Assembly: GCF_035581365.1 (NCBI RefSeq) | Contig: NZ_CP141590.1 | Coordinates: 2,290,001-2,354,000 of the forward strand | Direction: 5' to 3' | Origin: Tsuneonella sp. CC-YZS046 | GTDB taxonomy: Bacteria; Pseudomonadota; Alphaproteobacteria; Sphingomonadales; Sphingomonadaceae | DNA: 64,000 bases | In this document: piece by piece, positions 1 through 64,000 of the stretch | Numbering within the stretch: the first letter of the stretch is position 1 | How the letters are laid out: the number at the start of each line of letters is the position of its first letter | Translations under genes and position numbers: made by a program | Notes under the pieces: generated by a model | The model's database searches: none | Seen by the model: the letters and a program-made list of their open reading frames with translations, nothing else | What the model was told of the DNA's origin: nothing

Positions 1-580
1 ACCGCAGGCCGATCTCGCAGCGGTCGCCCCAGCTATGGTCCATGGTGGAAACGCAATCGACCCTGTAGTCCTTGCCCCTGATCCGCAGCGTGCCGGTGAC
101 GTGGCAGGGCATGTCGAAATGATTGCTGTAGGCGGTGCCCAGCCCGGACTGTTCGGCCCGCGCATTGGCATCCTGCTTGGCATGGGGGCTGTGCCGGGGG
201 TCGTTGATGTCGAACGGCTCGGTCAGCCCGCGCACCTCCAGATGCGCCTCGGTATCGTCGAAGCCGACGTAATCCAGCGTATAATTGCGGGGGTCGTGGG
301 CATGGACCTTCATGCCGTTGGGCGTCTCGAAGCGGGAGAGGCGCTCCGGCGCGGGTAGCTGCTGCTGGCTGTCGTAATAGAGCATCTCGCCGCGATTGTC
401 GGACAGGCAGCCGTAGATCGCGACATCGACCAGGCACACCCCCACCGCCTTGCGCGTCACGGTGTAGAACGTCGCCAGAATGCGCTCTTCCGGAATCATC
501 GCGATGAAATAATTGGTTTCCGCGAACTTGTAATCGATCCCCTCGGGAACGTGATATTCGATGTCTTCAAGGCCGATCAT
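1..580 (-). CDS. DUF7064-like protein, 3' end outside the window
   Basis: This is the last gene of a four-gene minus-strand operon. Its ATG overlaps the stop of the preceding gene as ATGA, so translation is probably coupled. About 193 residues are visible before the window edge. The protein has no signal peptide. Near residue 187 it carries a DHSWG motif that is also present in the first gene of the same operon (2308-3255), so the two are probably paralogues of the DUF7064/CrtC-like lipocalin type. I recognise the family only at that level. No catalytic function is shown by the sequence. Their placement on either side of a small-molecule kinase suggests a shared substrate, which is inference. 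Confidence 0.75.
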   Translation of the reverse strand, partial: MIGLEDIEYHVPEGIDYKFAETNYFIAMIPEERILATFYTVTRKAVGVCLVDVAIYGCLSDNRGEMLYYDSQQQLPAPERLSRFETPNGMKVHAHDPRNYTLDYVGFDDTEAHLEVRGLTEPFDINDPRHSPHAKQDANARAEQSGLGTAYSNHFDMPCHVTGTLRIRGKDYRVDCVSTMDHSWGDRCEIGLR

Positions 581-1071
581 GGCTGCTTGTCCTCAAGGAG
601 TTCGGTCAGGTCGGGAATCTGGGAAGGGTCGGGCTCGAAGCCCATGCCGATCGCCCAGGCGCGCATCCGCAGGATCATCGGCCCCTGCGCGGCAAGCACG
701 GCGGCGGCCACCGCCGCCTCGGCCGGGGTGCCGCGCGCCTCGTCGATCGCGGCGCCGATCGCTTCCTTGAGCGCGCGCACCTGCGCCTCGATCCGCTGCG
801 GGCTGGATTCGGGCGAGGCAAGCACCGCTTCGCTATCGGCAATTGTATCGGCATTCGCGCCGATCTGCCGGGCCAATGCAATATTGTCTGCCAGATCGCG
901 GCGCAGATAGGCGTGGAGGTCGGGCAGGCGCTGGCGCACGATGGCCAGCGTCGCCAGCGCGAGGTGCAGTTGCTCCACCGCCATCGCATTGGCGGGGTCC
1001 ACCGCCGGCAGGACATTGTCCGCCAGCGACTTGGCGACGGCGGCAAGCTGGACGTCGATTTCGGGGATCAT
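577..1071 (-). CDS. Small helical protein of unknown function
   Basis: A 164-residue soluble protein with high Ala, Leu and Glu content and long predicted helices. No domain is recognised, and there is no signal peptide or membrane segment. Its start overlaps the stop of the phosphotransferase gene (ATGA at 1068-1071), and its own stop overlaps the start of the next gene (ATGA at 577-580). It is therefore a genuine operon member rather than an accidental frame. Such tight coupling suggests it acts with the kinase and the DUF7064-like proteins, perhaps as an accessory subunit. That role is inference from position alone. Confidence 0.75.
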   Translation of the reverse strand: MIPEIDVQLAAVAKSLADNVLPAVDPANAMAVEQLHLALATLAIVRQRLPDLHAYLRRDLADNIALARQIGANADTIADSEAVLASPESSPQRIEAQVRALKEAIGAAIDEARGTPAEAAVAAAVLAAQGPMILRMRAWAIGMGFEPDPSQIPDLTELLEDKQP

Positions 1072-2306
1072 CGGCCATCTCCCTGCGCGGCCATGGCCTC
1101 GGCCAGCGAATGCCGGAGCTGCGCCATCAGCATCCCGCCGATGCCGTTGAGCCAGGTCAGCACCACATCCTGATGCGACTTGCCGCCCCTGGCCGCGCGA
1201 TAGCCGGTCGCCACGCAGACGATTGCCGCGACCCAGGCATTATAGACCCGGTAATAAAGGATGCGGGACTGGTCGACCGGCAGGCCCGTGGCCTTTTCAT
1301 AGGCGGCGTAGAATTGCTCGATCGGCAGCATCCCGTTGACGAGCAGCGTTTTCCCGTCCTCCGCCGTATGCGCATAGGCCAGCGAGGTCGCCCAGGTCAG
1401 GTCCTGATGCCGGTCCCCGATCACGGTCAGCTCCCAGTCCAGCCAGGCGGTGATGCGGCCATCCGCCTCGTCGATCAGGAAATTGCCGCTGCGGCAATCG
1501 CCATGGATGATCGAGGCATGGTCCAGCATCGGGGCATGGTCTTCCAGCCAGTTGGCGGTGAGCGTGAACAACGGCTCGTCCTCGCCCCGGTCCTCGCTCC
1601 AGATCCGCCGCCACATCGCGACCTGCTTCAGGATGCCTTCATTGGTGCCGGTGCGGGGGATCTCGAAGGAGGGCAGATGCATCGCCGCGATGTCCGCGGT
1701 GTGGAACCGGGCCAGCCCTTCCATGAACTGCCCTGTCACCGCCGGGCGGAGTCGTTCGCCATAATTGATGCCCAGCCCGGTCACTTGCTGCGACGTGTCA
1801 GACGCCGGCTTCGCCACGCCCGGCGCCAGGCCGAACACCAGCGCCGGATAGGGGAAGATTTCCGCGTCCTCGTCCTCCCAGTAGCACTCCGGCACCGGGA
1901 TCAGGCCCGAAAGCGCGCGGATCATCTCGAACTCGCGGCGGCGCGAGCTTTCCACGATGGATTCGGCCGGGCTCATCCGCAGGACAATGGGAGTGACATG
2001 GAGCGGCTCGTCACCTGCCGCCCCATGCCACTCCAGGTCGAAAGCCGCTTGCAGCTTGGAGGAACCGCCGGTCATCCACCGCGCGTTGGCAATGGTGAAG
2101 GGCTGGTCCAGCTCCCGCCGCAGCAGGCTCTCGAGGGATTGCGTCAATTGCGCCAGCGTCACCGGCTGGTGCGGCACCCCGCCCCGCTGGCGCATCTTGC
2201 GGGTCAGCACCCGGTCGATCTCCGCCTCGGTGGGATAGCGCCGGCGCAGATCCTCTATGAAGGCGTCGGACGGCTGCTGGCGCGTATCCTGCGGTGCGGC
2301 GGCCAT
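1068..2306 (-). CDS. Phosphotransferase family protein (APH/ACAD10-like kinase)
   Basis: A 412-residue protein of the aminoglycoside phosphotransferase (APH) fold. The catalytic loop reads IIHGDCRSGNFLID (Brenner-type HGDxxxxN) and is followed by WLDWE, the metal-binding DxE equivalent. Distant relatives phosphorylate hydroxyacyl or small hydroxylated substrates (for example the kinase domain of ACAD10), and true antibiotic kinases are usually shorter. Only one base separates its ATG from the stop of the upstream DUF7064-like gene, and it overlaps the next gene by four bases. The context argues for a catabolic or activation step, not antibiotic resistance. The substrate is unknown. Confidence 0.85.
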   Translation of the reverse strand: MAAAPQDTRQQPSDAFIEDLRRRYPTEAEIDRVLTRKMRQRGGVPHQPVTLAQLTQSLESLLRRELDQPFTIANARWMTGGSSKLQAAFDLEWHGAAGDEPLHVTPIVLRMSPAESIVESSRRREFEMIRALSGLIPVPECYWEDEDAEIFPYPALVFGLAPGVAKPASDTSQQVTGLGINYGERLRPAVTGQFMEGLARFHTADIAAMHLPSFEIPRTGTNEGILKQVAMWRRIWSEDRGEDEPLFTLTANWLEDHAPMLDHASIIHGDCRSGNFLIDEADGRITAWLDWELTVIGDRHQDLTWATSLAYAHTAEDGKTLLVNGMLPIEQFYAAYEKATGLPVDQSRILYYRVYNAWVAAIVCVATGYRAARGGKSHQDVVLTWLNGIGGMLMAQLRHSLAEAMAAQGDGR

Positions 2307-2307
2307 G

Positions 2308-3255
2308 TCAGCGGCGCAGTTCGGGGAATTTCTTCATGTGGTCGAGATAGCGGCTGTCCCAGTAGAACTCGCACCAGCCCACCGCCGGCCTGCCGTCGAT
2401 CACCGTGGTCATCGCGACCTCGTTGAGGATGTTCAGCTCGTCGATCGGATAGACGCGGTGCCCGAAATAGGCGCCCGTCACCTGGGTCGTCCGCCCGGCC
2501 TGATCCTTGATCGAGACTTCGATGGCCTTGTGGATCATGTCCGCGTCCAGCTCGAAATCGATCACGTTCACATCGGTGATCTGGGACATGTGGCCGTCCT
2601 TGAAGACATAGCCCCGGATCAGGTGGCGGCCGAGATATTCCATCTTGAAGAAGTGGACGCTCATGTCCTCGCGCGTGGCGTGGAACCACTTGTAATGGTA
2701 ATTCACCCCCCAGTTGCGGGTGCCCCAGCTGTGGTCGCGCTGACCGATCCCGTCGAAGCGGTATTCCCTGCCGTCGACCTTGATCCAGCCCTTGACCTTG
2801 CCGCCCTGCTCGAAGCGGTTGAGCGCGAAATAGGGCGGGCAGCCATCGGGATGGGAAGCGTAGCTGTAGGCCGGGTGGATGGCGTCGAAAGTGAATTCGG
2901 TGCTGATCCTCTCGCCGGTGAACGACACTTCGGCCCGGCGCAGCGGATCGGGCAGCTTGAGCCGCACCCCGCCCGCGTCCCAATCGACGAAATCGGCGGT
3001 ATCGGGAACGGGAATGTTGCGAAAGCTCTCGAAGATCGAACCGCCTTCCACCGCCGGCCCGAAGGCGCAGACCGTGCCGCCGGCCAGCCCATCCCCCGTC
3101 ACGCGCGGATAGACCCAGAACGCCAGCTGCTCCTCCGGCAACTCGATGCAGAAAACGAGCGATTCGCGGGCCAGCGGCTCATTCGGCAGCGGGTGGCGGC
3201 CGTCGTCGGCGGGATCGAGCGGGGCGCAATCGCTGGTGACTTTCTCGAGCAGCAT
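2308..3255 (-). CDS. DUF7064-like protein, first gene of the operon
   Basis: A 315-residue protein. The start at 3255 (MLLEKV) is chosen because GGAGGA sits nine bases upstream; an in-frame ATG further upstream lacks such a site. A DHSWG motif near residue 194, followed by a Trp/Tyr-rich stretch, resembles the DUF7064/CrtC-like two-lipocalin proteins. The partial protein at the window edge shares this motif. It leads the operon DUF7064, APH kinase, small protein, DUF7064. A 24-bp palindrome lies about 80 bp upstream. The family is found in steroid and terpenoid degraders, but no activity can be assigned here. Confidence 0.78.
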   Translation of the reverse strand: MLLEKVTSDCAPLDPADDGRHPLPNEPLARESLVFCIELPEEQLAFWVYPRVTGDGLAGGTVCAFGPAVEGGSIFESFRNIPVPDTADFVDWDAGGVRLKLPDPLRRAEVSFTGERISTEFTFDAIHPAYSYASHPDGCPPYFALNRFEQGGKVKGWIKVDGREYRFDGIGQRDHSWGTRNWGVNYHYKWFHATREDMSVHFFKMEYLGRHLIRGYVFKDGHMSQITDVNVIDFELDADMIHKAIEVSIKDQAGRTTQVTGAYFGHRVYPIDELNILNEVAMTTVIDGRPAVGWCEFYWDSRYLDHMKKFPELRR

Positions 3256-3335
3256 GGCTGGGCATCCTCCGTCAGTGGCGGGCCATTGCACGGCCCTGCT
3301 TCGCTGGCTGCTTTCTAACCCAGGAGTCGGCGCAA

Positions 3336-3359
3336 AAATTGTCGCATGGGCGACAATTT
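3336..3359. promoter_or_regulatory. 24-bp perfect palindrome: operator or terminator hairpin
   Basis: Ten-base arms AAATTGTCGC and GCGACAATTT flank a four-base spacer. The site lies between the Crp/Fnr gene and the DUF7064/kinase operon, both on the minus strand. Its inner part, TGTCG-N6-CGACA, has the spacing of a CRP-type operator. Read on the minus strand it also forms a hairpin followed by TTTTT, so it could terminate the Crp/Fnr transcript. Both uses are inferences. Confidence 0.6.
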
Positions 3360-3372
3360 GCCTGTCGCCCCT

Positions 3373-4080
3373 TCAAAAGCCCGGCGCATCACCCGTTCCG
3401 AACAGATCGGCGTAATCCTGCTCCAGCCGTTCCGGCCGGGGCAGGCGGATGCTGCGATAGCCCAACTCCACCAGCCCTTCCCGCTCGAACTGGCGCAGCA
3501 GCCGGTTGAGCGTCTGACGGGAAGCGGCGAGCATCTTGGCCAGATCTTCCTGGGACGCCCGGATCATTATCGCATCGCCGGGCGCCCTGCCCCGATCCTC
3601 CTCGAACGACAGGAGATGAAGCAGCTTGAGCAGCCGCTCCCGCAGCGTCAACTGGTGCCGGTCCTGGGCGGTGCGATACATGATGCTGAAGCGCAGGCTG
3701 AAAAGGCGCAGCAGCTTGCGCGCGATGATCGGATGGCGATCCAGCAGGGATTCGAAATCCTGCCGGGCGATCGTCCTGAGCCGTGCGGGGGTAACGGCCA
3801 CCGCATCGACCAGCGCGGGAATACCCGCGAAGACCTCGGACAAGCCGATCCAGTCGCCCGGCTTCATCGTGGCCGACACCGTTTCGCGCCCCGCCCGGTC
3901 GAAGGAGCAATATTTTATCTGGCCTTCGACCAGCTGATGCAGGCTTTCCCTGCGGTCCCCCGTGCGGACCACCACCGCGCCCGCTTCGAGATTGCGATAG
4001 CGGCTGAAGCGATCGAATTCCTCGCGCACCGCCAGGGGAAGCCCGTCATAGAAATTGTGCAGGTTGAATACCGGCTGCAT
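3373..4080 (-). CDS. Crp/Fnr family transcriptional regulator
   Basis: A 235-residue protein with an N-terminal cyclic-nucleotide-binding-like beta-roll (about residues 15-130), a dimer helix, and a C-terminal winged helix whose recognition segment reads SRQTLNRLLRQF. This aligns with SRETVGRIL of CRP, with Gln replacing the DNA-contacting Glu. No N-terminal cysteine cluster is present, so it is not an Fnr-type oxygen sensor. It lies between the kinase operon and the exopolysaccharide locus, divergent from manA, so it could control either side. The nearby 24-bp palindrome has CRP spacing and is a candidate target. The ligand is unknown. Confidence 0.9.
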   Translation of the reverse strand: MQPVFNLHNFYDGLPLAVREEFDRFSRYRNLEAGAVVVRTGDRRESLHQLVEGQIKYCSFDRAGRETVSATMKPGDWIGLSEVFAGIPALVDAVAVTPARLRTIARQDFESLLDRHPIIARKLLRLFSLRFSIMYRTAQDRHQLTLRERLLKLLHLLSFEEDRGRAPGDAIMIRASQEDLAKMLAASRQTLNRLLRQFEREGLVELGYRSIRLPRPERLEQDYADLFGTGDAPGF

Positions 4081-4201
4081 GGCCTTCGCGCGGCGCCCTT
4101 CTGGTCCGGGGAATGCTTCGTTCTAGCACGGCATGCCCGCTGGACAATGGCAGTCCCGCAGACAGCCGAGCCACGACGAATGGTGCTCCACGGCGGATAA
4201 A

Positions 4202-4234
4202 TTGTGCGGTGCAAAATATTATTGCGGCGCACAA
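4202..4234. promoter_or_regulatory. Paired TTGyGNNGCAMAA palindromic boxes before manA
   Basis: TTGTGCGGTGCAA (4202-4214) and TTGCGGCGCACAA (4222-4234) form an imperfect inverted pair in the divergent region between the Crp/Fnr gene and manA. Both belong to a box family that recurs before other exopolysaccharide genes and before the lasso operon. I infer a shared operator. Confidence 0.55.
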
Positions 4235-4361
4235 TCACTATGCTACCTTCCTCATCAGGATTCATCGAGGGCCAAGGTCACCCCGTGGTAGTATCGAACA
4301 GGTCCGTGCCTGTAGGAATGCAGATGTCCCTTCCGCGAGCGGCAGCGCGAAAGGGGCGTTC

Positions 4362-5168
4362 ATGAAGCTCGAAACCGTTTTCGTCGAGAAACCCTGGGGG
4401 CGGACGGACCTGCCCGGTCATTTTTCGACCGGCGGGCGCAAGATCGGCGAGGTCTGGTTTCCCCCGCCCCCCGATGGCGAGGATCTGCTGGTCAAGCATA
4501 TCTTCACCAGCGAGAAGCTGTCGGTCCAGGTTCACCCGAACGACGCTCAGGCAAACGAGCGGGGCCTGCCGCGCGGCAAGGAGGAATGCTGGTTCGTGAC
4601 CGGAGCGGAACCGGGCGCCTGCCTGGGCATCGGCCTGAAGCAAAGCCTGACAGCCCGGGAAGTGCGGCAGGCCGCATCCAGTGGCGAAATCGAGCAACTG
4701 ATGGACTGGAAGCCGGTGCAGGCAGGGGATTTCTTCTATATTCCGGCGGGCACGATCCATGCGATCGGCGCGGGAATCACCCTGGTCGAAGTCCAGCAGA
4801 ACAGCGATGTCACCTATCGCCTCTACGATTACGGGCGCCCGCGCGAGCTGCATCTCGACGATGCCGTAGCGGTCGCCCGGGCGGCGCCCTATCCGCCTTC
4901 CCTGCATCGGCACGTCACGGGAAGGCAGACCGAACAGCTGGTCGACAGCCGGTATTTCCGGCTCGCTTTCTGCCATGGGGAAATCCCGGCGCTCGAAGGT
5001 TTCGGCCCCACCTTCCTGATCCCGATCGGCGGCGCCCTGCATCTGGGCGACATGACGGCCGCCTCGGGAGAGTGCGTCGCCACCGACGATCCGCTATGCT
5101 GGCAGGCCGAACCCGGCGCATCCTTGCTGGTGGCCCGTTCCGCCCAGCCCATCGGCATGCCTCACTGA
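4362..5168 (+). CDS. manA: Class I mannose-6-phosphate isomerase
   Basis: A 268-residue cupin enzyme converting fructose-6-phosphate and mannose-6-phosphate, the entry to GDP-mannose. Visible signatures are VQVHPNDAQA (zinc-binding), GKEECWFV, and IPAGTIHAIG. It is close to the short bacterial ManA length rather than the 390-residue E. coli form. The ATG at 4362 follows AAGGGGCG; upstream in-frame codons lie in the promoter region. It opens the exopolysaccharide locus, 14 bases before the export lipoprotein gene. With the phosphomannomutase (6973) and manC (33554) it completes the GDP-mannose pathway within this window. Confidence 0.92.
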   Translation: MKLETVFVEKPWGRTDLPGHFSTGGRKIGEVWFPPPPDGEDLLVKHIFTSEKLSVQVHPNDAQANERGLPRGKEECWFVTGAEPGACLGIGLKQSLTAREVRQAASSGEIEQLMDWKPVQAGDFFYIPAGTIHAIGAGITLVEVQQNSDVTYRLYDYGRPRELHLDDAVAVARAAPYPPSLHRHVTGRQTEQLVDSRYFRLAFCHGEIPALEGFGPTFLIPIGGALHLGDMTAASGECVATDDPLCWQAEPGASLLVARSAQPIGMPH

Positions 5169-5182
5169 GCAGGAGCTTCATA

Positions 5183-5737
5183 ATGAAAAAGACATTCGTA
5201 GCTGCCGCTTTTGCCATCCTTCTCGCGGGTTGCGCTTCCAGCGCCAATCTGCCCACCCTGAGCCTTGCGCCGGAACAGGCGGTCTATCGCCTGGGGATCG
5301 GCGATCAGCTGAAGGTAACGGTTTACGGGGAGGAACGGCTTACCGGGGAGTTTCCGGTGAACGGCCAGGGCAACGTCGCTTTCCCGTTGCTCGGAGAAGT
5401 TTCCGCCGCCGGAAGGACGCTGCAGGAATTCGAGAAGGAAATCAGCGCGGGGCTGGCCGACGGTTTCGTCAACAATCCCAGTGTAACCGTCGAAGTGGCC
5501 AATTACCGGCCCTATTACATTCTCGGCGAGATCACCAAACCGGGCGAATATCAGTTTGCCGACGGTCTTACAGTGTTCAGCGCAGTCGCGAGGGCCGGGG
5601 GCTTTACCTATCGCGCGGATAAGAAGAGGATATACATCCGCCACAAGTCGGGCGGAGACGAAGTGGCCTACCGCCTGGAGGGAAGCACGCCCGTGCAGCC
5701 GGGCGATACCATTCGTGTGTCCGAACGGCTTTTCTAG
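5183..5737 (+). CDS. Short OPX-type polysaccharide export lipoprotein
   Basis: A 184-residue outer-membrane polysaccharide export (OPX) protein with an N-terminal signal and lipobox LLAGC (Cys 17). It has one poly-export domain (about 36-115) and one SLBB-like region containing the motif YYILGEITKPGEY. It is much shorter than Wza (about 380 residues) and lacks the C-terminal helix that crosses the outer membrane, so it resembles GumB-type OPX proteins. Passage through the outer membrane may then need a partner barrel, and the beta-barrel protein at 16754 is the obvious candidate. It sits 14 bases after manA, probably in the same transcript. Confidence 0.9.
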   Translation: MKKTFVAAAFAILLAGCASSANLPTLSLAPEQAVYRLGIGDQLKVTVYGEERLTGEFPVNGQGNVAFPLLGEVSAAGRTLQEFEKEISAGLADGFVNNPSVTVEVANYRPYYILGEITKPGEYQFADGLTVFSAVARAGGFTYRADKKRIYIRHKSGGDEVAYRLEGSTPVQPGDTIRVSERLF

Positions 5738-5822
5738 ATAACCATATAGGCTGCACTCCCGGGTCTGCTCTCAATCGCCTTCTCTCTCATGATGCATTGC
5801 CTTGCTGCGCAACGCGGCAATG

Positions 5823-5839
5823 CTGCACTGCGTTATAAA
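5823..5839 (+). promoter_or_regulatory. TGC palindrome box abutting a TATAAA element
   Basis: CTGCACTGCGT is followed directly by TATAAA. The same layout, a box ending where a TATA element begins, appears at 29378-29394 and 32087-32103. It is a probable promoter with an operator overlapping the spacer. No clear -35 was found. Confidence 0.4.
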
Positions 5840-5884
5840 TATTGGGCGACTGCCCCTGCGACTGCCTTCGGAATGTCTTATTTT

Positions 5885-5950
5885 TTGCACATGCGAAGGA
5901 TAATAGGGCTGCAATACTGTCCCTTTTTGCACCAATGATGCGACGCACAA
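5885..5950 (+). promoter_or_regulatory. Two further TGC boxes before the priming transferase
   Basis: TTGCACATGCGAA (5885-5897) is followed by GGATAA, and ATGCGACGCACAA (5938-5950) is nearly identical to the box at 14308-14320 before the lasso operon. They lie 137-202 bp upstream of the start codon at 6087. The repeated GGATAA after such boxes here, near 16679 and near 24111 suggests a common promoter form. Confidence 0.45.
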
Positions 5951-6086
5951 TTTTTTGATTGACCTGAGTTGGAGGTAGGATAATCTTCACCATGTAAGGA
6001 TTCGAAGGGGGTAGTCGAGTGGTGCCCGGGGGCAGCGCCGTTAATTTTGACGGCAGTGGCATTTTTATCCGGTTTGGAGAATTTTT

Positions 6087-6899
6087 ATGCCAGTTCTCGA
6101 ATCGTATTCCAGCGGCAGCCGGGAGCCGCTCAAGGCTATTCTAGCCCAGCAGGACAGCTGGTCCGAACCAGTCTCTCCCAGGATTTCAATGCAGCCTCAC
6201 ACCATGGCCGCGAAGATCGCGCCGGAAGTCCTCATCGCCACGCCCAGGAAGTTGCCCAGCCAGATGGCGGCGCAGGAAGCCAGTATCTCGTCCGCATGGG
6301 CCGTGCGAGGCTTCGACATCCTGGTTTCCCTGGTCGCGATCATTCTTTTCCTTCCCTTGATGATGACCGTCTTCCTGCTGGTCAAGGCGACCAGCTCCGG
6401 GCCGGGGCTGTTCTGCCAGCAGCGCGTCGGGCGCGATGGCCAGTTGTTCCCCTGCCTCAAGTTCCGCACCATGGTGCCGGACGCGCAGCAGCAGCTCGAA
6501 CGGCTGCTGGCGGAATCGGAAGAAGCCCGGCTCGAATGGGAAAGGGACCAGAAGCTCAGATACGATCCCCGGATAACGGCGATCGGCGGCTTCCTTCGCA
6601 GGACGAGCCTGGATGAGCTGCCCCAGCTGTTCAACGTGCTGATCGGCCATATGAGCATCGTCGGGCCACGCCCGATCGTCCAGGGCGAAATCGTTCGCTA
6701 CGGCCCGCGCTTTGCAGCCTATTGCACCGTGCGCCCGGGGCTTACCGGCCTGTGGCAGGTGAGCGGGCGGAACGACGTGTCCTATGCCCGGCGGGTCAGG
6801 CTGGATTCCTTCTATGCCCGGCGGCAATCGCTCGCATTGAACGTATCCATCTGTTTCCAGACGGTTCCGGCCATTCTCAGTTCGCGCGGCTGCTACTGA
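6087..6899 (+). CDS. ExoY-like undecaprenyl-phosphate sugar phosphotransferase
   Basis: A 270-residue priming transferase (bacterial sugar transferase family) that loads the first sugar-1-phosphate onto undecaprenyl phosphate at the inner membrane. It has a single hydrophobic segment around residues 72-98, then the motifs QQRVGRDG, KFRTM, RRTSLDELPQLFNVL and MSIVGPRP, and ends with the conserved RPGLTGLWQVSGR region. The short, one-helix form matches ExoY rather than the five-helix WbaP type. GGAGA lies seven bases before the ATG. It starts the glycan assembled by the downstream glycosyltransferases; whether the sugar is glucose or galactose cannot be read from the sequence. Confidence 0.9.
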   Translation: MPVLESYSSGSREPLKAILAQQDSWSEPVSPRISMQPHTMAAKIAPEVLIATPRKLPSQMAAQEASISSAWAVRGFDILVSLVAIILFLPLMMTVFLLVKATSSGPGLFCQQRVGRDGQLFPCLKFRTMVPDAQQQLERLLAESEEARLEWERDQKLRYDPRITAIGGFLRRTSLDELPQLFNVLIGHMSIVGPRPIVQGEIVRYGPRFAAYCTVRPGLTGLWQVSGRNDVSYARRVRLDSFYARRQSLALNVSICFQTVPAILSSRGCY

Positions 6900-6972
6900 A
6901 CGTAGCACTCCGCGCCGGGCGAAGGTCACTTCCCCCCAGCCTTCGCCCGTCGCGCTTTTGCAGAGGAATCCC

Positions 6973-8352
6973 TTGACCCACAATTTCAATCTTTCCGCCC
7001 TCCGCGAATACGACATCCGCGGCATTGTGGGTCAGACCATCGACGAAACCGATGCCTGGGCGATCGGCCGGTCGTTCGGATCGATCCTGCGCAGGCGCGG
7101 CGGCACCCGGGTAGCGCTGGGCTACGATGGCAGGCTGACTTCGCCGCTGCTGGCGGCCGCCCTTACCAGGGGCCTGACGCAAACCGGCTGCAGCGTCATC
7201 GAAGTAGGGCTGGGGCCGACGCCGATGCTGTATTACGCCGAAGCCGAACTGCCGGTGGATGCCGGCATCCAGGTGACCGGCAGCCATAACCCGGCCGAAT
7301 ACAACGGTTTCAAGATGGTCATGAACCATGCCAGCTTCTTCGGCGAGGACATCCAGCTGCTGGGCCGCGTGGCCGCCGCCGGAGACTGGGAGAGCGGGGA
7401 AGGCGAAATCATCTCCCACGACATCGAGGACGCCTATCTCGACCGTCTCCTGCAGGGGCTTTCCTTCAAGCCGCACCGCATGGCCTGGGATGCCGGCAAT
7501 GGCGCGGCCGGCCGCATCATCGAACGGCTGGCCGAAGTGCTGCCCGGCGAGCATCACCTGCTCTACACGGAAATAGACGGCCGTTTCCCCAATCATCATC
7601 CAGACCCCACCGAAGAGCACAACCTTGCCGACCTCCAGAAGCTGGTCGCGGGCAAGGAGCTGGAATTCGGCTTCGCGTTCGATGGCGACGGGGACCGCAT
7701 CGGCGCGGTGGATTCGCTGGGCCGGGTCGTGTGGGGCGATCAGCTGCTGTCCATCCTGGCCGAGCCCGTACTGCAACGCCACCCCGGCGCCACCATCATC
7801 GGCGACGTCAAGGCCAGCCAGGCGCTATACGATCGGCTGGCCGAACTGGGCGCGCAACCGCTGATGTGGAAGACCGGACACAGCCTTATCAAGACCAAGA
7901 TGAAGGAAACCGGCAGTCCGCTGGCCGGGGAAATGAGCGGCCATATCTTCTTCGGCGACCGCTGGTACGGCTTTGATGACGCGATCTACGCAGCCTTGCG
8001 CTCGATCGAAGCGATCGACATGCTGGGCGGCTCGCTCACCGCCCTGAAATCGGCCATGCCGTCGATGGTCAACACCCCAGAAATGCGGTTCGACGTGGAT
8101 GCGGATCGCAAGTTCGCGGTGATCGACGAAGTTCTGCAACGCCTCGAAGAGAGCGGAGCCGATGTGGACCGTACTGACGGCGCGCGGGTCAGCACCCGGA
8201 ACGGATGGTGGCTGCTGCGCGCTTCCAACACCCAGGAAGTGCTGGTGGCCCGCGCCGAAGCGCCGGATCAGGAAACGCTCAAGCTCCTGCTGAAGGATAT
8301 AGATGAACAACTCGAAGCATCCGGCGTGAAACGCGCCGAAGCGGTTCATTGA
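6973..8352 (+). CDS. manB: Phosphomannomutase/phosphoglucomutase
   Basis: A 459-residue alpha-D-phosphohexomutase interconverting the 6- and 1-phosphates of mannose (and probably glucose). It shows the phosphoserine loop VTGSHNPAEYNG, the metal loop FDGDGDRIG, and the sugar-binding GEMSGH segment, all in the usual order. I place the start at TTG 6973 because AGAGGA lies five bases upstream. A second in-frame TTG at 6958 has no such site. It links ManA to ManC in GDP-mannose synthesis. Its 3' end faces a small minus-strand gene with a short gap. Confidence 0.92.
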   Translation: MTHNFNLSALREYDIRGIVGQTIDETDAWAIGRSFGSILRRRGGTRVALGYDGRLTSPLLAAALTRGLTQTGCSVIEVGLGPTPMLYYAEAELPVDAGIQVTGSHNPAEYNGFKMVMNHASFFGEDIQLLGRVAAAGDWESGEGEIISHDIEDAYLDRLLQGLSFKPHRMAWDAGNGAAGRIIERLAEVLPGEHHLLYTEIDGRFPNHHPDPTEEHNLADLQKLVAGKELEFGFAFDGDGDRIGAVDSLGRVVWGDQLLSILAEPVLQRHPGATIIGDVKASQALYDRLAELGAQPLMWKTGHSLIKTKMKETGSPLAGEMSGHIFFGDRWYGFDDAIYAALRSIEAIDMLGGSLTALKSAMPSMVNTPEMRFDVDADRKFAVIDEVLQRLEESGADVDRTDGARVSTRNGWWLLRASNTQEVLVARAEAPDQETLKLLLKDIDEQLEASGVKRAEAVH

Positions 8353-8377
8353 GGCGAGGCGCAAACCCAACCGGACG

Positions 8378-8629
8378 TCAAATCCAACCGGACAGGGCCG
8401 CAATCAGCCACCACAAGGCCAGGCTGAAGACCAGGCCGATGCCCCACCATCCCCAATGGATAGGCGGCGCGCCCAACTGGCTCTGGCGGACCGAAGACTG
8501 GGTGGCGGGTGCAGGCATTGGGGAGTCTCCGTCCGGTTCCTGCCCGTCCTTATGCGCCGAATTTGCAAAGCCTTGGTAAACGTCCGGACGATCGTCCGGG
8601 GCATCCTCCAGCTTCGACTGATCTGACAT
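8378..8629 (-). CDS. Small membrane-anchored protein of unknown function
   Basis: An 83-residue protein with a hydrophilic, Asp/Pro-rich N-terminal half and one C-terminal membrane helix (GWWGIGLVFSLALWWLIAAL). GAGGAG lies about 11 bases before the ATG. It follows the lasso ABC transporter gene by 57 bases on the same strand and may be the last gene of that operon, although small tail-anchored proteins like this are also common elsewhere. No function is recognised. An overlapping plus-strand frame looks less protein-like. Confidence 0.55.
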   Translation of the reverse strand: MSDQSKLEDAPDDRPDVYQGFANSAHKDGQEPDGDSPMPAPATQSSVRQSQLGAPPIHWGWWGIGLVFSLALWWLIAALSGWI

Positions 8630-8686
8630 TCGGCACCGCTCCTCTACGGCGGTGCGACTTTCCTCTTGAACTGGCGCCCCTGCCGA

Positions 8687-10480
8687 TCAAGTAGCGCTAT
8701 AGGCGAAATCGCCCTCGGCGTCGATGACTTCTCTGATATGGCCGGATTCGCTGGCGATCATCGCGTCCAGAGAGCCTGCGGCGGTCACTTCGCCATTCTC
8801 CAGCACGATAACATGATCGGCGAAGCTGACCATGGACGGCCGGTGCGCCACCGCGACCACCGTCATGCTGTCGCGCAAGCCGGCAATCGCCTGGGCGACC
8901 CGCCGCTGGCTCAACGCATCGAGCGCGCTGGTGGCTTCATCGAGAATGAGCAGATCCGGTTTGCGCAGCAAGGCGCGGGCAATGGCAATGCGCTGGCGCT
9001 CGCCCCCCGAAAGGCCCCGTCCCCGGTCGCCGATGCGATGTTCCAGCCCACCGGGAAGCATCCTCACGAAAGTCGCAGCATCGGCAATCTGCAGCGCGGC
9101 CCAAAGTTCGGAGTCGGTTGCTTCCTGCCGGGCCAACCGCAGGTTCTCGGCGATGGTCGCGTTGAACAGGAAGGTTTCCTGCGGAACATAGGCCACCCGC
9201 CCGCGCCACCCCTGGCAATTGCCGACCTCCAGCACGTCATCGTCCACCGCGATTTCGCCTTCATCCGGCTCGATCAGGCCGAGAATGAGATCGACCAGGG
9301 TCGACTTGCCGCTGCCGGTCGGGCCGACCAGCGCGGTTATGGAGTGGGCCGGGATGGTCACATCGATATGGCTGAGCGCGTTCTTGTTCGCATCCTGATA
9401 GCGGTAGCTGACATCCCGAAGGCGCAGGCAGCGGCGCAAACGCGGCGTCGGCAGACATTGTTGCGGGTTCTGCTCGGCATTGCTTTCCGCCGCATGCAAG
9501 GCCCCGAACATGGCTTCCACGCCGCCGATCTGGGTCAGCAATTCCTGCAGCGAGGTATGCAAGGTGACGATCCGGGGGGCGAGGCGCATATACAGGAACA
9601 GAAGCGCCACGATCTTGGCCAGCCCAAGCCCGGCATAACTCAGCGCGAACCAGACGAAGCCAGCCAGCGCGATGGCGGTCGACACCTGATAGATCGTCGT
9701 GCTGCGCGCCCGCACGACCACGAACCCGACGTTGCCGTTGCGTATCTCGCGCAGGATATCTTTCATCGCTCCGACATGCCGGTCCTCCAGCCCGAAGGCC
9801 TTGGCAGTGCGCAGGCCGTTGAAGAATTCGTCGGTGATCCGGAACTGCGTCTGGCGCGCCTCGACCAGCCGGCGGCCTTTCTGGAGGGTCTGACCGCGGC
9901 CGGGCAGCGTTATCAGCAGAAGTACCAGCCCGACCCCCATGGCCAGCAAAGTCATCTGCCATGACAGGAACAATGACAGGCAGGTCAGAATCGCGGCCAT
10001 CGCCAGCGATTGCATGAAGGAAAGCAGAAGATTGATGGTCTGCAGCAGCCGGTCGCTGTCTCCCGTCACCACATGCGTCATGTCGGCGGTTCGCCAATTG
10101 CTTACGGCGGACCAGCGCGTGGCCGCCAGCGCGGCGAACAGCCGTGCGCTCATCCGTTCGGCAAAGCCGAAGGTCACTCTTGCATTGAAGGCTTCCTTGC
10201 GCTCCAGCGCCAGGGAGCGCAGCACGATCAGCACGACAAACGCCCCCAGCACCAGCGGCAGCGACGGCGTGAACCGGATTCCGACCAGGGGTATGGTCAG
10301 GGGCACGGCGCCCTTGCCCATCACATGCAGCAGCGGAATCAGCAGCGCAACAGACAAGGCTTCGGTCAGCGATCCGATCGTCTGCAGGAGCACTGCCTTG
10401 TCGAAATCCCGTCCGGTTTCCCGCCTTACCAGCGCGATCAGACGCGCGATGCGCAGCGGCTCAGGTGAAAGCGCGGGCAT
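8687..10480 (-). CDS. Lasso peptide ABC exporter (D protein)
   Basis: A 597-residue half-transporter with an N-terminal six-helix ABC transmembrane domain and a C-terminal nucleotide-binding domain. The latter shows Walker A GPTGSGKST, signature LSGGERQR, Walker B LLILDEATSALD and the H-loop AHR. There is no N-terminal C39 peptidase domain, as expected for lasso exporters, because the leader is cut by B1/B2. Its ATG overlaps the end of the kinase gene by 20 bases, so it is translated from the same transcript. It would export the mature lasso peptide and provide self-protection. Export of a glycan precursor is the less likely alternative. Confidence 0.88.
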   Translation of the reverse strand: MPALSPEPLRIARLIALVRRETGRDFDKAVLLQTIGSLTEALSVALLIPLLHVMGKGAVPLTIPLVGIRFTPSLPLVLGAFVVLIVLRSLALERKEAFNARVTFGFAERMSARLFAALAATRWSAVSNWRTADMTHVVTGDSDRLLQTINLLLSFMQSLAMAAILTCLSLFLSWQMTLLAMGVGLVLLLITLPGRGQTLQKGRRLVEARQTQFRITDEFFNGLRTAKAFGLEDRHVGAMKDILREIRNGNVGFVVVRARSTTIYQVSTAIALAGFVWFALSYAGLGLAKIVALLFLYMRLAPRIVTLHTSLQELLTQIGGVEAMFGALHAAESNAEQNPQQCLPTPRLRRCLRLRDVSYRYQDANKNALSHIDVTIPAHSITALVGPTGSGKSTLVDLILGLIEPDEGEIAVDDDVLEVGNCQGWRGRVAYVPQETFLFNATIAENLRLARQEATDSELWAALQIADAATFVRMLPGGLEHRIGDRGRGLSGGERQRIAIARALLRKPDLLILDEATSALDALSQRRVAQAIAGLRDSMTVVAVAHRPSMVSFADHVIVLENGEVTAAGSLDAMIASESGHIREVIDAEGDFAYSAT

Positions 10481-11393
10481 TTTCTGTCTCGCATGCGAGG
10501 AAGGGGCCCAATTGGGAAATTTCCTCCAGGCTGTGCTTCACGGTGAGAATATCCGCATCGATATGCAGCGCCAACGCCGCCGCGCGAGCGAACAGCCGCG
10601 CGGTCTGCGCCGGAACATTGGCAGCCGGCCCCAGCCTCGGATAATGGGAAAAGCGGATCAGCGCATGGAGCTTCTCGGGCTGGCTCAATGGCCTAATTGC
10701 ATTGCGGGTTCCCCGCGCAAGGCAGTGTATCCTGCCCAGCGGAACCGCCGCTCGCGGCATCCGCGCCTTCAGGCGAACGCGAGACTTGCCTGCCGTATAG
10801 CAACCGTCATCGGGCTGCAGCACAGTGTATGATCCTTTCGGGAAGGATGAAAACATGTGCTTGTCCAGCTTCATCGCGGGATAGCCGGGGCGCACGACAA
10901 GCTGCCCCGAAGAAAGCCGCTCTATCGCCACGACATCGTCGGAAATCAGCGGAAATCCGGATGCGATCAGCGCCGCCGCCGTGGTGGATTTGCCCGAACC
11001 CTTGTCCCCCAGGAAAACATGGGCCGTGCCGCCGATCATCACGGCGCTGCCGTGCAGCACCAGCAATCCCTGGCGGTGCAGCAGAACGGAGAAAACCGGG
11101 CCCAGCAGCGGCATGCCGATCAGGCGACGGTCGAATTGCGGTTCGACATCGACTTCAATCGCAGTGGGATTGCGCACCAGGAAGCGTCCCACATCCTGAA
11201 ACTCGATCAAATCGCCGTCCGGAGTGATCCGGTAGTTCCGGAAATCGTCGAAGCGAAAGACGGAGCCGGGAATATCAGCCCGCCTTATCGTCAGCTCCGG
11301 CCTGGACGGCACAACGGCCTCGGCTTCGAGCACCTCGAAATCCGAGCCGATCGTCAGCCCATAGGCACGGAAATGAAAGCCGGCCCCACTCAT
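10461..11393 (-). CDS. HPr-kinase-like lasso peptide kinase (K protein)
   Basis: A 310-residue protein with the HPr kinase/phosphorylase fold. His 114 in LHGSAVMI precedes the P-loop GDKGSGKST (about 129-137), followed by SDDVVAIE as the Walker B region. The start at 11393 overlaps the cyclase stop (ATGA). Characterised homologues of the PadeK type phosphorylate the C-terminal Ser of lasso precursors, and here the precursor indeed ends in Phe-Ser. True HPrK regulators also carry an N-terminal DRTGG domain and sit near ptsH; neither is seen here. I therefore call it a tailoring kinase of the lasso cluster. Confidence 0.88.
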   Translation of the reverse strand: MSGAGFHFRAYGLTIGSDFEVLEAEAVVPSRPELTIRRADIPGSVFRFDDFRNYRITPDGDLIEFQDVGRFLVRNPTAIEVDVEPQFDRRLIGMPLLGPVFSVLLHRQGLLVLHGSAVMIGGTAHVFLGDKGSGKSTTAAALIASGFPLISDDVVAIERLSSGQLVVRPGYPAMKLDKHMFSSFPKGSYTVLQPDDGCYTAGKSRVRLKARMPRAAVPLGRIHCLARGTRNAIRPLSQPEKLHALIRFSHYPRLGPAANVPAQTARLFARAAALALHIDADILTVKHSLEEISQLGPFLACETENARAFT

Positions 11394-13258
11394 TCCGCCG
11401 CCTCGGGCAGATGTTGATGGAATGCATAGGGCATCAGGCCGCGCTGGTGTTCGAGCCAACGCCCCAACACCACCGCCCGCCAGATCTGCTGGAACTTCGC
11501 ACCTTCGAGAGTTCCTTCCTGCCGCAGTGTCCGCCAGCTTGCCCGCAGGCCATCCATGTCGGCGAAACGCGCCAATTCCCCGGCATCGGCCTGAAGACTC
11601 CGCTCGACCAGTTCACCATGCCGGGCCAGCATCGAACTGCGGATGCGGTCGGTAAAATCGAACTTGTCTAACCGCGTGGCGACGGCGGGCGGCAGCAGGC
11701 CAGCCATCGCCTTGCGCAGGATCAACCGGGAAACTCCGTTCGCCCATTTCTCGCTGGCCGGAACCGTAACGCAAAAGCTCACTAGATCGACATCCATGAA
11801 TGGCATGCGGATCTCGACCCCCGCCGCAGCGGCATTGTGATCGAGCGCTTCCAGCGCATGCGCGAACAACGGAGCGGACAGCTTGCTGAGGTGCGCGGCC
11901 TGCTCGGTGGGACGCGGGCGACCATCGGGCGCATAACGGACGGGGTCATCCACCCGGCGCTTCCGCTTGAGCAGCCAGCCCGCCCGGCGGCGCCAGCCCC
12001 GCAGCCCCCATCGGCGGACCAGCCGCCAGAACCGCTTGCCGCGCTCGGGCCGCAAATCCTCCGAAGCGCCCAATTCCCGCCAAAGCCGCAGCCAGCGGCC
12101 GCTTTCCGCAAGCTCCTGAAAGATGCTATTGCCGTATGACACGACTTCGTCACCGCCATTGCCATCCAGCAGGATGCGAACATCGCTCTGCTGCGAAATG
12201 GTGCGTATGAAATATCGCAACGTGGCCATGTTCGGACCCAGGATCGGCTGGTCCTGCTCCGCAACGATCGCGTCGCAATCGTCAAAGGCGGAAATGCCCG
12301 ACCCATCCACACGATGGGCATGAAAACCGAACCTGTCTTCCACTGCCGCGATGTATTCGGATTCGTCCACTCCCCCGTCGAACACCAATGAGAACACCGG
12401 GACATCGCCCAGCTTCCGATCGGCCTGGCCCGATCCGATCACCGAGACGATGGACGAGGAATCCAGACCGCCGCTCAACAGCGCGCCCAACGGCCGCGTC
12501 GTGCGCAGCCGCCGGTCGACGGCCTGCCTGAACAGGGTCCTGAAATCGGCCGCCGCGTCACGCCGGCGAACCGGCAAACCGGGATTCAGCGACCAGTAGC
12601 GTGTGACCTTGAAGCCATTTCGATCGGCCCAGCCATGATGGCCCGGCAGCAATCGATACACCCCTTCGAAGGCAGTGAGTTCCGGCCGGTGTCCGCCACG
12701 GTCGCCATCCACGAAACCGGCAATGGTCTGTTCCCTAACGTCGAACGGCGCCTGGGCCATGGCCTGCAGCCCCTTGATCTCCGAAGCGAAATGGAATGCC
12801 CCCGCCGCCTGACGCCAGAACAGGGGCTTCACGCCAAAGTGATCCCTGCAGAGGAACAGCCCGGCCCTGGACGGGTCCCATATCGCGAAGGCGAAATCGC
12901 CGCGCAGCAGAGCCGGCAGACCATCGCCGAAATGCCGGTAGGCGGCCAGCAGCAGCACCTTGTCGTGGCAATGCCGCCATTCGAAATCCGGAGATGCCCC
13001 GCTATCGCGCAGCGCGGCCAGCAATGCATCCCGATTGTCGAGGCGGCCATCGAAGCTCAGCACGTAACCGTCCCGGTCGATATGCATGCCATTGCAGCCG
13101 GTGTCGAACAGGCCGTGGCCCAGCACAACGGTATCGCCCGGATATAGCGAGAATCCGTCCGGGCCGCGATGCGCCATGGCATCAAGCCCGGCCTGCACCT
13201 GGCAGGAAAGCGTCGACCGATCGGAAGCCGGGGTCAGGATGCCGCAGACCCCGCTCAT
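11390..13258 (-). CDS. Lasso cyclase, asparagine synthetase-like (C protein)
   Basis: A 622-residue protein homologous to glutamine-dependent asparagine synthetase. The N-terminal Ntn-type domain starts MSGVCGIL, so the catalytic Cys expected at position 2 is absent and glutaminase activity is unlikely, as in other lasso cyclases. The synthetase domain has the PP-loop LSGGLDSSS, used to adenylate the ring-closing Asp or Glu side chain before macrolactam formation. It starts immediately after the B2 stop (TGAATG) and overlaps the kinase gene by four bases. Its position between B2 and the kinase, and the nearby precursor, make a lasso role much more likely than asparagine synthesis. Confidence 0.92.
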   Translation of the reverse strand: MSGVCGILTPASDRSTLSCQVQAGLDAMAHRGPDGFSLYPGDTVVLGHGLFDTGCNGMHIDRDGYVLSFDGRLDNRDALLAALRDSGASPDFEWRHCHDKVLLLAAYRHFGDGLPALLRGDFAFAIWDPSRAGLFLCRDHFGVKPLFWRQAAGAFHFASEIKGLQAMAQAPFDVREQTIAGFVDGDRGGHRPELTAFEGVYRLLPGHHGWADRNGFKVTRYWSLNPGLPVRRRDAAADFRTLFRQAVDRRLRTTRPLGALLSGGLDSSSIVSVIGSGQADRKLGDVPVFSLVFDGGVDESEYIAAVEDRFGFHAHRVDGSGISAFDDCDAIVAEQDQPILGPNMATLRYFIRTISQQSDVRILLDGNGGDEVVSYGNSIFQELAESGRWLRLWRELGASEDLRPERGKRFWRLVRRWGLRGWRRRAGWLLKRKRRVDDPVRYAPDGRPRPTEQAAHLSKLSAPLFAHALEALDHNAAAAGVEIRMPFMDVDLVSFCVTVPASEKWANGVSRLILRKAMAGLLPPAVATRLDKFDFTDRIRSSMLARHGELVERSLQADAGELARFADMDGLRASWRTLRQEGTLEGAKFQQIWRAVVLGRWLEHQRGLMPYAFHQHLPEAAE

Positions 13259-13687
13259 TCACCGCGCTCCGATCAAGGGCGAAAACGCGGCAAGCTCGGT
13301 TTGCGTGCCGCCCAGCACGATCTCATCGCCGCTGATGAGCCAGGCATGGGCGTCGAAGGGTTTGTCCGCGGTCTTGCGCACGCCGACATGGATTTCAGAG
13401 CCATGGCCCTTCAATGCCAGCATCCGTTGCCCGGCCATGGCGCGGACAAGGCAAGTCGGCCGCAAGACGAAACGCGCGGCCTGATCGACCGACCAGGCAA
13501 TCCGGCGCGCAAGGGCGGTCGGAGCCTGTGCTTCCCGAGCCGTTGCGGCACAGCCTTCTCTCGGATCGCCGAAACCCTTCAGGCTCAGAAGAATGCGGGC
13601 TTGCCAAAGATAGCAGAACGCTAGCCCCAGCAGCCACTTTTCGCGCCAGAGCAACGACAGCAACGCCGGGCGGTGCAGTTCAGGCAT
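13259..13687 (-). CDS. Lasso peptide leader peptidase (B2, transglutaminase-like)
   Basis: A 142-residue transglutaminase-fold cysteine protease of the lasso B2 family. The catalytic Cys 79 lies in RPTCLVRAMA and the His 114 in FDAHAW, matching the C...HAW pattern of microcin J25 McjB C-terminal domains. It would remove the leader after the Thr-Leu pair of the precursor. The gene overlaps B1 by eight bases and ends directly before the cyclase start. In this cluster B is split into B1 (recognition) and B2 (protease), as in many alphaproteobacterial and Bacillus clusters. Confidence 0.92.
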   Translation of the reverse strand: MPELHRPALLSLLWREKWLLGLAFCYLWQARILLSLKGFGDPREGCAATAREAQAPTALARRIAWSVDQAARFVLRPTCLVRAMAGQRMLALKGHGSEIHVGVRKTADKPFDAHAWLISGDEIVLGGTQTELAAFSPLIGAR

Positions 13688-13964
13688 GTTCGCGCTCTTC
13701 GATCAGGCCAGCGCCCGCCATCGCGCCGATCCAATCGGCGACATCGGCTTCGGCCACATCCGGGCTTACCTCGAATGCGCCGGTAAGCGCCGAACAGAGC
13801 GCGGAAAAATCCGCGCCCTTGAGTAATTCGCCCCACAGGAAATAGCCGGTGCCTGCCAGCGAGTAATATACGTTCTTCGTGGTGTCGAGCAGCGCCGCCC
13901 CATCATCGAGATCGCTGTAAATGACGCTGGCAGCCGGCCGCCAGGCTTTCTCCGCTGTTTCCAT
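13680..13964 (-). CDS. PqqD-family RiPP recognition element (lasso B1)
   Basis: A 94-residue PqqD-like winged-helix protein. Such RiPP recognition elements bind the precursor leader and deliver it to the B2 protease and the cyclase. Visible are the DDGAALLD beta-hairpin and a Tyr-Phe-Leu-Trp helix typical of the family. I choose ATG 13964, six bases after GGAG, over the adjacent GTG at 13967. It follows the precursor gene after a gap that contains a strong hairpin and overlaps B2 by eight bases. Confidence 0.92.
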   Translation of the reverse strand: METAEKAWRPAASVIYSDLDDGAALLDTTKNVYYSLAGTGYFLWGELLKGADFSALCSALTGAFEVSPDVAEADVADWIGAMAGAGLIEEREHA

Positions 13965-14003
13965 CACCTGCTCCAGACCCGTGACATGAAAACGCCGAAA
14001 GAT

Positions 14004-14040
14004 ATTCGGGGGGCCAGGACCGGGGCCCCACCCCCCGAAT
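14004..14040 (-). terminator. Hairpin between lasso precursor and B1
   Basis: Perfect ten-base arms ATTCGGGGGG (14004-14013) and CCCCCCGAAT (14031-14040) enclose a 17-base GC-rich loop that can pair further. No T-run follows on the minus strand. A stem-loop here would reduce read-through or protect the precursor message, giving more A than B1-D. This is a common arrangement in lasso operons. Confidence 0.6.
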
Positions 14041-14061
14041 CAAGTTCCACCCAAAAGGCGG

Positions 14062-14078
14062 CCTGATCTGGGATCAGG
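14062..14078 (-). terminator. Small hairpin spanning the precursor stop codon
   Basis: Seven-base arms CCTGATC and GATCAGG with a three-base loop contain the TGA stop of the lasso precursor. It could protect the 3' end of the precursor transcript together with the larger hairpin 22 bases further on. Confidence 0.4.
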
Positions 14079-14223
14079 AAAAAGTGAGATCACCCCGCGG
14101 AGTGTTTGCCGGAAAAGGGAAATCGGTGAAGTCCCCATCCGTACCACCGAGAGTGATTTCTTCAAACGAACCAATCTGGCTCACTTCTGGTTTTTGGTAG
14201 GCTTGTTTTTTGGAAGTCTGCAT
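14074..14223 (-). CDS. Lasso peptide precursor (A), predicted RGD-containing core
   Basis: A 49-residue precursor read directly from the minus strand; AGGAAGG lies eight bases before the ATG. The leader holds Tyr9, Pro12, Val14, Gly18 and Thr24 in the exact spacing of the lasso leader pattern YxxPxLxxxGxxxxxTxG, with Thr at position -2. The predicted 24-residue core begins at Gly26. The ring would be GGTDGDFTD, closed between Gly1 and Asp9, the only acidic residue at positions 7-9. The tail, core residues 10-24, contains ArgGlyAsp at 18-20 and ends in Phe-Ser. The terminal Ser fits phosphorylation by the kinase at 10461. The gene heads the A-B1-B2-C-K-D operon. Confidence 0.93.
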   Translation of the reverse strand: MQTSKKQAYQKPEVSQIGSFEEITLGGTDGDFTDFPFPANTPRGDLTFS

Positions 14224-14307
14224 AACACTTACCTTCCTGAATTTGGGTTAGGCACGACGCTTCACCCAGCACAAAGGCTCTCATGGTGCGCCGCATGAGT
14301 CAATATG

Positions 14308-14320
14308 TTGCGACGCACAA
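14308..14320 (-). promoter_or_regulatory. TTGCGACGCACAA box before the lasso operon
   Basis: This 13-mer lies about 85 bp upstream of the precursor ATG. It matches the boxes at 4222-4234 (one difference) and 5938-5950 (one difference) in the exopolysaccharide control regions. A related half, GGTGCGCCGCATGA, lies 15 bases nearer the gene. It is a candidate operator linking the lasso operon to the surrounding locus. Confidence 0.5.
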
Positions 14321-14489
14321 ACGAGATGGCTTGAACTTGGCTATTTACCTTTTGTTTCCCATTAAGGGACAGGAAATACGGCAGTTCGTTTTAAATGTGC
14401 GATAGTGTGCATATGCAATATCTCCGATTCGAATCGAGAATCCGAGTCGGAACGATGCAATCCGCAGGGAAAGGGCGGGCAGCCGGATT

Positions 14490-15659
14490 CTAGCGCCGAT
14501 GGCGCACAAGCCACGCCAAGGGACGATTGAACCATATAGGCACTTTTCCGCCCGTGGCATCCTGGTCGCGCGACATATCCGTCAGGTCGAACGCCAATTC
14601 CGCGGCCAGATAGGCCGGCTTGCACCACAGGAGATAATGGCTTGCGTTCTTTATCGACGTGCCGAAGCGCGTGGCTTCCAGCTCGGTCGCGCCTTCGCCA
14701 TTCAGCGCCCGCCGCGCTGCCGCCACGAGCAGACGGACACTCAGCGGAGCGGCCTTGCGCCCCACCGGATGCTCCGTCTCGAACAATTCGCTACACAGGA
14801 GGAATGCTTGCCGCAACGCACGCTCGGCGGGTTGTTTTCTTTGCCGGCTCAGGAGAGCGCTGGTGCCCTCCGGCCCGAGTTTGCGGGCGATTATGGCCAT
14901 GTCCAGCAGCCATTTCAGTCGGGACCAGGCGTGGAGGGCGCCATGCAGCGCGAGGTATGCCGGCTCATCCTCCTCGCCCAATGTCATCACTTCCACCTGC
15001 CCGAACAGCCTGACGGCACGCGCGCGGCGCATGATGCCGGGATCGCACAAGGTGCGATTGTCGAACAGGCGATGGTGCAGTTCCACGACCGTTCCGTTGG
15101 ACGGCAGGATGTAGACCCAATCCTTGCTGCGCTTCACCCATCGGGCCAGTTCATCGGATGGCGGATCGCCCTCAGGCTCCACCCTGCGATAGCCGAGCGC
15201 GGTCAAGGCGCCATGGCCGCGATCCAGATCGCCGGGCGAGACAACAAGGTCGATGTCGTGGTTGACGCGCAGGCCCATGCGCCCATGCCCTTCCGAAGAC
15301 AGCACCATGCCCTTGATGACCAGAAAAGGAACGGTTTCCCCGTCCAGTGCGGCCTTGATCCGGCACAATTCGCCGAACATCGCCATTTCATGAAACAGGG
15401 CAGCCTTGGCTTCCCGGCGGAACTCGGCCGCGACCGGCGCGGGCACACCGGCGGCCGGCCCCAGCGCCTCCAGCCGGTGCGCGGCAAGGGGCACCACGCG
15501 GTGCCTGCGGGCATGGGCCAGGACCTCCGCCCAGTCCACATCGCCCAGCGCCTCGATGCGCCGGAGCCTGACAGGGTCCGCATCTGCGATCCATGGATCG
15601 GTCAGCGCGAGAAGCGCCCGGAAAGCCTCGCTGCCCCGAGGCGGGCGGCGATCAGCCAC
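14490..15659 (-). CDS. Nucleotidyltransferase family protein (NTP_transf_5 type)
   Basis: A 389-residue protein of the uncharacterised nucleotidyltransferase family PF14907. The family signature is seen as LVIKGMVL followed by RVNHDIDLVV, the DxD-type metal site. Such genes recur in or beside lasso clusters that carry HPr-like kinases, as I recall from the family literature, so a role in modifying the peptide or its phosphate is possible but unproven. It lies 266 bases upstream of the precursor on the same strand, and its start overlaps the stop of the upstream phosphatase-family gene by eight bases. It may therefore belong to that transcript instead. Confidence 0.82.
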   Translation of the reverse strand: MADRRPPRGSEAFRALLALTDPWIADADPVRLRRIEALGDVDWAEVLAHARRHRVVPLAAHRLEALGPAAGVPAPVAAEFRREAKAALFHEMAMFGELCRIKAALDGETVPFLVIKGMVLSSEGHGRMGLRVNHDIDLVVSPGDLDRGHGALTALGYRRVEPEGDPPSDELARWVKRSKDWVYILPSNGTVVELHHRLFDNRTLCDPGIMRRARAVRLFGQVEVMTLGEEDEPAYLALHGALHAWSRLKWLLDMAIIARKLGPEGTSALLSRQRKQPAERALRQAFLLCSELFETEHPVGRKAAPLSVRLLVAAARRALNGEGATELEATRFGTSIKNASHYLLWCKPAYLAAELAFDLTDMSRDQDATGGKVPIWFNRPLAWLVRHRR

Positions 15660-16617
15660 CGCAATCTCCTACATCTATGTCCGTGACGATCGGGAAATGG
15701 TCGGAACCCAGCGCCGGGCCGCGGCGCACCGATACAGGGTCCAGGCACGGGCCGAGATAGACCTGATCGAGCGGCAGGCGCAGCACGCCGGCCGGCGCAT
15801 TCGTCGGCCATGTGCCGATCGCGCCCGATGCGAGCCGCAACTCTCCACCCGCGCTCAGCCGGCGCATGGCGAAGGTCCAGGGCGCGGAGTTGAAATCGCC
15901 CGCGAGAATCCCCCGGCGCCCGACCGTGGCGGCCGCATTGGAAAGCTCGCCCCAATATTGCTCCTGCTGGCCCAGCGGCCAGGGGCGATCGAAGTGGACG
16001 CCGGTTATCGGAATGGTTCGCCCCGCGATCTCGAAATGCGCGGCGACAGCGGAAAGGGTCTGCCGGTTTTCCGGATCGCCGCTGGCCAGAGGCCACACAT
16101 CCTTCGCGGGCTGGCGGGCAAGGATCACGGTCGAGCAGTAACCGGACCCGGCACAATTGTAGGAATAGGGATAGTGCTGCCTGAGCCGGGCCACTGCCGG
16201 AAGGTTGCTCCGGAACGCTTCGAGCAGGATCACGAAATCGGCATCCTGCCCGATGATCCAGTCCATCGCCGCCTCCGGATCGGGATTGGCCTTGTACATG
16301 TTGAAGCTCACGACGCGGATGCGCGTAGCGTCGGAAGCGCTGGCCGAACCGGGTATCAGCGGCCCGAGCAGCGCCACGGCCATGGCTGCATAGCCCAGCA
16401 GGAGCGCAAGCGCCGCCGATCTCGCGGCACGGCGGCTGAACCAGGCAATGACGCATAATATCGCCAGGCCCAGCGCCAGCCAATACGGCGCGACGATATT
16501 CGTGCTGTCGGCCCGGTATGAAACCGCGCCCAGAAGAGAAATGCCCAGCATCAGCCCGCAACCGGCAAGCAAGAGCATCCTCAGCAGCGAAGAAGCGACG
16601 CCGCTCCCCTTCGACAT
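15652..16617 (-). CDS. Endonuclease/exonuclease/phosphatase family membrane protein
   Basis: A 321-residue protein with three N-terminal membrane helices (about residues 10-95) and a C-terminal EEP domain. The EEP motifs are visible as VVSFNMYKAN, ILLEAF, ILAGDFNS and GSDHFPIVTDI, giving the metal and catalytic Asn, Glu, Asp and His. The topology places the EEP domain outside the cytoplasm, in the periplasm, as in other EEP proteins with N-terminal helices. I use ATG 16617, seven bases after GGGGA, rather than upstream in-frame starts. It is co-transcribed with the nucleotidyltransferase. The substrate (nucleic acid, phospholipid or other phosphodiester) is unknown. Confidence 0.8.
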   Translation of the reverse strand: MSKGSGVASSLLRMLLLAGCGLMLGISLLGAVSYRADSTNIVAPYWLALGLAILCVIAWFSRRAARSAALALLLGYAAMAVALLGPLIPGSASASDATRIRVVSFNMYKANPDPEAAMDWIIGQDADFVILLEAFRSNLPAVARLRQHYPYSYNCAGSGYCSTVILARQPAKDVWPLASGDPENRQTLSAVAAHFEIAGRTIPITGVHFDRPWPLGQQEQYWGELSNAAATVGRRGILAGDFNSAPWTFAMRRLSAGGELRLASGAIGTWPTNAPAGVLRLPLDQVYLGPCLDPVSVRRGPALGSDHFPIVTDIDVGDCGG

Positions 16618-16678
16618 GGCGCTGTCCCCATTCAGATACCGTTTCATCCTGCCACACAAATAGGGCGTTGCAACTTTT

Positions 16679-16691
16679 TTGTGCATTGCAA
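16679..16691. promoter_or_regulatory. TTGTGCATTGCAA box in divergent promoter
   Basis: This 13-mer differs from TTGTGCGGTGCAA at 4202-4214 in two bases. It sits between the minus-strand phosphatase-family gene and the plus-strand beta-barrel gene, with another TTGCAAC at 16668-16674 and a GGATAA element about 15 bases downstream. It probably serves the divergent promoters. Confidence 0.5.
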
Positions 16692-16753
16692 CAATAGCGC
16701 GATAGGATAAGCTTCCAACCGTAAATCAAGTAACATGAGCTGGATCCGACTTG

Positions 16754-18085
16754 ATGGTCAGGACTCTGCCGAATCAAGGTGTTGTAGAAAAAAAGTGGCG
16801 CATCGCCAACAATGCGACTCGCTTCGCCGTGGTCGCTTGCGGGCCGTCGATCCTGTTCTGGGGCGGCGCTCTCCTCCCTCTCGATGTTGCAATTGCACAA
16901 GACATGCACGGCTCCGAGCCAGCGGACACGGCAGGCAACCGGGCGCAGCCGGCCTATGACGCGGTGGGCATCCGGCTGGGAAGCATTCGCGTCCTGCCGA
17001 CCCTGGGCCTGACCGGCAGCTGGGACAGCAATGTCCTGGCCAGTTCGGACGATGCGGTGTCGGATTTTTCCGCGACCCTGGTTCCCGCGGTGCGCGCGGA
17101 ATGGAACAACCCCCGTCGCCAGATCTCCCTGAATGGGGAGATGCGCATCCGCCGCTATGCCGAACTCCACCGCCAGAACGACGAGCAATACCGCGCCCAG
17201 GCAGCCGCCCGCTTCGAGATTTCCGACAATACCGCCATCTCGGCCAATCTCGGCTGGGCGAACGTCACCGCCACGCGCGGCACATTCGAGAACGGCTTCC
17301 AGGTCGGCGACCCGCTGCGGATGCGAGAAGTCAATGCGGATCTGAGCGTCCTGCAGCGGTTCAACCGGCTTACCGTGGTCGCCAGCGCCAGCGCATCCCG
17401 CTTCCGCTATGGCGACGTCCGCCTCGACGATGGAACGTCGATCGATCAATCCTTCCGGAACGGGCACCAGATCGGCGGTTCCCTGCGGGCCAGATACGTG
17501 GTCGGCCCGCGCCTTTCCCTGGTATCCCGCGTCACCGCCAACAAGTTCGATTACAGCGATCCCGATCCGCTCACCAATCGTAACGCCACCGCCTATGCGG
17601 TGACGGGCGGCATAAGCTATGAGCTGACCCAGCTGCTCGAAGCGGAAGTCGACGCCGGCATCCAGAAGCACAATTTCCGCAATCCGGCCTTCGGCGATAT
17701 TTCCGGCCTTGCCCTCAATGCCCGCCTGCGGTGGTATCCGACACCGCTTCTGACCGTCCGCTTCGATGTATCGCAGCGGACCACGACCAGTTCCTTCAAT
17801 GCGACCAGCGCGGTCGCGGTGACTTCGGGGCGGCTTGCGGCCGATTACGAGCTGCGCCGCAACCTCCTGATCTCGGCCGACGTGAACTATTCCCATGAGA
17901 AATACGGGGCCGGCGACAATGTCTCGGGCCTGCTCACCCTGTCAGGCCAGGCGGCCTGGAAGGCGAATCGGTGGCTGCGTGTGACAGGCCGCGCCAGTTA
18001 CGACCGGCGGGGGAGCAACTCGGATGTTACGATCCCCGAATTCGACGCGCTGCGCTTCATGCTGACGCTGACGGTGGCGCGATGA
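16754..18085 (+). CDS. Outer-membrane beta-barrel protein of the exopolysaccharide locus
   Basis: A 443-residue protein with an N-terminal signal region (cleavage probably near AIAQDMHG, about residue 48) followed by alternating amphipathic strands to the C-terminus. This resembles the BBP2_2-type outer-membrane barrel found in polysaccharide loci. There is no plug domain or TonB box. It directly precedes the Wzc-like gene. Because the OPX lipoprotein at 5183 lacks an outer-membrane helix, this barrel may form the actual glycan channel, as in systems where short OPX proteins pair with a separate barrel. That is inference. Confidence 0.8.
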   Translation: MVRTLPNQGVVEKKWRIANNATRFAVVACGPSILFWGGALLPLDVAIAQDMHGSEPADTAGNRAQPAYDAVGIRLGSIRVLPTLGLTGSWDSNVLASSDDAVSDFSATLVPAVRAEWNNPRRQISLNGEMRIRRYAELHRQNDEQYRAQAAARFEISDNTAISANLGWANVTATRGTFENGFQVGDPLRMREVNADLSVLQRFNRLTVVASASASRFRYGDVRLDDGTSIDQSFRNGHQIGGSLRARYVVGPRLSLVSRVTANKFDYSDPDPLTNRNATAYAVTGGISYELTQLLEAEVDAGIQKHNFRNPAFGDISGLALNARLRWYPTPLLTVRFDVSQRTTTSSFNATSAVAVTSGRLAADYELRRNLLISADVNYSHEKYGAGDNVSGLLTLSGQAAWKANRWLRVTGRASYDRRGSNSDVTIPEFDALRFMLTLTVAR

Positions 18086-18127
18086 AAGCAAGGATGATCC
18101 GAAAGCGGATTGAAAGGTAGAAGACAG

Positions 18128-20386
18128 ATGAACCTGCCCGAGCTGTTCGACGAGCCGAAAATTGCCCCGGCAACCAGCGGAATCGGCCGCGGTGTCGATA
18201 CATCGATGGCCGAGCAGGAAAGTGAGCGGCTGAACTTCCGCCTTTTCCTCAATATGCTCCGCCGCCAGTCCAGGCTGTTCCTGAGCACCTTCGCGCTGCT
18301 GCTGACCTTCGGGGTTCTGATGACCCTGCTGCAGCCGAAGATGTATGAATCGAATGCGGTCGTTCTCCTGAAAAGCACCGACCAGAAGCTCGAGAAGCGG
18401 GTAACGGAGCGGGCCGATGAGGAAACCATGCAGGGCGATGCCGACGTTTCCACCCAGATCCAGATCATCGGATCGGTCGATCTGGCCAGGGACGTGGTGC
18501 GCAAGCTGAACCTGATCGAGGACCCGAAGGTCAATCCCTGGCTGGACCCGCAGCCTTCCCTGCTAGGCCGCCTGTTCGGAGCCGATCCCCAGCCGGTGGA
18601 TCTGGCGAAACTTTCGCCCGAGCAGCGTGAGGCGATGGAAGCCAAGCTGGCGCAGATCGTGCGCTATGGCCTTGGGGCGGAGCGGCTCGGCACCGCCTAT
18701 TCCGTCCGTATCGTCTATCGCAGTTCCGACCCCGAGGTGGCCGCGAAGATGGCCAATGCGTTCGCCACCGAATATGTCCAGTCGCAAGTCACCAGGAAGA
18801 AGGATGAAACCGCCGAGGCGGCGGAGTTCCTGTCCGCCAAGGTCGAGGAGCTTCGCAACCAGGCCACATCGGACTTCGCGGCAGTCCAGCATTATCGGGT
18901 GAGCCATGGCCTTCTCAGCAATGCGGCGACGGCGCTCACCGAGCAGGATATTTCCGTCTACAATCAGCAGACGGCATCCGCCCGCGCGGAGGCCGCCGCC
19001 GACATCGCCCGCCTTGCCACCGCCCGGCGCCAGCTGCAGGGCGGATCGACCGGCGATGACGTGGGCGAAGCGCTGTCTTCGTCGGTCGTCTCGTCCCTGC
19101 GCACCCAACGGGCGCAGATCGCCGCGCGCGTGGCCGATCTCTCGGCCCGCTATGGCAGCCGCCATCCGGAATTGCTGCGGGCCAAGGAAGAACTGGCCTC
19201 GGTCGACTCCCAGATCCAGGCCGAGATAGACCGGGTGATCTCCAACCTGGAAGCGAAGGCGGCCGTCTCCTCGGGCCGTCTCGCATCGCTCAATTCGACC
19301 CTGGGCTCAGCCAAGGGCGAGCTTGCCCGGAACAACAGCGCCTTGATTACTCTCGCCGATCTCCAGCGGCGCGCGGAGGCATCCCAGGGGCTCTATGAAT
19401 CCTATCTCGCGCGCTATCGCGAGCTGATGGCGGGAAGCGGCACCGAGCAACCCGAGGCGAGAATACTGGCCGAAGCCCTGCCGGCGACCGCCCCCTACAG
19501 CCCCAATGTGATGCTCAATCTCATTCTGGCCGGCTTGTGCGGCATTGTCTTCGGGGTCATCCTCGCCCTTGCGGCGGAGATGCAATACAAGGGCCTGACC
19601 ACGGCGGCGGACGTCGAGAAGAAGGTCGGGCTTCCCTATCTCGGCTTGACGCCCGACAACAAATCCATCGACCGTCACGCCCCGACGCCGCTCGACACAC
19701 TCACCGAACAGCCCGATTCCGTGCTCGCGGAAGCGGTCCGGGGCATCCATGCCGCGACGCATATTCCCGTCGCCGGCAGAGGCCGGGTCCTGGCGATCAC
19801 CTCCGCCCTGCCCGGCGAAGGCAAGACAGTCCTCTCGGCCATGCTCGGCAAGACCGCGGCGGATAGCGGCGTGAGCACGGTGATTGTGGATTGCGACATC
19901 ATATTGCGCGGGCTCAGCCGGCTTTACGGCCTGAACCATGGCGCGGGCCTGCGGGAAATCGCAAATGGCGAGGAGACGCTGGATAACACCTTGCGCTTCA
20001 TAGATGACAGGGATCACGCCATCCTGCCGATCACCTCCAGCGCCGAGGCGGGTGAGCGCCTGACCGCAAAGGGTGCGATCCAGGCAGTCGTCGCGCAACT
20101 CAAGGAACATTTCGACCTGGTCCTGCTCGATTGCCCGCCGCTGCTGGCAATCGCGGAGGCCAGAGAAATAGCGGCCATGGCCGATGGCGTTCTGCTGGCG
20201 GCGCACTGGCGCAAGACATCCAGCGATGCGGTGCGGGCCGCCGCCCGCCTCCTGCCGCCCCGCCTTTCCAACTTCACCGGCGTGGTTCTCAGCCGGGTCG
20301 ACCTGCGCAAGCAGAATCGCTACGCGAATGACGAAACCGCGGCCTACGCATCGGCCTATCAGCGCTACATGACGGCGGCTGCATGA
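18128..20386 (+). CDS. Wzc-type polysaccharide co-polymerase and tyrosine autokinase
   Basis: A 752-residue inner-membrane protein. It has a Wzz domain between two membrane helices (about 50-70 and 460-483) with a long periplasmic coiled coil, and a cytoplasmic BY-kinase domain. That domain shows Walker A LPGEGKT (about 560), Walker A' VIVDCDI (about 585) and Walker B LVLLDCPP (about 665). The C-terminus carries four tyrosines within 20 residues, a normal autophosphorylation cluster. It controls chain length and export with Wzy and the OPX protein. The start at 18128 lies 42 bases after the barrel gene, and the stop overlaps the next gene as ATGA. Confidence 0.93.
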   Translation: MNLPELFDEPKIAPATSGIGRGVDTSMAEQESERLNFRLFLNMLRRQSRLFLSTFALLLTFGVLMTLLQPKMYESNAVVLLKSTDQKLEKRVTERADEETMQGDADVSTQIQIIGSVDLARDVVRKLNLIEDPKVNPWLDPQPSLLGRLFGADPQPVDLAKLSPEQREAMEAKLAQIVRYGLGAERLGTAYSVRIVYRSSDPEVAAKMANAFATEYVQSQVTRKKDETAEAAEFLSAKVEELRNQATSDFAAVQHYRVSHGLLSNAATALTEQDISVYNQQTASARAEAAADIARLATARRQLQGGSTGDDVGEALSSSVVSSLRTQRAQIAARVADLSARYGSRHPELLRAKEELASVDSQIQAEIDRVISNLEAKAAVSSGRLASLNSTLGSAKGELARNNSALITLADLQRRAEASQGLYESYLARYRELMAGSGTEQPEARILAEALPATAPYSPNVMLNLILAGLCGIVFGVILALAAEMQYKGLTTAADVEKKVGLPYLGLTPDNKSIDRHAPTPLDTLTEQPDSVLAEAVRGIHAATHIPVAGRGRVLAITSALPGEGKTVLSAMLGKTAADSGVSTVIVDCDIILRGLSRLYGLNHGAGLREIANGEETLDNTLRFIDDRDHAILPITSSAEAGERLTAKGAIQAVVAQLKEHFDLVLLDCPPLLAIAEAREIAAMADGVLLAAHWRKTSSDAVRAAARLLPPRLSNFTGVVLSRVDLRKQNRYANDETAAYASAYQRYMTAAA

Positions 20387-21552
20387 ACGCGCCCTGCCAA
20401 ATCGGCATGAAGGTCGCGGTCGTTCACTACTGGCTGGTGGGAATGCGCGGCGGCGAGCGCGTGCTCGAGCGTATCCTCCGCCTGTTCCCGGGGGCCGACA
20501 TCTTCACCCATGTCTACGACCCGGACGCCGTTTCCGCATTCATACGCTCGCACCGCGTGCGGACGAGCTTCATCCAGAAGCTGCCGGGGGCGGTCAGGCA
20601 CTACCAGAAATATCTGCCGCTCATGCCGATGGCTCTCGAGGAACTGGATCTGCGCGGCTACGATCTGGTGATCTCGAGCGAATCCGGACCCGCCAAGGGC
20701 ATCCTGGCGCCGCCTGACGCCTTCCATCTCTGCTACTGCCATTCGCCCATGCGCTATTTGTGGGACCACTATCAGCCCTACAAGGAGATGTCCGGCCGAT
20801 TGACGAGGATGGCGATGCCGTTCCTGTTCCGCAATCTGCGCCAGTGGGATACGACTTCCGCCCAGCGTCCCGACAAGATCCTCGCAAACAGCAGCTTCAT
20901 CGCGCGCCGGGTGCGCAAATCCTGGGGCCGCGATGCGGATGTGGTGCATCCGCCGGTCGACGTGGACCTTTTCTCCCTGTCGGATGCGCCGGGCGATCAT
21001 TATCTGTGGGTGGGCCAGATGACCCCCTACAAGCGCGCCGATCTGGTGGCGGACGCCTTCACTCGCCTGGGCCTTCCGCTGGTCATGGTCGGAACCGGCG
21101 AACTCTCGGCAGATATCGCGAAACGCGCCGGGCCGAATATCCGCATCGTCGACCGGCTGGATTTCGCGGATTTGCGGCGCGCCTATTCCGAATGCAAGGC
21201 GCTGATCTTTCCGCCGGAGGAAGACTTCGGCATCGTGCCGGTCGAAGCCAATGCCGCCGGGCGGCCCGTGATAGCCTATGGAAAGGGAGGCGCGATCGAC
21301 TCCATCCGTCCGGGCGAAACCGGGCTGTTCTTCCGGCAGCAGACCGTCGAGGCGCTGATCGATGCGGTCGAGCAATTCGAGAAATGGCTGCCTGAATTCG
21401 ATCCGCAGGCGGCCCGCGCCAATGCCCGGCGCTTCGCCCCGGACGTGTTCGACGGCAAGTTCATGGCCGCCGCGATGACTGGCCTGAACCGGGATGACGC
21501 TCCGGATATCCGCCCCCTGACAGACGCCGTGGAGCTGGCGGGCAAGCCATGA
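20383..21552 (+). CDS. Glycosyltransferase family 4
   Basis: A 389-residue GT-B retaining glycosyltransferase acting on the lipid-linked repeat unit at the cytoplasmic face. The C-terminal half has the GT4 nucleotide-sugar site PPEEDFGIVPVEANAAGRP, with the E-x7-E pair. The N-terminal half has the acceptor-side WLVGMRGGERV loop. The gene overlaps the Wzc gene and the following Wzy-like gene by four bases each (ATGA), so the three are translationally coupled. The sequence resembles mannosyltransferases of capsule loci, which would fit the GDP-mannose genes nearby, but the donor cannot be fixed by eye. Confidence 0.9.
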   Translation: MNAPCQIGMKVAVVHYWLVGMRGGERVLERILRLFPGADIFTHVYDPDAVSAFIRSHRVRTSFIQKLPGAVRHYQKYLPLMPMALEELDLRGYDLVISSESGPAKGILAPPDAFHLCYCHSPMRYLWDHYQPYKEMSGRLTRMAMPFLFRNLRQWDTTSAQRPDKILANSSFIARRVRKSWGRDADVVHPPVDVDLFSLSDAPGDHYLWVGQMTPYKRADLVADAFTRLGLPLVMVGTGELSADIAKRAGPNIRIVDRLDFADLRRAYSECKALIFPPEEDFGIVPVEANAAGRPVIAYGKGGAIDSIRPGETGLFFRQQTVEALIDAVEQFEKWLPEFDPQAARANARRFAPDVFDGKFMAAAMTGLNRDDAPDIRPLTDAVELAGKP

Positions 21553-23015
21553 TCCCCACATTCATCGGCCTCGTCACCGTGGCGATCGGCATATGGCTGC
21601 TGTTGCGGGGAACTCCGCTGCAACTGCTGTGCGCCATGCTCGCGATGGGGCTGTTCGAAGCCTCCGCCGCCGTGATCCTGACAGCCCTCAGCGGTTCTTC
21701 GATACCTCCTCCACGCTTCGCATTGGGGTTTCTGGCGCTGGCTGTCATCCAGCAGATTCAGACGCGATCGAGCCTGCTGCGCGAAGCCGTCGGCGCGAAT
21801 CTGGCATTCGTGACCTTCGCCGCCTACGGCCTGATAAGCGCCTTTTTCCTTCCCAAGATCTTTGCCGGCCAGATCAATGTAGTGCCTATGCGGGCGGGTG
21901 GATTGCGTCACCTCACCGATACGCTGCCGTTGTTCTTCTCCGCCCAGAACATCACCACCGGCTTCTACATGGCGGGAACAGGCCTGACGGCAGTCTGCGC
22001 CTATATCGCCTGCCGCCTCTCGCCCAATGTCTCGCTGATCGTGAAGTTCTGTGTCGGGATCGCGCTTGTGCAAGCGGTCACGGGCATAATGGGCGTGGCG
22101 CTGAGCGGGACGCCATGGGATCTCGTCGTCGATTTCGTTCGCAACGGTTCCTACTCCCAGCTCAGGCAAGCGGCCGAAGGCTATGTCCGCATATCCGGAT
22201 TCATGGCTGAGCCTTCCGCTTATTCCCGCCTGTCCATCCCATGGATGATACTGGCGTTCGAGCTGTGGCTGCGAAAAATTTCGCCGGCCTGGACAGGATT
22301 CGCCGCGCTTCTGCTGGCCGCCGTTCTCGTCCTGTCGACCTCATCAACGGCCTATATCGGGCTGGCCGGCTATGCCTTGCTGCTGGGCGCGCGTTTCGCG
22401 ACATTGCCGCGCTATCTCGCCGCCGATCGCGTTGTTCCCCTGGCGATTTTCATGATGCTGGGCTTCATCATGATGCTGGGCCTGATCCTGTTCTACGGAC
22501 CGGCGGCGGATGCCTTCGCCGAAATGGTCGATCAGATGACCGTCGGGAAATCGAGTTCCGATTCAGGCCAGCAGCGCATGTTCTGGGCCATGCAGGGCAT
22601 CAACGCCTTCACCTTCTCCATGGGGCTGGGCATCGGCGCGGGCAGTTTCCGTTCATCCAGCCTTATCATGGCCATCATCGGCAGCATGGGGGTGATCGGC
22701 ATCGTCACCTTCGTCGCAAGCTGCGCCGTATTGTTTCTCCCGCGCAAGCCGATGGAAGACAAGACCCGCCAGGCGATTTCGGAAGCGACCGCCTGGGCCG
22801 CGGTGGCAGGGCTGATCCCCGCCATGGTCATGCTGGGCGCACCCGATCCCGGCATGGAATTTGCCGCATTCGCCGGGATTTCGCTGGCCTTGCGCCGTCC
22901 CGCGCTGGAGCCGCTGGGCGCTCGCGCATCCAAACGCCAGGCCGATCGGGCGATATTGCCGCCTAAAGCGCCAGCAATTCCTCAATCAGGCGGTTGGCGG
23001 CGTTCCGCCAGGTGA
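21549..23015 (+). CDS. Wzy-like polysaccharide polymerase (O-antigen ligase-type membrane protein)
   Basis: A 488-residue integral membrane protein with about ten hydrophobic helices and a large periplasmic loop (about residues 165-225) containing VRISGFMAEPSAY, as in Wzy/O-antigen ligase-type proteins. Position after Wzc and a glycosyltransferase supports a polymerase role. The last 35 residues are unusually basic, and the final 53 bases overlap the 3' end of the convergent glycosyltransferase gene (22963-24054), so this tail may be a recent read-through extension. The final helix and the active centre lie well before it. Confidence 0.85.
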   Translation: MIPTFIGLVTVAIGIWLLLRGTPLQLLCAMLAMGLFEASAAVILTALSGSSIPPPRFALGFLALAVIQQIQTRSSLLREAVGANLAFVTFAAYGLISAFFLPKIFAGQINVVPMRAGGLRHLTDTLPLFFSAQNITTGFYMAGTGLTAVCAYIACRLSPNVSLIVKFCVGIALVQAVTGIMGVALSGTPWDLVVDFVRNGSYSQLRQAAEGYVRISGFMAEPSAYSRLSIPWMILAFELWLRKISPAWTGFAALLLAAVLVLSTSSTAYIGLAGYALLLGARFATLPRYLAADRVVPLAIFMMLGFIMMLGLILFYGPAADAFAEMVDQMTVGKSSSDSGQQRMFWAMQGINAFTFSMGLGIGAGSFRSSSLIMAIIGSMGVIGIVTFVASCAVLFLPRKPMEDKTRQAISEATAWAAVAGLIPAMVMLGAPDPGMEFAAFAGISLALRRPALEPLGARASKRQADRAILPPKAPAIPQSGGWRRSAR

Positions 23016-24054
23016 ACCCCGCCGCCCATTCGCGGCTCTTCTCCGACAGGTCCCGCCTCAGATCGGCATCGTCCGCGAGCTTCCGGATCGCCGCCACCCA
23101 TTGATCCGGCGCATCGGGCGCCGCGTAGATCGCGGCCGATCCGCAGGCTTGCGGCAAGGCTCCGCAAGGCGCGACGACAGCGGGGCAGCCCGTGGTCATC
23201 GCTTCCAGCGGCGGCAGCCCGAAACCTTCCGTGGTGGATGGAAACCCGATGCAAAGCGCGGATGCATAAAGCGCGCGCAGTTCCGCATCGCTGACGCGCC
23301 CGGCGAAGAGGACGTTCTCCGGCACGTCATGCCCCAGGGCCGCGAAGTCGGCGGCGGTGTGTGAACCGAACAGGACCAGTTTCAGATCGCGCAGGGACGG
23401 ATCGGCGAAGGCGCGCAGCAGCAGGCCGATATTCTTGTGCTGCTGGGTATTGGCCAGCCCGACGACATAGCCTTGCGGCCGCAATCCCAGCCGATCCAGG
23501 ATTGCATCGTCCGGCGTGATGGCAAGGACATGATCCACCCCGTTCAGGATCACGCCGATCCGCTCCCTGGCAGACAGCCCGTATTGCTCAAGCTGTTCGC
23601 GGGAGAAGTCGGATACCGTGAGAATGCGCCGATGCCGCCGGCCCGCCAGCGGCTGATGGAGCCGATACCAGGAACGGAAACCGAAGCCGTAGCTTTGGGG
23701 CGTGATATGAACCTGGGCATCGTGGAACATGGTGACGGCGTTGCGGGCGGCCAACGGCCCGACGTTGCAGAGGCTCAGGATCAATCGGCCACGCGCGCGG
23801 GCAGGCAGGGTAATCTGCTCCCACGGAATGCCCTGGAGCGGCTGCACGACCCGGAACGGCACGCCAAGCGTGCGCGCCCGCGCGATGCCGGCGGTCGGGA
23901 CCCAGACTTCGAGCGCAAGCTGACGCGAAAGCTGCGGGTCCTCTTCAATGATCGCAATGCTGTTTCGGACCAGTTCGCTGGCGACGCGATGCACGCCTGT
24001 CGATTCGGCGGTCAGGAACTTGCCATTGACCACCACCCGACGCGGATTTCTCAC
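22963..24054 (-). CDS. Glycosyltransferase family 4 (convergent with wzy-like gene)
   Basis: A 363-residue GT-B glycosyltransferase. Key features are VLNGVDH, the TQQHKN donor loop, and PSTTEGFGLPPLEAMTTGCP with the E-x7-E pair. I place the start at GTG 24054, six bases after GAGGAG. The in-frame ATG further upstream falls in the promoter boxes. It is transcribed toward the Wzy-like gene and overlaps it by 53 bases at the 3' ends. It probably adds a later sugar of the repeat. The donor is unknown. Confidence 0.88.
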   Translation of the reverse strand: MRNPRRVVVNGKFLTAESTGVHRVASELVRNSIAIIEEDPQLSRQLALEVWVPTAGIARARTLGVPFRVVQPLQGIPWEQITLPARARGRLILSLCNVGPLAARNAVTMFHDAQVHITPQSYGFGFRSWYRLHQPLAGRRHRRILTVSDFSREQLEQYGLSARERIGVILNGVDHVLAITPDDAILDRLGLRPQGYVVGLANTQQHKNIGLLLRAFADPSLRDLKLVLFGSHTAADFAALGHDVPENVLFAGRVSDAELRALYASALCIGFPSTTEGFGLPPLEAMTTGCPAVVAPCGALPQACGSAAIYAAPDAPDQWVAAIRKLADDADLRRDLSEKSREWAAGFTWRNAANRLIEELLAL

Positions 24055-24110
24055 CTTGTGCTCCTCGCGATTGCCGCAGCAGCCAGCATTATCGCAGCCG
24101 CAAAAAGAAT

Positions 24111-24126
24111 TTGCTGCAACTGCGAA
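24111..24126. promoter_or_regulatory. TTGCTGCAACTGCGAA box of the shared family
   Basis: The element overlaps two TGC-type half boxes and is followed by AATGCAAGGATAAA, which resembles the sequence after the box at 5885-5897. It lies about 60-70 bp upstream of the minus-strand GTG start. The match to the palindrome family is weaker than at the other sites. Confidence 0.35.
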
Positions 24127-24294
24127 ATAATGCAAGGATAAAGCTACAGCGCTTCATTGGGAAACGGCACTTTGGATGATCCCGGAAACCTGCTGGCCCG
24201 CTGCGGAAAGACGCGCATAAGACCCTTATATTTATTGGAAAAGTTTGCGCCGGGAGATTGGCCTGGCGGCCGAACTTCCTTGCCCATGGAGACA

Positions 24295-24310
24295 GGCAAG
24301 CCGGCTTGCC
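24295..24310. repeat. 16-bp perfect palindrome GGCAAGCC/GGCTTGCC
   Basis: Two eight-base arms meet without a spacer, about 200 bp before the flippase gene. It could be an operator or a cruciform or RNA hairpin. No second copy was noticed in this window. Confidence 0.35.
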
Positions 24311-24506
24311 CGGCATCCCGCTGGCGTCCAGCCGTATACTTTATGCGACCAACCGCTCCGATCCTTCATGGAGTCGACCGCCCGGCATCGGTATCCCGTC
24401 CCAGTGACAGCAAGCCCCTTATCAGCGGAGCCGATTCGTCAGCATTCGAGCGAGTGCGTTACCCATCCCACGGCACGGCCGGGATCATCCCGATAGAGAG
24501 CACGAT

Positions 24507-26012
24507 ATGACTGGCATGCGCGGTCGTCTCACCAAAGGCGCGGGATGGGTGATCCTGTCCCGCGCGCTCGTCAATCTGATTTCCCTGCTGAGCACGTTCA
24601 TTCTTGCGCGCATCCTGACGCCGGACGACTTCGGCCTGGTCGCGCTTGCGACGACCCTGCTGATGATCGTCAACGCGCTGACCGACCTCTCGCTCGCCAA
24701 CGCGCTCATCCAGCACGATGATCCGACCGAGGATCACTTCCATACCGCCTGGACGCTCAATCTGGCGCGCTCGGCCTTGATCGGCGGGCTGGTCGCGGTC
24801 GCCGCCTGGCCGCTTGCCTATGTCTACGACGATCCCCGCCTGCAGGGGATCACGCTCGTGCTGGCGCTGAGTGTCTTCCTGACCGGCTTCACCAACCCGA
24901 AGATGACGGTTTTCCTGCGCGATCTCCTCTTCGCGCAGGACTTCATGCTGAACGTCTCGCAGAAGATCATCGGATTCGCGGTGTCCGTCGCGATAGCCTT
25001 GATCTACCAGAGCTATTGGGCGCTCGTCCTGGGCACCGTGGCCTCGCAGCTGACGATGATCGTCGTATCCTACGTGCTGATCCCCTACCGGCCCTATTTC
25101 AGGATAACCTATTATAAAGAGCTGTTTTCCTTCTCTCTCTGGCTCACCTTCGGGCAGATCCTGAACACGATCAACTGGCGGCTGGACTATTTCCTTATCG
25201 GCGGCGTCGCCGGGCGAACCGCGCTCGGCTATTATTCGGTTGGCGACAATCTCGCCGGCATCCCCACCCGCGAGGCCAGCGAGCCAGTCACCAAGGTGCT
25301 GTTTTCCGGCCTTTCTCTCATAAAGAACGACCCGGAACGCATGCAGGCCGCCTACACGGCGGCGCAGGCACTACTCACATCGGTGGTATTGCCGGTCGGC
25401 TTCGGCTTCGCGCTCTGCGCCAAATCGGTCGTGCTGCTGGCCATGGGCGCCAAATGGCTTCCCATCGTGCCGGTGATCCAGGGGCTGGCGGCCATCCTCG
25501 CGCTGCAGACCCTCGGCAAGCTCGTGCAACCGCTTGCCATGGCCAAGGGGGTGCCCGACCTGCTGTTCAGGCGCGATCTGCTGAGCTTCTTCATCCGCAT
25601 ACCGCTGGTGGTGGCCGGCCTGCTGCTCGGCGGCCTGCACGGCGTCATCATCGCCCGCATGGCGACCGGCCTGATCGCGATCGGCTTCAATCTTCATCTC
25701 GTGCGTAAGCTCATAGGGGTCGGCGTGAAGCGCCAGATCTTCCAGAACGGGCGCGCGCTGTTGAGCATCGCGGTGATGGTCGCGGGCGTCTTCCCGCTAC
25801 AGGCCGCAACCGAGCACCTTGGAACCGGCAGCTTGATGTTGCTGCTTCAACTCGCCATCATAATGTCGGCGGGGGCCAGCCTCTATATATGCAGCCACTT
25901 GCTGCTGTGGCTGGCCGCAGGCCGCCCGCAGGGGCCGGAAACGACCATCCTGCACACGCTCGGCTCGGCGATACAGTCCTTGCGGGCGCGCCGTGGAGAG
26001 CCCGCAGCATAA
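24507..26012 (+). CDS. Wzx-like polysaccharide flippase (MOP superfamily)
   Basis: A 501-residue integral membrane protein with about 12-14 helices. The N-terminal GAGWVILSRALVNLISLLS and the segment ARILTPDDFGLVALA are typical of the lipopolysaccharide biosynthesis/Wzx branch of the MOP family. It would flip the undecaprenyl-linked repeat unit to the periplasm for polymerisation by the Wzy-like protein. AGAGAG precedes the ATG. Its stop is one base from the stop of the convergent glycosyltransferase. Length and motifs are normal. Confidence 0.92.
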   Translation: MTGMRGRLTKGAGWVILSRALVNLISLLSTFILARILTPDDFGLVALATTLLMIVNALTDLSLANALIQHDDPTEDHFHTAWTLNLARSALIGGLVAVAAWPLAYVYDDPRLQGITLVLALSVFLTGFTNPKMTVFLRDLLFAQDFMLNVSQKIIGFAVSVAIALIYQSYWALVLGTVASQLTMIVVSYVLIPYRPYFRITYYKELFSFSLWLTFGQILNTINWRLDYFLIGGVAGRTALGYYSVGDNLAGIPTREASEPVTKVLFSGLSLIKNDPERMQAAYTAAQALLTSVVLPVGFGFALCAKSVVLLAMGAKWLPIVPVIQGLAAILALQTLGKLVQPLAMAKGVPDLLFRRDLLSFFIRIPLVVAGLLLGGLHGVIIARMATGLIAIGFNLHLVRKLIGVGVKRQIFQNGRALLSIAVMVAGVFPLQAATEHLGTGSLMLLLQLAIIMSAGASLYICSHLLLWLAAGRPQGPETTILHTLGSAIQSLRARRGEPAA

Positions 26013-26013
26013 T

Positions 26014-26832
26014 TCACCCGGCAGGATCGGCGGCGCCGAAAAACTCCCCGGCCAGTCCTGCTCCCACATGGCGAAGGCGAAGCAGCGCGCGGACCGAGCG
26101 GTCCGGCCTCCGCATGTTGGTCCTGTTCAATATGAGCAGCTTGCCGATGCCCGGCGTGCCGCTGTGGGAGCCGGCGTTGCCCACCCGATAGACGGCGCCG
26201 CGAAAGGGCAAGGGCTGCAGCGGAACCCCCTTGCTCTTAAGAATATCCCGGATGCGCCGATGGCTGCCGAGCATGTCCTTGATCCACTCCGTCGACGCGC
26301 TTTCGAATGTCGGGGGGATTTCATAGCTGTCTGCCCGGATAATCAGGCTGGAGCCGCACAGGTCGTTGAAATTGTTGACCCCGCAGAAGGTCCGGCTGCC
26401 ATCGTTCCACAGATACCCCCTGGACACATACCAACCGTTCGCATCCGGGTTGGCGGCCGCATGCGCGACGATGCGGTTGCTGACCAGGTCGTCGTCATCG
26501 ACCAGCATGAAGAACCGGGTGTCCGGGGCGTCCAGCATGCCCTTCAGCACGCGCCGCCCCTTGTCGAACCGGAAGGCGTCGAGAATCACCTCTTCCGACG
26601 CCTTGCCGAGATCATGCAGATCGTTCGGCGGGAACGTCACTCTGGTGATCGAGAATTTGTCCGGCAACGGCGGCAGTTCCGCCATTTCATTGGCCACGAT
26701 GATGCATCGCCAGTCCGGATGGGTCTGGTTTGCGATCGAGGCCATCGTCTGCCTGAGCTTCGCGGTCAATTGCCCCCAGTCGCGCGCATTGTCCTGATGG
26801 CGGACGGGGATGATGAATGTGACAAGCGTCAT
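26014..26832 (-). CDS. GT-A type glycosyltransferase (family 2 / rhamnosyltransferase-like)
   Basis: A 272-residue GT-A glycosyltransferase. The N-terminus TLVTFIIPVRHQDN and the metal site FFMLVDDDDLVS (DxD) define the fold. The overall shape resembles the putative rhamnosyltransferase-type proteins found in alphaproteobacterial polysaccharide loci. AGAAGGGC precedes the ATG. It is the third gene of a minus-strand group with the two pyruvyltransferases, separated by 36 bases. The C-terminus is basic and may associate with membrane. The sugar donor is not known. Confidence 0.8.
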   Translation of the reverse strand: MTLVTFIIPVRHQDNARDWGQLTAKLRQTMASIANQTHPDWRCIIVANEMAELPPLPDKFSITRVTFPPNDLHDLGKASEEVILDAFRFDKGRRVLKGMLDAPDTRFFMLVDDDDLVSNRIVAHAAANPDANGWYVSRGYLWNDGSRTFCGVNNFNDLCGSSLIIRADSYEIPPTFESASTEWIKDMLGSHRRIRDILKSKGVPLQPLPFRGAVYRVGNAGSHSGTPGIGKLLILNRTNMRRPDRSVRALLRLRHVGAGLAGEFFGAADPAG

Positions 26833-26868
26833 GGTTGCCCTTCTGGAAATGCAGGCGATGAAGATGGG

Positions 26869-27876
26869 TCAGGCCGCGGCGCTCTCCACCCGGGATAGCT
26901 GCGCCCTGGCCAGGGAAACGGCCTCCTCGACATCGGTCGCCCGCCAGGTGATGCCCGTGCCCTCGGGATAGAAGGTGTCCATCAGCCTGCCGATCTTGCC
27001 GTAGCTGTTATCGAGCACGACATGGGGCCGGCCCAGCAGGGTCGAACAGATATGGACGTGCAGCCGGTCGGTGACGATCACCTCGCCCCGCGCGATCTGG
27101 CTGATTCCCCGCTCGAACCGTTGATTGGCGGCGGCATCCAGGAAGCGGTATTTGCGGACCGCGCCGGAGGTGAAGCCTGCGCGGATCGCCCCGCCGAGCT
27201 TGGCCAGCTTCACCTTGTAGCGGTTCTCGGTGATCCAGTCCTCGCGCGGAATATCCGGGAAGGTCCATTTGCCGATATCGGCCTTTTCCAGATCCTCGCG
27301 CAGCATCGCCAGGATCGGGAAGCTGGACGGGCGCGGCGGCAGCGGGCCGATGGCGAAGGCCATATCGGGGCAAAGCGTGATCTCGCAATCGAAGTGCTTC
27401 TCGGCGATCTCCCTCGACACCCGATCGCGCACCATCAGCTTGAAGTTCTTGTGGCGCCCGACCACGCGGGCGGATTGGGCCAGCCGCTCCGGCGAGTTGT
27501 AATGGATGGACTGCGGGAACTGGATGATCGTCCGGTCCGGAAATGCCTCGATAACCCGTTCCCTGAAGTCCTGGATGCCGTGCCATATATCGCCGAACGA
27601 TCCCCCCCCATGAATGAAGATGGGGCCTTCGGGCACCGCCTTGCGCAGCTCGCTCTCGGAAAAATCGTGCAGCCGGCAGACATAAGACGGCTCCTTGCCG
27701 AAATGCCGCTTGAGCCAGGCCATCTCCCCCAGCCAGATCGCCGAATCGCCGCAATTGCGGATGTCGGGAAAGTCGACGATGGCCAGCGGCTGGTCGGGCT
27801 CGACATAACGGCCAAGGCAATCGTTTATCATACTTCCCAATCGGGAAATGAGGGCAGCGGGGGCAATGCTGGTCAT
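26869..27876 (-). CDS. Polysaccharide pyruvyl transferase (ExoV/PssK-like)
   Basis: A 335-residue enzyme of the polysaccharide pyruvyl transferase family, which uses phosphoenolpyruvate to make cyclic pyruvate ketals on glycan sugars. It shows VDFPDIRNCGDSAIW near the start, FIHGGGSFGDIW in the middle and VIVTDRLHVHICSTLLGRP in the C-terminal half, the conserved family blocks. I use ATG 27876 preceded by AAGGG; the longer in-frame start overlaps the preceding gene. It gives the polymer negative charge. It lies 43 bases after a second, divergent member of the family. Confidence 0.9.
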   Translation of the reverse strand: MTSIAPAALISRLGSMINDCLGRYVEPDQPLAIVDFPDIRNCGDSAIWLGEMAWLKRHFGKEPSYVCRLHDFSESELRKAVPEGPIFIHGGGSFGDIWHGIQDFRERVIEAFPDRTIIQFPQSIHYNSPERLAQSARVVGRHKNFKLMVRDRVSREIAEKHFDCEITLCPDMAFAIGPLPPRPSSFPILAMLREDLEKADIGKWTFPDIPREDWITENRYKVKLAKLGGAIRAGFTSGAVRKYRFLDAAANQRFERGISQIARGEVIVTDRLHVHICSTLLGRPHVVLDNSYGKIGRLMDTFYPEGTGITWRATDVEEAVSLARAQLSRVESAAA

Positions 27877-27919
27877 CGGAAACCCTTCATCGACGCAGGA
27901 CCAAAAAATTATCTGGATT

Positions 27920-29002
27920 TCACCTTGAAAATTTCTCGAATATTGTCCTTTTGAAATATTGTGCATTCTTGCTGACATCACTGATGATCTGCATCATGCG
28001 CATTTCTTTTCTCATATTGTATTCCATGTTCAATTTATCGTTCGCAAAATCTTTCTGTATCTCTATCTTCTCTCGCGCTTCCAGATATTCGATCAGCGCA
28101 TCGCCGTCGGATATATCAGTTCCGTCGGCCGCCAGCGCTTTCATCAGAGGATAGATCCGGCAGCCCCATGGCGCCGCCAGCAGCATGTCGGCGGCTTTGG
28201 GCTTGGCTATGAGGGAGGCGTTCTCCCGATACAGTTCGATCCCTTGCCGGAGATTCCTCGCGAAAATATCGGGAATTCCGATGGACTGGGAAAAGTCCCG
28301 CCATTTCAGCGGGCAATCGATGTGGCCGCTGTCCCAGAAGGCAAAGGGAACGTCATAGGCGCAGGCGATGATCGCGCCGTGCAGCGAATTGGAAAGCACG
28401 AAATCGGCTTGGGCGATTTCCGAGATGATCCCGGCGAGGCCCGCTTCCGATGCCTCGATCTCCGGCCTGACCACGCGCCCGCAGCCGGACAAGGCAAGCA
28501 ATTGCGTATCGTCACTCTCATCGGAAATATGCGGAATGCATATCGTATTGCCGTCACGCAGGTCCGCTCCGGGCTGCGTCGGAATGTTCGGCTTAGGATA
28601 TATCAGCGGAACCAGCAGGCCCGGATCGCCCAGCACCGTATCGGCGGGCAGGCCGAGCAGATCCCGCGTCACCGGGCCTCTTACTCCATGGAAGCGGCAC
28701 AAGGCCCTGGCCGTGGGCGAAAGAGGCGTCTCGTTCCTCATGCCGCAGCCCCAGAACGAGATGACCCCCGCCGGAAAGCCGGTCGCCTGCCTCAAGGCGC
28801 GCTTGATCCAGCTTTCCTCGATCACGCTGCCAACGAAGTAATAGAGATCCGCCTGAACCCTGGGATAGGACAAGAGATATTTCGCGAACAATTCCGGAAG
28901 ATAGTCGCCGAAATTCTGGCGATCCGCATATTTCACGAAATAATTCAGCCTCGTGTCCCGCTCGTGAAATCCCTCGCCAACGCTCCGCACCTTCTTGACC
29001 AT
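27920..29002 (-). CDS. Second polysaccharide pyruvyl transferase family protein
   Basis: A 360-residue member of the pyruvyl transferase family. NYFVKYADRQNFGDYLPELF at the N-terminus, HGVRGPVTRDLLG and VLSNSLHGAIIACAYDVP are the recognisable blocks. It is only distantly similar to the neighbour at 26869, so this is not a recent tandem duplication. The C-terminal 50 residues form a charged helical extension. I choose ATG 29002, eight bases after GGAG. The second enzyme may ketalate another sugar or act on another linkage. Donor and acceptor are inferred from the family. Confidence 0.85.
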   Translation of the reverse strand: MVKKVRSVGEGFHERDTRLNYFVKYADRQNFGDYLPELFAKYLLSYPRVQADLYYFVGSVIEESWIKRALRQATGFPAGVISFWGCGMRNETPLSPTARALCRFHGVRGPVTRDLLGLPADTVLGDPGLLVPLIYPKPNIPTQPGADLRDGNTICIPHISDESDDTQLLALSGCGRVVRPEIEASEAGLAGIISEIAQADFVLSNSLHGAIIACAYDVPFAFWDSGHIDCPLKWRDFSQSIGIPDIFARNLRQGIELYRENASLIAKPKAADMLLAAPWGCRIYPLMKALAADGTDISDGDALIEYLEAREKIEIQKDFANDKLNMEYNMRKEMRMMQIISDVSKNAQYFKRTIFEKFSR

Positions 29003-29422
29003 TACGAGACTCCGAGACTCACAGAGCATTCAAGGGAGAAAACTTTACAATGCGGGGACATTTCGGGAGCGGGTGTCGCAGGCTCGCCACGGGGGTCGGG
29101 GCAGGCAAGCCTATGGGCCTCCGTCCGCCCCAGCAAGCCGGCGAGGACGAGGCGTGAGAAATGGGAGCCAAGCGGCGCGACGGGGAGTTTGCCGGGGCAG
29201 GCGCCATCCCTGACAGGAAAGGGCAGGCCGCGTGGCGGCGGTAAAGCGGCCAGCAAAGATTTCGTCCCGGCCAGGGAACCGTAGATCGACGTCGGAGCGA
29301 CAGCAGGCTCCATTGCCATCATCCCACCTGCTACCGCTGATAAATTCCTTGGCATGTTGCACTGCAATACGACATTATTGCGGTGCAGTATAGATTCGTA
29401 TTCCGAAAAGGGACCGATCGCG
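29003..29422. other. Divergent intergenic region, pyruvyltransferase and glycosyltransferase
   Basis: A 420-base gap. The part from about 29060 to 29290 is GC-rich with open frames on both strands, but none has a ribosome site or recognisable domain. The right end carries the TGC boxes at 29357-29388. It may hold a decayed gene or simply leader DNA. Confidence 0.5.
29357..29388 (+). promoter_or_regulatory. Two TGC palindromes before a glycosyltransferase
   Basis: TTGCACTGCAA (29357-29367) is a perfect palindrome around a central C, and TTGCGGTGCAG (29378-29388) abuts TATAGA. The start-to-start distance is 21 bases, about two helical turns, as at 4202/4222 (20 bases) and 31924/31945 (21 bases). 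This spacing supports cooperative binding of a dimeric regulator. Confidence 0.55.
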
Positions 29423-30562
29423 TTGACCCCCCGAAACGCCGCCCATTCTTTCGCGCAGCAGGACACCCGCCTGGCCGAGCCTGCCGGCAGGAAACCCGAT
29501 CCATCCAAATGGGATGTCGATTTCTCCCTGGCACTGTTCAACCGCACGGGAAAATATTTCATCGGCCGAGACATTCTCGACGAGAATCTCGATGTCCTCA
29601 ACAAGATCTATTACTGGAGATTTTCCCGGCACGACACGCCGGCGGCCCTGCCCGCGCGGATTCTGGGGAAGCTGGAATGGCTCGAGCATCGCGCGCGGAC
29701 CGCGCTCGGCCTGCCGCCCGGGACGGCGCCCGGCACGCGATGCCTGCATCTCGATCCGCTGACCGTCCTGCATCGCAAATTATCATCGGAAGACCTGGTG
29801 CTCTGCCACGATCTGGGGCCGATCACGCATCCCAGGCTGTTCGCGCAAGGGGTGAGCGAACAATACGATCTGGCATACCGGCTGATCAGGGAAGCCCGAC
29901 CCGGCCTGGTGTTCGTCAGCAAGGCCAGCGAACGCGCCTTCGAGGAGCTTTACGGCGCTCCACGGCAGTCCGACGTCATCTATCCGCCGATCAGGACCGG
30001 CTCCCTGTCGGCACAGGGCAAGCCATGCGAAGCCGTCAGCGCGCCATTCCTCCTGACGGTCGGAAGCCTGGGCTGGCGCAAGAACCAGGCCAGCGCGATC
30101 AGGGCCTTCGAGCGAAGCGGATTGGCGGAGCGGGGATTTTCCTACGTCCTGTGCGGCGAAAGGGAGCCGGGCGCGGAAGAAGTGCTCGATCTGGCGGGAA
30201 ACACGCCCGGCGTGGTGGTGCTGCCTTACGTCAGCGACGAGAATCTGCGCTGGCTCTATGACAAGGCCGCCGGGTTTGTGCTGGTCAGCCAGCTCGAGGG
30301 TTTCGGAATGCCGGTTGCCGAGGCGATGGCGCGCAAGCTCATCCCCATCGTGTCCGAACGGAGCGTTCTGGAGGAAGTGGCCGGCGCGGGCGCGATTACC
30401 GTCTCTCCCGACTCGGTCGAGGAAATCGCCGAGGCGATGCTCCTGCTGACCGGGTTGGACGAAACCGAACGGCTGCAGCGCATCGCGCTGTTCGACCGGC
30501 AGATCGCCCAATTCTCCGAAGACACATTCCGCCGGAAATGGAGGACGCTGCTGGCGGCGTGA
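29423..30562 (+). CDS. Glycosyltransferase family 4
   Basis: A 379-residue GT-B glycosyltransferase. The donor site is LLTVGSLGWRKNQASAI, and the C-terminal loop QLEGFGMPVAEAMARKLIP contains the E-x7-E pair. I place the start at TTG 29423, nine bases after AAGGGA. The upstream ATG at 29354 lies inside the operator pair and would put the promoter in the coding region. It is transcribed alone, converging on the acyltransferase gene with a 10-base gap. The substrate is unknown. Confidence 0.87.
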   Translation: MTPRNAAHSFAQQDTRLAEPAGRKPDPSKWDVDFSLALFNRTGKYFIGRDILDENLDVLNKIYYWRFSRHDTPAALPARILGKLEWLEHRARTALGLPPGTAPGTRCLHLDPLTVLHRKLSSEDLVLCHDLGPITHPRLFAQGVSEQYDLAYRLIREARPGLVFVSKASERAFEELYGAPRQSDVIYPPIRTGSLSAQGKPCEAVSAPFLLTVGSLGWRKNQASAIRAFERSGLAERGFSYVLCGEREPGAEEVLDLAGNTPGVVVLPYVSDENLRWLYDKAAGFVLVSQLEGFGMPVAEAMARKLIPIVSERSVLEEVAGAGAITVSPDSVEEIAEAMLLLTGLDETERLQRIALFDRQIAQFSEDTFRRKWRTLLAA

Positions 30563-30572
30563 ACCGCCGCAA

Positions 30573-31793
30573 TCAGCGATCGGACCCGGCGAGTTTCGCT
30601 TCTCCGGAAGCGTTGAAACCCGAGGCTTCGCCGTTCGACGAACGCCAGCGCTTCATGAAGGCCATGGCCGGCTTTTCCAGGAATCGATAGGAAAGCTGGG
30701 CGATGGCGAGTGTGAGAGCAAGCGCGAGGACGAATAGCAGAACTCGTTCGGGAATCGAGAAATCCGCGCCATGCCATTTCCCGCCCCGGATGATGAAACC
30801 GGCCACGCGAATGCACAGCGAATGATAGATATAGCAGCCATAGGAAATCCGCCCGATCCATTGCAGGATTTTCAACCCGGTGATCGGCTGCACGAATGGG
30901 TGACGCGCCACGGTCAAGGCAAGCAGGGCGAGAGACACCAGCGCCAGCGCCGTATAGAGGAAGACCTCACGGCCCTCGCCGTATAATATGCCGGAAACCA
31001 CGTCGCGGATCACTTCCAGCCCGGCGCGATCCCGCACCAAGATGTTGATCGCCACGAAGGTCGCGACATAGAGCGTGATCGCAAGGCCGCCGATCCGCAC
31101 GATCGGCCAAAGCATACGGTCCAGAGGGGTGGTGAGCCGGGACAGCGCGAACAGGCAGCCGATCGCGAAACTGTCGAAATGCAGCCCCGGCGCGGAATAG
31201 ATGAGGTAGGCGACCGCTTCCGGATCGCCCCCGGCCAGCAGTGTCCCCACCAGCAGGCGGCCGAGCGGGGCCAGGATCACGCAGGCCCACAGCACCCGCT
31301 TGGTCACCCATAGCGGCGCGAAATACGCCACCAGGCCGTAGAGGAGATAGAACTGCATCTCGGCCGAAATCGTCCAGAGGTGCCCGACCGGCCAAAACCT
31401 GAGCTCCCCGTTGCCCGTGGCCATTTCGACATTGTGATAGAAGCCGAACAGCGAGAGGATGGCTTCCCTGGGCTGCGGCACGGCCGCGATGAAGCTGAAC
31501 GCAAGCCCCGCCAGCAAATAGGCGTAATAGGGCGGAAGAATCCTGCCTATGCGATGCTTCGCGAAGTTTGCCACACCCCGGACAGGAAAATTCGGATCAT
31601 GCGCCCGGGCGATAGAGAGCGTCACCACATAGCCGGAGATGACGAAGAACAGCCAGACGCCAGCCCATCCGAACGGCAGGAGCTTGCAATGCATCGCCAC
31701 CACGCCGATCATGGCCAGCGCGCGTAGGCTGTCGATTTCCGGGCAATGCGCCAGAGCCTGGCGGCGTTCAGCAGTCGAAAGGGCGTTGCTCAA
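30573..31793 (-). CDS. Acyltransferase 3 family protein (OafA/ExoZ-like)
   Basis: A 406-residue membrane protein with about ten helices. The family block EIDSLRALAMIGVVAMHC holds the R-x-x-A-x-x-x-V-x-x-x-H motif, and FFVISGYVVTLSIAR follows. Such enzymes O-acetylate or succinylate exopolysaccharide sugars. The start is TTG 31793 with AAGGA nine bases upstream; no in-frame ATG is nearby. Two TGC boxes lie about 130-165 bp upstream. No C-terminal SGNH domain is present. Confidence 0.9.
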   Translation of the reverse strand: MSNALSTAERRQALAHCPEIDSLRALAMIGVVAMHCKLLPFGWAGVWLFFVISGYVVTLSIARAHDPNFPVRGVANFAKHRIGRILPPYYAYLLAGLAFSFIAAVPQPREAILSLFGFYHNVEMATGNGELRFWPVGHLWTISAEMQFYLLYGLVAYFAPLWVTKRVLWACVILAPLGRLLVGTLLAGGDPEAVAYLIYSAPGLHFDSFAIGCLFALSRLTTPLDRMLWPIVRIGGLAITLYVATFVAINILVRDRAGLEVIRDVVSGILYGEGREVFLYTALALVSLALLALTVARHPFVQPITGLKILQWIGRISYGCYIYHSLCIRVAGFIIRGGKWHGADFSIPERVLLFVLALALTLAIAQLSYRFLEKPAMAFMKRWRSSNGEASGFNASGEAKLAGSDR

Positions 31794-31923
31794 AGCCGTT
31801 CATCCTTTTCGGGGTCGGCCACGCAGCATCAGGGGCATGGCCAAACGCAAGGAAGCGCCGAATTCAAGATTAAGAATCGCCCTGCAGTGCAGCAGCGACA
31901 TCCGAAGTAGATAGTGATTTCTT

Positions 31924-31957
31924 TTGCAATGCAACAGGATTCTTCTGCACGGCACAA
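31924..31957 (-). promoter_or_regulatory. Two TGC boxes before the acyltransferase
   Basis: TTGCAATGCAA (31924-31934) is a perfect palindrome around a central A, and CTGCACGGCACAA (31945-31957) is a second copy 21 bases further, start to start. They fit the shared family seen at 4202-4234 and 29357-29388. Confidence 0.55.
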
Positions 31958-32075
31958 AAGCGTCCCATCTCGGGAAACCCGCCGCAGGCCGCAAATATTT
32001 ATATGAAAAATATCGATAAATCTTCCATCCCGCAAAGCCTGCAGGATAGAGCGCGCCATTCCTGCGGCAAACGCC

Positions 32076-32103
32076 CTTGGCTTCATGCTGCAATGCAGTA
32101 TAA
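32076..32103 (+). promoter_or_regulatory. Promoter with TGC palindrome in the spacer
   Basis: TTGGCT (32076-32081) and a perfect TATAAT (32098-32103) are 16 bases apart. The palindrome CTGCAATGCAG (32087-32097) fills the spacer and touches the -10. This is the best-looking promoter in the locus. The geometry suits repression by the bound factor. It should drive the hydrolase gene at 32168. Confidence 0.6.
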
Positions 32104-32167
32104 TCGTGAGTCGTGGCAGGATGCGGGCCATATCGGCCTGCGCGCACTGCAGCATTGAGGTGGACCT

Positions 32168-33376
32168 TTGTTCGGTACGGCCTTCAAATTGCGGTTGTTA
32201 GGCGCCCCGGCGCTGCTTCTCCTGCTTCCCAGTCTCAACCCGCCGCAAACGCTGCCCGGCCATGGCACGGCGAATGCCGTGGATGGCGGAAACTGGCGCG
32301 CCGATCCATCCGGCCTTGCCGGCCTGCCCCAGGCCGAACCGCTGATCTTCGCGCCCATCGGCCAGGACAAGGCAAGGCTGATAAATTCTTCCATACCCTT
32401 CGCGCCCGGCCTGGGCGCGATCGCCAAACCCTTCGCCTTCAGCGGCAGTATGGAAACCAGGGAGCGCGCGGTCGACTGCCTCGCCAGCGCCATGTGGTAT
32501 GAGGCGGGCAACGACGCACGCGGCCAGCGCGCGGTGGCGCAGGTCGTGCTGAACCGGGTCCGCCACCCCGCCTTCCCCGCCAGCGTCTGCGGCGTGGTGT
32601 TCCAGGGCTCGGAACGGCGAACCGGCTGCCAGTTCACCTTTACCTGCGACGGCGCGATGCAGCGCGTACCATCCGACACCGCCTTCGCCCGCGCCCGATC
32701 CGAAGCGCGGGCCATGCTCGAAGGGGCGGTCGACCGGGAAGTGGGACTGGCCACGCATTACCATACCGACTGGGTGCATCCGGTGTGGAGCGCGGCGCTG
32801 GACAAGCTGGCCCGGGTCGACACGCATCTGTTCTTCCGCTGGCGCGGCAGCTGGGGCGGCGCGCAGGCCATGCGCCAGTCCTATAGCGGGGAGGAACCCG
32901 CGATTCCCGCCCTCGCCGGCCTTTCGCCGTTTCACCGCGGCGAGGCGATGCTGGCAGACGGCGAGCAACCCGCTGCACCGGACGGCACCCCGCCGAACCC
33001 CGGCTCGGCTACATTCGCCGCCGCCTTCGCGGTGCCTTCCGCTCCGGCCCCGCTGGCCGCAAGCCCCGGCCAGAAATCCACCTTCCGGCTCGATGTCTCG
33101 CTCTCGGCAAGCGCGGGCGCGCCGGCGATGGCCGCGCTGGGCATGTGCGGCGGGCAAGCCTTCTGCAAGGTGCTCGGCTCCGCCCCAGGCGGCGACATCG
33201 CCTTTCTCTATGTGCGGGACCGCCGCACCGGCGTGGAACGCACCTTCTGGGACTGCGAGCATTTTCCGCGCAAAAACCCTGCACAATGCCTGGATGCCAG
33301 GAACCGCTCCTGGATCGCGTTCGACGGCAATCTGCACAGCGCAAAGCCAGCCCAACCGGGGGTCGCGAGCCTATGA
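32168..33376 (+). CDS. Cell wall hydrolase, SleB family
   Basis: A 402-residue protein with an N-terminal signal-like segment and a SleB/Hydrolase_2 domain at about residues 95-225. The domain is recognisable by CLASAMWYEAGNDARGQRAV, with the catalytic Glu, and by NRVRHPAFPASVCGVVFQGS. The C-terminal 170 residues are Pro/Ala-rich and then form an unknown small domain with Cys pairs. The start is TTG 32168 after GAGGTGG. Homologues cleave peptidoglycan. In an exopolysaccharide locus it may open the wall for the export complex, which is inference. Confidence 0.87.
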   Translation: MFGTAFKLRLLGAPALLLLLPSLNPPQTLPGHGTANAVDGGNWRADPSGLAGLPQAEPLIFAPIGQDKARLINSSIPFAPGLGAIAKPFAFSGSMETRERAVDCLASAMWYEAGNDARGQRAVAQVVLNRVRHPAFPASVCGVVFQGSERRTGCQFTFTCDGAMQRVPSDTAFARARSEARAMLEGAVDREVGLATHYHTDWVHPVWSAALDKLARVDTHLFFRWRGSWGGAQAMRQSYSGEEPAIPALAGLSPFHRGEAMLADGEQPAAPDGTPPNPGSATFAAAFAVPSAPAPLAASPGQKSTFRLDVSLSASAGAPAMAALGMCGGQAFCKVLGSAPGGDIAFLYVRDRRTGVERTFWDCEHFPRKNPAQCLDARNRSWIAFDGNLHSAKPAQPGVASL

Positions 33377-33553
33377 TGCCCTGCTGGAAGTCTCGAATGC
33401 ATTCAGGAGTCCAGCGATGAAGCGATTGCGAAAAGCCGTATTGCCCGTGGCAGGGGCGAGGCCGGAAAAGCCGGAAATCATCGCGTCCCTCGCCACATTC
33501 CCGTGCCGCGATACGCCGCATCACGCATTCGTCACCTCGGAGATCGAACAACA

Positions 33554-34585
33554 ATGGGCCTGATTACACCTGTGATCCTCTCCGGCGGCGGCGGCACGCG
33601 GCTGTGGCCCTTGTCCACCCCGCAGCGCCCCAAGCAGTTCCTGCCGCTGACCGACGAGCGGACGATGTTCCAGCTCACCGTGCAGCGCACGGCCGGCCGC
33701 GACAGCTTCGCCGCGCCGATCATCGTGGCCAATGCCAGCCACGCCAGCCTGATCGACGCGCAGCTTGCCGAAGCGGGCGTGGAGGACGCCCTGATCCTGC
33801 TCGAACCCTGCGCGCGCAATACCGCGCCTGCCATCGCCATCGCCGCGCTGGCGGCCCCGGAACCGGAGAGCCTGCTGCTGGTCATGCCCAGCGACCATGC
33901 GATCGCGGATCTCGAGGCGTTCGGCCGCGCCATCGCCACGGCCGCGAAGCTGGCGGGCGAAGGCTGGCTGGTGACTTTCGGGATAGACCCGACCGGGCCG
34001 GAAACCGGCTATGGCTATATCGCCGCCGCCGAACCGCTCGCCGCGGGCGGACATGCGGTCAGCCGCTTCATCGAAAAGCCAGATCGCGCGGCCGCCCAGG
34101 CCATGCTGGATGCAGGCCATCACTATTGGAACGGCGGAATCTTCCTGTTCCGGGCGTCCGCTTTCCTGGATGCGCTGGGCACCCATGCCCCGGCCATGCT
34201 GGAAGCCGCCAACATGGCGATGTCCGGCGCGAACCGTATCGGCCAGCATATCCATCCGGAAGCCACGGCCTTCGCCGCCTCCCCATCCGACAGCATCGAC
34301 TATGCGGTAATGGAGAAGGCGGAAAAGGTCGCGACCGTGCCGGTGGCGATGGGCTGGTCCGATGTCGGCAGTTGGGACGCGCTGCACGAGATCGGACGGC
34401 CGGATGAGGCGGGCAATGTCGTGCGCGGAGAATTCCGGCACATCGGCGCCTCGGAGAACCTGATCTGCAGCGACCGCGTCCGCGTTTCCGCGATCGGCGT
34501 GGAAGGGTTGATTATCGTCGCGTCAGGAGACGACATCCTGATCGTGCCGCGCGGCCAGAGCCAGAACGTGAAACTTCTCGCATGA
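33554..34585 (+). CDS. manC: Mannose-1-phosphate guanylyltransferase
   Basis: A 343-residue enzyme forming GDP-mannose from GTP and mannose-1-phosphate. The pyrophosphorylase signature VILSGGGGTRLWPLS is at the N-terminus and RFIEKPD in the middle; the C-terminus has a short beta-helix part. It lacks the phosphomannose isomerase domain of AlgA-type fusions, consistent with the separate manA at 4362. The ATG at 33554 follows GGAG at a long spacing. It closes the exopolysaccharide locus. Confidence 0.92.
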   Translation: MGLITPVILSGGGGTRLWPLSTPQRPKQFLPLTDERTMFQLTVQRTAGRDSFAAPIIVANASHASLIDAQLAEAGVEDALILLEPCARNTAPAIAIAALAAPEPESLLLVMPSDHAIADLEAFGRAIATAAKLAGEGWLVTFGIDPTGPETGYGYIAAAEPLAAGGHAVSRFIEKPDRAAAQAMLDAGHHYWNGGIFLFRASAFLDALGTHAPAMLEAANMAMSGANRIGQHIHPEATAFAASPSDSIDYAVMEKAEKVATVPVAMGWSDVGSWDALHEIGRPDEAGNVVRGEFRHIGASENLICSDRVRVSAIGVEGLIIVASGDDILIVPRGQSQNVKLLA

Positions 34586-34664
34586 AATTCCGGAAACCGA
34601 TGATGAGACAACACAGGCAAGGCGAGAATGAAAGGGCCGGACAGCAAGGCCCGGCTGGATGGGA

Positions 34665-34686
34665 CAATGCCGGATTTCCGGCATTG
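34665..34686. terminator. Hairpin after manC
   Basis: Nine-base arms CAATGCCGG and CCGGCATTG with an ATTT loop lie 80 bases after the manC stop. No T-run follows, so it may be a rho-dependent or mRNA-stabilising structure. Confidence 0.45.
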
Positions 34687-34740
34687 GGTTCACATGGGGA
34701 TGCCCTGGGCGGATCTTGTATTCGTTGAGGAGCAAACCGA

Positions 34741-34947
34741 ATGCGCACTTACAGGTTGATACTGACCGACGACGGCCATGGCGTAAGCCAGAGAATCGAG
34801 CTGGAGGCCAGAAGCGCCAAGGAAGCGCTGTCGCTGATATCGCGGGACGTCGCGAACCGGAGCGTGGAACTGCAGGAGGACGGGAAGCTGCTGGCCACCA
34901 TCATCCGCATCCGCAATGCTTCCTGGGCCATGTTCCGCGAGGCCTGA
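34741..34947 (+). CDS. Small protein of unknown function, 68 residues
   Basis: A short soluble protein with an N-terminal strand TYRLILTDD and a charged helix, giving a plausible alpha/beta mini-fold. GAGGAG stands eleven bases before the ATG, the strongest sign that it is translated. No domain or signal sequence is recognised. It is flanked by manC and a convergent PilZ-like gene, with no operon partner. Confidence 0.6.
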   Translation: MRTYRLILTDDGHGVSQRIELEARSAKEALSLISRDVANRSVELQEDGKLLATIIRIRNASWAMFREA

Positions 34948-34983
34948 CCGAACGGGGCATCCCCGCAAACCGTTCCGGCCCGC

Positions 34984-35262
34984 TCAAGCCGCGAAATGAT
35001 GCACTATGGCCGGGTCCAGCGGCGCCAGAAAGTCGATCGTCTGCCCATTCCGGTCGTCCTTGCCGACGATGGATTCGATAGGGCCGATCGCTCCGATCCA
35101 GAGGCGGATCTTCGCTCCGCATTTCAATTCTCTCAGCTGCTCGCGAATACGGCAATAGCGGTTCGAAAGCTCCGATACGATCACAGGGCGATCAGCGCCC
35201 GTATCGTTCCGGCACTGGCCATACAGCTCCACCGCGAAGCTGCTATCCAACATGTCCTGCAC
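34984..35262 (-). CDS. PilZ-like domain protein, degenerate
   Basis: A 92-residue protein matching the PilZ beta-barrel pattern: FAVELYG, then VSELSNRYCRI, then a strand pair IRLWIGAIGPIESIVG, ending with IDFLAPLDPAIV. The c-di-GMP signature is poor: the R-x-x-x-R part is missing and the D/N-x-S-x-x-G block reads E-L-S-N-R-Y. Binding of c-di-GMP is therefore doubtful. The start is GTG 35262 (GGAG seven bases upstream) or ATG 35253. It sits alone between the 68-residue gene and putA. Confidence 0.6.
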   Translation of the reverse strand: MQDMLDSSFAVELYGQCRNDTGADRPVIVSELSNRYCRIREQLRELKCGAKIRLWIGAIGPIESIVGKDDRNGQTIDFLAPLDPAIVHHFAA

Positions 35263-35464
35263 TTCCCATCTCCGGAATCGGCATCACGCCATGCGCTTGC
35301 CGTGATCCCATTTCGTGACATCCAGACTTCAAAATGACCGTCCCGTTCCAGCGATGCGCCCATAAGTCGATACTCCGTTTCCGGTGAACGTCCGCTCGCG
35401 CAACGGGCTCGAACTGGGATATGCTGACAGCGGAAGATCTGCCGAAACTGCGCCGGAGCACGCG

Positions 35465-38400
35465 ATGACCGAACCGAATGAATGGGATCTGCTCGATGCG
35501 CGGAAGTTCGAGGAAGAGGGGGCGGCGCTGGCCGGGCTGCTGGCGCAGGCTCCCTTGTCAGGCGACGTTCGCGCCATGGTGGAGCGCGATGCCATGCTGC
35601 TGGTGGAGCGGACCCGCGCGGCGGCGAAGCGCAGCGGGGTGGTCGAGAGCTTCCTGCAGGAATTTTCGCTGGCCACGCCGGAAGGGCTGGCGCTGATGTG
35701 CCTGGCCGAAGCCCTGCTGCGCACACCCGACGAAAGGACGCGCGACCTGCTGATCGCGGAAAAGATCGGCATGGCCGACTGGGCCAGCCATCTCGGCCAG
35801 TCGGACAGCCTGTTCGTCAATGCATCGACCTGGGGCCTGATGCTCACCGGCAAGCTGGTGGATGTCGATCAGGCGACCCGGCGGGATATTCCGGGGTTGC
35901 TCAAGCGCCTGTCGGCACGGATCGGCGAGCCGATGATCCGGCAAGCGGTGGCGGCGGCCATGCGGATCATGGGCGAGCAGTTCGTGCTGGGCCGCTCGAT
36001 AGAAAGCGCGCTGGATCGCGCCCGCCGCGAAGGCCTGACCTGTTCCTTCGACATGCTGGGCGAAGGCGCGCGCACGCCCGACGACGCGGCCGATTACGCC
36101 GCGCTCTATGCGGACGCCATAGCAGCAGTGGGCGCGGCCTCGGCCGGTTCCGGGCCGAAGGCGGGCCACGGCATCTCGGTCAAGCTGTCCGCCCTCAGCC
36201 CACGCTATGAAGCCGCGCAGGAAGCGCGAGTGTGGAACGAGCTGTACCCCCGGCTCAAATCGCTGGCGATCGCAGCCGCCCGGCACGACATCAACCTGAC
36301 CGTCGATGCCGAGGAAGCCGACCGGCTGGTGCTGTCGCTCAAGCTGATCGACCGGCTGACGCGCGAGCCGGAGCTGGGCGAGTGGAAAGGGCTGGGCCTC
36401 GCGGTGCAGGCCTATCAGAAGCGGGGGCTGGCGGTGATCGAAGCGCTGGCCGGGCTGGCGCGGAACACCGGCCGCCGGCTGATGGTGCGGCTGGTCAAGG
36501 GCGCCTACTGGGACAGCGAGATCAAGGCCGCGCAACTGGGCGGGATGCCGGACTATCCGGTGTTCACCACCAAACCGGCGACCGACCTGTCCTATCTCGC
36601 CTGCGCCCGCGCGCTGATCGCCGCCGGCCCGGCGCTCTATCCGCAATTCGCGACCCATAACGCGCATACGCTGGCCGCGATCCGCCACATGGTGCAGGAG
36701 GGCGGGGCCACGGTCGAATACCAACGATTGCACGGGATGGGCGAAGCGCTCCATGCGGCGGCGGCGCAGCTTTATGGCGCGGCGTCCCTGCGCGTTTACG
36801 CCCCGGTCGGCGGCCATGAGCAATTGCTGCCCTATCTGGTGCGGCGCCTGCTGGAAAACGGGGCGAACAGCTCGTTCGTCCACGCCTTGCTGGACGAGGA
36901 TATTCCCGCCGCGCGGATCGTGGCCGATCCGATTGCGCAGGTCGAGGCAGCCCCTGCCCGCCATCCGCGCATTCCCCCGCCCCGCGATCTCTATCGGCCC
37001 GACCGGCTCAATTCGGCGGGGCGCGACCTCAGCCAGGCTGCGGTGCGGGAAAAAGCCCACGATGGGGCGCGCAAGGCTGCGACGAACGTTTGGCGCGCCG
37101 CCCCGCTGATCGACGGCAAGGCATCGGGCGGCGCCCCTGCTCCGATGGTGAATCCCGCCAACACCACGCAAGCGATCGGGCAGGTGATCGCGGCGGAACC
37201 GGCCGACATCGCCCTTGCCGCCACGGCGGCCCGGCGCGAACAGCCCGGATGGGATCGGGCCGGCGGCAAGCGGCGCGCCGAAGTGCTGCGCGCCATGGGC
37301 GCAGCGCTGGAGAACAATTCGGACAAGCTATGCGCGCTTCTGACGGTCGAAGCGGGTAAGACCCTAGCCGATGCGACCGGGGAAGTGCGTGAGGCGGTGG
37401 ATTTCTGCCGCTATTACGCCCAACTGGCCGAACGGCAGTTCGAGCTGGTGAGCCTGCGTGGGCCGGTGGGGGAAACCAACCGCTGGCAGGTTTTCGGGCG
37501 CGGCATCTTCGCCTGCATCTCGCCCTGGAACTTCCCGCTCTCGATCTTCACCGGCCAGATCGCGGCGGCGCTGGCGGCGGGCAATGCGGTGATCGCCAAG
37601 CCGGCCGAGCAGACTCCGCTGATCGCGGCGGAAGCGGTCCGCCTGTTCCATGCAGCCGGGCTGGAACCGGGTTTGCTGGCCTTGCTGCCCGGCGACGGAC
37701 TGGGCGCGGCGCTGGTTTCTCATCCGGCCATCAATGGCGTGGCCTTCACCGGCGGCACCGATACGGCCTGGGCAATCAACCGCGCCATTGCCCAGCGGGA
37801 CGGACCGATCATCCCGTTCATCGCGGAAACGGGCGGCCTGAACGCCATGTTCGTCGATACCACCGCCCTGCGCGAGCAGGTGATCGACGATGTGCTGCTC
37901 TCGGCCTTCGGTTCGGCCGGGCAGCGCTGCTCCGCCCTCCGGATGCTGTTCCTGCCGGAAGAAAGCGCGGACGAGATCATTGCCGGACTTGCGGGGGCGC
38001 TGTCGACGCGGATCGTGGGCGATTCCGCGTATCCGGAAACCGACATCGGACCGATCATTGATGGCGAGGCGGTTGAGGCCCTCGAAGCCCATGTCGCAAG
38101 GCTGGAGCGGGAAGCGCGGATCATCGCCCGGCATCCCGTATCCACGCAGCAGGGACATTTCTTCGGGCCGATTATCGCGGAAGTCGCGGAACCCGATTTC
38201 CTCGAGCGCGAAGTGTTCGGCCCGATCCTCCATGTCTGCCGCTACGCCGCGCAGGACCTGCCGGATCATGCGAGGCGGCTGGCAAACCGGGGCTATGGGC
38301 TGACGCTCGGCATCCACAGCCGGCTCGATCATTTCGCGCGGGAGATCGAGGCGCTGGTTCCGGCGGGGAACATCTACATCAACCGCTCCATGATCGGCGC

Positions 38401-38554
38401 GGTGGTGGGGGTGCAGCCCTTCGGCGGCCTCGGCCTCTCCGGCACCGGCCCGAAGGCAGGCGGCCCGCATGCGCTGACCCGCTATTGCAACGAGCGCTCG
38501 GTCTCGGTGAACATCATGGCGCAGGGGGGCGATCCCGCGCTGCTTTCGCTCTAG
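35465..38554 (+). CDS. putA: Bifunctional proline dehydrogenase / glutamate semialdehyde dehydrogenase
   Basis: A 1029-residue PutA converting proline to glutamate. The FAD-dependent proline dehydrogenase barrel spans about 150-440 (GHGISVKLSALSPRY, RLMVRLVKGAYWDSEIK) and the aldehyde dehydrogenase about 530-1000. The latter has catalytic Glu in IAETGGLNAM (about 788) and Cys in GSAGQRCSALR (about 821). There is no N-terminal ribbon-helix-helix domain, so it is not the trifunctional autoregulatory form, and no long C-terminal extension (class A, short). GGAG precedes ATG 35465. It appears monocistronic. Confidence 0.95.
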   Translation: MTEPNEWDLLDARKFEEEGAALAGLLAQAPLSGDVRAMVERDAMLLVERTRAAAKRSGVVESFLQEFSLATPEGLALMCLAEALLRTPDERTRDLLIAEKIGMADWASHLGQSDSLFVNASTWGLMLTGKLVDVDQATRRDIPGLLKRLSARIGEPMIRQAVAAAMRIMGEQFVLGRSIESALDRARREGLTCSFDMLGEGARTPDDAADYAALYADAIAAVGAASAGSGPKAGHGISVKLSALSPRYEAAQEARVWNELYPRLKSLAIAAARHDINLTVDAEEADRLVLSLKLIDRLTREPELGEWKGLGLAVQAYQKRGLAVIEALAGLARNTGRRLMVRLVKGAYWDSEIKAAQLGGMPDYPVFTTKPATDLSYLACARALIAAGPALYPQFATHNAHTLAAIRHMVQEGGATVEYQRLHGMGEALHAAAAQLYGAASLRVYAPVGGHEQLLPYLVRRLLENGANSSFVHALLDEDIPAARIVADPIAQVEAAPARHPRIPPPRDLYRPDRLNSAGRDLSQAAVREKAHDGARKAATNVWRAAPLIDGKASGGAPAPMVNPANTTQAIGQVIAAEPADIALAATAARREQPGWDRAGGKRRAEVLRAMGAALENNSDKLCALLTVEAGKTLADATGEVREAVDFCRYYAQLAERQFELVSLRGPVGETNRWQVFGRGIFACISPWNFPLSIFTGQIAAALAAGNAVIAKPAEQTPLIAAEAVRLFHAAGLEPGLLALLPGDGLGAALVSHPAINGVAFTGGTDTAWAINRAIAQRDGPIIPFIAETGGLNAMFVDTTALREQVIDDVLLSAFGSAGQRCSALRMLFLPEESADEIIAGLAGALSTRIVGDSAYPETDIGPIIDGEAVEALEAHVARLEREARIIARHPVSTQQGHFFGPIIAEVAEPDFLEREVFGPILHVCRYAAQDLPDHARRLANRGYGLTLGIHSRLDHFAREIEALVPAGNIYINRSMIGAVVGVQPFGGLGLSGTGPKAGGPHALTRYCNERSVSVNIMAQGGDPALLSL

Positions 38555-38636
38555 CCGATAACGCCGGAAGATTGCCCGCGCCGCATCCGCGCTATATCGG
38601 ACAGGCAGACCAAACGATCCGATAAAGAAGGATGCC

Positions 38637-40130
38637 ATGCACCCCACCCCCTTCCCCCACTTGCGCGAAGGCAATAGCCGGATCGCGCTGGTCGAACAGG
38701 GCCGCGCGATCGGCTATGGCGAGTTGAACGGGCGGATCGATCGCTTCGCCAGCGGCCTGCTCGGAACCCGGCAGGACCTGGAGGAAGAGCGGATCGCCTT
38801 CTTCCTGCCCGCCAGCCTCGATTATGTCACCGTCATGCATGGTGTGTGGCGCGCCGGGGCCATCTCGGTGCCGCTCAACGTCGCTTCTGCGCTCGCCGAG
38901 CTGGATCATTATCTCAGCTGCGCGCGGGTAACCCGGCTGGTGGCAAGCGCCGAAAATCACCCTTTGCTGCGCGATTTGTGCGATCGGCTTGGCATTGAAT
39001 TGCTTGAGGTTTCCGGCCTGCTGGCGGACGAGATCGCACCGCTCCCAGCGATTGCCCCGGAACGCCGCGCCATGATGGTGTTCACCAGCGGCACCACCAA
39101 CAAGCCCAAGGGCGTGGTCACCACCCACGCCAATATCGCGGCCCAGATCACCACCCTGCTGGATGCCTGGGCCTGGAGCGAAGACGACGCGATCCCGCTG
39201 TTTCTGCCGCTGCACCACGTCCACGGGATCATCAATGTGTTGAGCTGCGCGCTCTGGGCCGGCGCGAAAGTGGATCTTTTCCCGAAATTCGATGCGGGCA
39301 GGATCGCGGCGGAAGCGGCAGCGGGCGCCTATAGCGTATTCATGGCGGTGCCGACCATCTATGTGAAAATGCTGCAGTATCTCGACGGGCTGGAACCCGC
39401 GGAAGCCCGTCGCATTGGCGATGGCTTCGAGGCGATGCGGCTCAATGTCTCCGGCTCCGCCGCCTGCCCCGTGCCGCTGTTCGAGCAATGGAAGGCGCGC
39501 ACCGGACAAGTGCTGCTGGAGCGCTACGGCATGACCGAGATCGGCATGGCGATTTCCAACCCCTATCACGGCGAACGCCGCGCCGGATATGTCGGCCAGC
39601 CGTTGCCGGGCGTGCAAGTCATGCTGGCGGGCGAGGATGGAGCGGCCATCACGGAAGAAGGCGTGCCCGGCGAAATCCACATCAAGGGCGCGAATGTCTT
39701 CCTGGAATATTGGGACAATCCCAAGGCCACGCAGGAAAGCTTCGTGGACGGCTGGTTCCGCACCGGTGACATGGCGGTGGTCGAGAACGGCTATTACCGC
39801 ATCATGGGCCGCACCTCGATCGATATCATCAAGTCGGGCGGCTACAAGCTGTCCGCGCTGGAGATCGAAGGCGTGCTGCTGGACCACCCCGGTATCGCGG
39901 AAATCGCCGTGATCGGTGTGGCCGACGATGTCTGGGGCGAGGCCGTGGGCGCGGTCATCGTGGCGCGCGAAGGCACAGACCTGACCCCCGAGGCGCTCAA
40001 GGAATGGTGCGAAGGGAAGCTGTCCGCCTACAAGATCCCCAAGCGCATCCGCTTCACGCAGGCGCTGCCGCGCAACGCCATGGGCAAGGTCACCAAGCCC
40101 GATCTGAAACCGCTGCTGCTGGCTGGCTGA
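38637..40130 (+). CDS. Malonyl-CoA synthetase-like acyl-CoA ligase (MatB/ACSF3 type)
   Basis: A 497-residue ANL-family ligase. It has the AMP-binding loop FTSGTTNKPKG, the motif RYGMTEIGM, WFRTGD and the C-terminal catalytic Lys in NAMGKVTKPDL. The segment TSIDIIKSGGYKLSALEIE closely follows the motif of malonyl- and methylmalonyl-CoA synthetases (MatB, ACSF3), so malonate or a methylmalonate is the likely acid. No matA or matC is adjacent. It lies 82 bases after putA and converges on the E1-like gene. Confidence 0.85.
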   Translation: MHPTPFPHLREGNSRIALVEQGRAIGYGELNGRIDRFASGLLGTRQDLEEERIAFFLPASLDYVTVMHGVWRAGAISVPLNVASALAELDHYLSCARVTRLVASAENHPLLRDLCDRLGIELLEVSGLLADEIAPLPAIAPERRAMMVFTSGTTNKPKGVVTTHANIAAQITTLLDAWAWSEDDAIPLFLPLHHVHGIINVLSCALWAGAKVDLFPKFDAGRIAAEAAAGAYSVFMAVPTIYVKMLQYLDGLEPAEARRIGDGFEAMRLNVSGSAACPVPLFEQWKARTGQVLLERYGMTEIGMAISNPYHGERRAGYVGQPLPGVQVMLAGEDGAAITEEGVPGEIHIKGANVFLEYWDNPKATQESFVDGWFRTGDMAVVENGYYRIMGRTSIDIIKSGGYKLSALEIEGVLLDHPGIAEIAVIGVADDVWGEAVGAVIVAREGTDLTPEALKEWCEGKLSAYKIPKRIRFTQALPRNAMGKVTKPDLKPLLLAG

Positions 40131-40150
40131 GCGCGCTCACGCCCAGCCCC

Positions 40151-42490
40151 TTATTGCGGAAGGAAAAGCTCCGCAGCGGCATCCATGATCGCGTCGGAAT
40201 CGAGCCGGTATTCACGATAGAGATCCGGCAAATCCCCGGTCTGGCCGAACCGGTCGATCCCCAGCGGGCTGACCTTCTGGCCGCGCACCCCGCCCAGCCA
40301 GGACAGAGCGGCAGGGGCGCCATCGAGGATCGTGACCAGGCCCGCGTGGGGCGCCAGCCGGCGCAGCAGCCGCTCGATATGCGATGGTGCCGCAGCCTCA
40401 CCTTTCCAGCGCGCGGCCTTGGCAGCCGACCATTCCCGATGCAGCAGGTCCGGCGAGGTCACATTGAGCAGGCCCAGGCCCGGCAAATCTTCCTGCAGCG
40501 CGTCCCATGCGGCCAATGCTTCCGGCGCCAGTGCCCCGGAAAAAACAATCGCCGCATCCGCATCGCTTGCCGGTTCCTTCAGCCAGTAGCCGCCTTGCAA
40601 GGCCTGCTCGGCCCAGCTCTCGTCCGTCCGCTCGATCTGCTCGATCGCACGCGTGGTCAGCCGGAGATAGACCGAACCGCCGTCATCCGCCTGCATGTGA
40701 TCGAAGGCCCAGCCCATGATCAGCGCCAGCTCGTCAACGAAAGCCGGTTCGAAATGGGTCAACCCAGGCTGGCCCAGCGCGATCAGCGGCGGGTTGATCG
40801 ACTGGTGCGCCCCGCCTTCCGGCCCCAGCGTGAGGCCGGATGGGGTCGCGACCAGCAGGAAGCGGGAGTTCTGGTAGCAGCCATAATTCAACGCATCGAG
40901 GCCACGCGCGATGAAGGGGTCATAGACTGTGCCGATCGGCAGCAGCCTTTCACCGAACAGCGGGGCGGACAGGCCCAGCGCGGTCAGCATCAGGAAGAGA
41001 TTGTTCTCGGCGATGCCCAGCTCGATATGCTGCCCGGCCTCATGCCCTTCCCACTTCTGGGGAGATGGAATCTTGGCACCGGCGAACACATCCTTCAGGT
41101 GCTGGCGGCGAAACAGCCCGCGCTGGTTCACGAACGGCCCGAGATTGGTGGAAACGGTGACGTCCGGCGAAGTGGTCACAAGGCGGTCGCCCAGCGGCGC
41201 GCCGGATTTCGCGATGTCGAGCAGGATGCGGCCGAATGCGGCCTGGGTCGACTGCTCCTTGCCTTCCGGAACCGGAAGCCGGGACGGGACGGGAATCGCC
41301 GCCGCCTTCTCCGAATGGCGGGCGAGCACGTCCTTCACCGGCTCCATGAAGGATTGCAGGTCCGCCACCGCATTGTCGCCCAGCCCGGCGAAGGGTTCCC
41401 ACTCCTCCCCTTCCGCGATTCCCATGGATTCCCGCAAGGCGGCAAGCTGGGTGGGGTTCATCAGGCCCGCATGGTTATCCTTGTGGCCCGCGAACGGCAG
41501 GCCATAGCCCTTCACCGTATAGGCGATGAACACGGTGGGCTTGTCGTCATCCGCCTCGGCGAAGGCATCGAGCAGGGTTTCGACGCAATGACCGCCCAGA
41601 TTGGTCATCAAGCCGCTCAGTTCCCCGTCATCGAAGGAATCGACCAGCTTCAGCGCCTGCCGGTTCCCCGCCAGATCCCTATGCAGCCGCTCGCGCCAGG
41701 CCGCGCCGCCCTGATAGGTGAGCGCCGCATATTCGGCATTGGGGCATTCGTCGATCCAGTCGGCGATCGCCTGCCCGCCGGGCCGGGCGAACACCTCGCG
41801 CTGGCGCTTGCCATGCTTGAGAGTCAGCACCCGCCAATGACAGGTCTCGAAGATGTCGTCGAAACGGCGGAACATCCGGTCCGCCGTCGTGCTGTCGAGC
41901 GACTGGCGATTGTAATCGACGATCCACCAGCAATTGCGGATGTCGTGCTTGAACCCTTCGATCAGGCATTCGTAGATATTGCCTTCGTCCAGCTCCGCAT
42001 CGCCCATCAGCGCGATCATCCGCCCGGCATCGCTTTCCTTGAGCTGGCCATGCGCGACAAGGTAATCCTGGACCAGGCTGGAAAAGGCGGTGATCGCCAC
42101 GCCAAGGCCGACCGAACCGGTCGAGAAATCGACCGGGATCTTGTCCTTGGTGCGCGAAGGATAACTCTGCGCACCGCCGAGAGCGCGGAAATGCTCGAGC
42201 TGCTCCCGGCTCTGATTGCCGAGCATATAGTGGATCGCGTGGAGCACGGGGCCGGCATGGGGCTTGACCGCCACCTTGTCCTGCGGCCTCAGCGCATGGA
42301 AATAGAGCGCGGCCATGATCGTGGTGATGGAAGCGCAGCTGGCCTGGTGCCCGCCGACCTTCAGCCCATCGCGGCTTTCCCTGATATGGTTCGCATTATG
42401 GATGATCCATGACGACAGCCAGCGCAGGCGAGCGTCGATGGCTTCGATGCGGCGGATCAATTCCGTGCGAGATGGACGTGGGTCTTTCAT
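40151..42490 (-). CDS. AceE-like 2-oxoacid dehydrogenase E1 / transketolase-family protein
   Basis: A 779-residue thiamine-diphosphate enzyme of the homodimeric pyruvate dehydrogenase E1 (AceE) / transketolase superfamily. The ThDP motif is GDAELDEGN ... NRQSLD (about 165-205). The C-terminal pyrimidine-binding half contains LGIAENNLFLML. GGAGGA precedes the ATG. Sphingomonads usually have a heterotetrameric main PDH, so this is probably a paralogue for another 2-oxo acid. The divergent Lrp/AsnC gene supports amino-acid catabolism, much as the E1-like MdeB and Lrp-like MdeR pair handles 2-oxobutanoate. The substrate is inferred. Confidence 0.8.
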   Translation of the reverse strand: MKDPRPSRTELIRRIEAIDARLRWLSSWIIHNANHIRESRDGLKVGGHQASCASITTIMAALYFHALRPQDKVAVKPHAGPVLHAIHYMLGNQSREQLEHFRALGGAQSYPSRTKDKIPVDFSTGSVGLGVAITAFSSLVQDYLVAHGQLKESDAGRMIALMGDAELDEGNIYECLIEGFKHDIRNCWWIVDYNRQSLDSTTADRMFRRFDDIFETCHWRVLTLKHGKRQREVFARPGGQAIADWIDECPNAEYAALTYQGGAAWRERLHRDLAGNRQALKLVDSFDDGELSGLMTNLGGHCVETLLDAFAEADDDKPTVFIAYTVKGYGLPFAGHKDNHAGLMNPTQLAALRESMGIAEGEEWEPFAGLGDNAVADLQSFMEPVKDVLARHSEKAAAIPVPSRLPVPEGKEQSTQAAFGRILLDIAKSGAPLGDRLVTTSPDVTVSTNLGPFVNQRGLFRRQHLKDVFAGAKIPSPQKWEGHEAGQHIELGIAENNLFLMLTALGLSAPLFGERLLPIGTVYDPFIARGLDALNYGCYQNSRFLLVATPSGLTLGPEGGAHQSINPPLIALGQPGLTHFEPAFVDELALIMGWAFDHMQADDGGSVYLRLTTRAIEQIERTDESWAEQALQGGYWLKEPASDADAAIVFSGALAPEALAAWDALQEDLPGLGLLNVTSPDLLHREWSAAKAARWKGEAAAPSHIERLLRRLAPHAGLVTILDGAPAALSWLGGVRGQKVSPLGIDRFGQTGDLPDLYREYRLDSDAIMDAAAELFLPQ

Positions 42491-42583
42491 GCGCTCCTCC
42501 TATCTGCAGGCTAGCGCGGAGCAGCGGCGCATGTCCTTGCTAATTCATGCTGTAAATGCATATACCGCGGCAGAGATAGCCTT

Positions 42584-43087
42584 ATGGATAAGCCTATGAG
42601 CAATATTCTGCCAAATTCTCTGGATGAGCATGATCTGGCCATTCTCGACCAGCTGCAGGAAGACGGGCGGCAGACCAATCAGGATCTCGCCGACGCCATC
42701 GGCTTGTCGCCCAGCCCCTGCCTGCGCCGCACCAAGCGGCTCGAGCAGGCCGGAGTCATTGCCGGATATGTCGCGCTGGTCGATCCCGCGAAGATGGGCC
42801 TGGCCGTCACGGCGTTCGTGCGCATCCGTCTCAGCAGCCAGGACGACGCGCATCTCGCGCGCTTCGAGCAAGCGATCGTGGATATTCCGGAGGTGATGGA
42901 ATGTTACCTGATGACCGGCGAAGCGGATTATCAATTGCGCGTGCTGGTGCCTTCGCTGGAAGCCTTTGAGGAATTCCTGCGCCATCGCCTGACCCGGATC
43001 GACGGCGTGGCGCAAGTGACCAGCAGCTTTGCGCTGCGCCCCGTAACCTACAAGACGCGCCTGCCGCGCCCCATGAAAAAGGGCTAG
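42584..43087 (+). CDS. Lrp/AsnC family transcriptional regulator
   Basis: A 167-residue regulator with an N-terminal helix-turn-helix (LDEHDLAILDQLQEDGR ... GLSPSPCLRRTKRLE) and a C-terminal RAM ligand-binding domain (about 70-155). It is divergent from the AceE-like gene with 93 bases between, which contain an AT-rich near-palindrome ATGC-TGTAAA-TGCAT suitable for Lrp binding. It very likely controls that gene in response to an amino acid. Two in-frame ATGs (42584 and 42596) are possible starts. Confidence 0.9.
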   Translation: MDKPMSNILPNSLDEHDLAILDQLQEDGRQTNQDLADAIGLSPSPCLRRTKRLEQAGVIAGYVALVDPAKMGLAVTAFVRIRLSSQDDAHLARFEQAIVDIPEVMECYLMTGEADYQLRVLVPSLEAFEEFLRHRLTRIDGVAQVTSSFALRPVTYKTRLPRPMKKG

Positions 43088-43132
43088 CCGAAGCCAGCCC
43101 TTATGCGTCCCTTTGCGGCGGGGGCAATCGCA

Positions 43133-43486
43133 TCAACCGTAGGGCGTGGACCCCCGGATGGTCTTCAGGCCGGTCGGGAACGGGGCCATCGGCACCCTGG
43201 GCTGGCCAAGGATTTCCACGGCGGAAGCGACATGCGCCAGGGTCAGGACCATCCGGCAAAGCAGCCCCACGTCCGGCGGCAGGTCATGCAGCGGGTAGCG
43301 GTCGATCAGCCTGATCGCATCGCCGGCCCGCGCCAGCATCGCCTCGTAGAACTCCAGGATGTCTTCCATCGAGGATTGCTCGCGCGCGGCGACACGGGCG
43401 TCGGTGTCGGCGCCCGTCCAACGGCCCACGAAGCGCTCCAGTTCTTCGAAGCCCGGGGGAAGACGGGTTGCCTCCATAACCGTCAC
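43133..43486 (-). CDS. Small protein coupled to Rieske oxygenase
   Basis: A 117-residue soluble, mostly helical protein. The start at GTG 43486 overlaps the stop of the Rieske oxygenase gene (GTGA) and has GGGAGG seven bases upstream, so it is clearly translated with it. Three conserved-looking acidic/Leu helices fill the middle. No domain is recognised. It could be a small subunit or assembly factor for the oxygenase, but it is neither a ferredoxin (only one Cys) nor an NTF2-like beta subunit. Confidence 0.75.
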   Translation of the reverse strand: MTVMEATRLPPGFEELERFVGRWTGADTDARVAAREQSSMEDILEFYEAMLARAGDAIRLIDRYPLHDLPPDVGLLCRMVLTLAHVASAVEILGQPRVPMAPFPTGLKTIRGSTPYG

Positions 43487-44748
43487 GACAACGCCTCCCT
43501 GACCGATTCCGCTTCGACCCAGCGGACGCATTGTTCCACATGGTGGCGAATGGCGATTTCGCTGTCCTGCAATTGCATGAAACGCTTGCCACCCGATTCC
43601 AGGCCCTTCTGGGTCCGCTCCATGCTGGTCAGATCCTCGCAGATCGTGGTCACGACGCGCGAGATATACAGTTCCTGCAGGAACCTCTCCGTCATGGTTT
43701 CCGGCTTCGCCATGTAGAACCGGCCTTCATAGCGAGAGCGGTTCGGGCTGAGCGGCCAGAACCAGTGAGTCCAGAACCCGCCGGGGCCGGAATCGATCTG
43801 CACATGCGGGAAGACATGATTCACGTCCATCGACCAGCTGGCCGAGTTGGTAGGATTGACCGCGGGATGGCTGAGATAGCCGGCCGCGTCTTCCTTCGTC
43901 GCCGCGGCGATCACGCTTCCCCGCTCGCCCAGGGCCGCCGCGAATTGCTCCACGCGATTTTCCGGCTTCATCTGATATTCGGCGTTGCCGAACATCGACA
44001 CGGCGCGATGCGGGCTGAAGATCTTCGCATCCAGCAACCGCCCGTAGGGGTTGGCGGACGAGGTGAAGGCATCGGACAGGGTTCCGGGATGGATGCAGGA
44101 GATGTGATAGGTTTCGGCGAATGCGTCCGAAAGCACCTTCCAATTGACGTTCAGATCGGCCTCGAAAACGATCGGATGCTCGGCGCCGCGATATTGATAG
44201 CCTTCAAAATAGCCGCGGAAATCGCCGAGATATTCGTGAAGCGAGACTTCCGGCTCGCTTTGCAGATTGAGGAACACCCAGCCGTCCCAGACCTCGGTCG
44301 CGATTTTGGTCAGGCCGCACTGCTTCTTGTCGAGATTGAAGAAATTCGCCTCGTCCGTAACCCCGATCAGGTCGCCTTCATTGGTGTAGGTCCAGCGGTG
44401 ATAGGGGCAGACGAAGCGGCTCTGCCTGCCTTCGGTGGCATAGACGATCTGGCTGCCGCGATGCGAGCAGGTGTTGTGGAATGCCTGGATCTTGCCGCTC
44501 TTGCTGCGCGTAATCAGCGCATTCACGCTGGTCGGCGGCAATTCCTTCACCACGAAGCTGCCGGGCGCCGCCAGTTCCTCTTCCCGGCAGACCAGCAACC
44601 ACGCACGCTCGAAAATCTGCTTCTTCTCGCGCTCGAAAAAGTCCGGGCAGTAATAGGGCGCGATGGGAACGGGGCCGGTGGAAAGGCCGGCGTTTTCGGT
44701 CAGATGGTCGCGTTGCTCCAGTTCAAACTGCTTGAGTTGCGTGGCCAT
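43483..44748 (-). CDS. Aromatic ring-hydroxylating oxygenase alpha subunit (Rieske)
   Basis: A 421-residue Rieske non-heme iron oxygenase. The [2Fe-2S] ligands are in CSHRG and VCPYHRW (CxH...CxxH), and the mononuclear iron histidines are in ETYHISCIHPG. AGGAG stands seven bases before the ATG. The second gene of the operon (NTF2-like, 44808) lies upstream, and a coupled small gene lies downstream. No ferredoxin or reductase gene is nearby, so electrons must come from elsewhere in the genome, as is usual in sphingomonads. The substrate is a presumed aromatic; it cannot be named from the sequence. Confidence 0.93.
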   Translation of the reverse strand: MATQLKQFELEQRDHLTENAGLSTGPVPIAPYYCPDFFEREKKQIFERAWLLVCREEELAAPGSFVVKELPPTSVNALITRSKSGKIQAFHNTCSHRGSQIVYATEGRQSRFVCPYHRWTYTNEGDLIGVTDEANFFNLDKKQCGLTKIATEVWDGWVFLNLQSEPEVSLHEYLGDFRGYFEGYQYRGAEHPIVFEADLNVNWKVLSDAFAETYHISCIHPGTLSDAFTSSANPYGRLLDAKIFSPHRAVSMFGNAEYQMKPENRVEQFAAALGERGSVIAAATKEDAAGYLSHPAVNPTNSASWSMDVNHVFPHVQIDSGPGGFWTHWFWPLSPNRSRYEGRFYMAKPETMTERFLQELYISRVVTTICEDLTSMERTQKGLESGGKRFMQLQDSEIAIRHHVEQCVRWVEAESVREALS

Positions 44749-44780
44749 TCGCTTTCTCCTTCACACGCCGGCGCTTTTCG

Positions 44781-44806
44781 CTCCGCGGCCGCAAGGCGGC
44801 CCGGAG
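44781..44806 (-). terminator. Hairpin between NTF2-like and Rieske genes
   Basis: CTCCG and CGGAG close a GC-rich stem around a GCAA tetraloop within the 59-base intergenic gap. It may be a processing or attenuation structure within the operon. Confidence 0.35.
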
Positions 44807-44807
44807 A

Positions 44808-45218
44808 TCAGGCCGCCGGTTCAGCGCTCAATGCCTGCAGGCGCTCGGCCATCTCGCCGAAAGCGGCGCTGTCGAAATATTCGTCGATCCGGGTGATCTT
44901 GCCGCTGGCCGTCTTGATGACGAGGCAGGCCAGCAGGTCGGGGATCGGCTTGCCATCGTCGAACTTCCCGGCCAGCCGGTGCTGCTGGACAACGCCGTCC
45001 GCGATATCGTGACGCACAATGTCCTTGTAACCGAGTTCGGAAGTGATGGCGAAGACCGCCGCCAGCAGCCCGACGTTCTCTTCCTTCGACTGCTCGACAT
45101 TGGTGCTGCCATGCCAGACCACGATATCCTCGGCATAAAGCGCGCGGACCTGCTCGACGTCACGATCCCCGATTGCCTTGCCGAGCGCATCCGCCAGCGC
45201 ATTTGCTTCAGTCGTCAT
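44808..45218 (-). CDS. NTF2-like (SnoaL-type) protein, first gene of Rieske operon
   Basis: A 136-residue cone-fold protein with an N-terminal helix, ALYAEDIVVWHGS, and later DGKPIPDLLACLVIK and ITRIDEYFDS, typical of SnoaL-like polyketide cyclase or ketosteroid isomerase relatives. Small beta subunits of ring-hydroxylating oxygenases share this fold, but this protein is shorter than those (about 170). It could serve as beta subunit or as an isomerase. AGAGAAGG precedes the ATG. Confidence 0.82.
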   Translation of the reverse strand: MTTEANALADALGKAIGDRDVEQVRALYAEDIVVWHGSTNVEQSKEENVGLLAAVFAITSELGYKDIVRHDIADGVVQQHRLAGKFDDGKPIPDLLACLVIKTASGKITRIDEYFDSAAFGEMAERLQALSAEPAA

Positions 45219-45717
45219 CCTTCTCTCCTCTCAGTGACGCAATCTTCTTCATATCCGAAAAGATACGCGTGCATCCATTGGCATTCGAACGGCGTACCGT
45301 CCCCGGCACAGCCTGGAACCCTCGCACGGGCTTGATGAACCGCATATTGCCTCTGCAACAGGGGCGAGCGAATCGAGGCCTCCGGCGAAGTTCTTCGACC
45401 CTTTCAAATCTCCCTGTAGAGGAAATAATATTGCGACCATTTGGTCAAGAGCAAACTGATCGCGATGCTCTCCCGGCCTTCCCCGGATTGTCCTTCCAGG
45501 AAAGCCTCCGGCCTGCTCCCGCCTGCAAAGCCGAGGAAAAAGCAGCGAAATCGTGGCGGAAAATCCGCGATCTACGCATATGACCTGTGGGAGCGAAGCG
45601 CCCGGGGATTGACCGCTCACTTGAATCGCGCTCCATTGCGTGTCGATCAGCACATTCATCACCCAACGACCAGAGGCCGGGCACGGCCCCGAGGATTCCC
45701 GAGCAGGAGATTGCACT
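45219..45717. other. Divergent control region, Rieske operon and FAH hydrolase
   Basis: A 499-base gap between the minus-strand oxygenase operon and the plus-strand hydrolase. It contains the palindrome at 45434-45447. No convincing coding frame was found; the frames across it lack ribosome sites and known domains. Confidence 0.6.
45434..45447. promoter_or_regulatory. Operator CGACCATTTGGTCA in aromatic block
   Basis: The core GACCA-TT-TGGTC is a perfect palindrome. Matching sites occur at 47489-47502, 49499-49512 and 53151-53164, each in the control region of a catabolic gene in this block. A TetR-type regulator encoded at 46693-47448 is the natural candidate to bind it. Confidence 0.6.
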
Positions 45718-46566
45718 ATGAAGCTCGCACGTTTCGACGCCGCGAATGGAGCACAATTGGGCGTCGTGGAAGGAGAGCGGATCGTCGCCCTTCGCGATCT
45801 CGGCATCGCCGCCAACGACATGATCGAATTGATCGAAGCCGGGCCTGGCCAATTGCAGCAGATAGCGGAGCGGCTGGCGCAGGCCGGCGAAGGCGCATCC
45901 TTGTCCTCCGTCCGCCTGCTCGCGCCGCTTCGTCCGCGCAAGTTCCTGGCAATCGGCATGAATTATCAGCGGCATGCCGACGAAGCGCGCCAGCTCGGGA
46001 TCACCGTTCCGGACAACCAGCTCTGGTTCAACAAGCAGACCAGCTGCGTTTCAGGCCCGTTCGATCCGATCGAGCCGGGCGTGACGGAAAAGCTCGATTA
46101 CGAGGTGGAGCTTGGGCTGGTGATCGGAAAGCCGGCGAAATCCGTATCGCGCGACAAGGCTTTCGACCATGTTTTCGGCTATCTGATCGTGAACGACGTC
46201 TCCGCCCGCGACTGGCAATTTCATTCCTCCACCATGACCATGGGCAAATCCTTCGACACCCATGGCCCGATCGGGCCGTGGGTCGTGACGGCAGACGAGA
46301 TTCCCGATCCGGAAGCGCTGGGCGTTCGCTGCTTCGTCAACGGAGAAAAGCGGCAGGACAGCAATACCCGGGATTTCATCCACGGGATCGCGGCCCAGAT
46401 CGAATATCTGTCGACCGCATTCACCCTGGAAACCGGCGATATCATTTCGACGGGGACACCCGAGGGCGTGGGCGTTGCCATGCAGCCGCCGAAATTCCTC
46501 CAGTCCGGAGATGTGGTCCGTTGCGAGATCGACCTGATCGGAGCGATTGAAAACAAGGTCGCATGA
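45718..46566 (+). CDS. Fumarylacetoacetate hydrolase family protein
   Basis: A 282-residue FAH-fold enzyme of the 2-hydroxyhepta-2,4-diene-1,7-dioate isomerase / acylpyruvase group. The metal ligands are in KLDYEVELGLVIG and GYLIVNDVSARDWQ (E...E...D), and TGTPEGVG near the end closes the site. It would hydrolyse a ring-cleavage product. AGGAGA stands seven bases before the ATG. Members of this family act just after extradiol ring cleavage, which fits the VOC dioxygenase-like gene downstream. Confidence 0.9.
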   Translation: MKLARFDAANGAQLGVVEGERIVALRDLGIAANDMIELIEAGPGQLQQIAERLAQAGEGASLSSVRLLAPLRPRKFLAIGMNYQRHADEARQLGITVPDNQLWFNKQTSCVSGPFDPIEPGVTEKLDYEVELGLVIGKPAKSVSRDKAFDHVFGYLIVNDVSARDWQFHSSTMTMGKSFDTHGPIGPWVVTADEIPDPEALGVRCFVNGEKRQDSNTRDFIHGIAAQIEYLSTAFTLETGDIISTGTPEGVGVAMQPPKFLQSGDVVRCEIDLIGAIENKVA

Positions 46567-46692
46567 CGGATCGGCGGCCCTTGCGGGCTTACCAATCCCA
46601 CTGCACTGGTATATGCAGCTATGCCGGGTGAAGGGGGAAGGAAAAGCAATGCAACCGAAAGAGATAACCGCAGCGAGGCAGGTTTCCGTCCC

Positions 46693-47448
46693 ATGGTGAC
46701 AGCGGGGCAACCGGCAAATCAACGCAAGGGGCGCGATACCGAACGCCGTCGCAGCGGCCGCACCGCGGTGCGGCTGGGCGAAAGGGAAGCGCATCCCATC
46801 ACCCAGGATCACCGGGCGGACGTCAGCCGCACGCGGCGGACGACCAAGCGCAGCCGCGATGTTCGCAAGCGCATCCTTGAGGCCGCGCTCGAATGTTTCG
46901 GCGCATTCGGCTTCGAGGGAACTTCGACCCGGGCCGTGGCGGACCGGGCCAATGTGACCCACACGCTGGTGCTGTATCACTTCCAGTCGAAGGACCAGCT
47001 CTGGATCGCGACCATGGGCGCGGCGCTGGACGCCTATGTCGAGGAAATGGACGAGCATCTTGCCAAGGTCGCTTCCGACACGGGCGCGGCCGGGCTGCGC
47101 ACCTTCATCGAACAGTTCATCCGCATGTCGTCCAAGCAGCCGCAGATCCATCGCATCCTCACGATGGAGAGCAATCAGGGCACCACGCGGCTGGACTGGG
47201 TGGTGGACAATTACCTGCGCAAGCATTTCGAGAAGGTCAGCAGGCTGATCCGGCTTGGCCAGCAGGAAGGCGCCGTGCGCCAATGCGATCCGGCGCGGCT
47301 TTACTACATGATTATCGGCGCGGGCGGGACGCCCTTCACCGTATCGACGGAATACAAGGCGCTGACCGGGCGCGACGTGTTCTCCGAAACGGAGATCCTG
47401 CGCAACATCGCTTTCCTGTATGAGCTGGTCTTTATCGACGCGCCCTAG
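46693..47448 (+). CDS. TetR family transcriptional regulator
   Basis: A 251-residue (or 275 if started at 46621) regulator. An unusually long Arg-rich N-terminal extension precedes the TetR helix-turn-helix, RILEAALECFGAFGFEGTSTRAVADRANVTHTLVLYHFQSKDQL. A ligand-binding helical domain with a C-terminal TetR_C-like region follows. I use ATG 46693, which has an AGG-rich stretch about ten bases upstream; the first ATG has none. A TACCA-N11-TGGTA inverted repeat lies just before 46621. Centrally placed, it probably controls the surrounding catabolic genes through the repeated palindrome. Confidence 0.88.
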   Translation: MVTAGQPANQRKGRDTERRRSGRTAVRLGEREAHPITQDHRADVSRTRRTTKRSRDVRKRILEAALECFGAFGFEGTSTRAVADRANVTHTLVLYHFQSKDQLWIATMGAALDAYVEEMDEHLAKVASDTGAAGLRTFIEQFIRMSSKQPQIHRILTMESNQGTTRLDWVVDNYLRKHFEKVSRLIRLGQQEGAVRQCDPARLYYMIIGAGGTPFTVSTEYKALTGRDVFSETEILRNIAFLYELVFIDAP

Positions 47449-47488
47449 GCGACGGATCGCCTGCGGAAGCGACGCCAGGAAGCTGGTT

Positions 47489-47502
47489 GAACCAAATGCT
47501 CA
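47489..47502. promoter_or_regulatory. Operator copy before VOC dioxygenase-like gene
   Basis: On the minus strand this reads TGAGCATTTGGTTC, 11 of 14 matching TGACCATTTGGTCA. It lies about 77 bp upstream of the VOC gene start. Confidence 0.4.
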
Positions 47503-47578
47503 AATATTTTATCATGCCGCTATACGGGCATGCTATGGCCTGCCCGGACCGATAAACAGGAATTGCTGAGAGGAAGAA

Positions 47579-48181
47579 ATGGCGCAAACCCAGGCTGACG
47601 CGATCGAACGCCCCCAGGGCGACAAGGCGGTGTCTCCCGCCAAGCTGGCGCATATCGTGCTTCGCACCTCGAATTACGACGAGATGGTGAACTGGTATCA
47701 GACGGTGCTGAACGCGACTCCTGCCTTCCGCAACGAAATCCTCTGCTTCCTTTCCTACGATGACGAGCATCACCGGGTCGCCATCCTCAATATGCCCGAT
47801 CTCGAGGCGCAGAAGGATGGCGTGGTCGGCTTCCACCACGCCGCCTTCACCTATGCCGATCTGGGCGATCTGCTCGCCACCTACCGGCGGCTGCGCGATC
47901 AGGGCATCAAGCCGGTCTTCCCGATCAACCACGGGCCGACCACTTCGATGTATTATGCCGATCCGGACGGAAACCAGATCGAACTGCAGATCGACAATTA
48001 CGACAGGATCGAGGACGCGACCGCCTTTTTCTATTCGGAAGCCTTCGCGGAAAATCCGATCGGGGTCGAGTTCGATCCGGACGAACTGCTCCGCCGGTTC
48101 GAATCCGGCGAGCCGGAGGAAGATCTCAAGCGCCGGCCCGACGTCGGCAAGCGCGGCCTCGCAGATGTCAAGCTGCGCTGA
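47579..48181 (+). CDS. VOC family protein, extradiol dioxygenase-like
   Basis: A 200-residue vicinal-oxygen-chelate protein. The expected metal ligands are present: His in LAHIVLRT (about residue 25), His in VGFHHAAFTY and Glu in NQIELQID. The layout matches one-and-a-half-module type I extradiol dioxygenases such as 2,3-dihydroxybiphenyl dioxygenase relatives, but the protein is shorter (about 300 is usual). It could instead be a lyase or isomerase. AGAGGAAG precedes the ATG. The NTF2-like gene follows after ten bases. Confidence 0.85.
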   Translation: MAQTQADAIERPQGDKAVSPAKLAHIVLRTSNYDEMVNWYQTVLNATPAFRNEILCFLSYDDEHHRVAILNMPDLEAQKDGVVGFHHAAFTYADLGDLLATYRRLRDQGIKPVFPINHGPTTSMYYADPDGNQIELQIDNYDRIEDATAFFYSEAFAENPIGVEFDPDELLRRFESGEPEEDLKRRPDVGKRGLADVKLR

Positions 48182-48191
48182 GGGATCTGCA

Positions 48192-48614
48192 ATGACCGCG
48201 CTTTCCCCCTCGGATCATATCGCCGCCGCCCAGCCGCTGTATCGGACTTTCTGGCTGATCGATAACGGCCGCGCTTCCGAAGCCGCCGCCTATTTCGCAG
48301 CGGACGGAACCCTTACCTTCGGAGCGGGAGCGCCGAAGCCCGGCACGATTGCCGGGGAACAGATCGCCCAGGCGATGTCCGCGCGCGAGGCGCAGCGCCA
48401 GGTCACATCGCGCCATGTCCTGTCGAATGTGCTGGTGAATTCGCTCGACGATGGCCGCGTCAGGGTGCGCGCCTTGCTCACGCTCTATCGCACCGAAAGC
48501 GAAACGCTCACGCCCGACGTCGCCTCGGTGGCGGATATAGAAGATATCCTCGTGCGCAGCGGCGACGAATGGAAGATAGCGGAGCGGCTGATCCAGCCCG
48601 TCTTCAATCGCTGA
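48192..48614 (+). CDS. NTF2-like (SnoaL_4-type) protein
   Basis: A 140-residue cone-fold protein: helix DHIAAAQPLYRTFWLIDNG, FAADGTLTFGAG, then SRHVLSNVLVN and VRVRALLTLYRT, ending DEWKIAERLIQPVF. It lies ten bases after the VOC gene in the same transcript. Similar proteins act as small subunits or as dehydratases and isomerases in aromatic and steroid pathways. It differs clearly from the NTF2-like protein at 44808. Confidence 0.82.
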   Translation: MTALSPSDHIAAAQPLYRTFWLIDNGRASEAAAYFAADGTLTFGAGAPKPGTIAGEQIAQAMSAREAQRQVTSRHVLSNVLVNSLDDGRVRVRALLTLYRTESETLTPDVASVADIEDILVRSGDEWKIAERLIQPVFNR

Positions 48615-48625
48615 CCGGCGGCTTT

Positions 48626-48660
48626 CAGGCAGGCGAGGCCGCAAGGCCCCGCCCAGCCTG
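48626..48660. terminator. Hairpin between convergent NTF2-like and SDR genes
   Basis: CAGGCAGGCGAGGCC pairs with GGCCCCGCCCAGCCTG around a GCAA tetraloop, with minor mismatches. It lies between two convergent genes and probably serves both as a terminator. Confidence 0.55.
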
Positions 48661-48665
48661 CCCTG

Positions 48666-49421
48666 TCAGATCGCCGTATGGCCGCCGTCGATGGCGAAGG
48701 CCGCGCCGGTCGTGAAGCTCGCCTCGTCCGACAGCAGCCACCTCGCCGCCGTCGCGATTTCCGCAGGCTGCGCGAAGCGGTTCATCGGGTGGACCGCGGC
48801 AAGGGCCGGTTCCAGGCCGGGATCATTCGCCATTGCCCCCTTCAGCATCGGGGTCAGCGTGCCGCCCGGCATCACCGAATTGATCCGGATGCCCCTGGTC
48901 GCATAGTCGATCGCGCTGCCGCGCGTCAGCCCCAGCACCCCTGCCTTGCTGGCGCAATATTCCGCGCCGTTCGGGAAGCCGACCATCGCCGCGGTGGAGG
49001 CAATGTTCACGATTGCCCCGCCCTTCGCCAGCATCGCCTTGATCTGATATTTGTTGCACAGGAACAGTCCGCGCAGATTGACCCCGTGGCAGAGATCCCA
49101 TTCCTCCAGATCGACCTCGTGCAGCAGCTTCCCGCGCTGCGGCACGCCTGCGGCATTGCACGCCCCGTCAAGCCCGCCGAATTGCGAAATGGCGTGATCG
49201 ACCATCGCGATCACCGAAGCCTCGTCCGACACGTCGGCCTCGACCGCGCTGGCCGTGCCTCCGCGCTGGACGATCTGGTCGGCGACATTCCTCGCCTTCC
49301 CGCCATCGAGATCGGCGATCGTGACCTTGCAACCCGCCTCGCCGAGAAGAAGAGCGGCCGCCTCGCCGATCCCGCTGCCGCCGCCGGTCACGATGATGGA
49401 TTTTCCCTGCAGACCTTTCAT
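48666..49421 (-). CDS. Short-chain dehydrogenase/reductase
   Basis: A 251-residue classical SDR. The cofactor loop is TGGGSGIG, CNAAG marks the strand after it, and the active-site Tyr-Lys is in EYCASK with the Ser in NIASTA. AAGGGAT precedes the ATG. An Asp-containing loop (ADLDGGK) after the second strand suggests NAD preference. It could act as a dihydrodiol or hydroxy-acid dehydrogenase next to the Rieske oxygenase. It is divergent from the monooxygenase at 49601 with an operator copy between. Confidence 0.92.
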   Translation of the reverse strand: MKGLQGKSIIVTGGGSGIGEAAALLLGEAGCKVTIADLDGGKARNVADQIVQRGGTASAVEADVSDEASVIAMVDHAISQFGGLDGACNAAGVPQRGKLLHEVDLEEWDLCHGVNLRGLFLCNKYQIKAMLAKGGAIVNIASTAAMVGFPNGAEYCASKAGVLGLTRGSAIDYATRGIRINSVMPGGTLTPMLKGAMANDPGLEPALAAVHPMNRFAQPAEIATAARWLLSDEASFTTGAAFAIDGGHTAI

Positions 49422-49498
49422 AGCTATCCCTTTTCTCCGTAGTTTTTGCCTTGCCGGGGCAAAGCCGTTAATGCCGTTTAAGCGGCACCTTTGAAATT

Positions 49499-49512
49499 TG
49501 ACTGATTGGTCA
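49499..49512. promoter_or_regulatory. Operator copy TGACTGATTGGTCA
   Basis: It matches the consensus TGACCATTTGGTCA in 11 of 14 bases, with the outer TGAC and GTCA arms intact. It lies about 90 bp from both divergent start codons (SDR and monooxygenase). The same TGGTCAGCAT flank recurs at 53159-53168. Confidence 0.5.
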
Positions 49513-49600
49513 GCATGACAAAGAGTGCAAGCAAAGAATCGCATATTCCGGCATGCCGCGAAAACAAGAGCGGCGCCTTCAGGCAGAGGACTTCATATCG

Positions 49601-51394
49601 ATGAAACTGATCGAAACCCCGGTTCTGATCGTTGGCGGCGCCGGCTGCGGACTGTCTTCGGCAATCTTTCTGGGCCGGTTGGGGATCGACAGCTGGGTCG
49701 TGGAACGGCATCCCGCCACCTCGCCCGCTCCCAAAGCGCATTATCTCAACCAGCGCACCATGGAAATCCTGCGCGAGGAAGGCCTGGCCGAGCATATCTA
49801 CAGCCGCAGCACCCCGGCCGAGAACATGGCGCGGGTGGGCTGGTACACCACCCTCGGCGGCGATGGAGAGCTGGACCGCAAGCGGATCGGGATCATCGAT
49901 GCATTCGGCGGCTGCTCGCTGCGCGAAGCCTATGAGGCGGACAGCCCGACCCGCGCGGCCAATTTCGCGCAGATGTATGTCGAGCCGCTGCTGCTGGAAC
50001 AGACCAGAAAATATCCCGGCATCACCATCAATTTCCATGAGGAGTTCAAGAGCTTCGAGCAGGATGCCGATGGCGTCACTGCGACCATCGAGAATCGCGG
50101 CACGGGCGAAACCTATCAGGTGCGGGCGAAATACATGATCGCGGCCGATGGCGGGCGCCTGGTCGGCCCGACGCTCGGCATCGAAATGGATGGGATCGAT
50201 CGCCTGTTCGACATGGTCACCTGCTGGTTCGCGGCGGACCTCAGCGAATATATCGACGATGATTCCGTCATGATCCGCTGGTTCACCAATCCCGAAAAGG
50301 GCGGCTCCTGGGGCAGCGGTGTGATGGTCGCGCTCGGCCCCGAAAACTTCGGGCGCAACAGCGAGGAATGGCTGTTCCACTTCGCCTTCCAGCCCGACGA
50401 TCCCGCCCAGTTCGATGAGGCGTCGGTGGTACCCCGGCTGCGGGAACTCCTGCGCCTGCCCCACCTCGAGCCGCGGATCATCCGCATGAACAACTGGAAG
50501 GTGCAGGGCGTTCTGGCGCGCGAATACCGGCGCGGCCGCATCTTCCTTGCAGGCGACGCCGCGCATCGCCACCCGCCCACCACCGGCCTCGGCCTCAATA
50601 CCGCGGTTCAGGATGCCCATAATCTCGCATGGAAGCTGGCCGCCGTCCTGACCGGCAAGGCGGGCGAGGACCTGCTGGACAGCTATGAGGCCGAGCGGCG
50701 CCCCGTCGCCGCCAACAATGTGAACTGGGCCATGCTCACGTTCCAGAACCACCTGACCATCGATTCCGCGATCGGGCAGATGCCGGGCGCGCCGGTCGAA
50801 TTCAACCGCGAGGCTTTCCGGAACCTGTTTTCCGATACGCCGCTGGGCGCGGCGCGCCGCCAGATGGTGAACGAGGTGATCCAGACCCAGCGGGCGGAAT
50901 TCCAGGCCCACGACATCGAGATCGGCTTCTATTATGCCGATGGCGCAGTCATACCGGACGGAACCGAAGCGCCCCCGCGCGGCGCGCTGGGCGATCTGCA
51001 TACGCCGACCATGCGGCCGGGGCATCGCATGGCCCATGTCTGGCTGACGCGGGACGGCGAGACGGTTTCCACGCTGGACCTTGCCGGGCTGGATCACTTC
51101 ACGGTTTTCGTGAACGGACCCGCAAACGCCTGGGAATCCGCGGTTTCCCAGGCATCCGGCGCGGCTCAGGTCGATATTCGCCTGGTCAGCGTGGGCAATG
51201 GCGGCGAATGGCGCAATGACGACGGCCGGTGGAATGCGGTGAGCGGGCTGGAGCCGGGCGGCGCATTGCTGGTCCGGCCCGACCAGCATGTCGGATGGCG
51301 GTCCTCGCAGCCGGTCGGATCACCCGCCGAAGCGCTGGCCGGGGCGCTTTCCACGATCCTTGCGAAGCGGGTGGAAGCGCGGGAAACCGCGTAG
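49601..51394 (+). CDS. FAD-dependent class A monooxygenase (TfdB/phenol hydroxylase-like)
   Basis: A 597-residue single-component flavin hydroxylase. The N-terminal dinucleotide loop reads LIVGGAGCGLSSA, slightly off the GxGxxG pattern. FLAGDAAHRHPPTTGLGLNTAVQDAHNLAWKL is the second FAD-binding block, and the C-terminus has the thioredoxin-like domain of phenol 2-monooxygenase-type enzymes with LLVRPDQHVGWR. AGAGGA precedes the ATG. The length fits 2,4-dichlorophenol 6-monooxygenase relatives. The substrate is an aromatic of unknown identity. The gene converges on a second flavin monooxygenase. Confidence 0.9.
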   Translation: MKLIETPVLIVGGAGCGLSSAIFLGRLGIDSWVVERHPATSPAPKAHYLNQRTMEILREEGLAEHIYSRSTPAENMARVGWYTTLGGDGELDRKRIGIIDAFGGCSLREAYEADSPTRAANFAQMYVEPLLLEQTRKYPGITINFHEEFKSFEQDADGVTATIENRGTGETYQVRAKYMIAADGGRLVGPTLGIEMDGIDRLFDMVTCWFAADLSEYIDDDSVMIRWFTNPEKGGSWGSGVMVALGPENFGRNSEEWLFHFAFQPDDPAQFDEASVVPRLRELLRLPHLEPRIIRMNNWKVQGVLAREYRRGRIFLAGDAAHRHPPTTGLGLNTAVQDAHNLAWKLAAVLTGKAGEDLLDSYEAERRPVAANNVNWAMLTFQNHLTIDSAIGQMPGAPVEFNREAFRNLFSDTPLGAARRQMVNEVIQTQRAEFQAHDIEIGFYYADGAVIPDGTEAPPRGALGDLHTPTMRPGHRMAHVWLTRDGETVSTLDLAGLDHFTVFVNGPANAWESAVSQASGAAQVDIRLVSVGNGGEWRNDDGRWNAVSGLEPGGALLVRPDQHVGWRSSQPVGSPAEALAGALSTILAKRVEARETA

Positions 51395-51404
51395 ATCAAG
51401 CTCG

Positions 51405-51439
51405 CCCCCTCGGATGCGGGAGTGTCCGCATCCGGGGGG
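51405..51439. terminator. Strong bidirectional terminator hairpin
   Basis: CCCCCTCGGATGCGG pairs with CCGCATCCGGGGGG (one bulge) around a six-base loop. It lies between the two convergent monooxygenase genes and should end both transcripts. Confidence 0.7.
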
Positions 51440-51446
51440 CATAGCC

Positions 51447-53069
51447 TCAGCGGCCGACCACCAGTTCCAGCAGAGCCTTGGGATCGGCGGGCAATTCGTC
51501 CCCGCGCCAGGCGACATGCTGGTCCGGCCGCACCAGCAGCAAATTGCGCTCGTAAATGGCACTCAACTCGGGCTGGCGGAGCTTCAACACGTCCAGAGGG
51601 ATGCCCAGATCGCTCGCCGCGCGCTCAAGCGGCGCCGTATCGGCATCATCGACAACCACCAGCGTGAAGAACAGGCCCAGCTTGTCGAACAGCGCCGTTC
51701 CATCCTTCAGGAACACATGCGGCAGGCGCGATCCCGGCCAAGTGGTGGGCGCATAGGTAAGCGGGTCGATCTCAGGCGCATTCGGCTCATGCGCGATCAC
51801 CGGAGACTGATCGTAGCGGTAGCCATATTCGACGCCCCAGCTTTCATTCTCGGCATTGCCGAGTTCCCGGATCTTGCGCGCCACTTCGGCGCGCCGGGCA
51901 TCCGCCTCAGGGCCGTCGCCGAGGAGATCGCCGGCTTTCGCATAGATCTGGCTGATCTGGATGCGCACGCCCATATGACGGCGCGACGCCTCGAGGTGCC
52001 ACCACGCCGTCGGCCTGCGTTCCAGATCGTAGGCGTCGAGCAATCTCTCACCGCCCCAGCCCAGGATGCGCGCGGCCAGCACCCAGGACAGCGCCGCGGA
52101 ATCGGCAATGCCGGAGTTCATCCCGTAGCCGCCGGTCGGGATGAACTGGTGGGCGCTGTCGCCCGCCAGCAACGTGCTGTTCTCGCGGTATTTCTCGGCC
52201 ACCACGAAATGCGCGAACCAGGGATTGGCCTGCAGGATCTCGTAATCGAAATGCGTGCCGACCCAGCCTTCCAGCACGCCTTCCGGCGTCATCTGGTCGG
52301 GGTCCATTCCCGGCAGAAGCCAAGCCTGCAGCGTGTAGATGTCGCGATCATTCTGGGCGATGATCGTGCCGCCCCCGTTCTGGAGGTGATAGATCGGCCC
52401 CCAGCGCTGCAGCAGCGCGCGGTCGTCGGTCCGGAAATGGACCATATAGGCGCCGGCGACATTCTCCTCGCCCTCCAGCTCGATGCCGAGGCGGCGGCGA
52501 ACCCGGCTGCCGCCGCCATCGCATCCGGCGACAAAGCGGGAGCGCACTTCGGTGACTTCTTCCGTATCCGAATGCACGATCTGGGCGATCACGCCGTCCG
52601 CCCCGTTTTCAACGAAGCCCTCGAAGCGGTGGTTGAAGCGCACATCGACCAGCGGATTTTCGTCGATGGCCGCCTTCAGCACCGGCTCGATCTGGATCTG
52701 GCTGACCCGCAGCGGCGCTTGCGCGCCATGGCTGCCGTCATTCTCCTCGCGGATGATGCGGGTCTTCTCCGCGGCGGAAGGATAATGGAACCGATGCAGG
52801 TCGTGGCCGACCATATTGGTGATCCACAGGATATCGAAGGCATTCTCGCGCGGCACGCCCGCATCGCGCAGCTTCTCGTCGATGCCGAGCCGGTGGAACA
52901 GCTCCATGCTGCGGCCGTTGGTGAGGTCCATCTTCGGATGGCGGGTGGTTTCCGGATTACGCTCCACCAGCATCGAGCGAATGCCGTAGCGGGCCAGATT
53001 CAGGGCCAGCGTCATGCCCACCGGGCCGCCGCCCGCGATCAGTACCGGAACCTCTTCAACCTTCGCCAT
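51447..53069 (-). CDS. Second FAD-dependent class A monooxygenase
   Basis: A 540-residue flavin hydroxylase of the same broad family as 49601 but distinct. The N-terminal GGGPVGMTLALNLARYG has a good GxGxxG, and LLAGDSAHQFIPTGGYGMNSGIADSAALSW is the ribityl-binding block. The C-terminal thioredoxin-like domain ends with LLLVRPDQHVAWRG. AGCAGGA precedes the ATG. The presence of Gln in AHQF and overall shape resemble MhpA/polyketide hydroxylases. Having two hydroxylases in one block suggests successive ring hydroxylations. Confidence 0.9.
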   Translation of the reverse strand: MAKVEEVPVLIAGGGPVGMTLALNLARYGIRSMLVERNPETTRHPKMDLTNGRSMELFHRLGIDEKLRDAGVPRENAFDILWITNMVGHDLHRFHYPSAAEKTRIIREENDGSHGAQAPLRVSQIQIEPVLKAAIDENPLVDVRFNHRFEGFVENGADGVIAQIVHSDTEEVTEVRSRFVAGCDGGGSRVRRRLGIELEGEENVAGAYMVHFRTDDRALLQRWGPIYHLQNGGGTIIAQNDRDIYTLQAWLLPGMDPDQMTPEGVLEGWVGTHFDYEILQANPWFAHFVVAEKYRENSTLLAGDSAHQFIPTGGYGMNSGIADSAALSWVLAARILGWGGERLLDAYDLERRPTAWWHLEASRRHMGVRIQISQIYAKAGDLLGDGPEADARRAEVARKIRELGNAENESWGVEYGYRYDQSPVIAHEPNAPEIDPLTYAPTTWPGSRLPHVFLKDGTALFDKLGLFFTLVVVDDADTAPLERAASDLGIPLDVLKLRQPELSAIYERNLLLVRPDQHVAWRGDELPADPKALLELVVGR

Positions 53070-53150
53070 GCGTCATCCTGCTCCCTGGAATATTGTGATC
53101 CGACATTGGTATAGCGCGCTGGACAGGCGAATAAATCCCATGCAGATTGC

Positions 53151-53164
53151 ACACCAAATGGTCA
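53151..53164. promoter_or_regulatory. Operator copy between monooxygenase and EthD genes
   Basis: On the minus strand it reads TGACCATTTGGTGT, 12 of 14 matching the consensus. It lies about 82 bp before the minus-strand monooxygenase and 178 bp before the EthD gene. Confidence 0.5.
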
Positions 53165-53341
53165 GCATTACCTGCGATAATCACCGGCCTGCGTCAACCG
53201 GAACCTGCGAGGCGGAGGAAACGGCCCGCCCCCTCGCCACGGCCCGATTACGGCATGACTGCAATGGTTTTTTGACCGAAAGGTGAAATCGACTATCGTG
53301 GCGGCAAGGCCGACCTAGACATGGCACTGGGAGAATGAACG

Positions 53342-53722
53342 ATGATCAAGATGGTGGTGGAAGTCTGGAAGAAGCCGGGAATGACCGACGAGCAATTCCG
53401 CGAGCGCTGGCTGGTGGAGCACGGCAATCTGGTGAAGAAGCATGCCAAGGCGATGGGCTTCCTGCGTTACATCCAGAGCCACAAGATACCGTCCCCGGAT
53501 ATAGAGGAATTCGCCCGCGGGCGCGGCTGGAAGCCCGCTCCCGACGGGATCACGGAAGTCTGGTGGGAAAGCAAGGAGGCCATGGAAGCCGCGCTTTCCT
53601 CGCCCGAAGGCCAGGCGGCCAGCAAGCTGTTCCAGGAGGATGAGGAGCAATTCTGCGATTCCCCGAAGCTGAGCGCCTTCCTGGCCACCGAGGAAACGAT
53701 CTTCGATTTCGTGGCTGCCTGA
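53342..53722 (+). CDS. EthD domain protein
   Basis: A 126-residue ferredoxin-fold (dimeric alpha/beta barrel) protein with the EthD pattern: an N-terminal strand MIKMVVEVWKKPGMTDEQF, the helix ERWLVEHG and the His-rich VKKHAKAMG. EthD proteins help cytochrome or ring-modifying catabolic enzymes and sometimes act as isomerases or decarboxylases. GGAG stands eight bases before the ATG. The operator copy upstream ties it to the aromatic block. Confidence 0.85.
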   Translation: MIKMVVEVWKKPGMTDEQFRERWLVEHGNLVKKHAKAMGFLRYIQSHKIPSPDIEEFARGRGWKPAPDGITEVWWESKEAMEAALSSPEGQAASKLFQEDEEQFCDSPKLSAFLATEETIFDFVAA

Positions 53723-53749
53723 ACCGGCCAGGCTGAACCGGCAGGCTCG

Positions 53750-53763
53750 CGCCCGACCGGGCG
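53750..53763 (+). terminator. Small hairpin after EthD gene
   Basis: CGCCCG and CGGGCG arms with a two-base centre lie 28 bases after the stop. The loop is too tight for the full stem to form, and no T-run follows. Confidence 0.3.
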
Positions 53764-53850
53764 GGAAACCATTGCCGGCGCATGGCGGGGCCGGGTGTTT
53801 ATCACCGGGTATCCTTCGCTTTGCGCCGGCACGCGGTTTTTGTCTGTTAG

Positions 53851-53868
53851 GAGTCATAAACCCGTCAT
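53851..53868 (+). promoter_or_regulatory. Pho-box-like direct repeat
   Basis: GAGTCATAAACCCGTCAT has two GTCAT units with 11-bp spacing, and 14 of 18 positions agree with the PhoB box CTGTCATAWAWCTGTCAT. It lies about 50 bp before the response regulator gene. It is a candidate only. Confidence 0.35.
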
Positions 53869-53913
53869 GTCGCGGCTGCATCTGGTTCTCCCAGCAGGGG
53901 AAACAGATCAGGA

Positions 53914-54588
53914 ATGCGAGCCATAAACGTCTTCCTTACCAACTCGTTGGGAGACTCTCTCAACGAGTTCGAGCACGATGATCTCCGCGTATCCTTCGCT
54001 TCGATGGGAAGCGACGGCCCACGGCAATTGATCGACGGAACCATGCTGGCCTTCGTGGACTGGGTCATGCCCGATATTTCCGGCCTCGAGATGTGCCGGC
54101 GGCTGCGGGCCAACCCCGCCACCAGGGGCGCGCATATCACCATGGTGCTGGACCGCGACGATACCGAGGACCGCCGCCGCGCGCTGGATGCCGGCGCCGA
54201 CAATTACATGATCGGCCCGGTGGACCGGACCGCGATCCTGGATCACATCCTTGCGCTCCATGCCGGGCAGCCGAACCGCCACAGCGCGGCGATCGTCACG
54301 CTCGGCGAGTTGAGCCTCGATACGGCCAGCTTCCTGGCGCGCTGGAGAGGCAAATCGATCGATCTGCGCTCCAACCAGTTCCGCCTGCTGCGTTTCTTCG
54401 CGGAACGCCCGAACCAGCTGCTCACCCGCAGGGAAGTGATTGAGGGGCTGGGCAAGCTGGACCAGGTGGCGGACGAGCGCACGGTGGACGTGTGGGTGAA
54501 GCGGCTGCGGCGCAGCCTGAAGGAAGCGGGCGTGGGCAATCCGCTGCGCACCGTTCACGGCAAGGGCTACGTGCTGGACCTGCCCTGA
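53914..54588 (+). CDS. Atypical OmpR/PhoB-type response regulator, orphan
   Basis: A 224-residue protein with an N-terminal receiver-like domain (1-120) and a C-terminal winged helix (about 130-223, ending RTVHGKGYVLDLP). The putative phospho-acceptor Asp49 is present in FVDWVMPDISG. The acidic pair after the first strand is missing (VFLTNS), the Thr/Ser after strand 4 is replaced (MVLDRDD), and the conserved Lys after strand 5 is Gly (MIGPVD). Normal phosphorylation is therefore doubtful. No histidine kinase is adjacent. AGGGGAA precedes the ATG. The output domain resembles PhoB. Targets may include the convergent TonB/lipoprotein genes, which is inference. Confidence 0.85.
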   Translation: MRAINVFLTNSLGDSLNEFEHDDLRVSFASMGSDGPRQLIDGTMLAFVDWVMPDISGLEMCRRLRANPATRGAHITMVLDRDDTEDRRRALDAGADNYMIGPVDRTAILDHILALHAGQPNRHSAAIVTLGELSLDTASFLARWRGKSIDLRSNQFRLLRFFAERPNQLLTRREVIEGLGKLDQVADERTVDVWVKRLRRSLKEAGVGNPLRTVHGKGYVLDLP

Positions 54589-54589
54589 T

Positions 54590-54604
54590 ACCGCCACGGG
54601 CGGT
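54590..54604 (+). terminator. Hairpin after response regulator
   Basis: ACCGCC and GGCGGT arms with an ACG loop start two bases after the TGA. No strong T-run follows. Confidence 0.4.
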
Positions 54605-54665
54605 AATCCCCCCTGACGCCGCCCCGGGCGGCCTTCCGATCTGAAACTGCCTGATGAAACAAAAC

Positions 54666-54694
54666 ACGGCCCGGCGGATTTCCGCCCGGGCCGT
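54666..54694 (-). terminator. Terminator for TonB receptor gene
   Basis: ACGGCCCGGCGG pairs with CCGCCCGGGCCGT (one bulge) around an ATTT loop. On the minus strand it is followed by GTGTTTTGTTT, so it fits an intrinsic terminator for the receptor gene ending at 54762. Confidence 0.65.
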
Positions 54695-54761
54695 TCGTCT
54701 TGCCGCATTCGTCAGCCATACATCCCGGCACCGCGCGGGGCGATGCCGGGAGGGAGAGTAT

Positions 54762-57443
54762 CTAGAACTTCGCCGACGCGGACAGCGAGAACTTGCGGCC
54801 GATATCGTAGCTGTTCACGTCGATCCGCGTCTCGCCCGTCGATTGATATTCTTCATGCCGCTGGTTGAAGATGTTGCGGGCCTCGAACTTCCATTCGGTG
54901 CCGATCCCGAACAGCTTGATCCCCTGGCGAGCCACGAAGTCCACCGTGATGCCGGGCTTTTCGATCACATCGGGCAGATTGCCGTCGCCACGGCCCACGA
55001 CACGCTTGCTGGCATAGCTGACGAGGATCGTCTGCTGCGAGAGCGAGTCGGTGTCTTCCAGGCCGAACTGGAGATTGGCGATGTGATCGGACTGGCCGGT
55101 CAGCGGGGCGCCATCCTGGAAGAAGTTGCTGGCCGGGCGCGGTTCCGAAGGATAGACGCGGACCAGGTCGTCCGCCCCGATCTTCAGCTCCGACTTGGTG
55201 TAGGTGTAGTTGGCGATCGCCACCAGACGCCTGGTCGAGAACAATCCCCCCTGATCGGAAAGATCGATATATTTCTGCACTTCCAGCTCGGCGCCATAGA
55301 GCCTTGCCTTCGGGGCGTTGGCGAAGCCGCCGCGCGATTCATTGTCGCCGAACGAGACGAAGGTTTCGATCGGGTTCTTGATATCCTTGTAGAAGCCGGC
55401 CAGCGAGATGCGCTCGTCGCGGCCCGGATAATATTCGATCCGGGCTTCGGCGTTCTTCAGTTCGCTGTCCACCAGATACGGATTGCCGCGATAGGAGCGG
55501 TTGGATTCCGGATCGAAATAGAGCTGGAAGATCAACTCGCGGAATTGCGGGCGGGCAATCGTCTTGGATGCGTTGAAGCGCAACTGCAGCTGCGGGCTGA
55601 CTTCCCAGGTCAGCGTCGCGGCGGGCAGCCAGTAGTCATTCGCGAGCGCGGTGCTGGCGTCCGAAGTGATCGCATCGGCGAACACCTGGATCGGGCTGAC
55701 GGTCTGCTTCGCATCCTCGTAGCGAACGCCGATATCCAGGCTGACCGAATCGATCGGCTCCCAGTTTGCCTTGATGTATCCGGCGTGGATTTCCAGATCG
55801 GCCTCGAAGGCCGGAGTGGCCTGGGTCGATTCGATCACGTCGATGCCGAAATTCTCGACCGTGAAGGGCCGCACCAGCAGGTCCGGCCGCCACAGGCCGA
55901 CATAGGTCGGCATGGTGGTGGGCGCGATAATCAGGAATTCGCGGCGCGAGGATTCGCGATGGGTGTCGGTATAGGCGTAACCCGCCGTCAGGCTCAGGCG
56001 CGGAGCCACCAGATAGCTGATATCGGCGCCGCCATACCACAGATCCTCGTCCAGATCGGAAAAGGCGACGGAAGCCGCGCCGGTCTGCCCGTTGTTGAGC
56101 AGGTTGAGATAGACTCCGCCATAGGGGCTATTGGGGTTGTTGGTGCGCACATAGTTGAAGTTGGTTTCGAACGGCGCCTCGCGCTTGCTCTTGGCATAGC
56201 CGCCGCGCAGGTCGATCCCGAATTCGCCGAAGCGCAGTTCCCCGACCACCTGGCTGTCGAACAGCTGCCGCTCGAACCATGCCGTATCCTGAATGATCCG
56301 GTCGAAGCCCGAATCGACATCCCGGCCCGAAGCGAAGCGGGTCTGCTTGAGGGTGTCGTGAATATAGAGGTTGGTCCAGCGCAGCTTGTGGTCGCCAAGC
56401 TCCACGCCGATGCCGAGCAAGCCGTTGAGCGTGATCTTGTTGTCGGTGTTGACGGAGCGGTAATCGCCATCCAGCACGGTCAGGTCGGCAACCAGCGAGG
56501 ATTGCTGGATCGTGTCGCGCGTATCCCATTCATTGCTGTAGGACAGGGTGGCGACCACGCCGACCCGCGCGTCCCCGGCGTCGAAGGCGGTCCCGCCCGT
56601 GATCGAGCCGGAGAAATTGGCGGGAATATCGTTGTTGCGCTGGACAACGGCCAGGCTGGGCTTGACCAGCGCGCCGGTGATCGCGGCCGAATTGACGTTC
56701 GGGTCACCGATGCGCAGGCCGCCCGAGAAATAGTCCTTCAACGCGCCCGGAATGTTGCGGACGCCATTGCCGTAGCCGGTCCAGTCCGAGCCGGAACCGT
56801 AATGGGTATAGCCGAGCTTGCCGGTGGTTTCGCTGTCGGCGGAGATGCCGCCGCCCACCGAAAGGAAGGATTCATCCGGCACCGCGATGGTGGTGAGATT
56901 GATCACGCCGCCGCCGAACTCACCCGGGAAATTGGCCGAATAGCTCTTCTGCACCAGTGACGAAGCCACGACGTTGGTGGGGAAAAGATCGAGCGGAACG
57001 ACGCGGCGCAGGGGTTCCGGGCTGGGAAGCGGAAGACCGTTCAGCAGCGCCAGCGAATAACGGTCGCCCAAGCCGCGGACATAGACGAAGCCGCTGCCAA
57101 CCACGGAAAGGCCGGTCACGCGGCCGAGGGCGCCGGCGATGTCGCCTTCGCCGGTGCGCGCGATGTCCTCGGTCGAAAGCACCGAGACCACCTGATCCGC
57201 GCTGCGCGTCACATTCTGGGTGCGGCGGCCGGTAACCAGGATCTCGCCGGGCACCGAGATGTCCGGACCTCTGGCCGCGCGTTCCTCGGCGGCGTCTTGC
57301 GCGGGATCGTCTGCAGGAACAGCCGTTTCCTCGGTTGGCTGCGGCGGCATCGCGGTGCCCGAATCCTGGGCGAAGGCGAAACCCGGCGCGACCAGCGCGG
57401 TGGTAAGGAGCAGCGTGCGGCTCAGCCAAGACGGCGTAATCAT
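54762..57443 (-). CDS. TonB-dependent receptor
   Basis: An 893-residue outer-membrane receptor. A signal peptide (about residues 1-25, ending FAFAQD) is followed by an acidic linker, a TonB-box-like stretch near EILVTGRR, the plug domain (about 70-190) and a 22-strand barrel ending in Phe (LSASAKF), as usual for barrel insertion. I start at ATG 57443 after GGGGTTACT. The upstream gene, 76 bases away on the same strand, encodes a large lipoprotein. The substrate is unknown; a weak copy of the aromatic-block operator upstream of the pair hints at uptake of its substrate. Confidence 0.93.
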   Translation of the reverse strand: MITPSWLSRTLLLTTALVAPGFAFAQDSGTAMPPQPTEETAVPADDPAQDAAEERAARGPDISVPGEILVTGRRTQNVTRSADQVVSVLSTEDIARTGEGDIAGALGRVTGLSVVGSGFVYVRGLGDRYSLALLNGLPLPSPEPLRRVVPLDLFPTNVVASSLVQKSYSANFPGEFGGGVINLTTIAVPDESFLSVGGGISADSETTGKLGYTHYGSGSDWTGYGNGVRNIPGALKDYFSGGLRIGDPNVNSAAITGALVKPSLAVVQRNNDIPANFSGSITGGTAFDAGDARVGVVATLSYSNEWDTRDTIQQSSLVADLTVLDGDYRSVNTDNKITLNGLLGIGVELGDHKLRWTNLYIHDTLKQTRFASGRDVDSGFDRIIQDTAWFERQLFDSQVVGELRFGEFGIDLRGGYAKSKREAPFETNFNYVRTNNPNSPYGGVYLNLLNNGQTGAASVAFSDLDEDLWYGGADISYLVAPRLSLTAGYAYTDTHRESSRREFLIIAPTTMPTYVGLWRPDLLVRPFTVENFGIDVIESTQATPAFEADLEIHAGYIKANWEPIDSVSLDIGVRYEDAKQTVSPIQVFADAITSDASTALANDYWLPAATLTWEVSPQLQLRFNASKTIARPQFRELIFQLYFDPESNRSYRGNPYLVDSELKNAEARIEYYPGRDERISLAGFYKDIKNPIETFVSFGDNESRGGFANAPKARLYGAELEVQKYIDLSDQGGLFSTRRLVAIANYTYTKSELKIGADDLVRVYPSEPRPASNFFQDGAPLTGQSDHIANLQFGLEDTDSLSQQTILVSYASKRVVGRGDGNLPDVIEKPGITVDFVARQGIKLFGIGTEWKFEARNIFNQRHEEYQSTGETRIDVNSYDIGRKFSLSASAKF

Positions 57444-57519
57444 AGTAACCCCCGGTAATTCAAATGCGAAAGAGGGGGCGGCCACCCGTGCAGCCGCCCC
57501 CGTCATTCGAAGCGGCCCG

Positions 57520-59076
57520 TCAGGTGACCGGCGAGGTGGTGCAGGCCTTGTTGCTTGCACCGAGGTTCGCGGCGGCGCTGTTGCAGGTCCAGCCGGTGTA
57601 CCAGGTGTCGGAGCTGTCGCGGACAGCGCCGATATAGCTGGTGTTGTCGAAGAAGCTCGAGATCGTGCTAGCGTTGAAGGGGGTCACCGCACTCTCGTTC
57701 GAGCCGTTGATGAAGCCCGAAGCAAGCGTTGTGGTGAAATTGGCATTGTTGTTGGTGCCGGCGTTGAAGATGCTCTGCACATCAGCCTCGGTTACGCCAT
57801 CCGTGCCCAGGAAGGCCGGGCTGGCGCACTGCATGACCACCGAGCGGAATTCCGGCGGGCCATTCTCGTCGGTGCCGGTCTGCTGGATCGTGTCAGCCAG
57901 GCTCAGACGCAAGCAGCTGCGGTTGGGGCTGTGAACCACCGTGTTGAGCAGCTTGTAGTCCGCGCCGCCGCGGATGAGCATGGCGGCATTGTTGGAGCCT
58001 GCGGTGCTGCGCTGGATGAAGGTGGCGTTGGAGACCACCGTGTCCTGACGCGGCGTGTGGCCGGTGCTGGAATTGTTGGTATCGGCCTCGATCATCGAGT
58101 CGCCCTGGCCTTCGCGCTGGATGGACAGGACATACTGGAACTGGGCCTGCACACCGGTATCGGTGTCGAGAACATCGTCCTCGGCGCCGACGGCGACAAG
58201 ATATTTCGCGTTGACCACGCCGCCGAAGAACTCGAACGCGTCGTCGGAGCTGTTGAAGCTCATGATGTGGCTGAGTTCGGTGCCGCTGCCGGTGCCGCCC
58301 GTGGTGAGCGACTGCAATTCCGAGTTGGCCGAAAGGACGAAGCCGGAATAGCGGATCTGGACATATTGCAGCTTGCCGCTGCTGTCGGTCGGCGTGGCGC
58401 CGCCGTACAGAGCCGGATCGGGCGAACCTTCGGTATCGCGCTCGCAATCCACGGTGCCCGGAGTCGCGCCGCCTGCGGCGCAATCGGTGATCGGCGCGCG
58501 GCCAAGCAGAACCACGCCGCCCCACTGCTGCGAGCTGTCGTCCGTGGCGTTGCCGAGGACGTTCTGTTCGCTGGTGAAGATGACCGGCTGGGTGGCGGTG
58601 CCGACCGCATTGATCTTGTTGGCGCGGTTCACGACCAGATAGGACAGGCCGGTGCCGGCATAGACCACCACGCCGGGCTCGATCGTCAGCGTGACATTGG
58701 TGTCGTTGGCCGAAGCGGTCGGGCCGCCGTCGGTGCCCACGTCCACGCGGCCGTTCATGCGGTAGGCCACGCCGGAGATATAGGGAAGCGTGGTGGAGGC
58801 GGTGAAACGGCGCGGAAGGGTGCAGACCCGCACCGTGCCACCCGGGACGTTCAGCACGCCGCTGTCGGTCAGGCCATCGGAGATGGTCGGGCAGCTGGCA
58901 GCCGCGGTTACCGGCGAAGCTCCGCCGGTCGGGCTGGGCGCGGGCGAAGGCGTCGGCGTCGGATTGTTGATGATGATGTCACCGCCCGAGCCGGGCGAAG
59001 CGATTTCGTCTGCTCCGCACGCACTAAGGGCGAGCACGCTGCAGCACAGAACAAGCGGGCGATGGAATTTTGTCAC
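57520..59076 (-). CDS. Large surface-type lipoprotein paired with TonB receptor
   Basis: A 518-residue lipoprotein with signal and lipobox ALSAC (Cys 20), a Pro/Thr/Ser-rich linker (about 35-55), and a C-terminal region of short beta-strand repeats with many Gly, Asn, Ser and Thr. The repeats look like a right-handed beta-helix (TLTIEPGVVVYAG, VIFTSEQN). Five or more cysteines suggest disulphides. No catalytic motif is recognised. Proteins of this type sit before TonB receptors in many Sphingomonadales and Caulobacterales and may capture ligand at the surface. It leads the operon. Confidence 0.82.
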   Translation of the reverse strand: MTKFHRPLVLCCSVLALSACGADEIASPGSGGDIIINNPTPTPSPAPSPTGGASPVTAAASCPTISDGLTDSGVLNVPGGTVRVCTLPRRFTASTTLPYISGVAYRMNGRVDVGTDGGPTASANDTNVTLTIEPGVVVYAGTGLSYLVVNRANKINAVGTATQPVIFTSEQNVLGNATDDSSQQWGGVVLLGRAPITDCAAGGATPGTVDCERDTEGSPDPALYGGATPTDSSGKLQYVQIRYSGFVLSANSELQSLTTGGTGSGTELSHIMSFNSSDDAFEFFGGVVNAKYLVAVGAEDDVLDTDTGVQAQFQYVLSIQREGQGDSMIEADTNNSSTGHTPRQDTVVSNATFIQRSTAGSNNAAMLIRGGADYKLLNTVVHSPNRSCLRLSLADTIQQTGTDENGPPEFRSVVMQCASPAFLGTDGVTEADVQSIFNAGTNNNANFTTTLASGFINGSNESAVTPFNASTISSFFDNTSYIGAVRDSSDTWYTGWTCNSAAANLGASNKACTTSPVT

Positions 59077-59384
59077 GATGGGTGGTCCCCTGAAAAACCG
59101 TAGAATCGGATGCGAACACTATCGCGGGGCTTCGGCTAGTCTCCGGACGTGACAGTTTCTTTTCAAAATACGTCAATTTGGTCAGCGGCTTATAAAAGGC
59201 ATATTAATGACGATTATGACATTATTGCCTCTCCTCACCGTCTCTCGCCGCAGCCCGGCATAAATTCGAGTCGATGGGCTGAAATGCTGTTTGTTTCGTT
59301 TTTATGACAATATTTCATTTTTATTGCGATGAGGCGCGAGAGCGATCATTCTCCACGGGCAAGCAATGATTATGGAGAGTGATG
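59077..59384. other. Divergent control region, lipoprotein operon and small secreted protein
   Basis: A 308-base AT-rich gap with no gene. It contains the weak operator copy at 59171-59184, TGAC/TGTCA elements around 59209-59222 and 59300-59315, and TATA-like runs. No clear -35/-10 pair was singled out. Confidence 0.55.
59171..59184. promoter_or_regulatory. Weak copy of the aromatic-block operator
   Basis: CGTCAATTTGGTCA agrees with CGACCATTTGGTCA at 45434 in 12 of 14 bases, but only the right half-site TTTGGTCA is intact and it is not palindromic. It lies about 95 bp upstream of the lipoprotein start. Confidence 0.25.
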
Positions 59385-59762
59385 ATGACTGGATTTGCTG
59401 TTCTGGCTTCCGCCATCCTGGCACAGGCCCCGATCGTGGCGGCGACCCATCAGCCTGCCGAACCGGCCGAGGTCGATGTGGCCTATTCGGAACTGGCCGC
59501 GGGAATGCCCGCGGCGGCCGAAGCGCGGATCGAAGCCAACCGCTCGCTGGATGCGCGCGATCCCGCCCGGCTCATCAATCTGGGCGCCGCCCATGCCGCC
59601 CAGGGCCGGACCGCGCAGGCCGAAGCCATGTTCAAGGCCGCGATCCTCAGCGACCGGCAATACGAGCTTGAGCTGGCTGACGGGCGCTGGGTGGATTCGC
59701 GCGTCGCCGCGCGGATGGCGCTGGCCGAGCTGAAGCGGAGCGATCGGCTGGCGGCACGCTGA
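59385..59762 (+). CDS. Small secreted TPR-like protein
   Basis: A 125-residue protein with an N-terminal signal (MTGFAVLASAILAQAPIVAA) and a helical region with TPR-like pattern: ARLINLGAAHAAQGRTAQAEAMFKAAI. ATG 59385 is chosen because GGAGAG lies seven bases upstream; the codons 59379 and 59382 are alternatives. It is divergent from the lipoprotein/TonB pair and may work with it in the periplasm. That link is inference from position. Confidence 0.7.
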   Translation: MTGFAVLASAILAQAPIVAATHQPAEPAEVDVAYSELAAGMPAAAEARIEANRSLDARDPARLINLGAAHAAQGRTAQAEAMFKAAILSDRQYELELADGRWVDSRVAARMALAELKRSDRLAAR

Positions 59763-59776
59763 ACGCCGGGGTTTCC

Positions 59777-59800
59777 GGGCGCCCTTTATCCGGCGCCCGA
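59777..59800 (+). terminator. Hairpin after TPR-like gene
   Basis: CGGGCGCC and GGCGCCCG arms with an eight-base loop lie 14 bases after the stop. It separates this gene from the VirB cluster. Confidence 0.55.
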
Positions 59801-59923
59801 TCCCGCCAATAGCCCCATACTATAAAGCCTTGGATCGGGCGCGCCCGGCATTGCCCGTCCGAGGCGCAATTTTATCGGGCGTTTTGTAACAGACCTGTCA
59901 CGAGAAGTGCCCATCAGGCGCTG

Positions 59924-60547
59924 ATGACGCGTTTGACGATTCTCGGGGTAGGCTGTGGTGCCATCGCCGCCGTGGCGGCTGGGCTTGGAACAGCCCCTGC
60001 CGCCCGGGCCGATGTGCTTGAAGTAAGCTATGGCGGCCACCGCTGGATCGCGGGCGGCGGCCAGCTTGCCGAACCATCCGATGCCGGGGCCGCCCCCGAT
60101 GCAGCGGAAATCGAATTGCCCACGGCCCTGGCCGACAGCGGCACGCCCCGCCTCGCGATCCCGCCCGCCTATGCCGAGAAAGTGCGGGAACTGTCGGCCC
60201 GCTTCGACCTCAGCCCTGCCCTCATCGAAGCGCTGGTCTGGCAGGAAAGCCGCTGGCGCGCGAACGCCGTTTCGCCCGCCGGGGCAAGGGGCCTTGCCCA
60301 GCTGATGCCCGGCACGGCCCGCGAACTGGGCGTCGATCCGTCCGACCCCTATGCCAACCTGGAAGGGGGCGCGCGTTACCTGCGCGCGCAGCTTGACCGA
60401 TTCGACGGCGACGTGGAGAAGGCCCTGGCCGCCTACAATGCCGGGCCCGGCCGCGTGATCGCCGCCAACGGCATCCCGCGCATCCGCGAAACCCAACATT
60501 ATGTCACGGCCATATTCGGCCGTCTGTCCGACCATTCCCGGAGATAG
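59924..60547 (+). CDS. virB1: VirB1-like lytic transglycosylase
   Basis: A 207-residue periplasmic transglycosylase with a signal peptide (about 1-30) and an SLT domain at about 85-200. The catalytic Glu is in EALVWQESRWRANAVS, followed by GARGLAQLMPGTARELG and AAYNAGPGRV. It opens peptidoglycan for the type IV secretion channel. It is the first gene of the VirB cluster, three bases before virB2. Confidence 0.92.
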   Translation: MTRLTILGVGCGAIAAVAAGLGTAPAARADVLEVSYGGHRWIAGGGQLAEPSDAGAAPDAAEIELPTALADSGTPRLAIPPAYAEKVRELSARFDLSPALIEALVWQESRWRANAVSPAGARGLAQLMPGTARELGVDPSDPYANLEGGARYLRAQLDRFDGDVEKALAAYNAGPGRVIAANGIPRIRETQHYVTAIFGRLSDHSRR

Positions 60548-60550
60548 ACC

Positions 60551-60853
60551 ATGCGTGCCCTTCGCCTTCTTGCTGCCGTTCCCGCCCTGGCCATGCCGGC
60601 CGCCGCCCATGCGCAGGCGGCCAATCCGCAAGGCTCCGGCCCGATCGTGGCCGCGCTGGCCTGGCTTCAGGGAACCCTGCTGGGCAATGTCGCCACCGCC
60701 GTCGCCGTGATGGCCGTGGCCGCCGTCGGCTTCCTGATGCTGACCGGGCGGCTCAACTGGCGCTTCGGCGCAACGGTGATCGTGGGCTGCTTCATCCTGT
60801 TCGGCGCGGCCTCGATCGTTTCGGGCATCCAGTCCGCCGCGGCGGTGGGCTGA
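60551..60853 (+). CDS. virB2: VirB2/TrbC-like pilin
   Basis: A 100-residue pilin with a signal peptide ending at AHAQA and two hydrophobic helices (about 45-65 and 74-94) joined by a basic loop, TGRLNWR. It follows virB1 after three bases and precedes virB3. It would form the conjugative or secretion pilus. Confidence 0.9.
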   Translation: MRALRLLAAVPALAMPAAAHAQAANPQGSGPIVAALAWLQGTLLGNVATAVAVMAVAAVGFLMLTGRLNWRFGATVIVGCFILFGAASIVSGIQSAAAVG

Positions 60854-60873
60854 AGGCGGGGCTGCGCGGAATC

Positions 60874-61155
60874 ATGGAACTCGTCCGCTATCCGGTCCAT
60901 CGCGCCCTGACCCGGCCGCAGATGTTTGCCGGAGTGACATACAGCTATTTCGTCATCAACGCGGCGCTGACCACGGAGCTGTTCCTCATCACGGGCAGCT
61001 TCCTGGCCCTGCCGGCGGCGCTGCTGATCCATGGCATCGGCTATTTCGCGTGCCTGCGCGAGCCGCGCATCTTCGATCTCTGGATCACCAAGGTCAGCCG
61101 CTGTCCGCGCGTGCGGAACTGGAAGCAGTGGGGCTGCAACAGCTATGCGGCATAA
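60874..61155 (+). CDS. virB3: VirB3-like inner-membrane protein
   Basis: A 93-residue protein with the VirB3 start VHRALTRPQMFAGV and two hydrophobic segments; the C-terminal DLWITKVSRCPRV is characteristic. It lies between virB2 and virB4 and would associate with VirB4 at the membrane. Confidence 0.9.
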   Translation: MELVRYPVHRALTRPQMFAGVTYSYFVINAALTTELFLITGSFLALPAALLIHGIGYFACLREPRIFDLWITKVSRCPRVRNWKQWGCNSYAA

Positions 61156-61167
61156 GGGGCGACAAGC

Positions 61168-63591
61168 ATGAGCAAATGGATCGGCGCCGCCGCATGGAAC
61201 GCCAAGGAAGCCCGCGCGGGCGATCGCCTGCCCTATGCGCGGCTGGTGGACGAGCATTGCGTCATGCTGCGCGACGGCTCGCTGATGGCGGCGATCCAGG
61301 TTCCCGGCCTGCTGTTCGAAACCGAGGACAGCTCCGCCCTGAACGCCCACACCGCATCCCGCGAAATCCTGCTGCGCAGCTCGCTGGACGCGCGTTTCGT
61401 GCTCTACCACCATGTCATCCGCCGCCGCGTGGATGTGCAGCTGAACGCGGAATTCGATGATCCGCTGTCGGCGCATATCGACCAGCGCTGGCGCGAGCGG
61501 CTGGCCGGCGGCTCGCTGTTCATCAACGACCAGTTCATCACCATCGTCCGCCGCCCCGCCAAGGGCAAGGCCGGCCTGGCCGAACGCGTCTCGAAACTCT
61601 GGCAGCGCAAGGGCGGAAAGGAAATCGAGGCCGATCCCAAGGATTTGCGCGCGCTGCGCGCGGCGGCAAGCGGCCTGATCGCCTCGCTGGGCAGCTATGG
61701 CGCTCAATTGCTGGGCGATTACGAGGCTGCGGGGGGCATGGTCTGCTCCGAAGTGCTCGAATTGCTGAGCGCTCTCTACAATGGCGAGATGCGCCCCGTG
61801 CGCCGCCCCATGGAAGATACCGACATCGGGCACATGCTGCCCTACCGCCGGATCAGCTTCGGGCTGGACGCGATGGAACTGCGCGGCGGGCAAGGCACCG
61901 ACTTCGCCGCCATGCTCTCGCTCAAGGACTATCCGGACGCGACCCCTCCCGGTCTGCTCGATGCGCTACTGCGCCTGCCGTGCGAGTTGATCGTGACCGA
62001 AAGTTTCGCCCCCGCCGAGCGCCAGACCGCGCGGGAACGGATGGATCTGGCGATCCGCCGCCTGCGATCCGCAGACGAGGAAGCGGTGGCGGAACGGCAT
62101 GAGATGCTGGCCGCGCGCGACGCGCTCGGCACCGGCGCGGTCGGTTTCGGCGACCATCACCTGAGCGTGCTAGTGCGCGAAAGCGACCTTGCCCGGCTGG
62201 ACGATGCCTGCGCCGCCTGCGCCGCCGCCCTGGCCGACAGCGGGGCCATCGCCGTGCGCGAGGACACCAATCTGGAACCGGCCTTCTGGGGCCAGTTCCC
62301 CGGCAATGAAGCCTATCTGGTGCGCCGGGCGATGATCTCCACCGCCAACATGGCCAGCTTCTGCTCGCTGCACGGCTTCGCCCTGGGGCAGGCCGGCGGC
62401 AATCACTGGGGCGATGCCGTGACCTTGCTGGAAACGACCAGCGCGACGCCCTTCTTCTTCAATTTCCACCACGGCGATCTCGGCAATTTCTCGGTGATCG
62501 GGCCGTCCGGATCGGGCAAGACCGTGGTGATGAATTTCCTCGCCGCACAGGCGCAGAAATTCAATCCCCGCACGATCCTGTTCGACAAGGACCGCGGCGC
62601 GGAACTGTTCATTCGCGGCATCGGCGGCCGGTATGACCGGATCGCGGCGGGGCATCCCACCGGCTTCAACCCGCTTGCCCTGCCCGACAGCCCCGCCAGC
62701 CGGGCGTTCCTGCGCGACTGGCTGGGCGTGCTGCTGAAGGCCGAGGGGCCTGAGGAACTGGCCACCATTTCCCATGCGGTGGATGCGGCCTATTCCCACG
62801 ACGGTTCGCTGCGCCGCCTGCGCCATTTCCGCGAATTGCTGGCCGGCGCCCGCCGCCCGCAACCCGGCGATCTCGCGGATCGCCTGTCCCCGTGGATCGA
62901 AGGCGGCGAGCATGGCTGGCTGTTCGACAATGCGGTGGACCGGCTCGATCTGTCGCATCGCGTGCTCGGCTTCGACATGACCGCACTGCTGGAAGCGCCG
63001 CGCCTGCGCACTCCGGTGATGATGTATCTGTTCCATCGCATCGACGAGCGGCTGGACGGCCATCCCACCATGATCCTGATCGACGAAGGCTGGAAGGCGC
63101 TGGATGACGAGGTCTTCGCCGCCCGCATCCGGGACTGGCTGAAAACCTTGCGCAAGCGCAACGCGCTGGTCGGGTTCGCGACCCAGAGCGCGCGCGATGC
63201 GCTCGACAGCCGCATTTCCACGGCGCTGGTCGAACAGACCGCGACCATGGTGTTCATGCCCAATGCCCGCGCCCGGTCGGAGGATTATTGCGAAGGGTTC
63301 GGCCTCACCCTGCATGAGCTGGAACTGATCCGCACCCTGCCCACGCACAGCCGCTGCTTCCTGGTGCGCCAGCCGGACGCATCCGTGGTGGTGCGGCTCG
63401 ACCTGTCCGGCGCGCCCGAAGTGCTGACGATCCTGTCGGGCCGCGAAAGCGCGGTGCGCCGCCTCGACCTGCTGCGCGAAGCGGTGGGCGATGAGCCGGC
63501 CGCCTGGTATCCGACACTGACCGGCCATCCCTGGCCGGGCGGCGAAGCGGATGGCGACGCCGGCTTTCCCGCATGGGCGGCCGCCGAATGA
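61168..63591 (+). CDS. virB4: VirB4-family ATPase
   Basis: An 807-residue type IV secretion ATPase. The N-terminal VirB4 (CagE) domain spans about 1-400. The C-terminal ATPase has Walker A GPSGSGKTVV (about 446-455) and Walker B TMILIDEGWK (about 635). It energises pilus assembly and substrate transfer. The stop overlaps the start of virB6 as ATGA. Length and motifs are normal. Confidence 0.95.
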   Translation: MSKWIGAAAWNAKEARAGDRLPYARLVDEHCVMLRDGSLMAAIQVPGLLFETEDSSALNAHTASREILLRSSLDARFVLYHHVIRRRVDVQLNAEFDDPLSAHIDQRWRERLAGGSLFINDQFITIVRRPAKGKAGLAERVSKLWQRKGGKEIEADPKDLRALRAAASGLIASLGSYGAQLLGDYEAAGGMVCSEVLELLSALYNGEMRPVRRPMEDTDIGHMLPYRRISFGLDAMELRGGQGTDFAAMLSLKDYPDATPPGLLDALLRLPCELIVTESFAPAERQTARERMDLAIRRLRSADEEAVAERHEMLAARDALGTGAVGFGDHHLSVLVRESDLARLDDACAACAAALADSGAIAVREDTNLEPAFWGQFPGNEAYLVRRAMISTANMASFCSLHGFALGQAGGNHWGDAVTLLETTSATPFFFNFHHGDLGNFSVIGPSGSGKTVVMNFLAAQAQKFNPRTILFDKDRGAELFIRGIGGRYDRIAAGHPTGFNPLALPDSPASRAFLRDWLGVLLKAEGPEELATISHAVDAAYSHDGSLRRLRHFRELLAGARRPQPGDLADRLSPWIEGGEHGWLFDNAVDRLDLSHRVLGFDMTALLEAPRLRTPVMMYLFHRIDERLDGHPTMILIDEGWKALDDEVFAARIRDWLKTLRKRNALVGFATQSARDALDSRISTALVEQTATMVFMPNARARSEDYCEGFGLTLHELELIRTLPTHSRCFLVRQPDASVVVRLDLSGAPEVLTILSGRESAVRRLDLLREAVGDEPAAWYPTLTGHPWPGGEADGDAGFPAWAAAE

Positions 63592-64000
63592 GCGCGGCCT
63601 GCGACATAGCCCGGGCCGAAGTCGGCAACGGCGTCGCCGCCGCGCTGCGCGGGGTGGATTGCGTTGCCGGTGAAATGACGCAAACCGCCTTCGGCAGGCT
63701 GTTCGGCTCCGGCGGGGCGCTGGTGCCCGCCCTCACCATCCTGCTGACGCTTTATGTCGCCTTTTTCGCGATTTCGCTGCTGACCGGCCGCAGCCGCCTC
63801 GGCGTGAGCGCGCTGACCCCGCGCATGATGACGCTGGGCCTTGTCCTCACCTTCGCCACGAGTTGGGTCGCCTATCAAAGCGTCGTCTGGAATCTCGCCA
63901 CCGGCGCGCCGGACCAGATCGCGTCCATCATTGCCGGAAGCCAGGGATCGGCGACGACGCTGTTCGCCGACAAGATCGACATCGTGTTCGCCGCGATCGC
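63588..64000 (+). CDS. virB6: VirB6/TrbL-like membrane protein, 3' end outside the window
   Basis: About 137 residues are visible, starting MSAACDIARAEVGNGVAAAL. Two or more hydrophobic helices follow (LVPALTILLTLYVAFFAISLL and MMTLGLVLTFATSWVAYQS), matching the N-terminal part of VirB6/TrbL. It overlaps virB4 by four bases. No virB5-like gene lies between virB4 and virB6. Confidence 0.85.
   Translation, partial: MSAACDIARAEVGNGVAAALRGVDCVAGEMTQTAFGRLFGSGGALVPALTILLTLYVAFFAISLLTGRSRLGVSALTPRMMTLGLVLTFATSWVAYQSVVWNLATGAPDQIASIIAGSQGSATTLFADKIDIVFAAI

What the first reader, a model, noticed from the sequence alone, without database searches (positions are those of the whole stretch)
8687..14223. 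Complete lasso-peptide cluster hidden inside an exopolysaccharide locus
Six minus-strand genes in the order precursor, PqqD-like B1, transglutaminase-like B2, AsnB-like cyclase, HPr-kinase-like K and ABC exporter D run as one operon with overlaps or a one-base joint from B1 onward. The surrounding genes on both sides belong to glycan synthesis. The precursor is only 49 codons long and is easily missed in automated annotation. Seen directly: the gene order, the motifs and the leader pattern. Established: the roles of the A, B1, B2, C, D and K families. Inferred: that the product is made.
Basis: partly seen in the sequence, partly recalled or inferred. Interest (0 to 1): 0.9.

Follow-up and report, generated by a model that had tools for sequence, protein, structure and literature searches.

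The report
Phosphorylated lasso-peptide operon in exopolysaccharide locus
This stretch of a sphingomonad genome holds a complete set of genes for making a knotted ('lasso') peptide, predicted to carry a phosphate and probably a sugar at its tail; it belongs to a known kind, but its repeated placement inside sugar-coat gene clusters of distant alphaproteobacteria points to a surface or biofilm role that can now be tested.

Summary
Genes A-B1-B2-C-K-D lie where stated and in the stated order, with intact motifs. The precursor scores above the NCBIfam lasso-leader cut-off and its orthologues are under purifying selection. A membrane-anchored phosphodiesterase-like gene (X, 16686-15652) overlaps N and is shared with Sphingopyxis.

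The core peptide (GGTDGDFTDFPFPANTPRGDLTFS; predicted Gly1-Asp9 ring, C-terminal Ser) belongs to a family 'D9-x-x-FP-x-x-TP-x-x-[DE]-LTFS' found in Sphingomonadaceae, about 40 Mesorhizobium, an acidobacterium and cyanobacteria, always with a kinase gene.

Placement in polysaccharide loci is repeated: 5 of 6 Sphingomonadaceae genera and 41/41 Mesorhizobium-type loci, against 0 of 44 kinase-less lasso loci. Related genomes have the same polysaccharide operon without the insert.

Best reading: a (poly)phosphorylated, probably phospho-glycosylated lasso peptide of the SyanK/PsmK-N kind. Such clusters are known, and in Bacilli were already reported inside capsule loci (PMC13381572). So: new member of a known kind, usefully extended to alphaproteobacteria.

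The parts
14074..14223 (-). A: lasso precursor, 49 aa; leader 1-25 (Y9 = -17, P12 = -14, T24 = -2), core 26-49 GGTDGDFTDFPFPANTPRGDLTFS, predicted Gly1-Asp9 isopeptide ring, C-terminal Ser
   Evidence: (NF033521, 24.6 bits, cut-off 19)
13680..13964 (-). B1: PqqD-like leader-binding RRE (GTG start at 13967 also possible)
   Evidence: PF05402 51 bits
13259..13687 (-). B2: leader peptidase, transglutaminase-like, conserved Cys79 and His114
   Evidence: (NF033537 80.5 bits, cut-off 33)
11390..13258 (-). C: AsnB-like macrolactam synthetase, SGGLDSSS ATP motif
   Evidence: NF033535 447.6 bits, cut-off 525
10461..11393 (-). K: HPr-kinase-like precursor kinase; H114, K135 (P-loop GDKGSGKST), D152/D153 conserved
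8687..10480 (-). D: ABC exporter
14490..15659 (-).
   Evidence: (170.6 bits, cut-off 31.2)
15652..16686 (-). X: N-terminal hydrophobic (membrane) region plus Exo_endo_phos domain with complete active-site signature (N129, E156, D264-x-N266, D329-H330); overlaps N by 8 bp; conserved next to N in Sphingopyxis L067 (44% identity); membership of the pathway inferred
   Evidence: (70.3 bits)
13968..14073 (-). A-B1 intergenic region with a 10-bp G+C-rich hairpin (no T run); a hairpin at the same position, of unrelated sequence, in nine other loci examined; possible partial terminator or mRNA-stability element
   Evidence: (z -1.55 only)
4586..8352 (+). flanking polysaccharide genes: Wza-type Poly_export (4586-5737), sugar transferase Bac_transf (6087-6899), phosphomannomutase (6958-8352)
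16751..23015 (+). flanking polysaccharide genes: BBP2_2 beta-barrel (16751-18085), Wzc-type chain-length protein/tyrosine kinase (18110-20386), glycosyltransferase (20383-21552), and 21549-23015 (no Pfam family, conserved in the same operon elsewhere)

Best explanation
The operon makes a class II lasso peptide. Shown by sequence: the gene set, motifs, conserved leader, ring acid and tail. Inferred from characterised homologues: (1) B1 binds the YxxP leader and presents the precursor. (2) K phosphorylates the hydroxyl of the C-terminal Ser, possibly several times, on the linear precursor. (3) B2 cuts after Leu25 (Thr at -2). (4) C joins Gly26 (core Gly1) to the Asp9 side chain with the tail threaded, using ATP. 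(5) N, a nucleotidyltransferase-fold enzyme, decorates the phosphate, most likely with a hexose or a nucleotide- or polyol-phosphate-derived group. (6) D exports the product. Because this subfamily keeps being found within Wza/Wzc polysaccharide loci, the product most likely acts at, or is incorporated in, the cell-surface polysaccharide or biofilm; that last step is inference. Confidence by step: lasso cluster 0.97; phosphorylated C-terminal Ser 0.85; modification of the phosphate by N 0.65; functional tie to the polysaccharide 0.5. The single value below is for the peptide-chemistry claim as a whole (lasso, phosphorylated, N-modified in some way).
For: Complete intact gene set with lasso-specific profile hits. 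Eleven aligned precursors from three phyla share Y(-17), P(-14), T(-2), D9, T16-P17 as invariant residues, and F12, P13, T22 and S24 in at least 90%. The C-terminal residue is Ser in all K-bearing alphaproteobacterial precursors of the family. K keeps the His-Lys-Asp-Asp residues that PMC9266682 reports as essential in the lasso kinases; that review reports C-terminal Ser (poly)phosphorylation by SyanK of Sphingobium yanoikuyae and hexose addition to phospho-Ser dependent on the nucleotidyltransferase PsmN. N is present in all alphaproteobacterial family members: 41/41 Mesorhizobium-type and 9/9 Sphingomonadaceae loci including the window and Sphingopyxis, and is the only NTP_transf_5 in this genome. 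Its model matches LnuA/ANT(2'')/MenT nucleotidyltransferases (Z about 12) and FKRP (Z about 10). Polysaccharide link. Purifying selection on the precursor.
Against: No expression or mass-spectrometric data. K falls just under the Pfam cut-off alone and C below the NCBIfam lasso-cyclase cut-off. The related kinase BsfK phosphorylates Ser3 of the ring, not the C terminus (PMC10368454), so the site is not fixed by family alone; position 3 here is Thr. What N transfers is unknown even for PsmN, where a host glycosyltransferase was not excluded. The Calothrix relative (L117) has a core that runs past LTFS, and the cyanobacterial and acidobacterial family members show no polysaccharide markers within reach. 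Rhizorhabdus loci have them only about 17-24 kb away.
Confidence: 0.75

Rival explanations
1. An ordinary secreted antibacterial or signalling lasso peptide that merely sits in a polysaccharide locus because such loci are variable islands that accept insertions; no functional tie to the polysaccharide.
For: The cluster is absent from the same polysaccharide operon in related genera (L270, L277, L279, L280, L281), so it was gained or lost as a block. Some other HprK/AsnB cassettes in the family also lie near such genes (5 of 28).
Against: Kinase-less lasso clusters of the same family do not land there (0 of 44 within 10 kb), while this subfamily does in 5 of 6 genera with different arrangements (Fisher p = 1.2e-6, not corrected for relatedness) and in 41/41 Mesorhizobium-type loci within 1 kb. 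Only about 4% of this genome lies that close to such markers (my estimate).
Confidence: 0.4
2. The kinase and N act on a linear phosphopeptide (an LPP-like product) and no lasso is formed.
For: LPP clusters of Bacilli use the same kind of RRE, kinase, NTP-transferase and transporter and lie in the same kind of locus (PMC13381572).
Against: LPP clusters lack the cyclase; here C and B2 are present with intact motifs and the ring acid D9 is invariant.
Confidence: 0.04
3. A decaying or silent cluster that makes nothing.
For: No expression data; a related pba cluster and lpp cluster gave no detectable native product (PMC13381572) and bsf is silent in the laboratory (PMC10368454).
Against: No stop or frameshift in any gene; strong purifying selection in the Mesorhizobium orthologues of the precursor (pN/pS 0.115); a good ribosome-binding site before A.
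Confidence: 0.1

Closest known systems
syan cluster (SyanA/SyanK) of Sphingobium yanoikuyae ATCC 51230 (described in PMC9266682 and PMC8498205)
   Same: Sphingomonad lasso cluster with an HPr-kinase homologue; C-terminal Ser (poly)phosphorylated
   Different: The primary paper is not held, so SyanA could not be compared; polysaccharide context of syan not known to me
pseudomycoidin (PsmA/K/N), Bacillus pseudomycoides DSM 12442 (PMC9266682)
   Same: Kinase plus nucleotidyltransferase; C-terminal Ser phosphorylated, then hexosylated in an N-dependent step
   Different: Firmicute; gene order differs (N between B2 and D in the firmicute clusters according to PMC8498205); core family not compared
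bsf cluster, Bradymonas sediminis (PMC10368454)
   Same: Gram-negative A, B1, B2, C, D, K, N set; YxxPxL leader with identical spacing (-17, -14, -12)
   Different: Ile at -2 and phosphorylation at Ser3 with C-terminal Asp; here Thr at -2 and C-terminal Ser; [quoted passage not shown]
paeninodin-type and LPP clusters in capsular polysaccharide loci of Bacilli (PMC13381572)
   Same: K + N + RRE + exporter cluster embedded in a polysaccharide locus; role unknown, biofilm speculated
   Different: Bacillota only; leader motif WxxP in paeninodins vs YxxP here; LPPs lack the cyclase

Membership tests
Lasso peptide biosynthetic cluster (split B1/B2) | Precursor with YxxPxL...T(-2) leader and Gly/Ala core start with Asp/Glu at 7-9 | tested here: met
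   Y9, P12, T24, Gly26, Asp at core 9; NF033521 above cut-off; the L position is Val
Lasso peptide biosynthetic cluster (split B1/B2) | B1 RRE, B2 cysteine peptidase, AsnB-like cyclase together | tested here: met
   the C protein is below the NCBIfam lasso-cyclase cut-off (447.6 vs 525) but that is its best model
Lasso peptide biosynthetic cluster (split B1/B2) | Threaded lariat product | not testable with these tools
   needs mass spectrometry/NMR
C-terminally phosphorylated lasso peptides (paeninodin/SyanK type) | HPr-kinase homologue with His-Lys-Asp-Asp catalytic residues in the operon | tested here: met
   (H114, K135, D152, D153)
C-terminally phosphorylated lasso peptides (paeninodin/SyanK type) | C-terminal Ser in the precursor, conserved among relatives | tested here: met
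   exception Calothrix L117, core extended past LTFS
C-terminally phosphorylated lasso peptides (paeninodin/SyanK type) | Phosphate actually on that Ser | not testable with these tools
   experiment needed
Phospho-glycosylated lasso peptides (pseudomycoidin type) | Nucleotidyltransferase-type N protein in the cluster | tested here: met
   PF14907, 170.6 bits, conserved in alphaproteobacterial relatives; PsmN itself was not available for direct comparison
Phospho-glycosylated lasso peptides (pseudomycoidin type) | Hexose on the phospho-Ser | not testable with these tools
   predicted masses 2755.13 / 2917.19 Da
Paeninodin clade proper (Bacillota) | W-x-x-P leader motif | tested here: not met
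   leader is YQKP; motif from PMC13381572
Linear polyphosphorylated peptides (LPP) | No macrolactam cyclase, SipW-like SpI leader peptidase | tested here: not met
   cyclase C and B2 present, and no signal-peptidase gene among the operon's genes

The most novel reading that the evidence does not exclude
The phosphorylated tail is the attachment point of a glycan: N (and perhaps X) links the lasso peptide through its C-terminal phosphate to sugar or to the polysaccharide assembled by the surrounding genes, so that a mechanically knotted peptide becomes a structural or protective part of the extracellular matrix in alphaproteobacteria.
Probability: 0.1. Interest if true: 0.85.

Novelty: new member of a known kind. 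Interest (0 to 1): 0.42.

Why it matters
The biological role of phosphorylated lasso peptides is unknown (stated in PMC13381572 for the Bacilli ones). The recurrence of this subfamily in polysaccharide loci of Sphingomonadaceae and Mesorhizobium, with a near-fixed core and with matched loci that lack it, turns the vague biofilm idea into a knock-out experiment in tractable Gram-negative, partly root-nodulating bacteria, and gives a conserved substrate series for working out what N does.

Tried and rejected
Rfam scan of the window: nothing. Plasmid records: no close homologue of C in PLSDB. A 385-genome alphaproteobacterial sample held no further kinase of this subfamily; the four distant hits were the other HprK/AsnB cassette. 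Sequence search of N against solved structures: nothing significant, so a model was used instead. The promoter scan was no better than shuffles, and terminators likewise; the A-B1 hairpin is only z = -1.55, though a hairpin recurs at that position. Considered and dropped: that the precursor ORF is a chance ORF (refuted by orthologues and selection), and that the cluster arrived recently from far away (G+C equals its surroundings, which does not exclude older transfer).

Full report
OBSERVATION. Profile scans identify PqqD (B1), Transglut_core3/lasso B2, Asn_synthase with the NCBIfam lasso cyclase as best model, Hpr_kinase_C (K) and an ABC exporter (D). The 49-residue precursor MQTSKKQAYQKPEVSQIGSFEEITL|GGTDGDFTDFPFPANTPRGDLTFS hits the lasso leader model NF033521 above its cut-off. 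Tyr(-17), Pro(-14) and Thr(-2) have the spacing given for lasso leaders in PMC10368454. Masses were recomputed: 2513.11 Da lasso, 2593.08 Da with one phosphate.

WHAT WAS MISSED. Directly upstream of A lies N (15659-14490, minus strand), PF14907 NTP_transf_5 at 170.6 bits. It is the only such gene in the genome. N overlaps by 8 bp an upstream gene X (16686-15652) with an N-terminal hydrophobic region and a complete Exo_endo_phos active site. X and N lie in the same order and overlap in Sphingopyxis sp. JAI128 (L067; N 39%, X 44% identity). Every alphaproteobacterial relative of the cluster has an N gene, either in the operon or divergent from it. An AlphaFold model of N (mean pLDDT 77.7) matches nucleotidyltransferases of the LnuA, ANT(2''), MenT kind (Z about 12) and FKRP (Z about 10), with conserved KG, R and D-x-D residues. 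FKRP, from my own knowledge, transfers a ribitol phosphate onto a glycan; a shared fold does not show a shared reaction.

RELATIVES. One scan of the genome collection with C returned Sphingopyxis sp. JAI128 (48% identity), about 40 Mesorhizobium and related loci, and cyanobacterial, acidobacterial and chloroflexal loci. Nearly all carry K. Precursors found by their leader motif share a distinctive core: Asp at position 9, FP at 12-13, TP at 16-17 and a [DE]LTFS end, from Sphingomonadaceae, Mesorhizobium, a Pyrinomonadaceae MAG (L109), Nostoc-type genomes (L113, L115, L127) and Calothrix (L117, core extended past LTFS). In 40 distinct Mesorhizobium precursor genes pN/pS is 0.115, with the leader at 0.02 and the core at 0.23, so the precursor is a real, constrained gene. 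K keeps His114, Lys135, Asp152, Asp153, matching the His-Lys-Asp-Asp set that PMC9266682 reports as essential. A hairpin of differing sequence lies just after A in the ten loci examined, window included; its function is untested.

CONTEXT. Left of the operon are Wza-type export, sugar transferase and phosphomannomutase genes; right of X are a BBP2_2 barrel, Wzc-type kinase, glycosyltransferases, a Wzx-type flippase and a pyruvyl transferase. In Sphingopyxis the cluster sits beside the same BBP2_2-Wzc-glycosyltransferase operon. In other Sphingomonadaceae genera it sits beside wza, wzc/BBP2_2 or sugar-transferase genes in other arrangements (L147, L148, L150), or, in Rhizorhabdus (identified by a 100% plasmid match to R. 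wittichii RW1), 17-24 kb from them. In all 41 Mesorhizobium-type loci a sugar transferase or wza gene follows D within 1 kb. As a control, 80 B2-centred loci of the same family were read: none of 44 kinase-less lasso loci has wza, wzc or a sugar transferase within 10 kb, against 5 of 6 genera of this subfamily (Fisher p = 1.2e-6, relatedness not corrected). This genome has only 4 Poly_export and 3 Bac_transf genes, so I estimate about 4% of it lies that close. The same polysaccharide operon in other genera runs from the sugar transferase straight into BBP2_2-Wzc-glycosyltransferase with no lasso genes and no X between them (L270, L277, L279, L280, L281): the cluster is a discrete insert at a conserved place.

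KNOWN OR NEW. Kinase-bearing lasso clusters, C-terminal Ser polyphosphorylation by a sphingomonad kinase (SyanK) and N-dependent hexosylation (PsmN) are established (reviewed in PMC9266682, PMC8498205). A Gram-negative cluster with K and N (bsf) is characterised (PMC10368454). Paeninodin-type clusters embedded in capsular polysaccharide loci of Bacilli were reported in 2026, with the role stated as unknown and biofilm speculated (PMC13381572). I found no paper in the held library that reports the alphaproteobacterial polysaccharide association or the LTFS core family; many papers are not held. Hence: new member of a known kind, with a documented extension of a recently noticed association to another phylum and a conserved core family.

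MECHANISM. [quoted passage not shown] The gene content and conserved residues are shown; each chemical step is inferred from homologues. The functional tie to the polysaccharide is the weakest link and the most worthwhile to test.

Noticed in passing
window 15652-16686 (-): Membrane-anchored Exo_endo_phos protein overlapping N; found beside the lasso cluster in Sphingopyxis L067 but not in 14 related polysaccharide loci without the cluster. Possible extra tailoring or phosphodiester-processing enzyme.
   Followed up: partly
L151-L154, L156, L157, L184, L190, L195, L200, L263-L266 and others: A second, more distant HprK/AsnB/PqqD/B2/NTP-transferase/ABC cassette is common in Sphingomonadaceae and other alphaproteobacteria (K 70-230 bits, C 200-330 bits); probably the Ile/Val(-2) phospho-lasso type of PMC10368454. 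In 5 of 28 loci it lies near polysaccharide genes; its precursors were not worked out.
   Followed up: partly
L117:12083-12313: The Calothrix precursor of the same core family continues past LTFS (core ends ...LTFSETPMRG), so the Ser equivalent to the kinase target would not be C-terminal.
   Followed up: no
L148:12940-13167: Precursor in G378 has an altered tail (...FGDLTCGVDGGMS) but still ends in Ser.
   Followed up: no
L117:2241-8266 and 9245-18780; L126, L142, L144, L146: Some cyanobacteria carry two lasso clusters in tandem, each with K, and several near-identical precursor copies in a row (for example three at L144:12148-13548).
   Followed up: no
window 13968-14076 (-): Hairpin between A and B1, with hairpins of unrelated sequence at the same place in the nine other loci examined.
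   Followed up: partly
window 33503-34585 (+): Mannose-1-phosphate guanylyltransferase (TIGR01479) further along the polysaccharide locus, suggesting a mannose-containing polymer.
   Followed up: no
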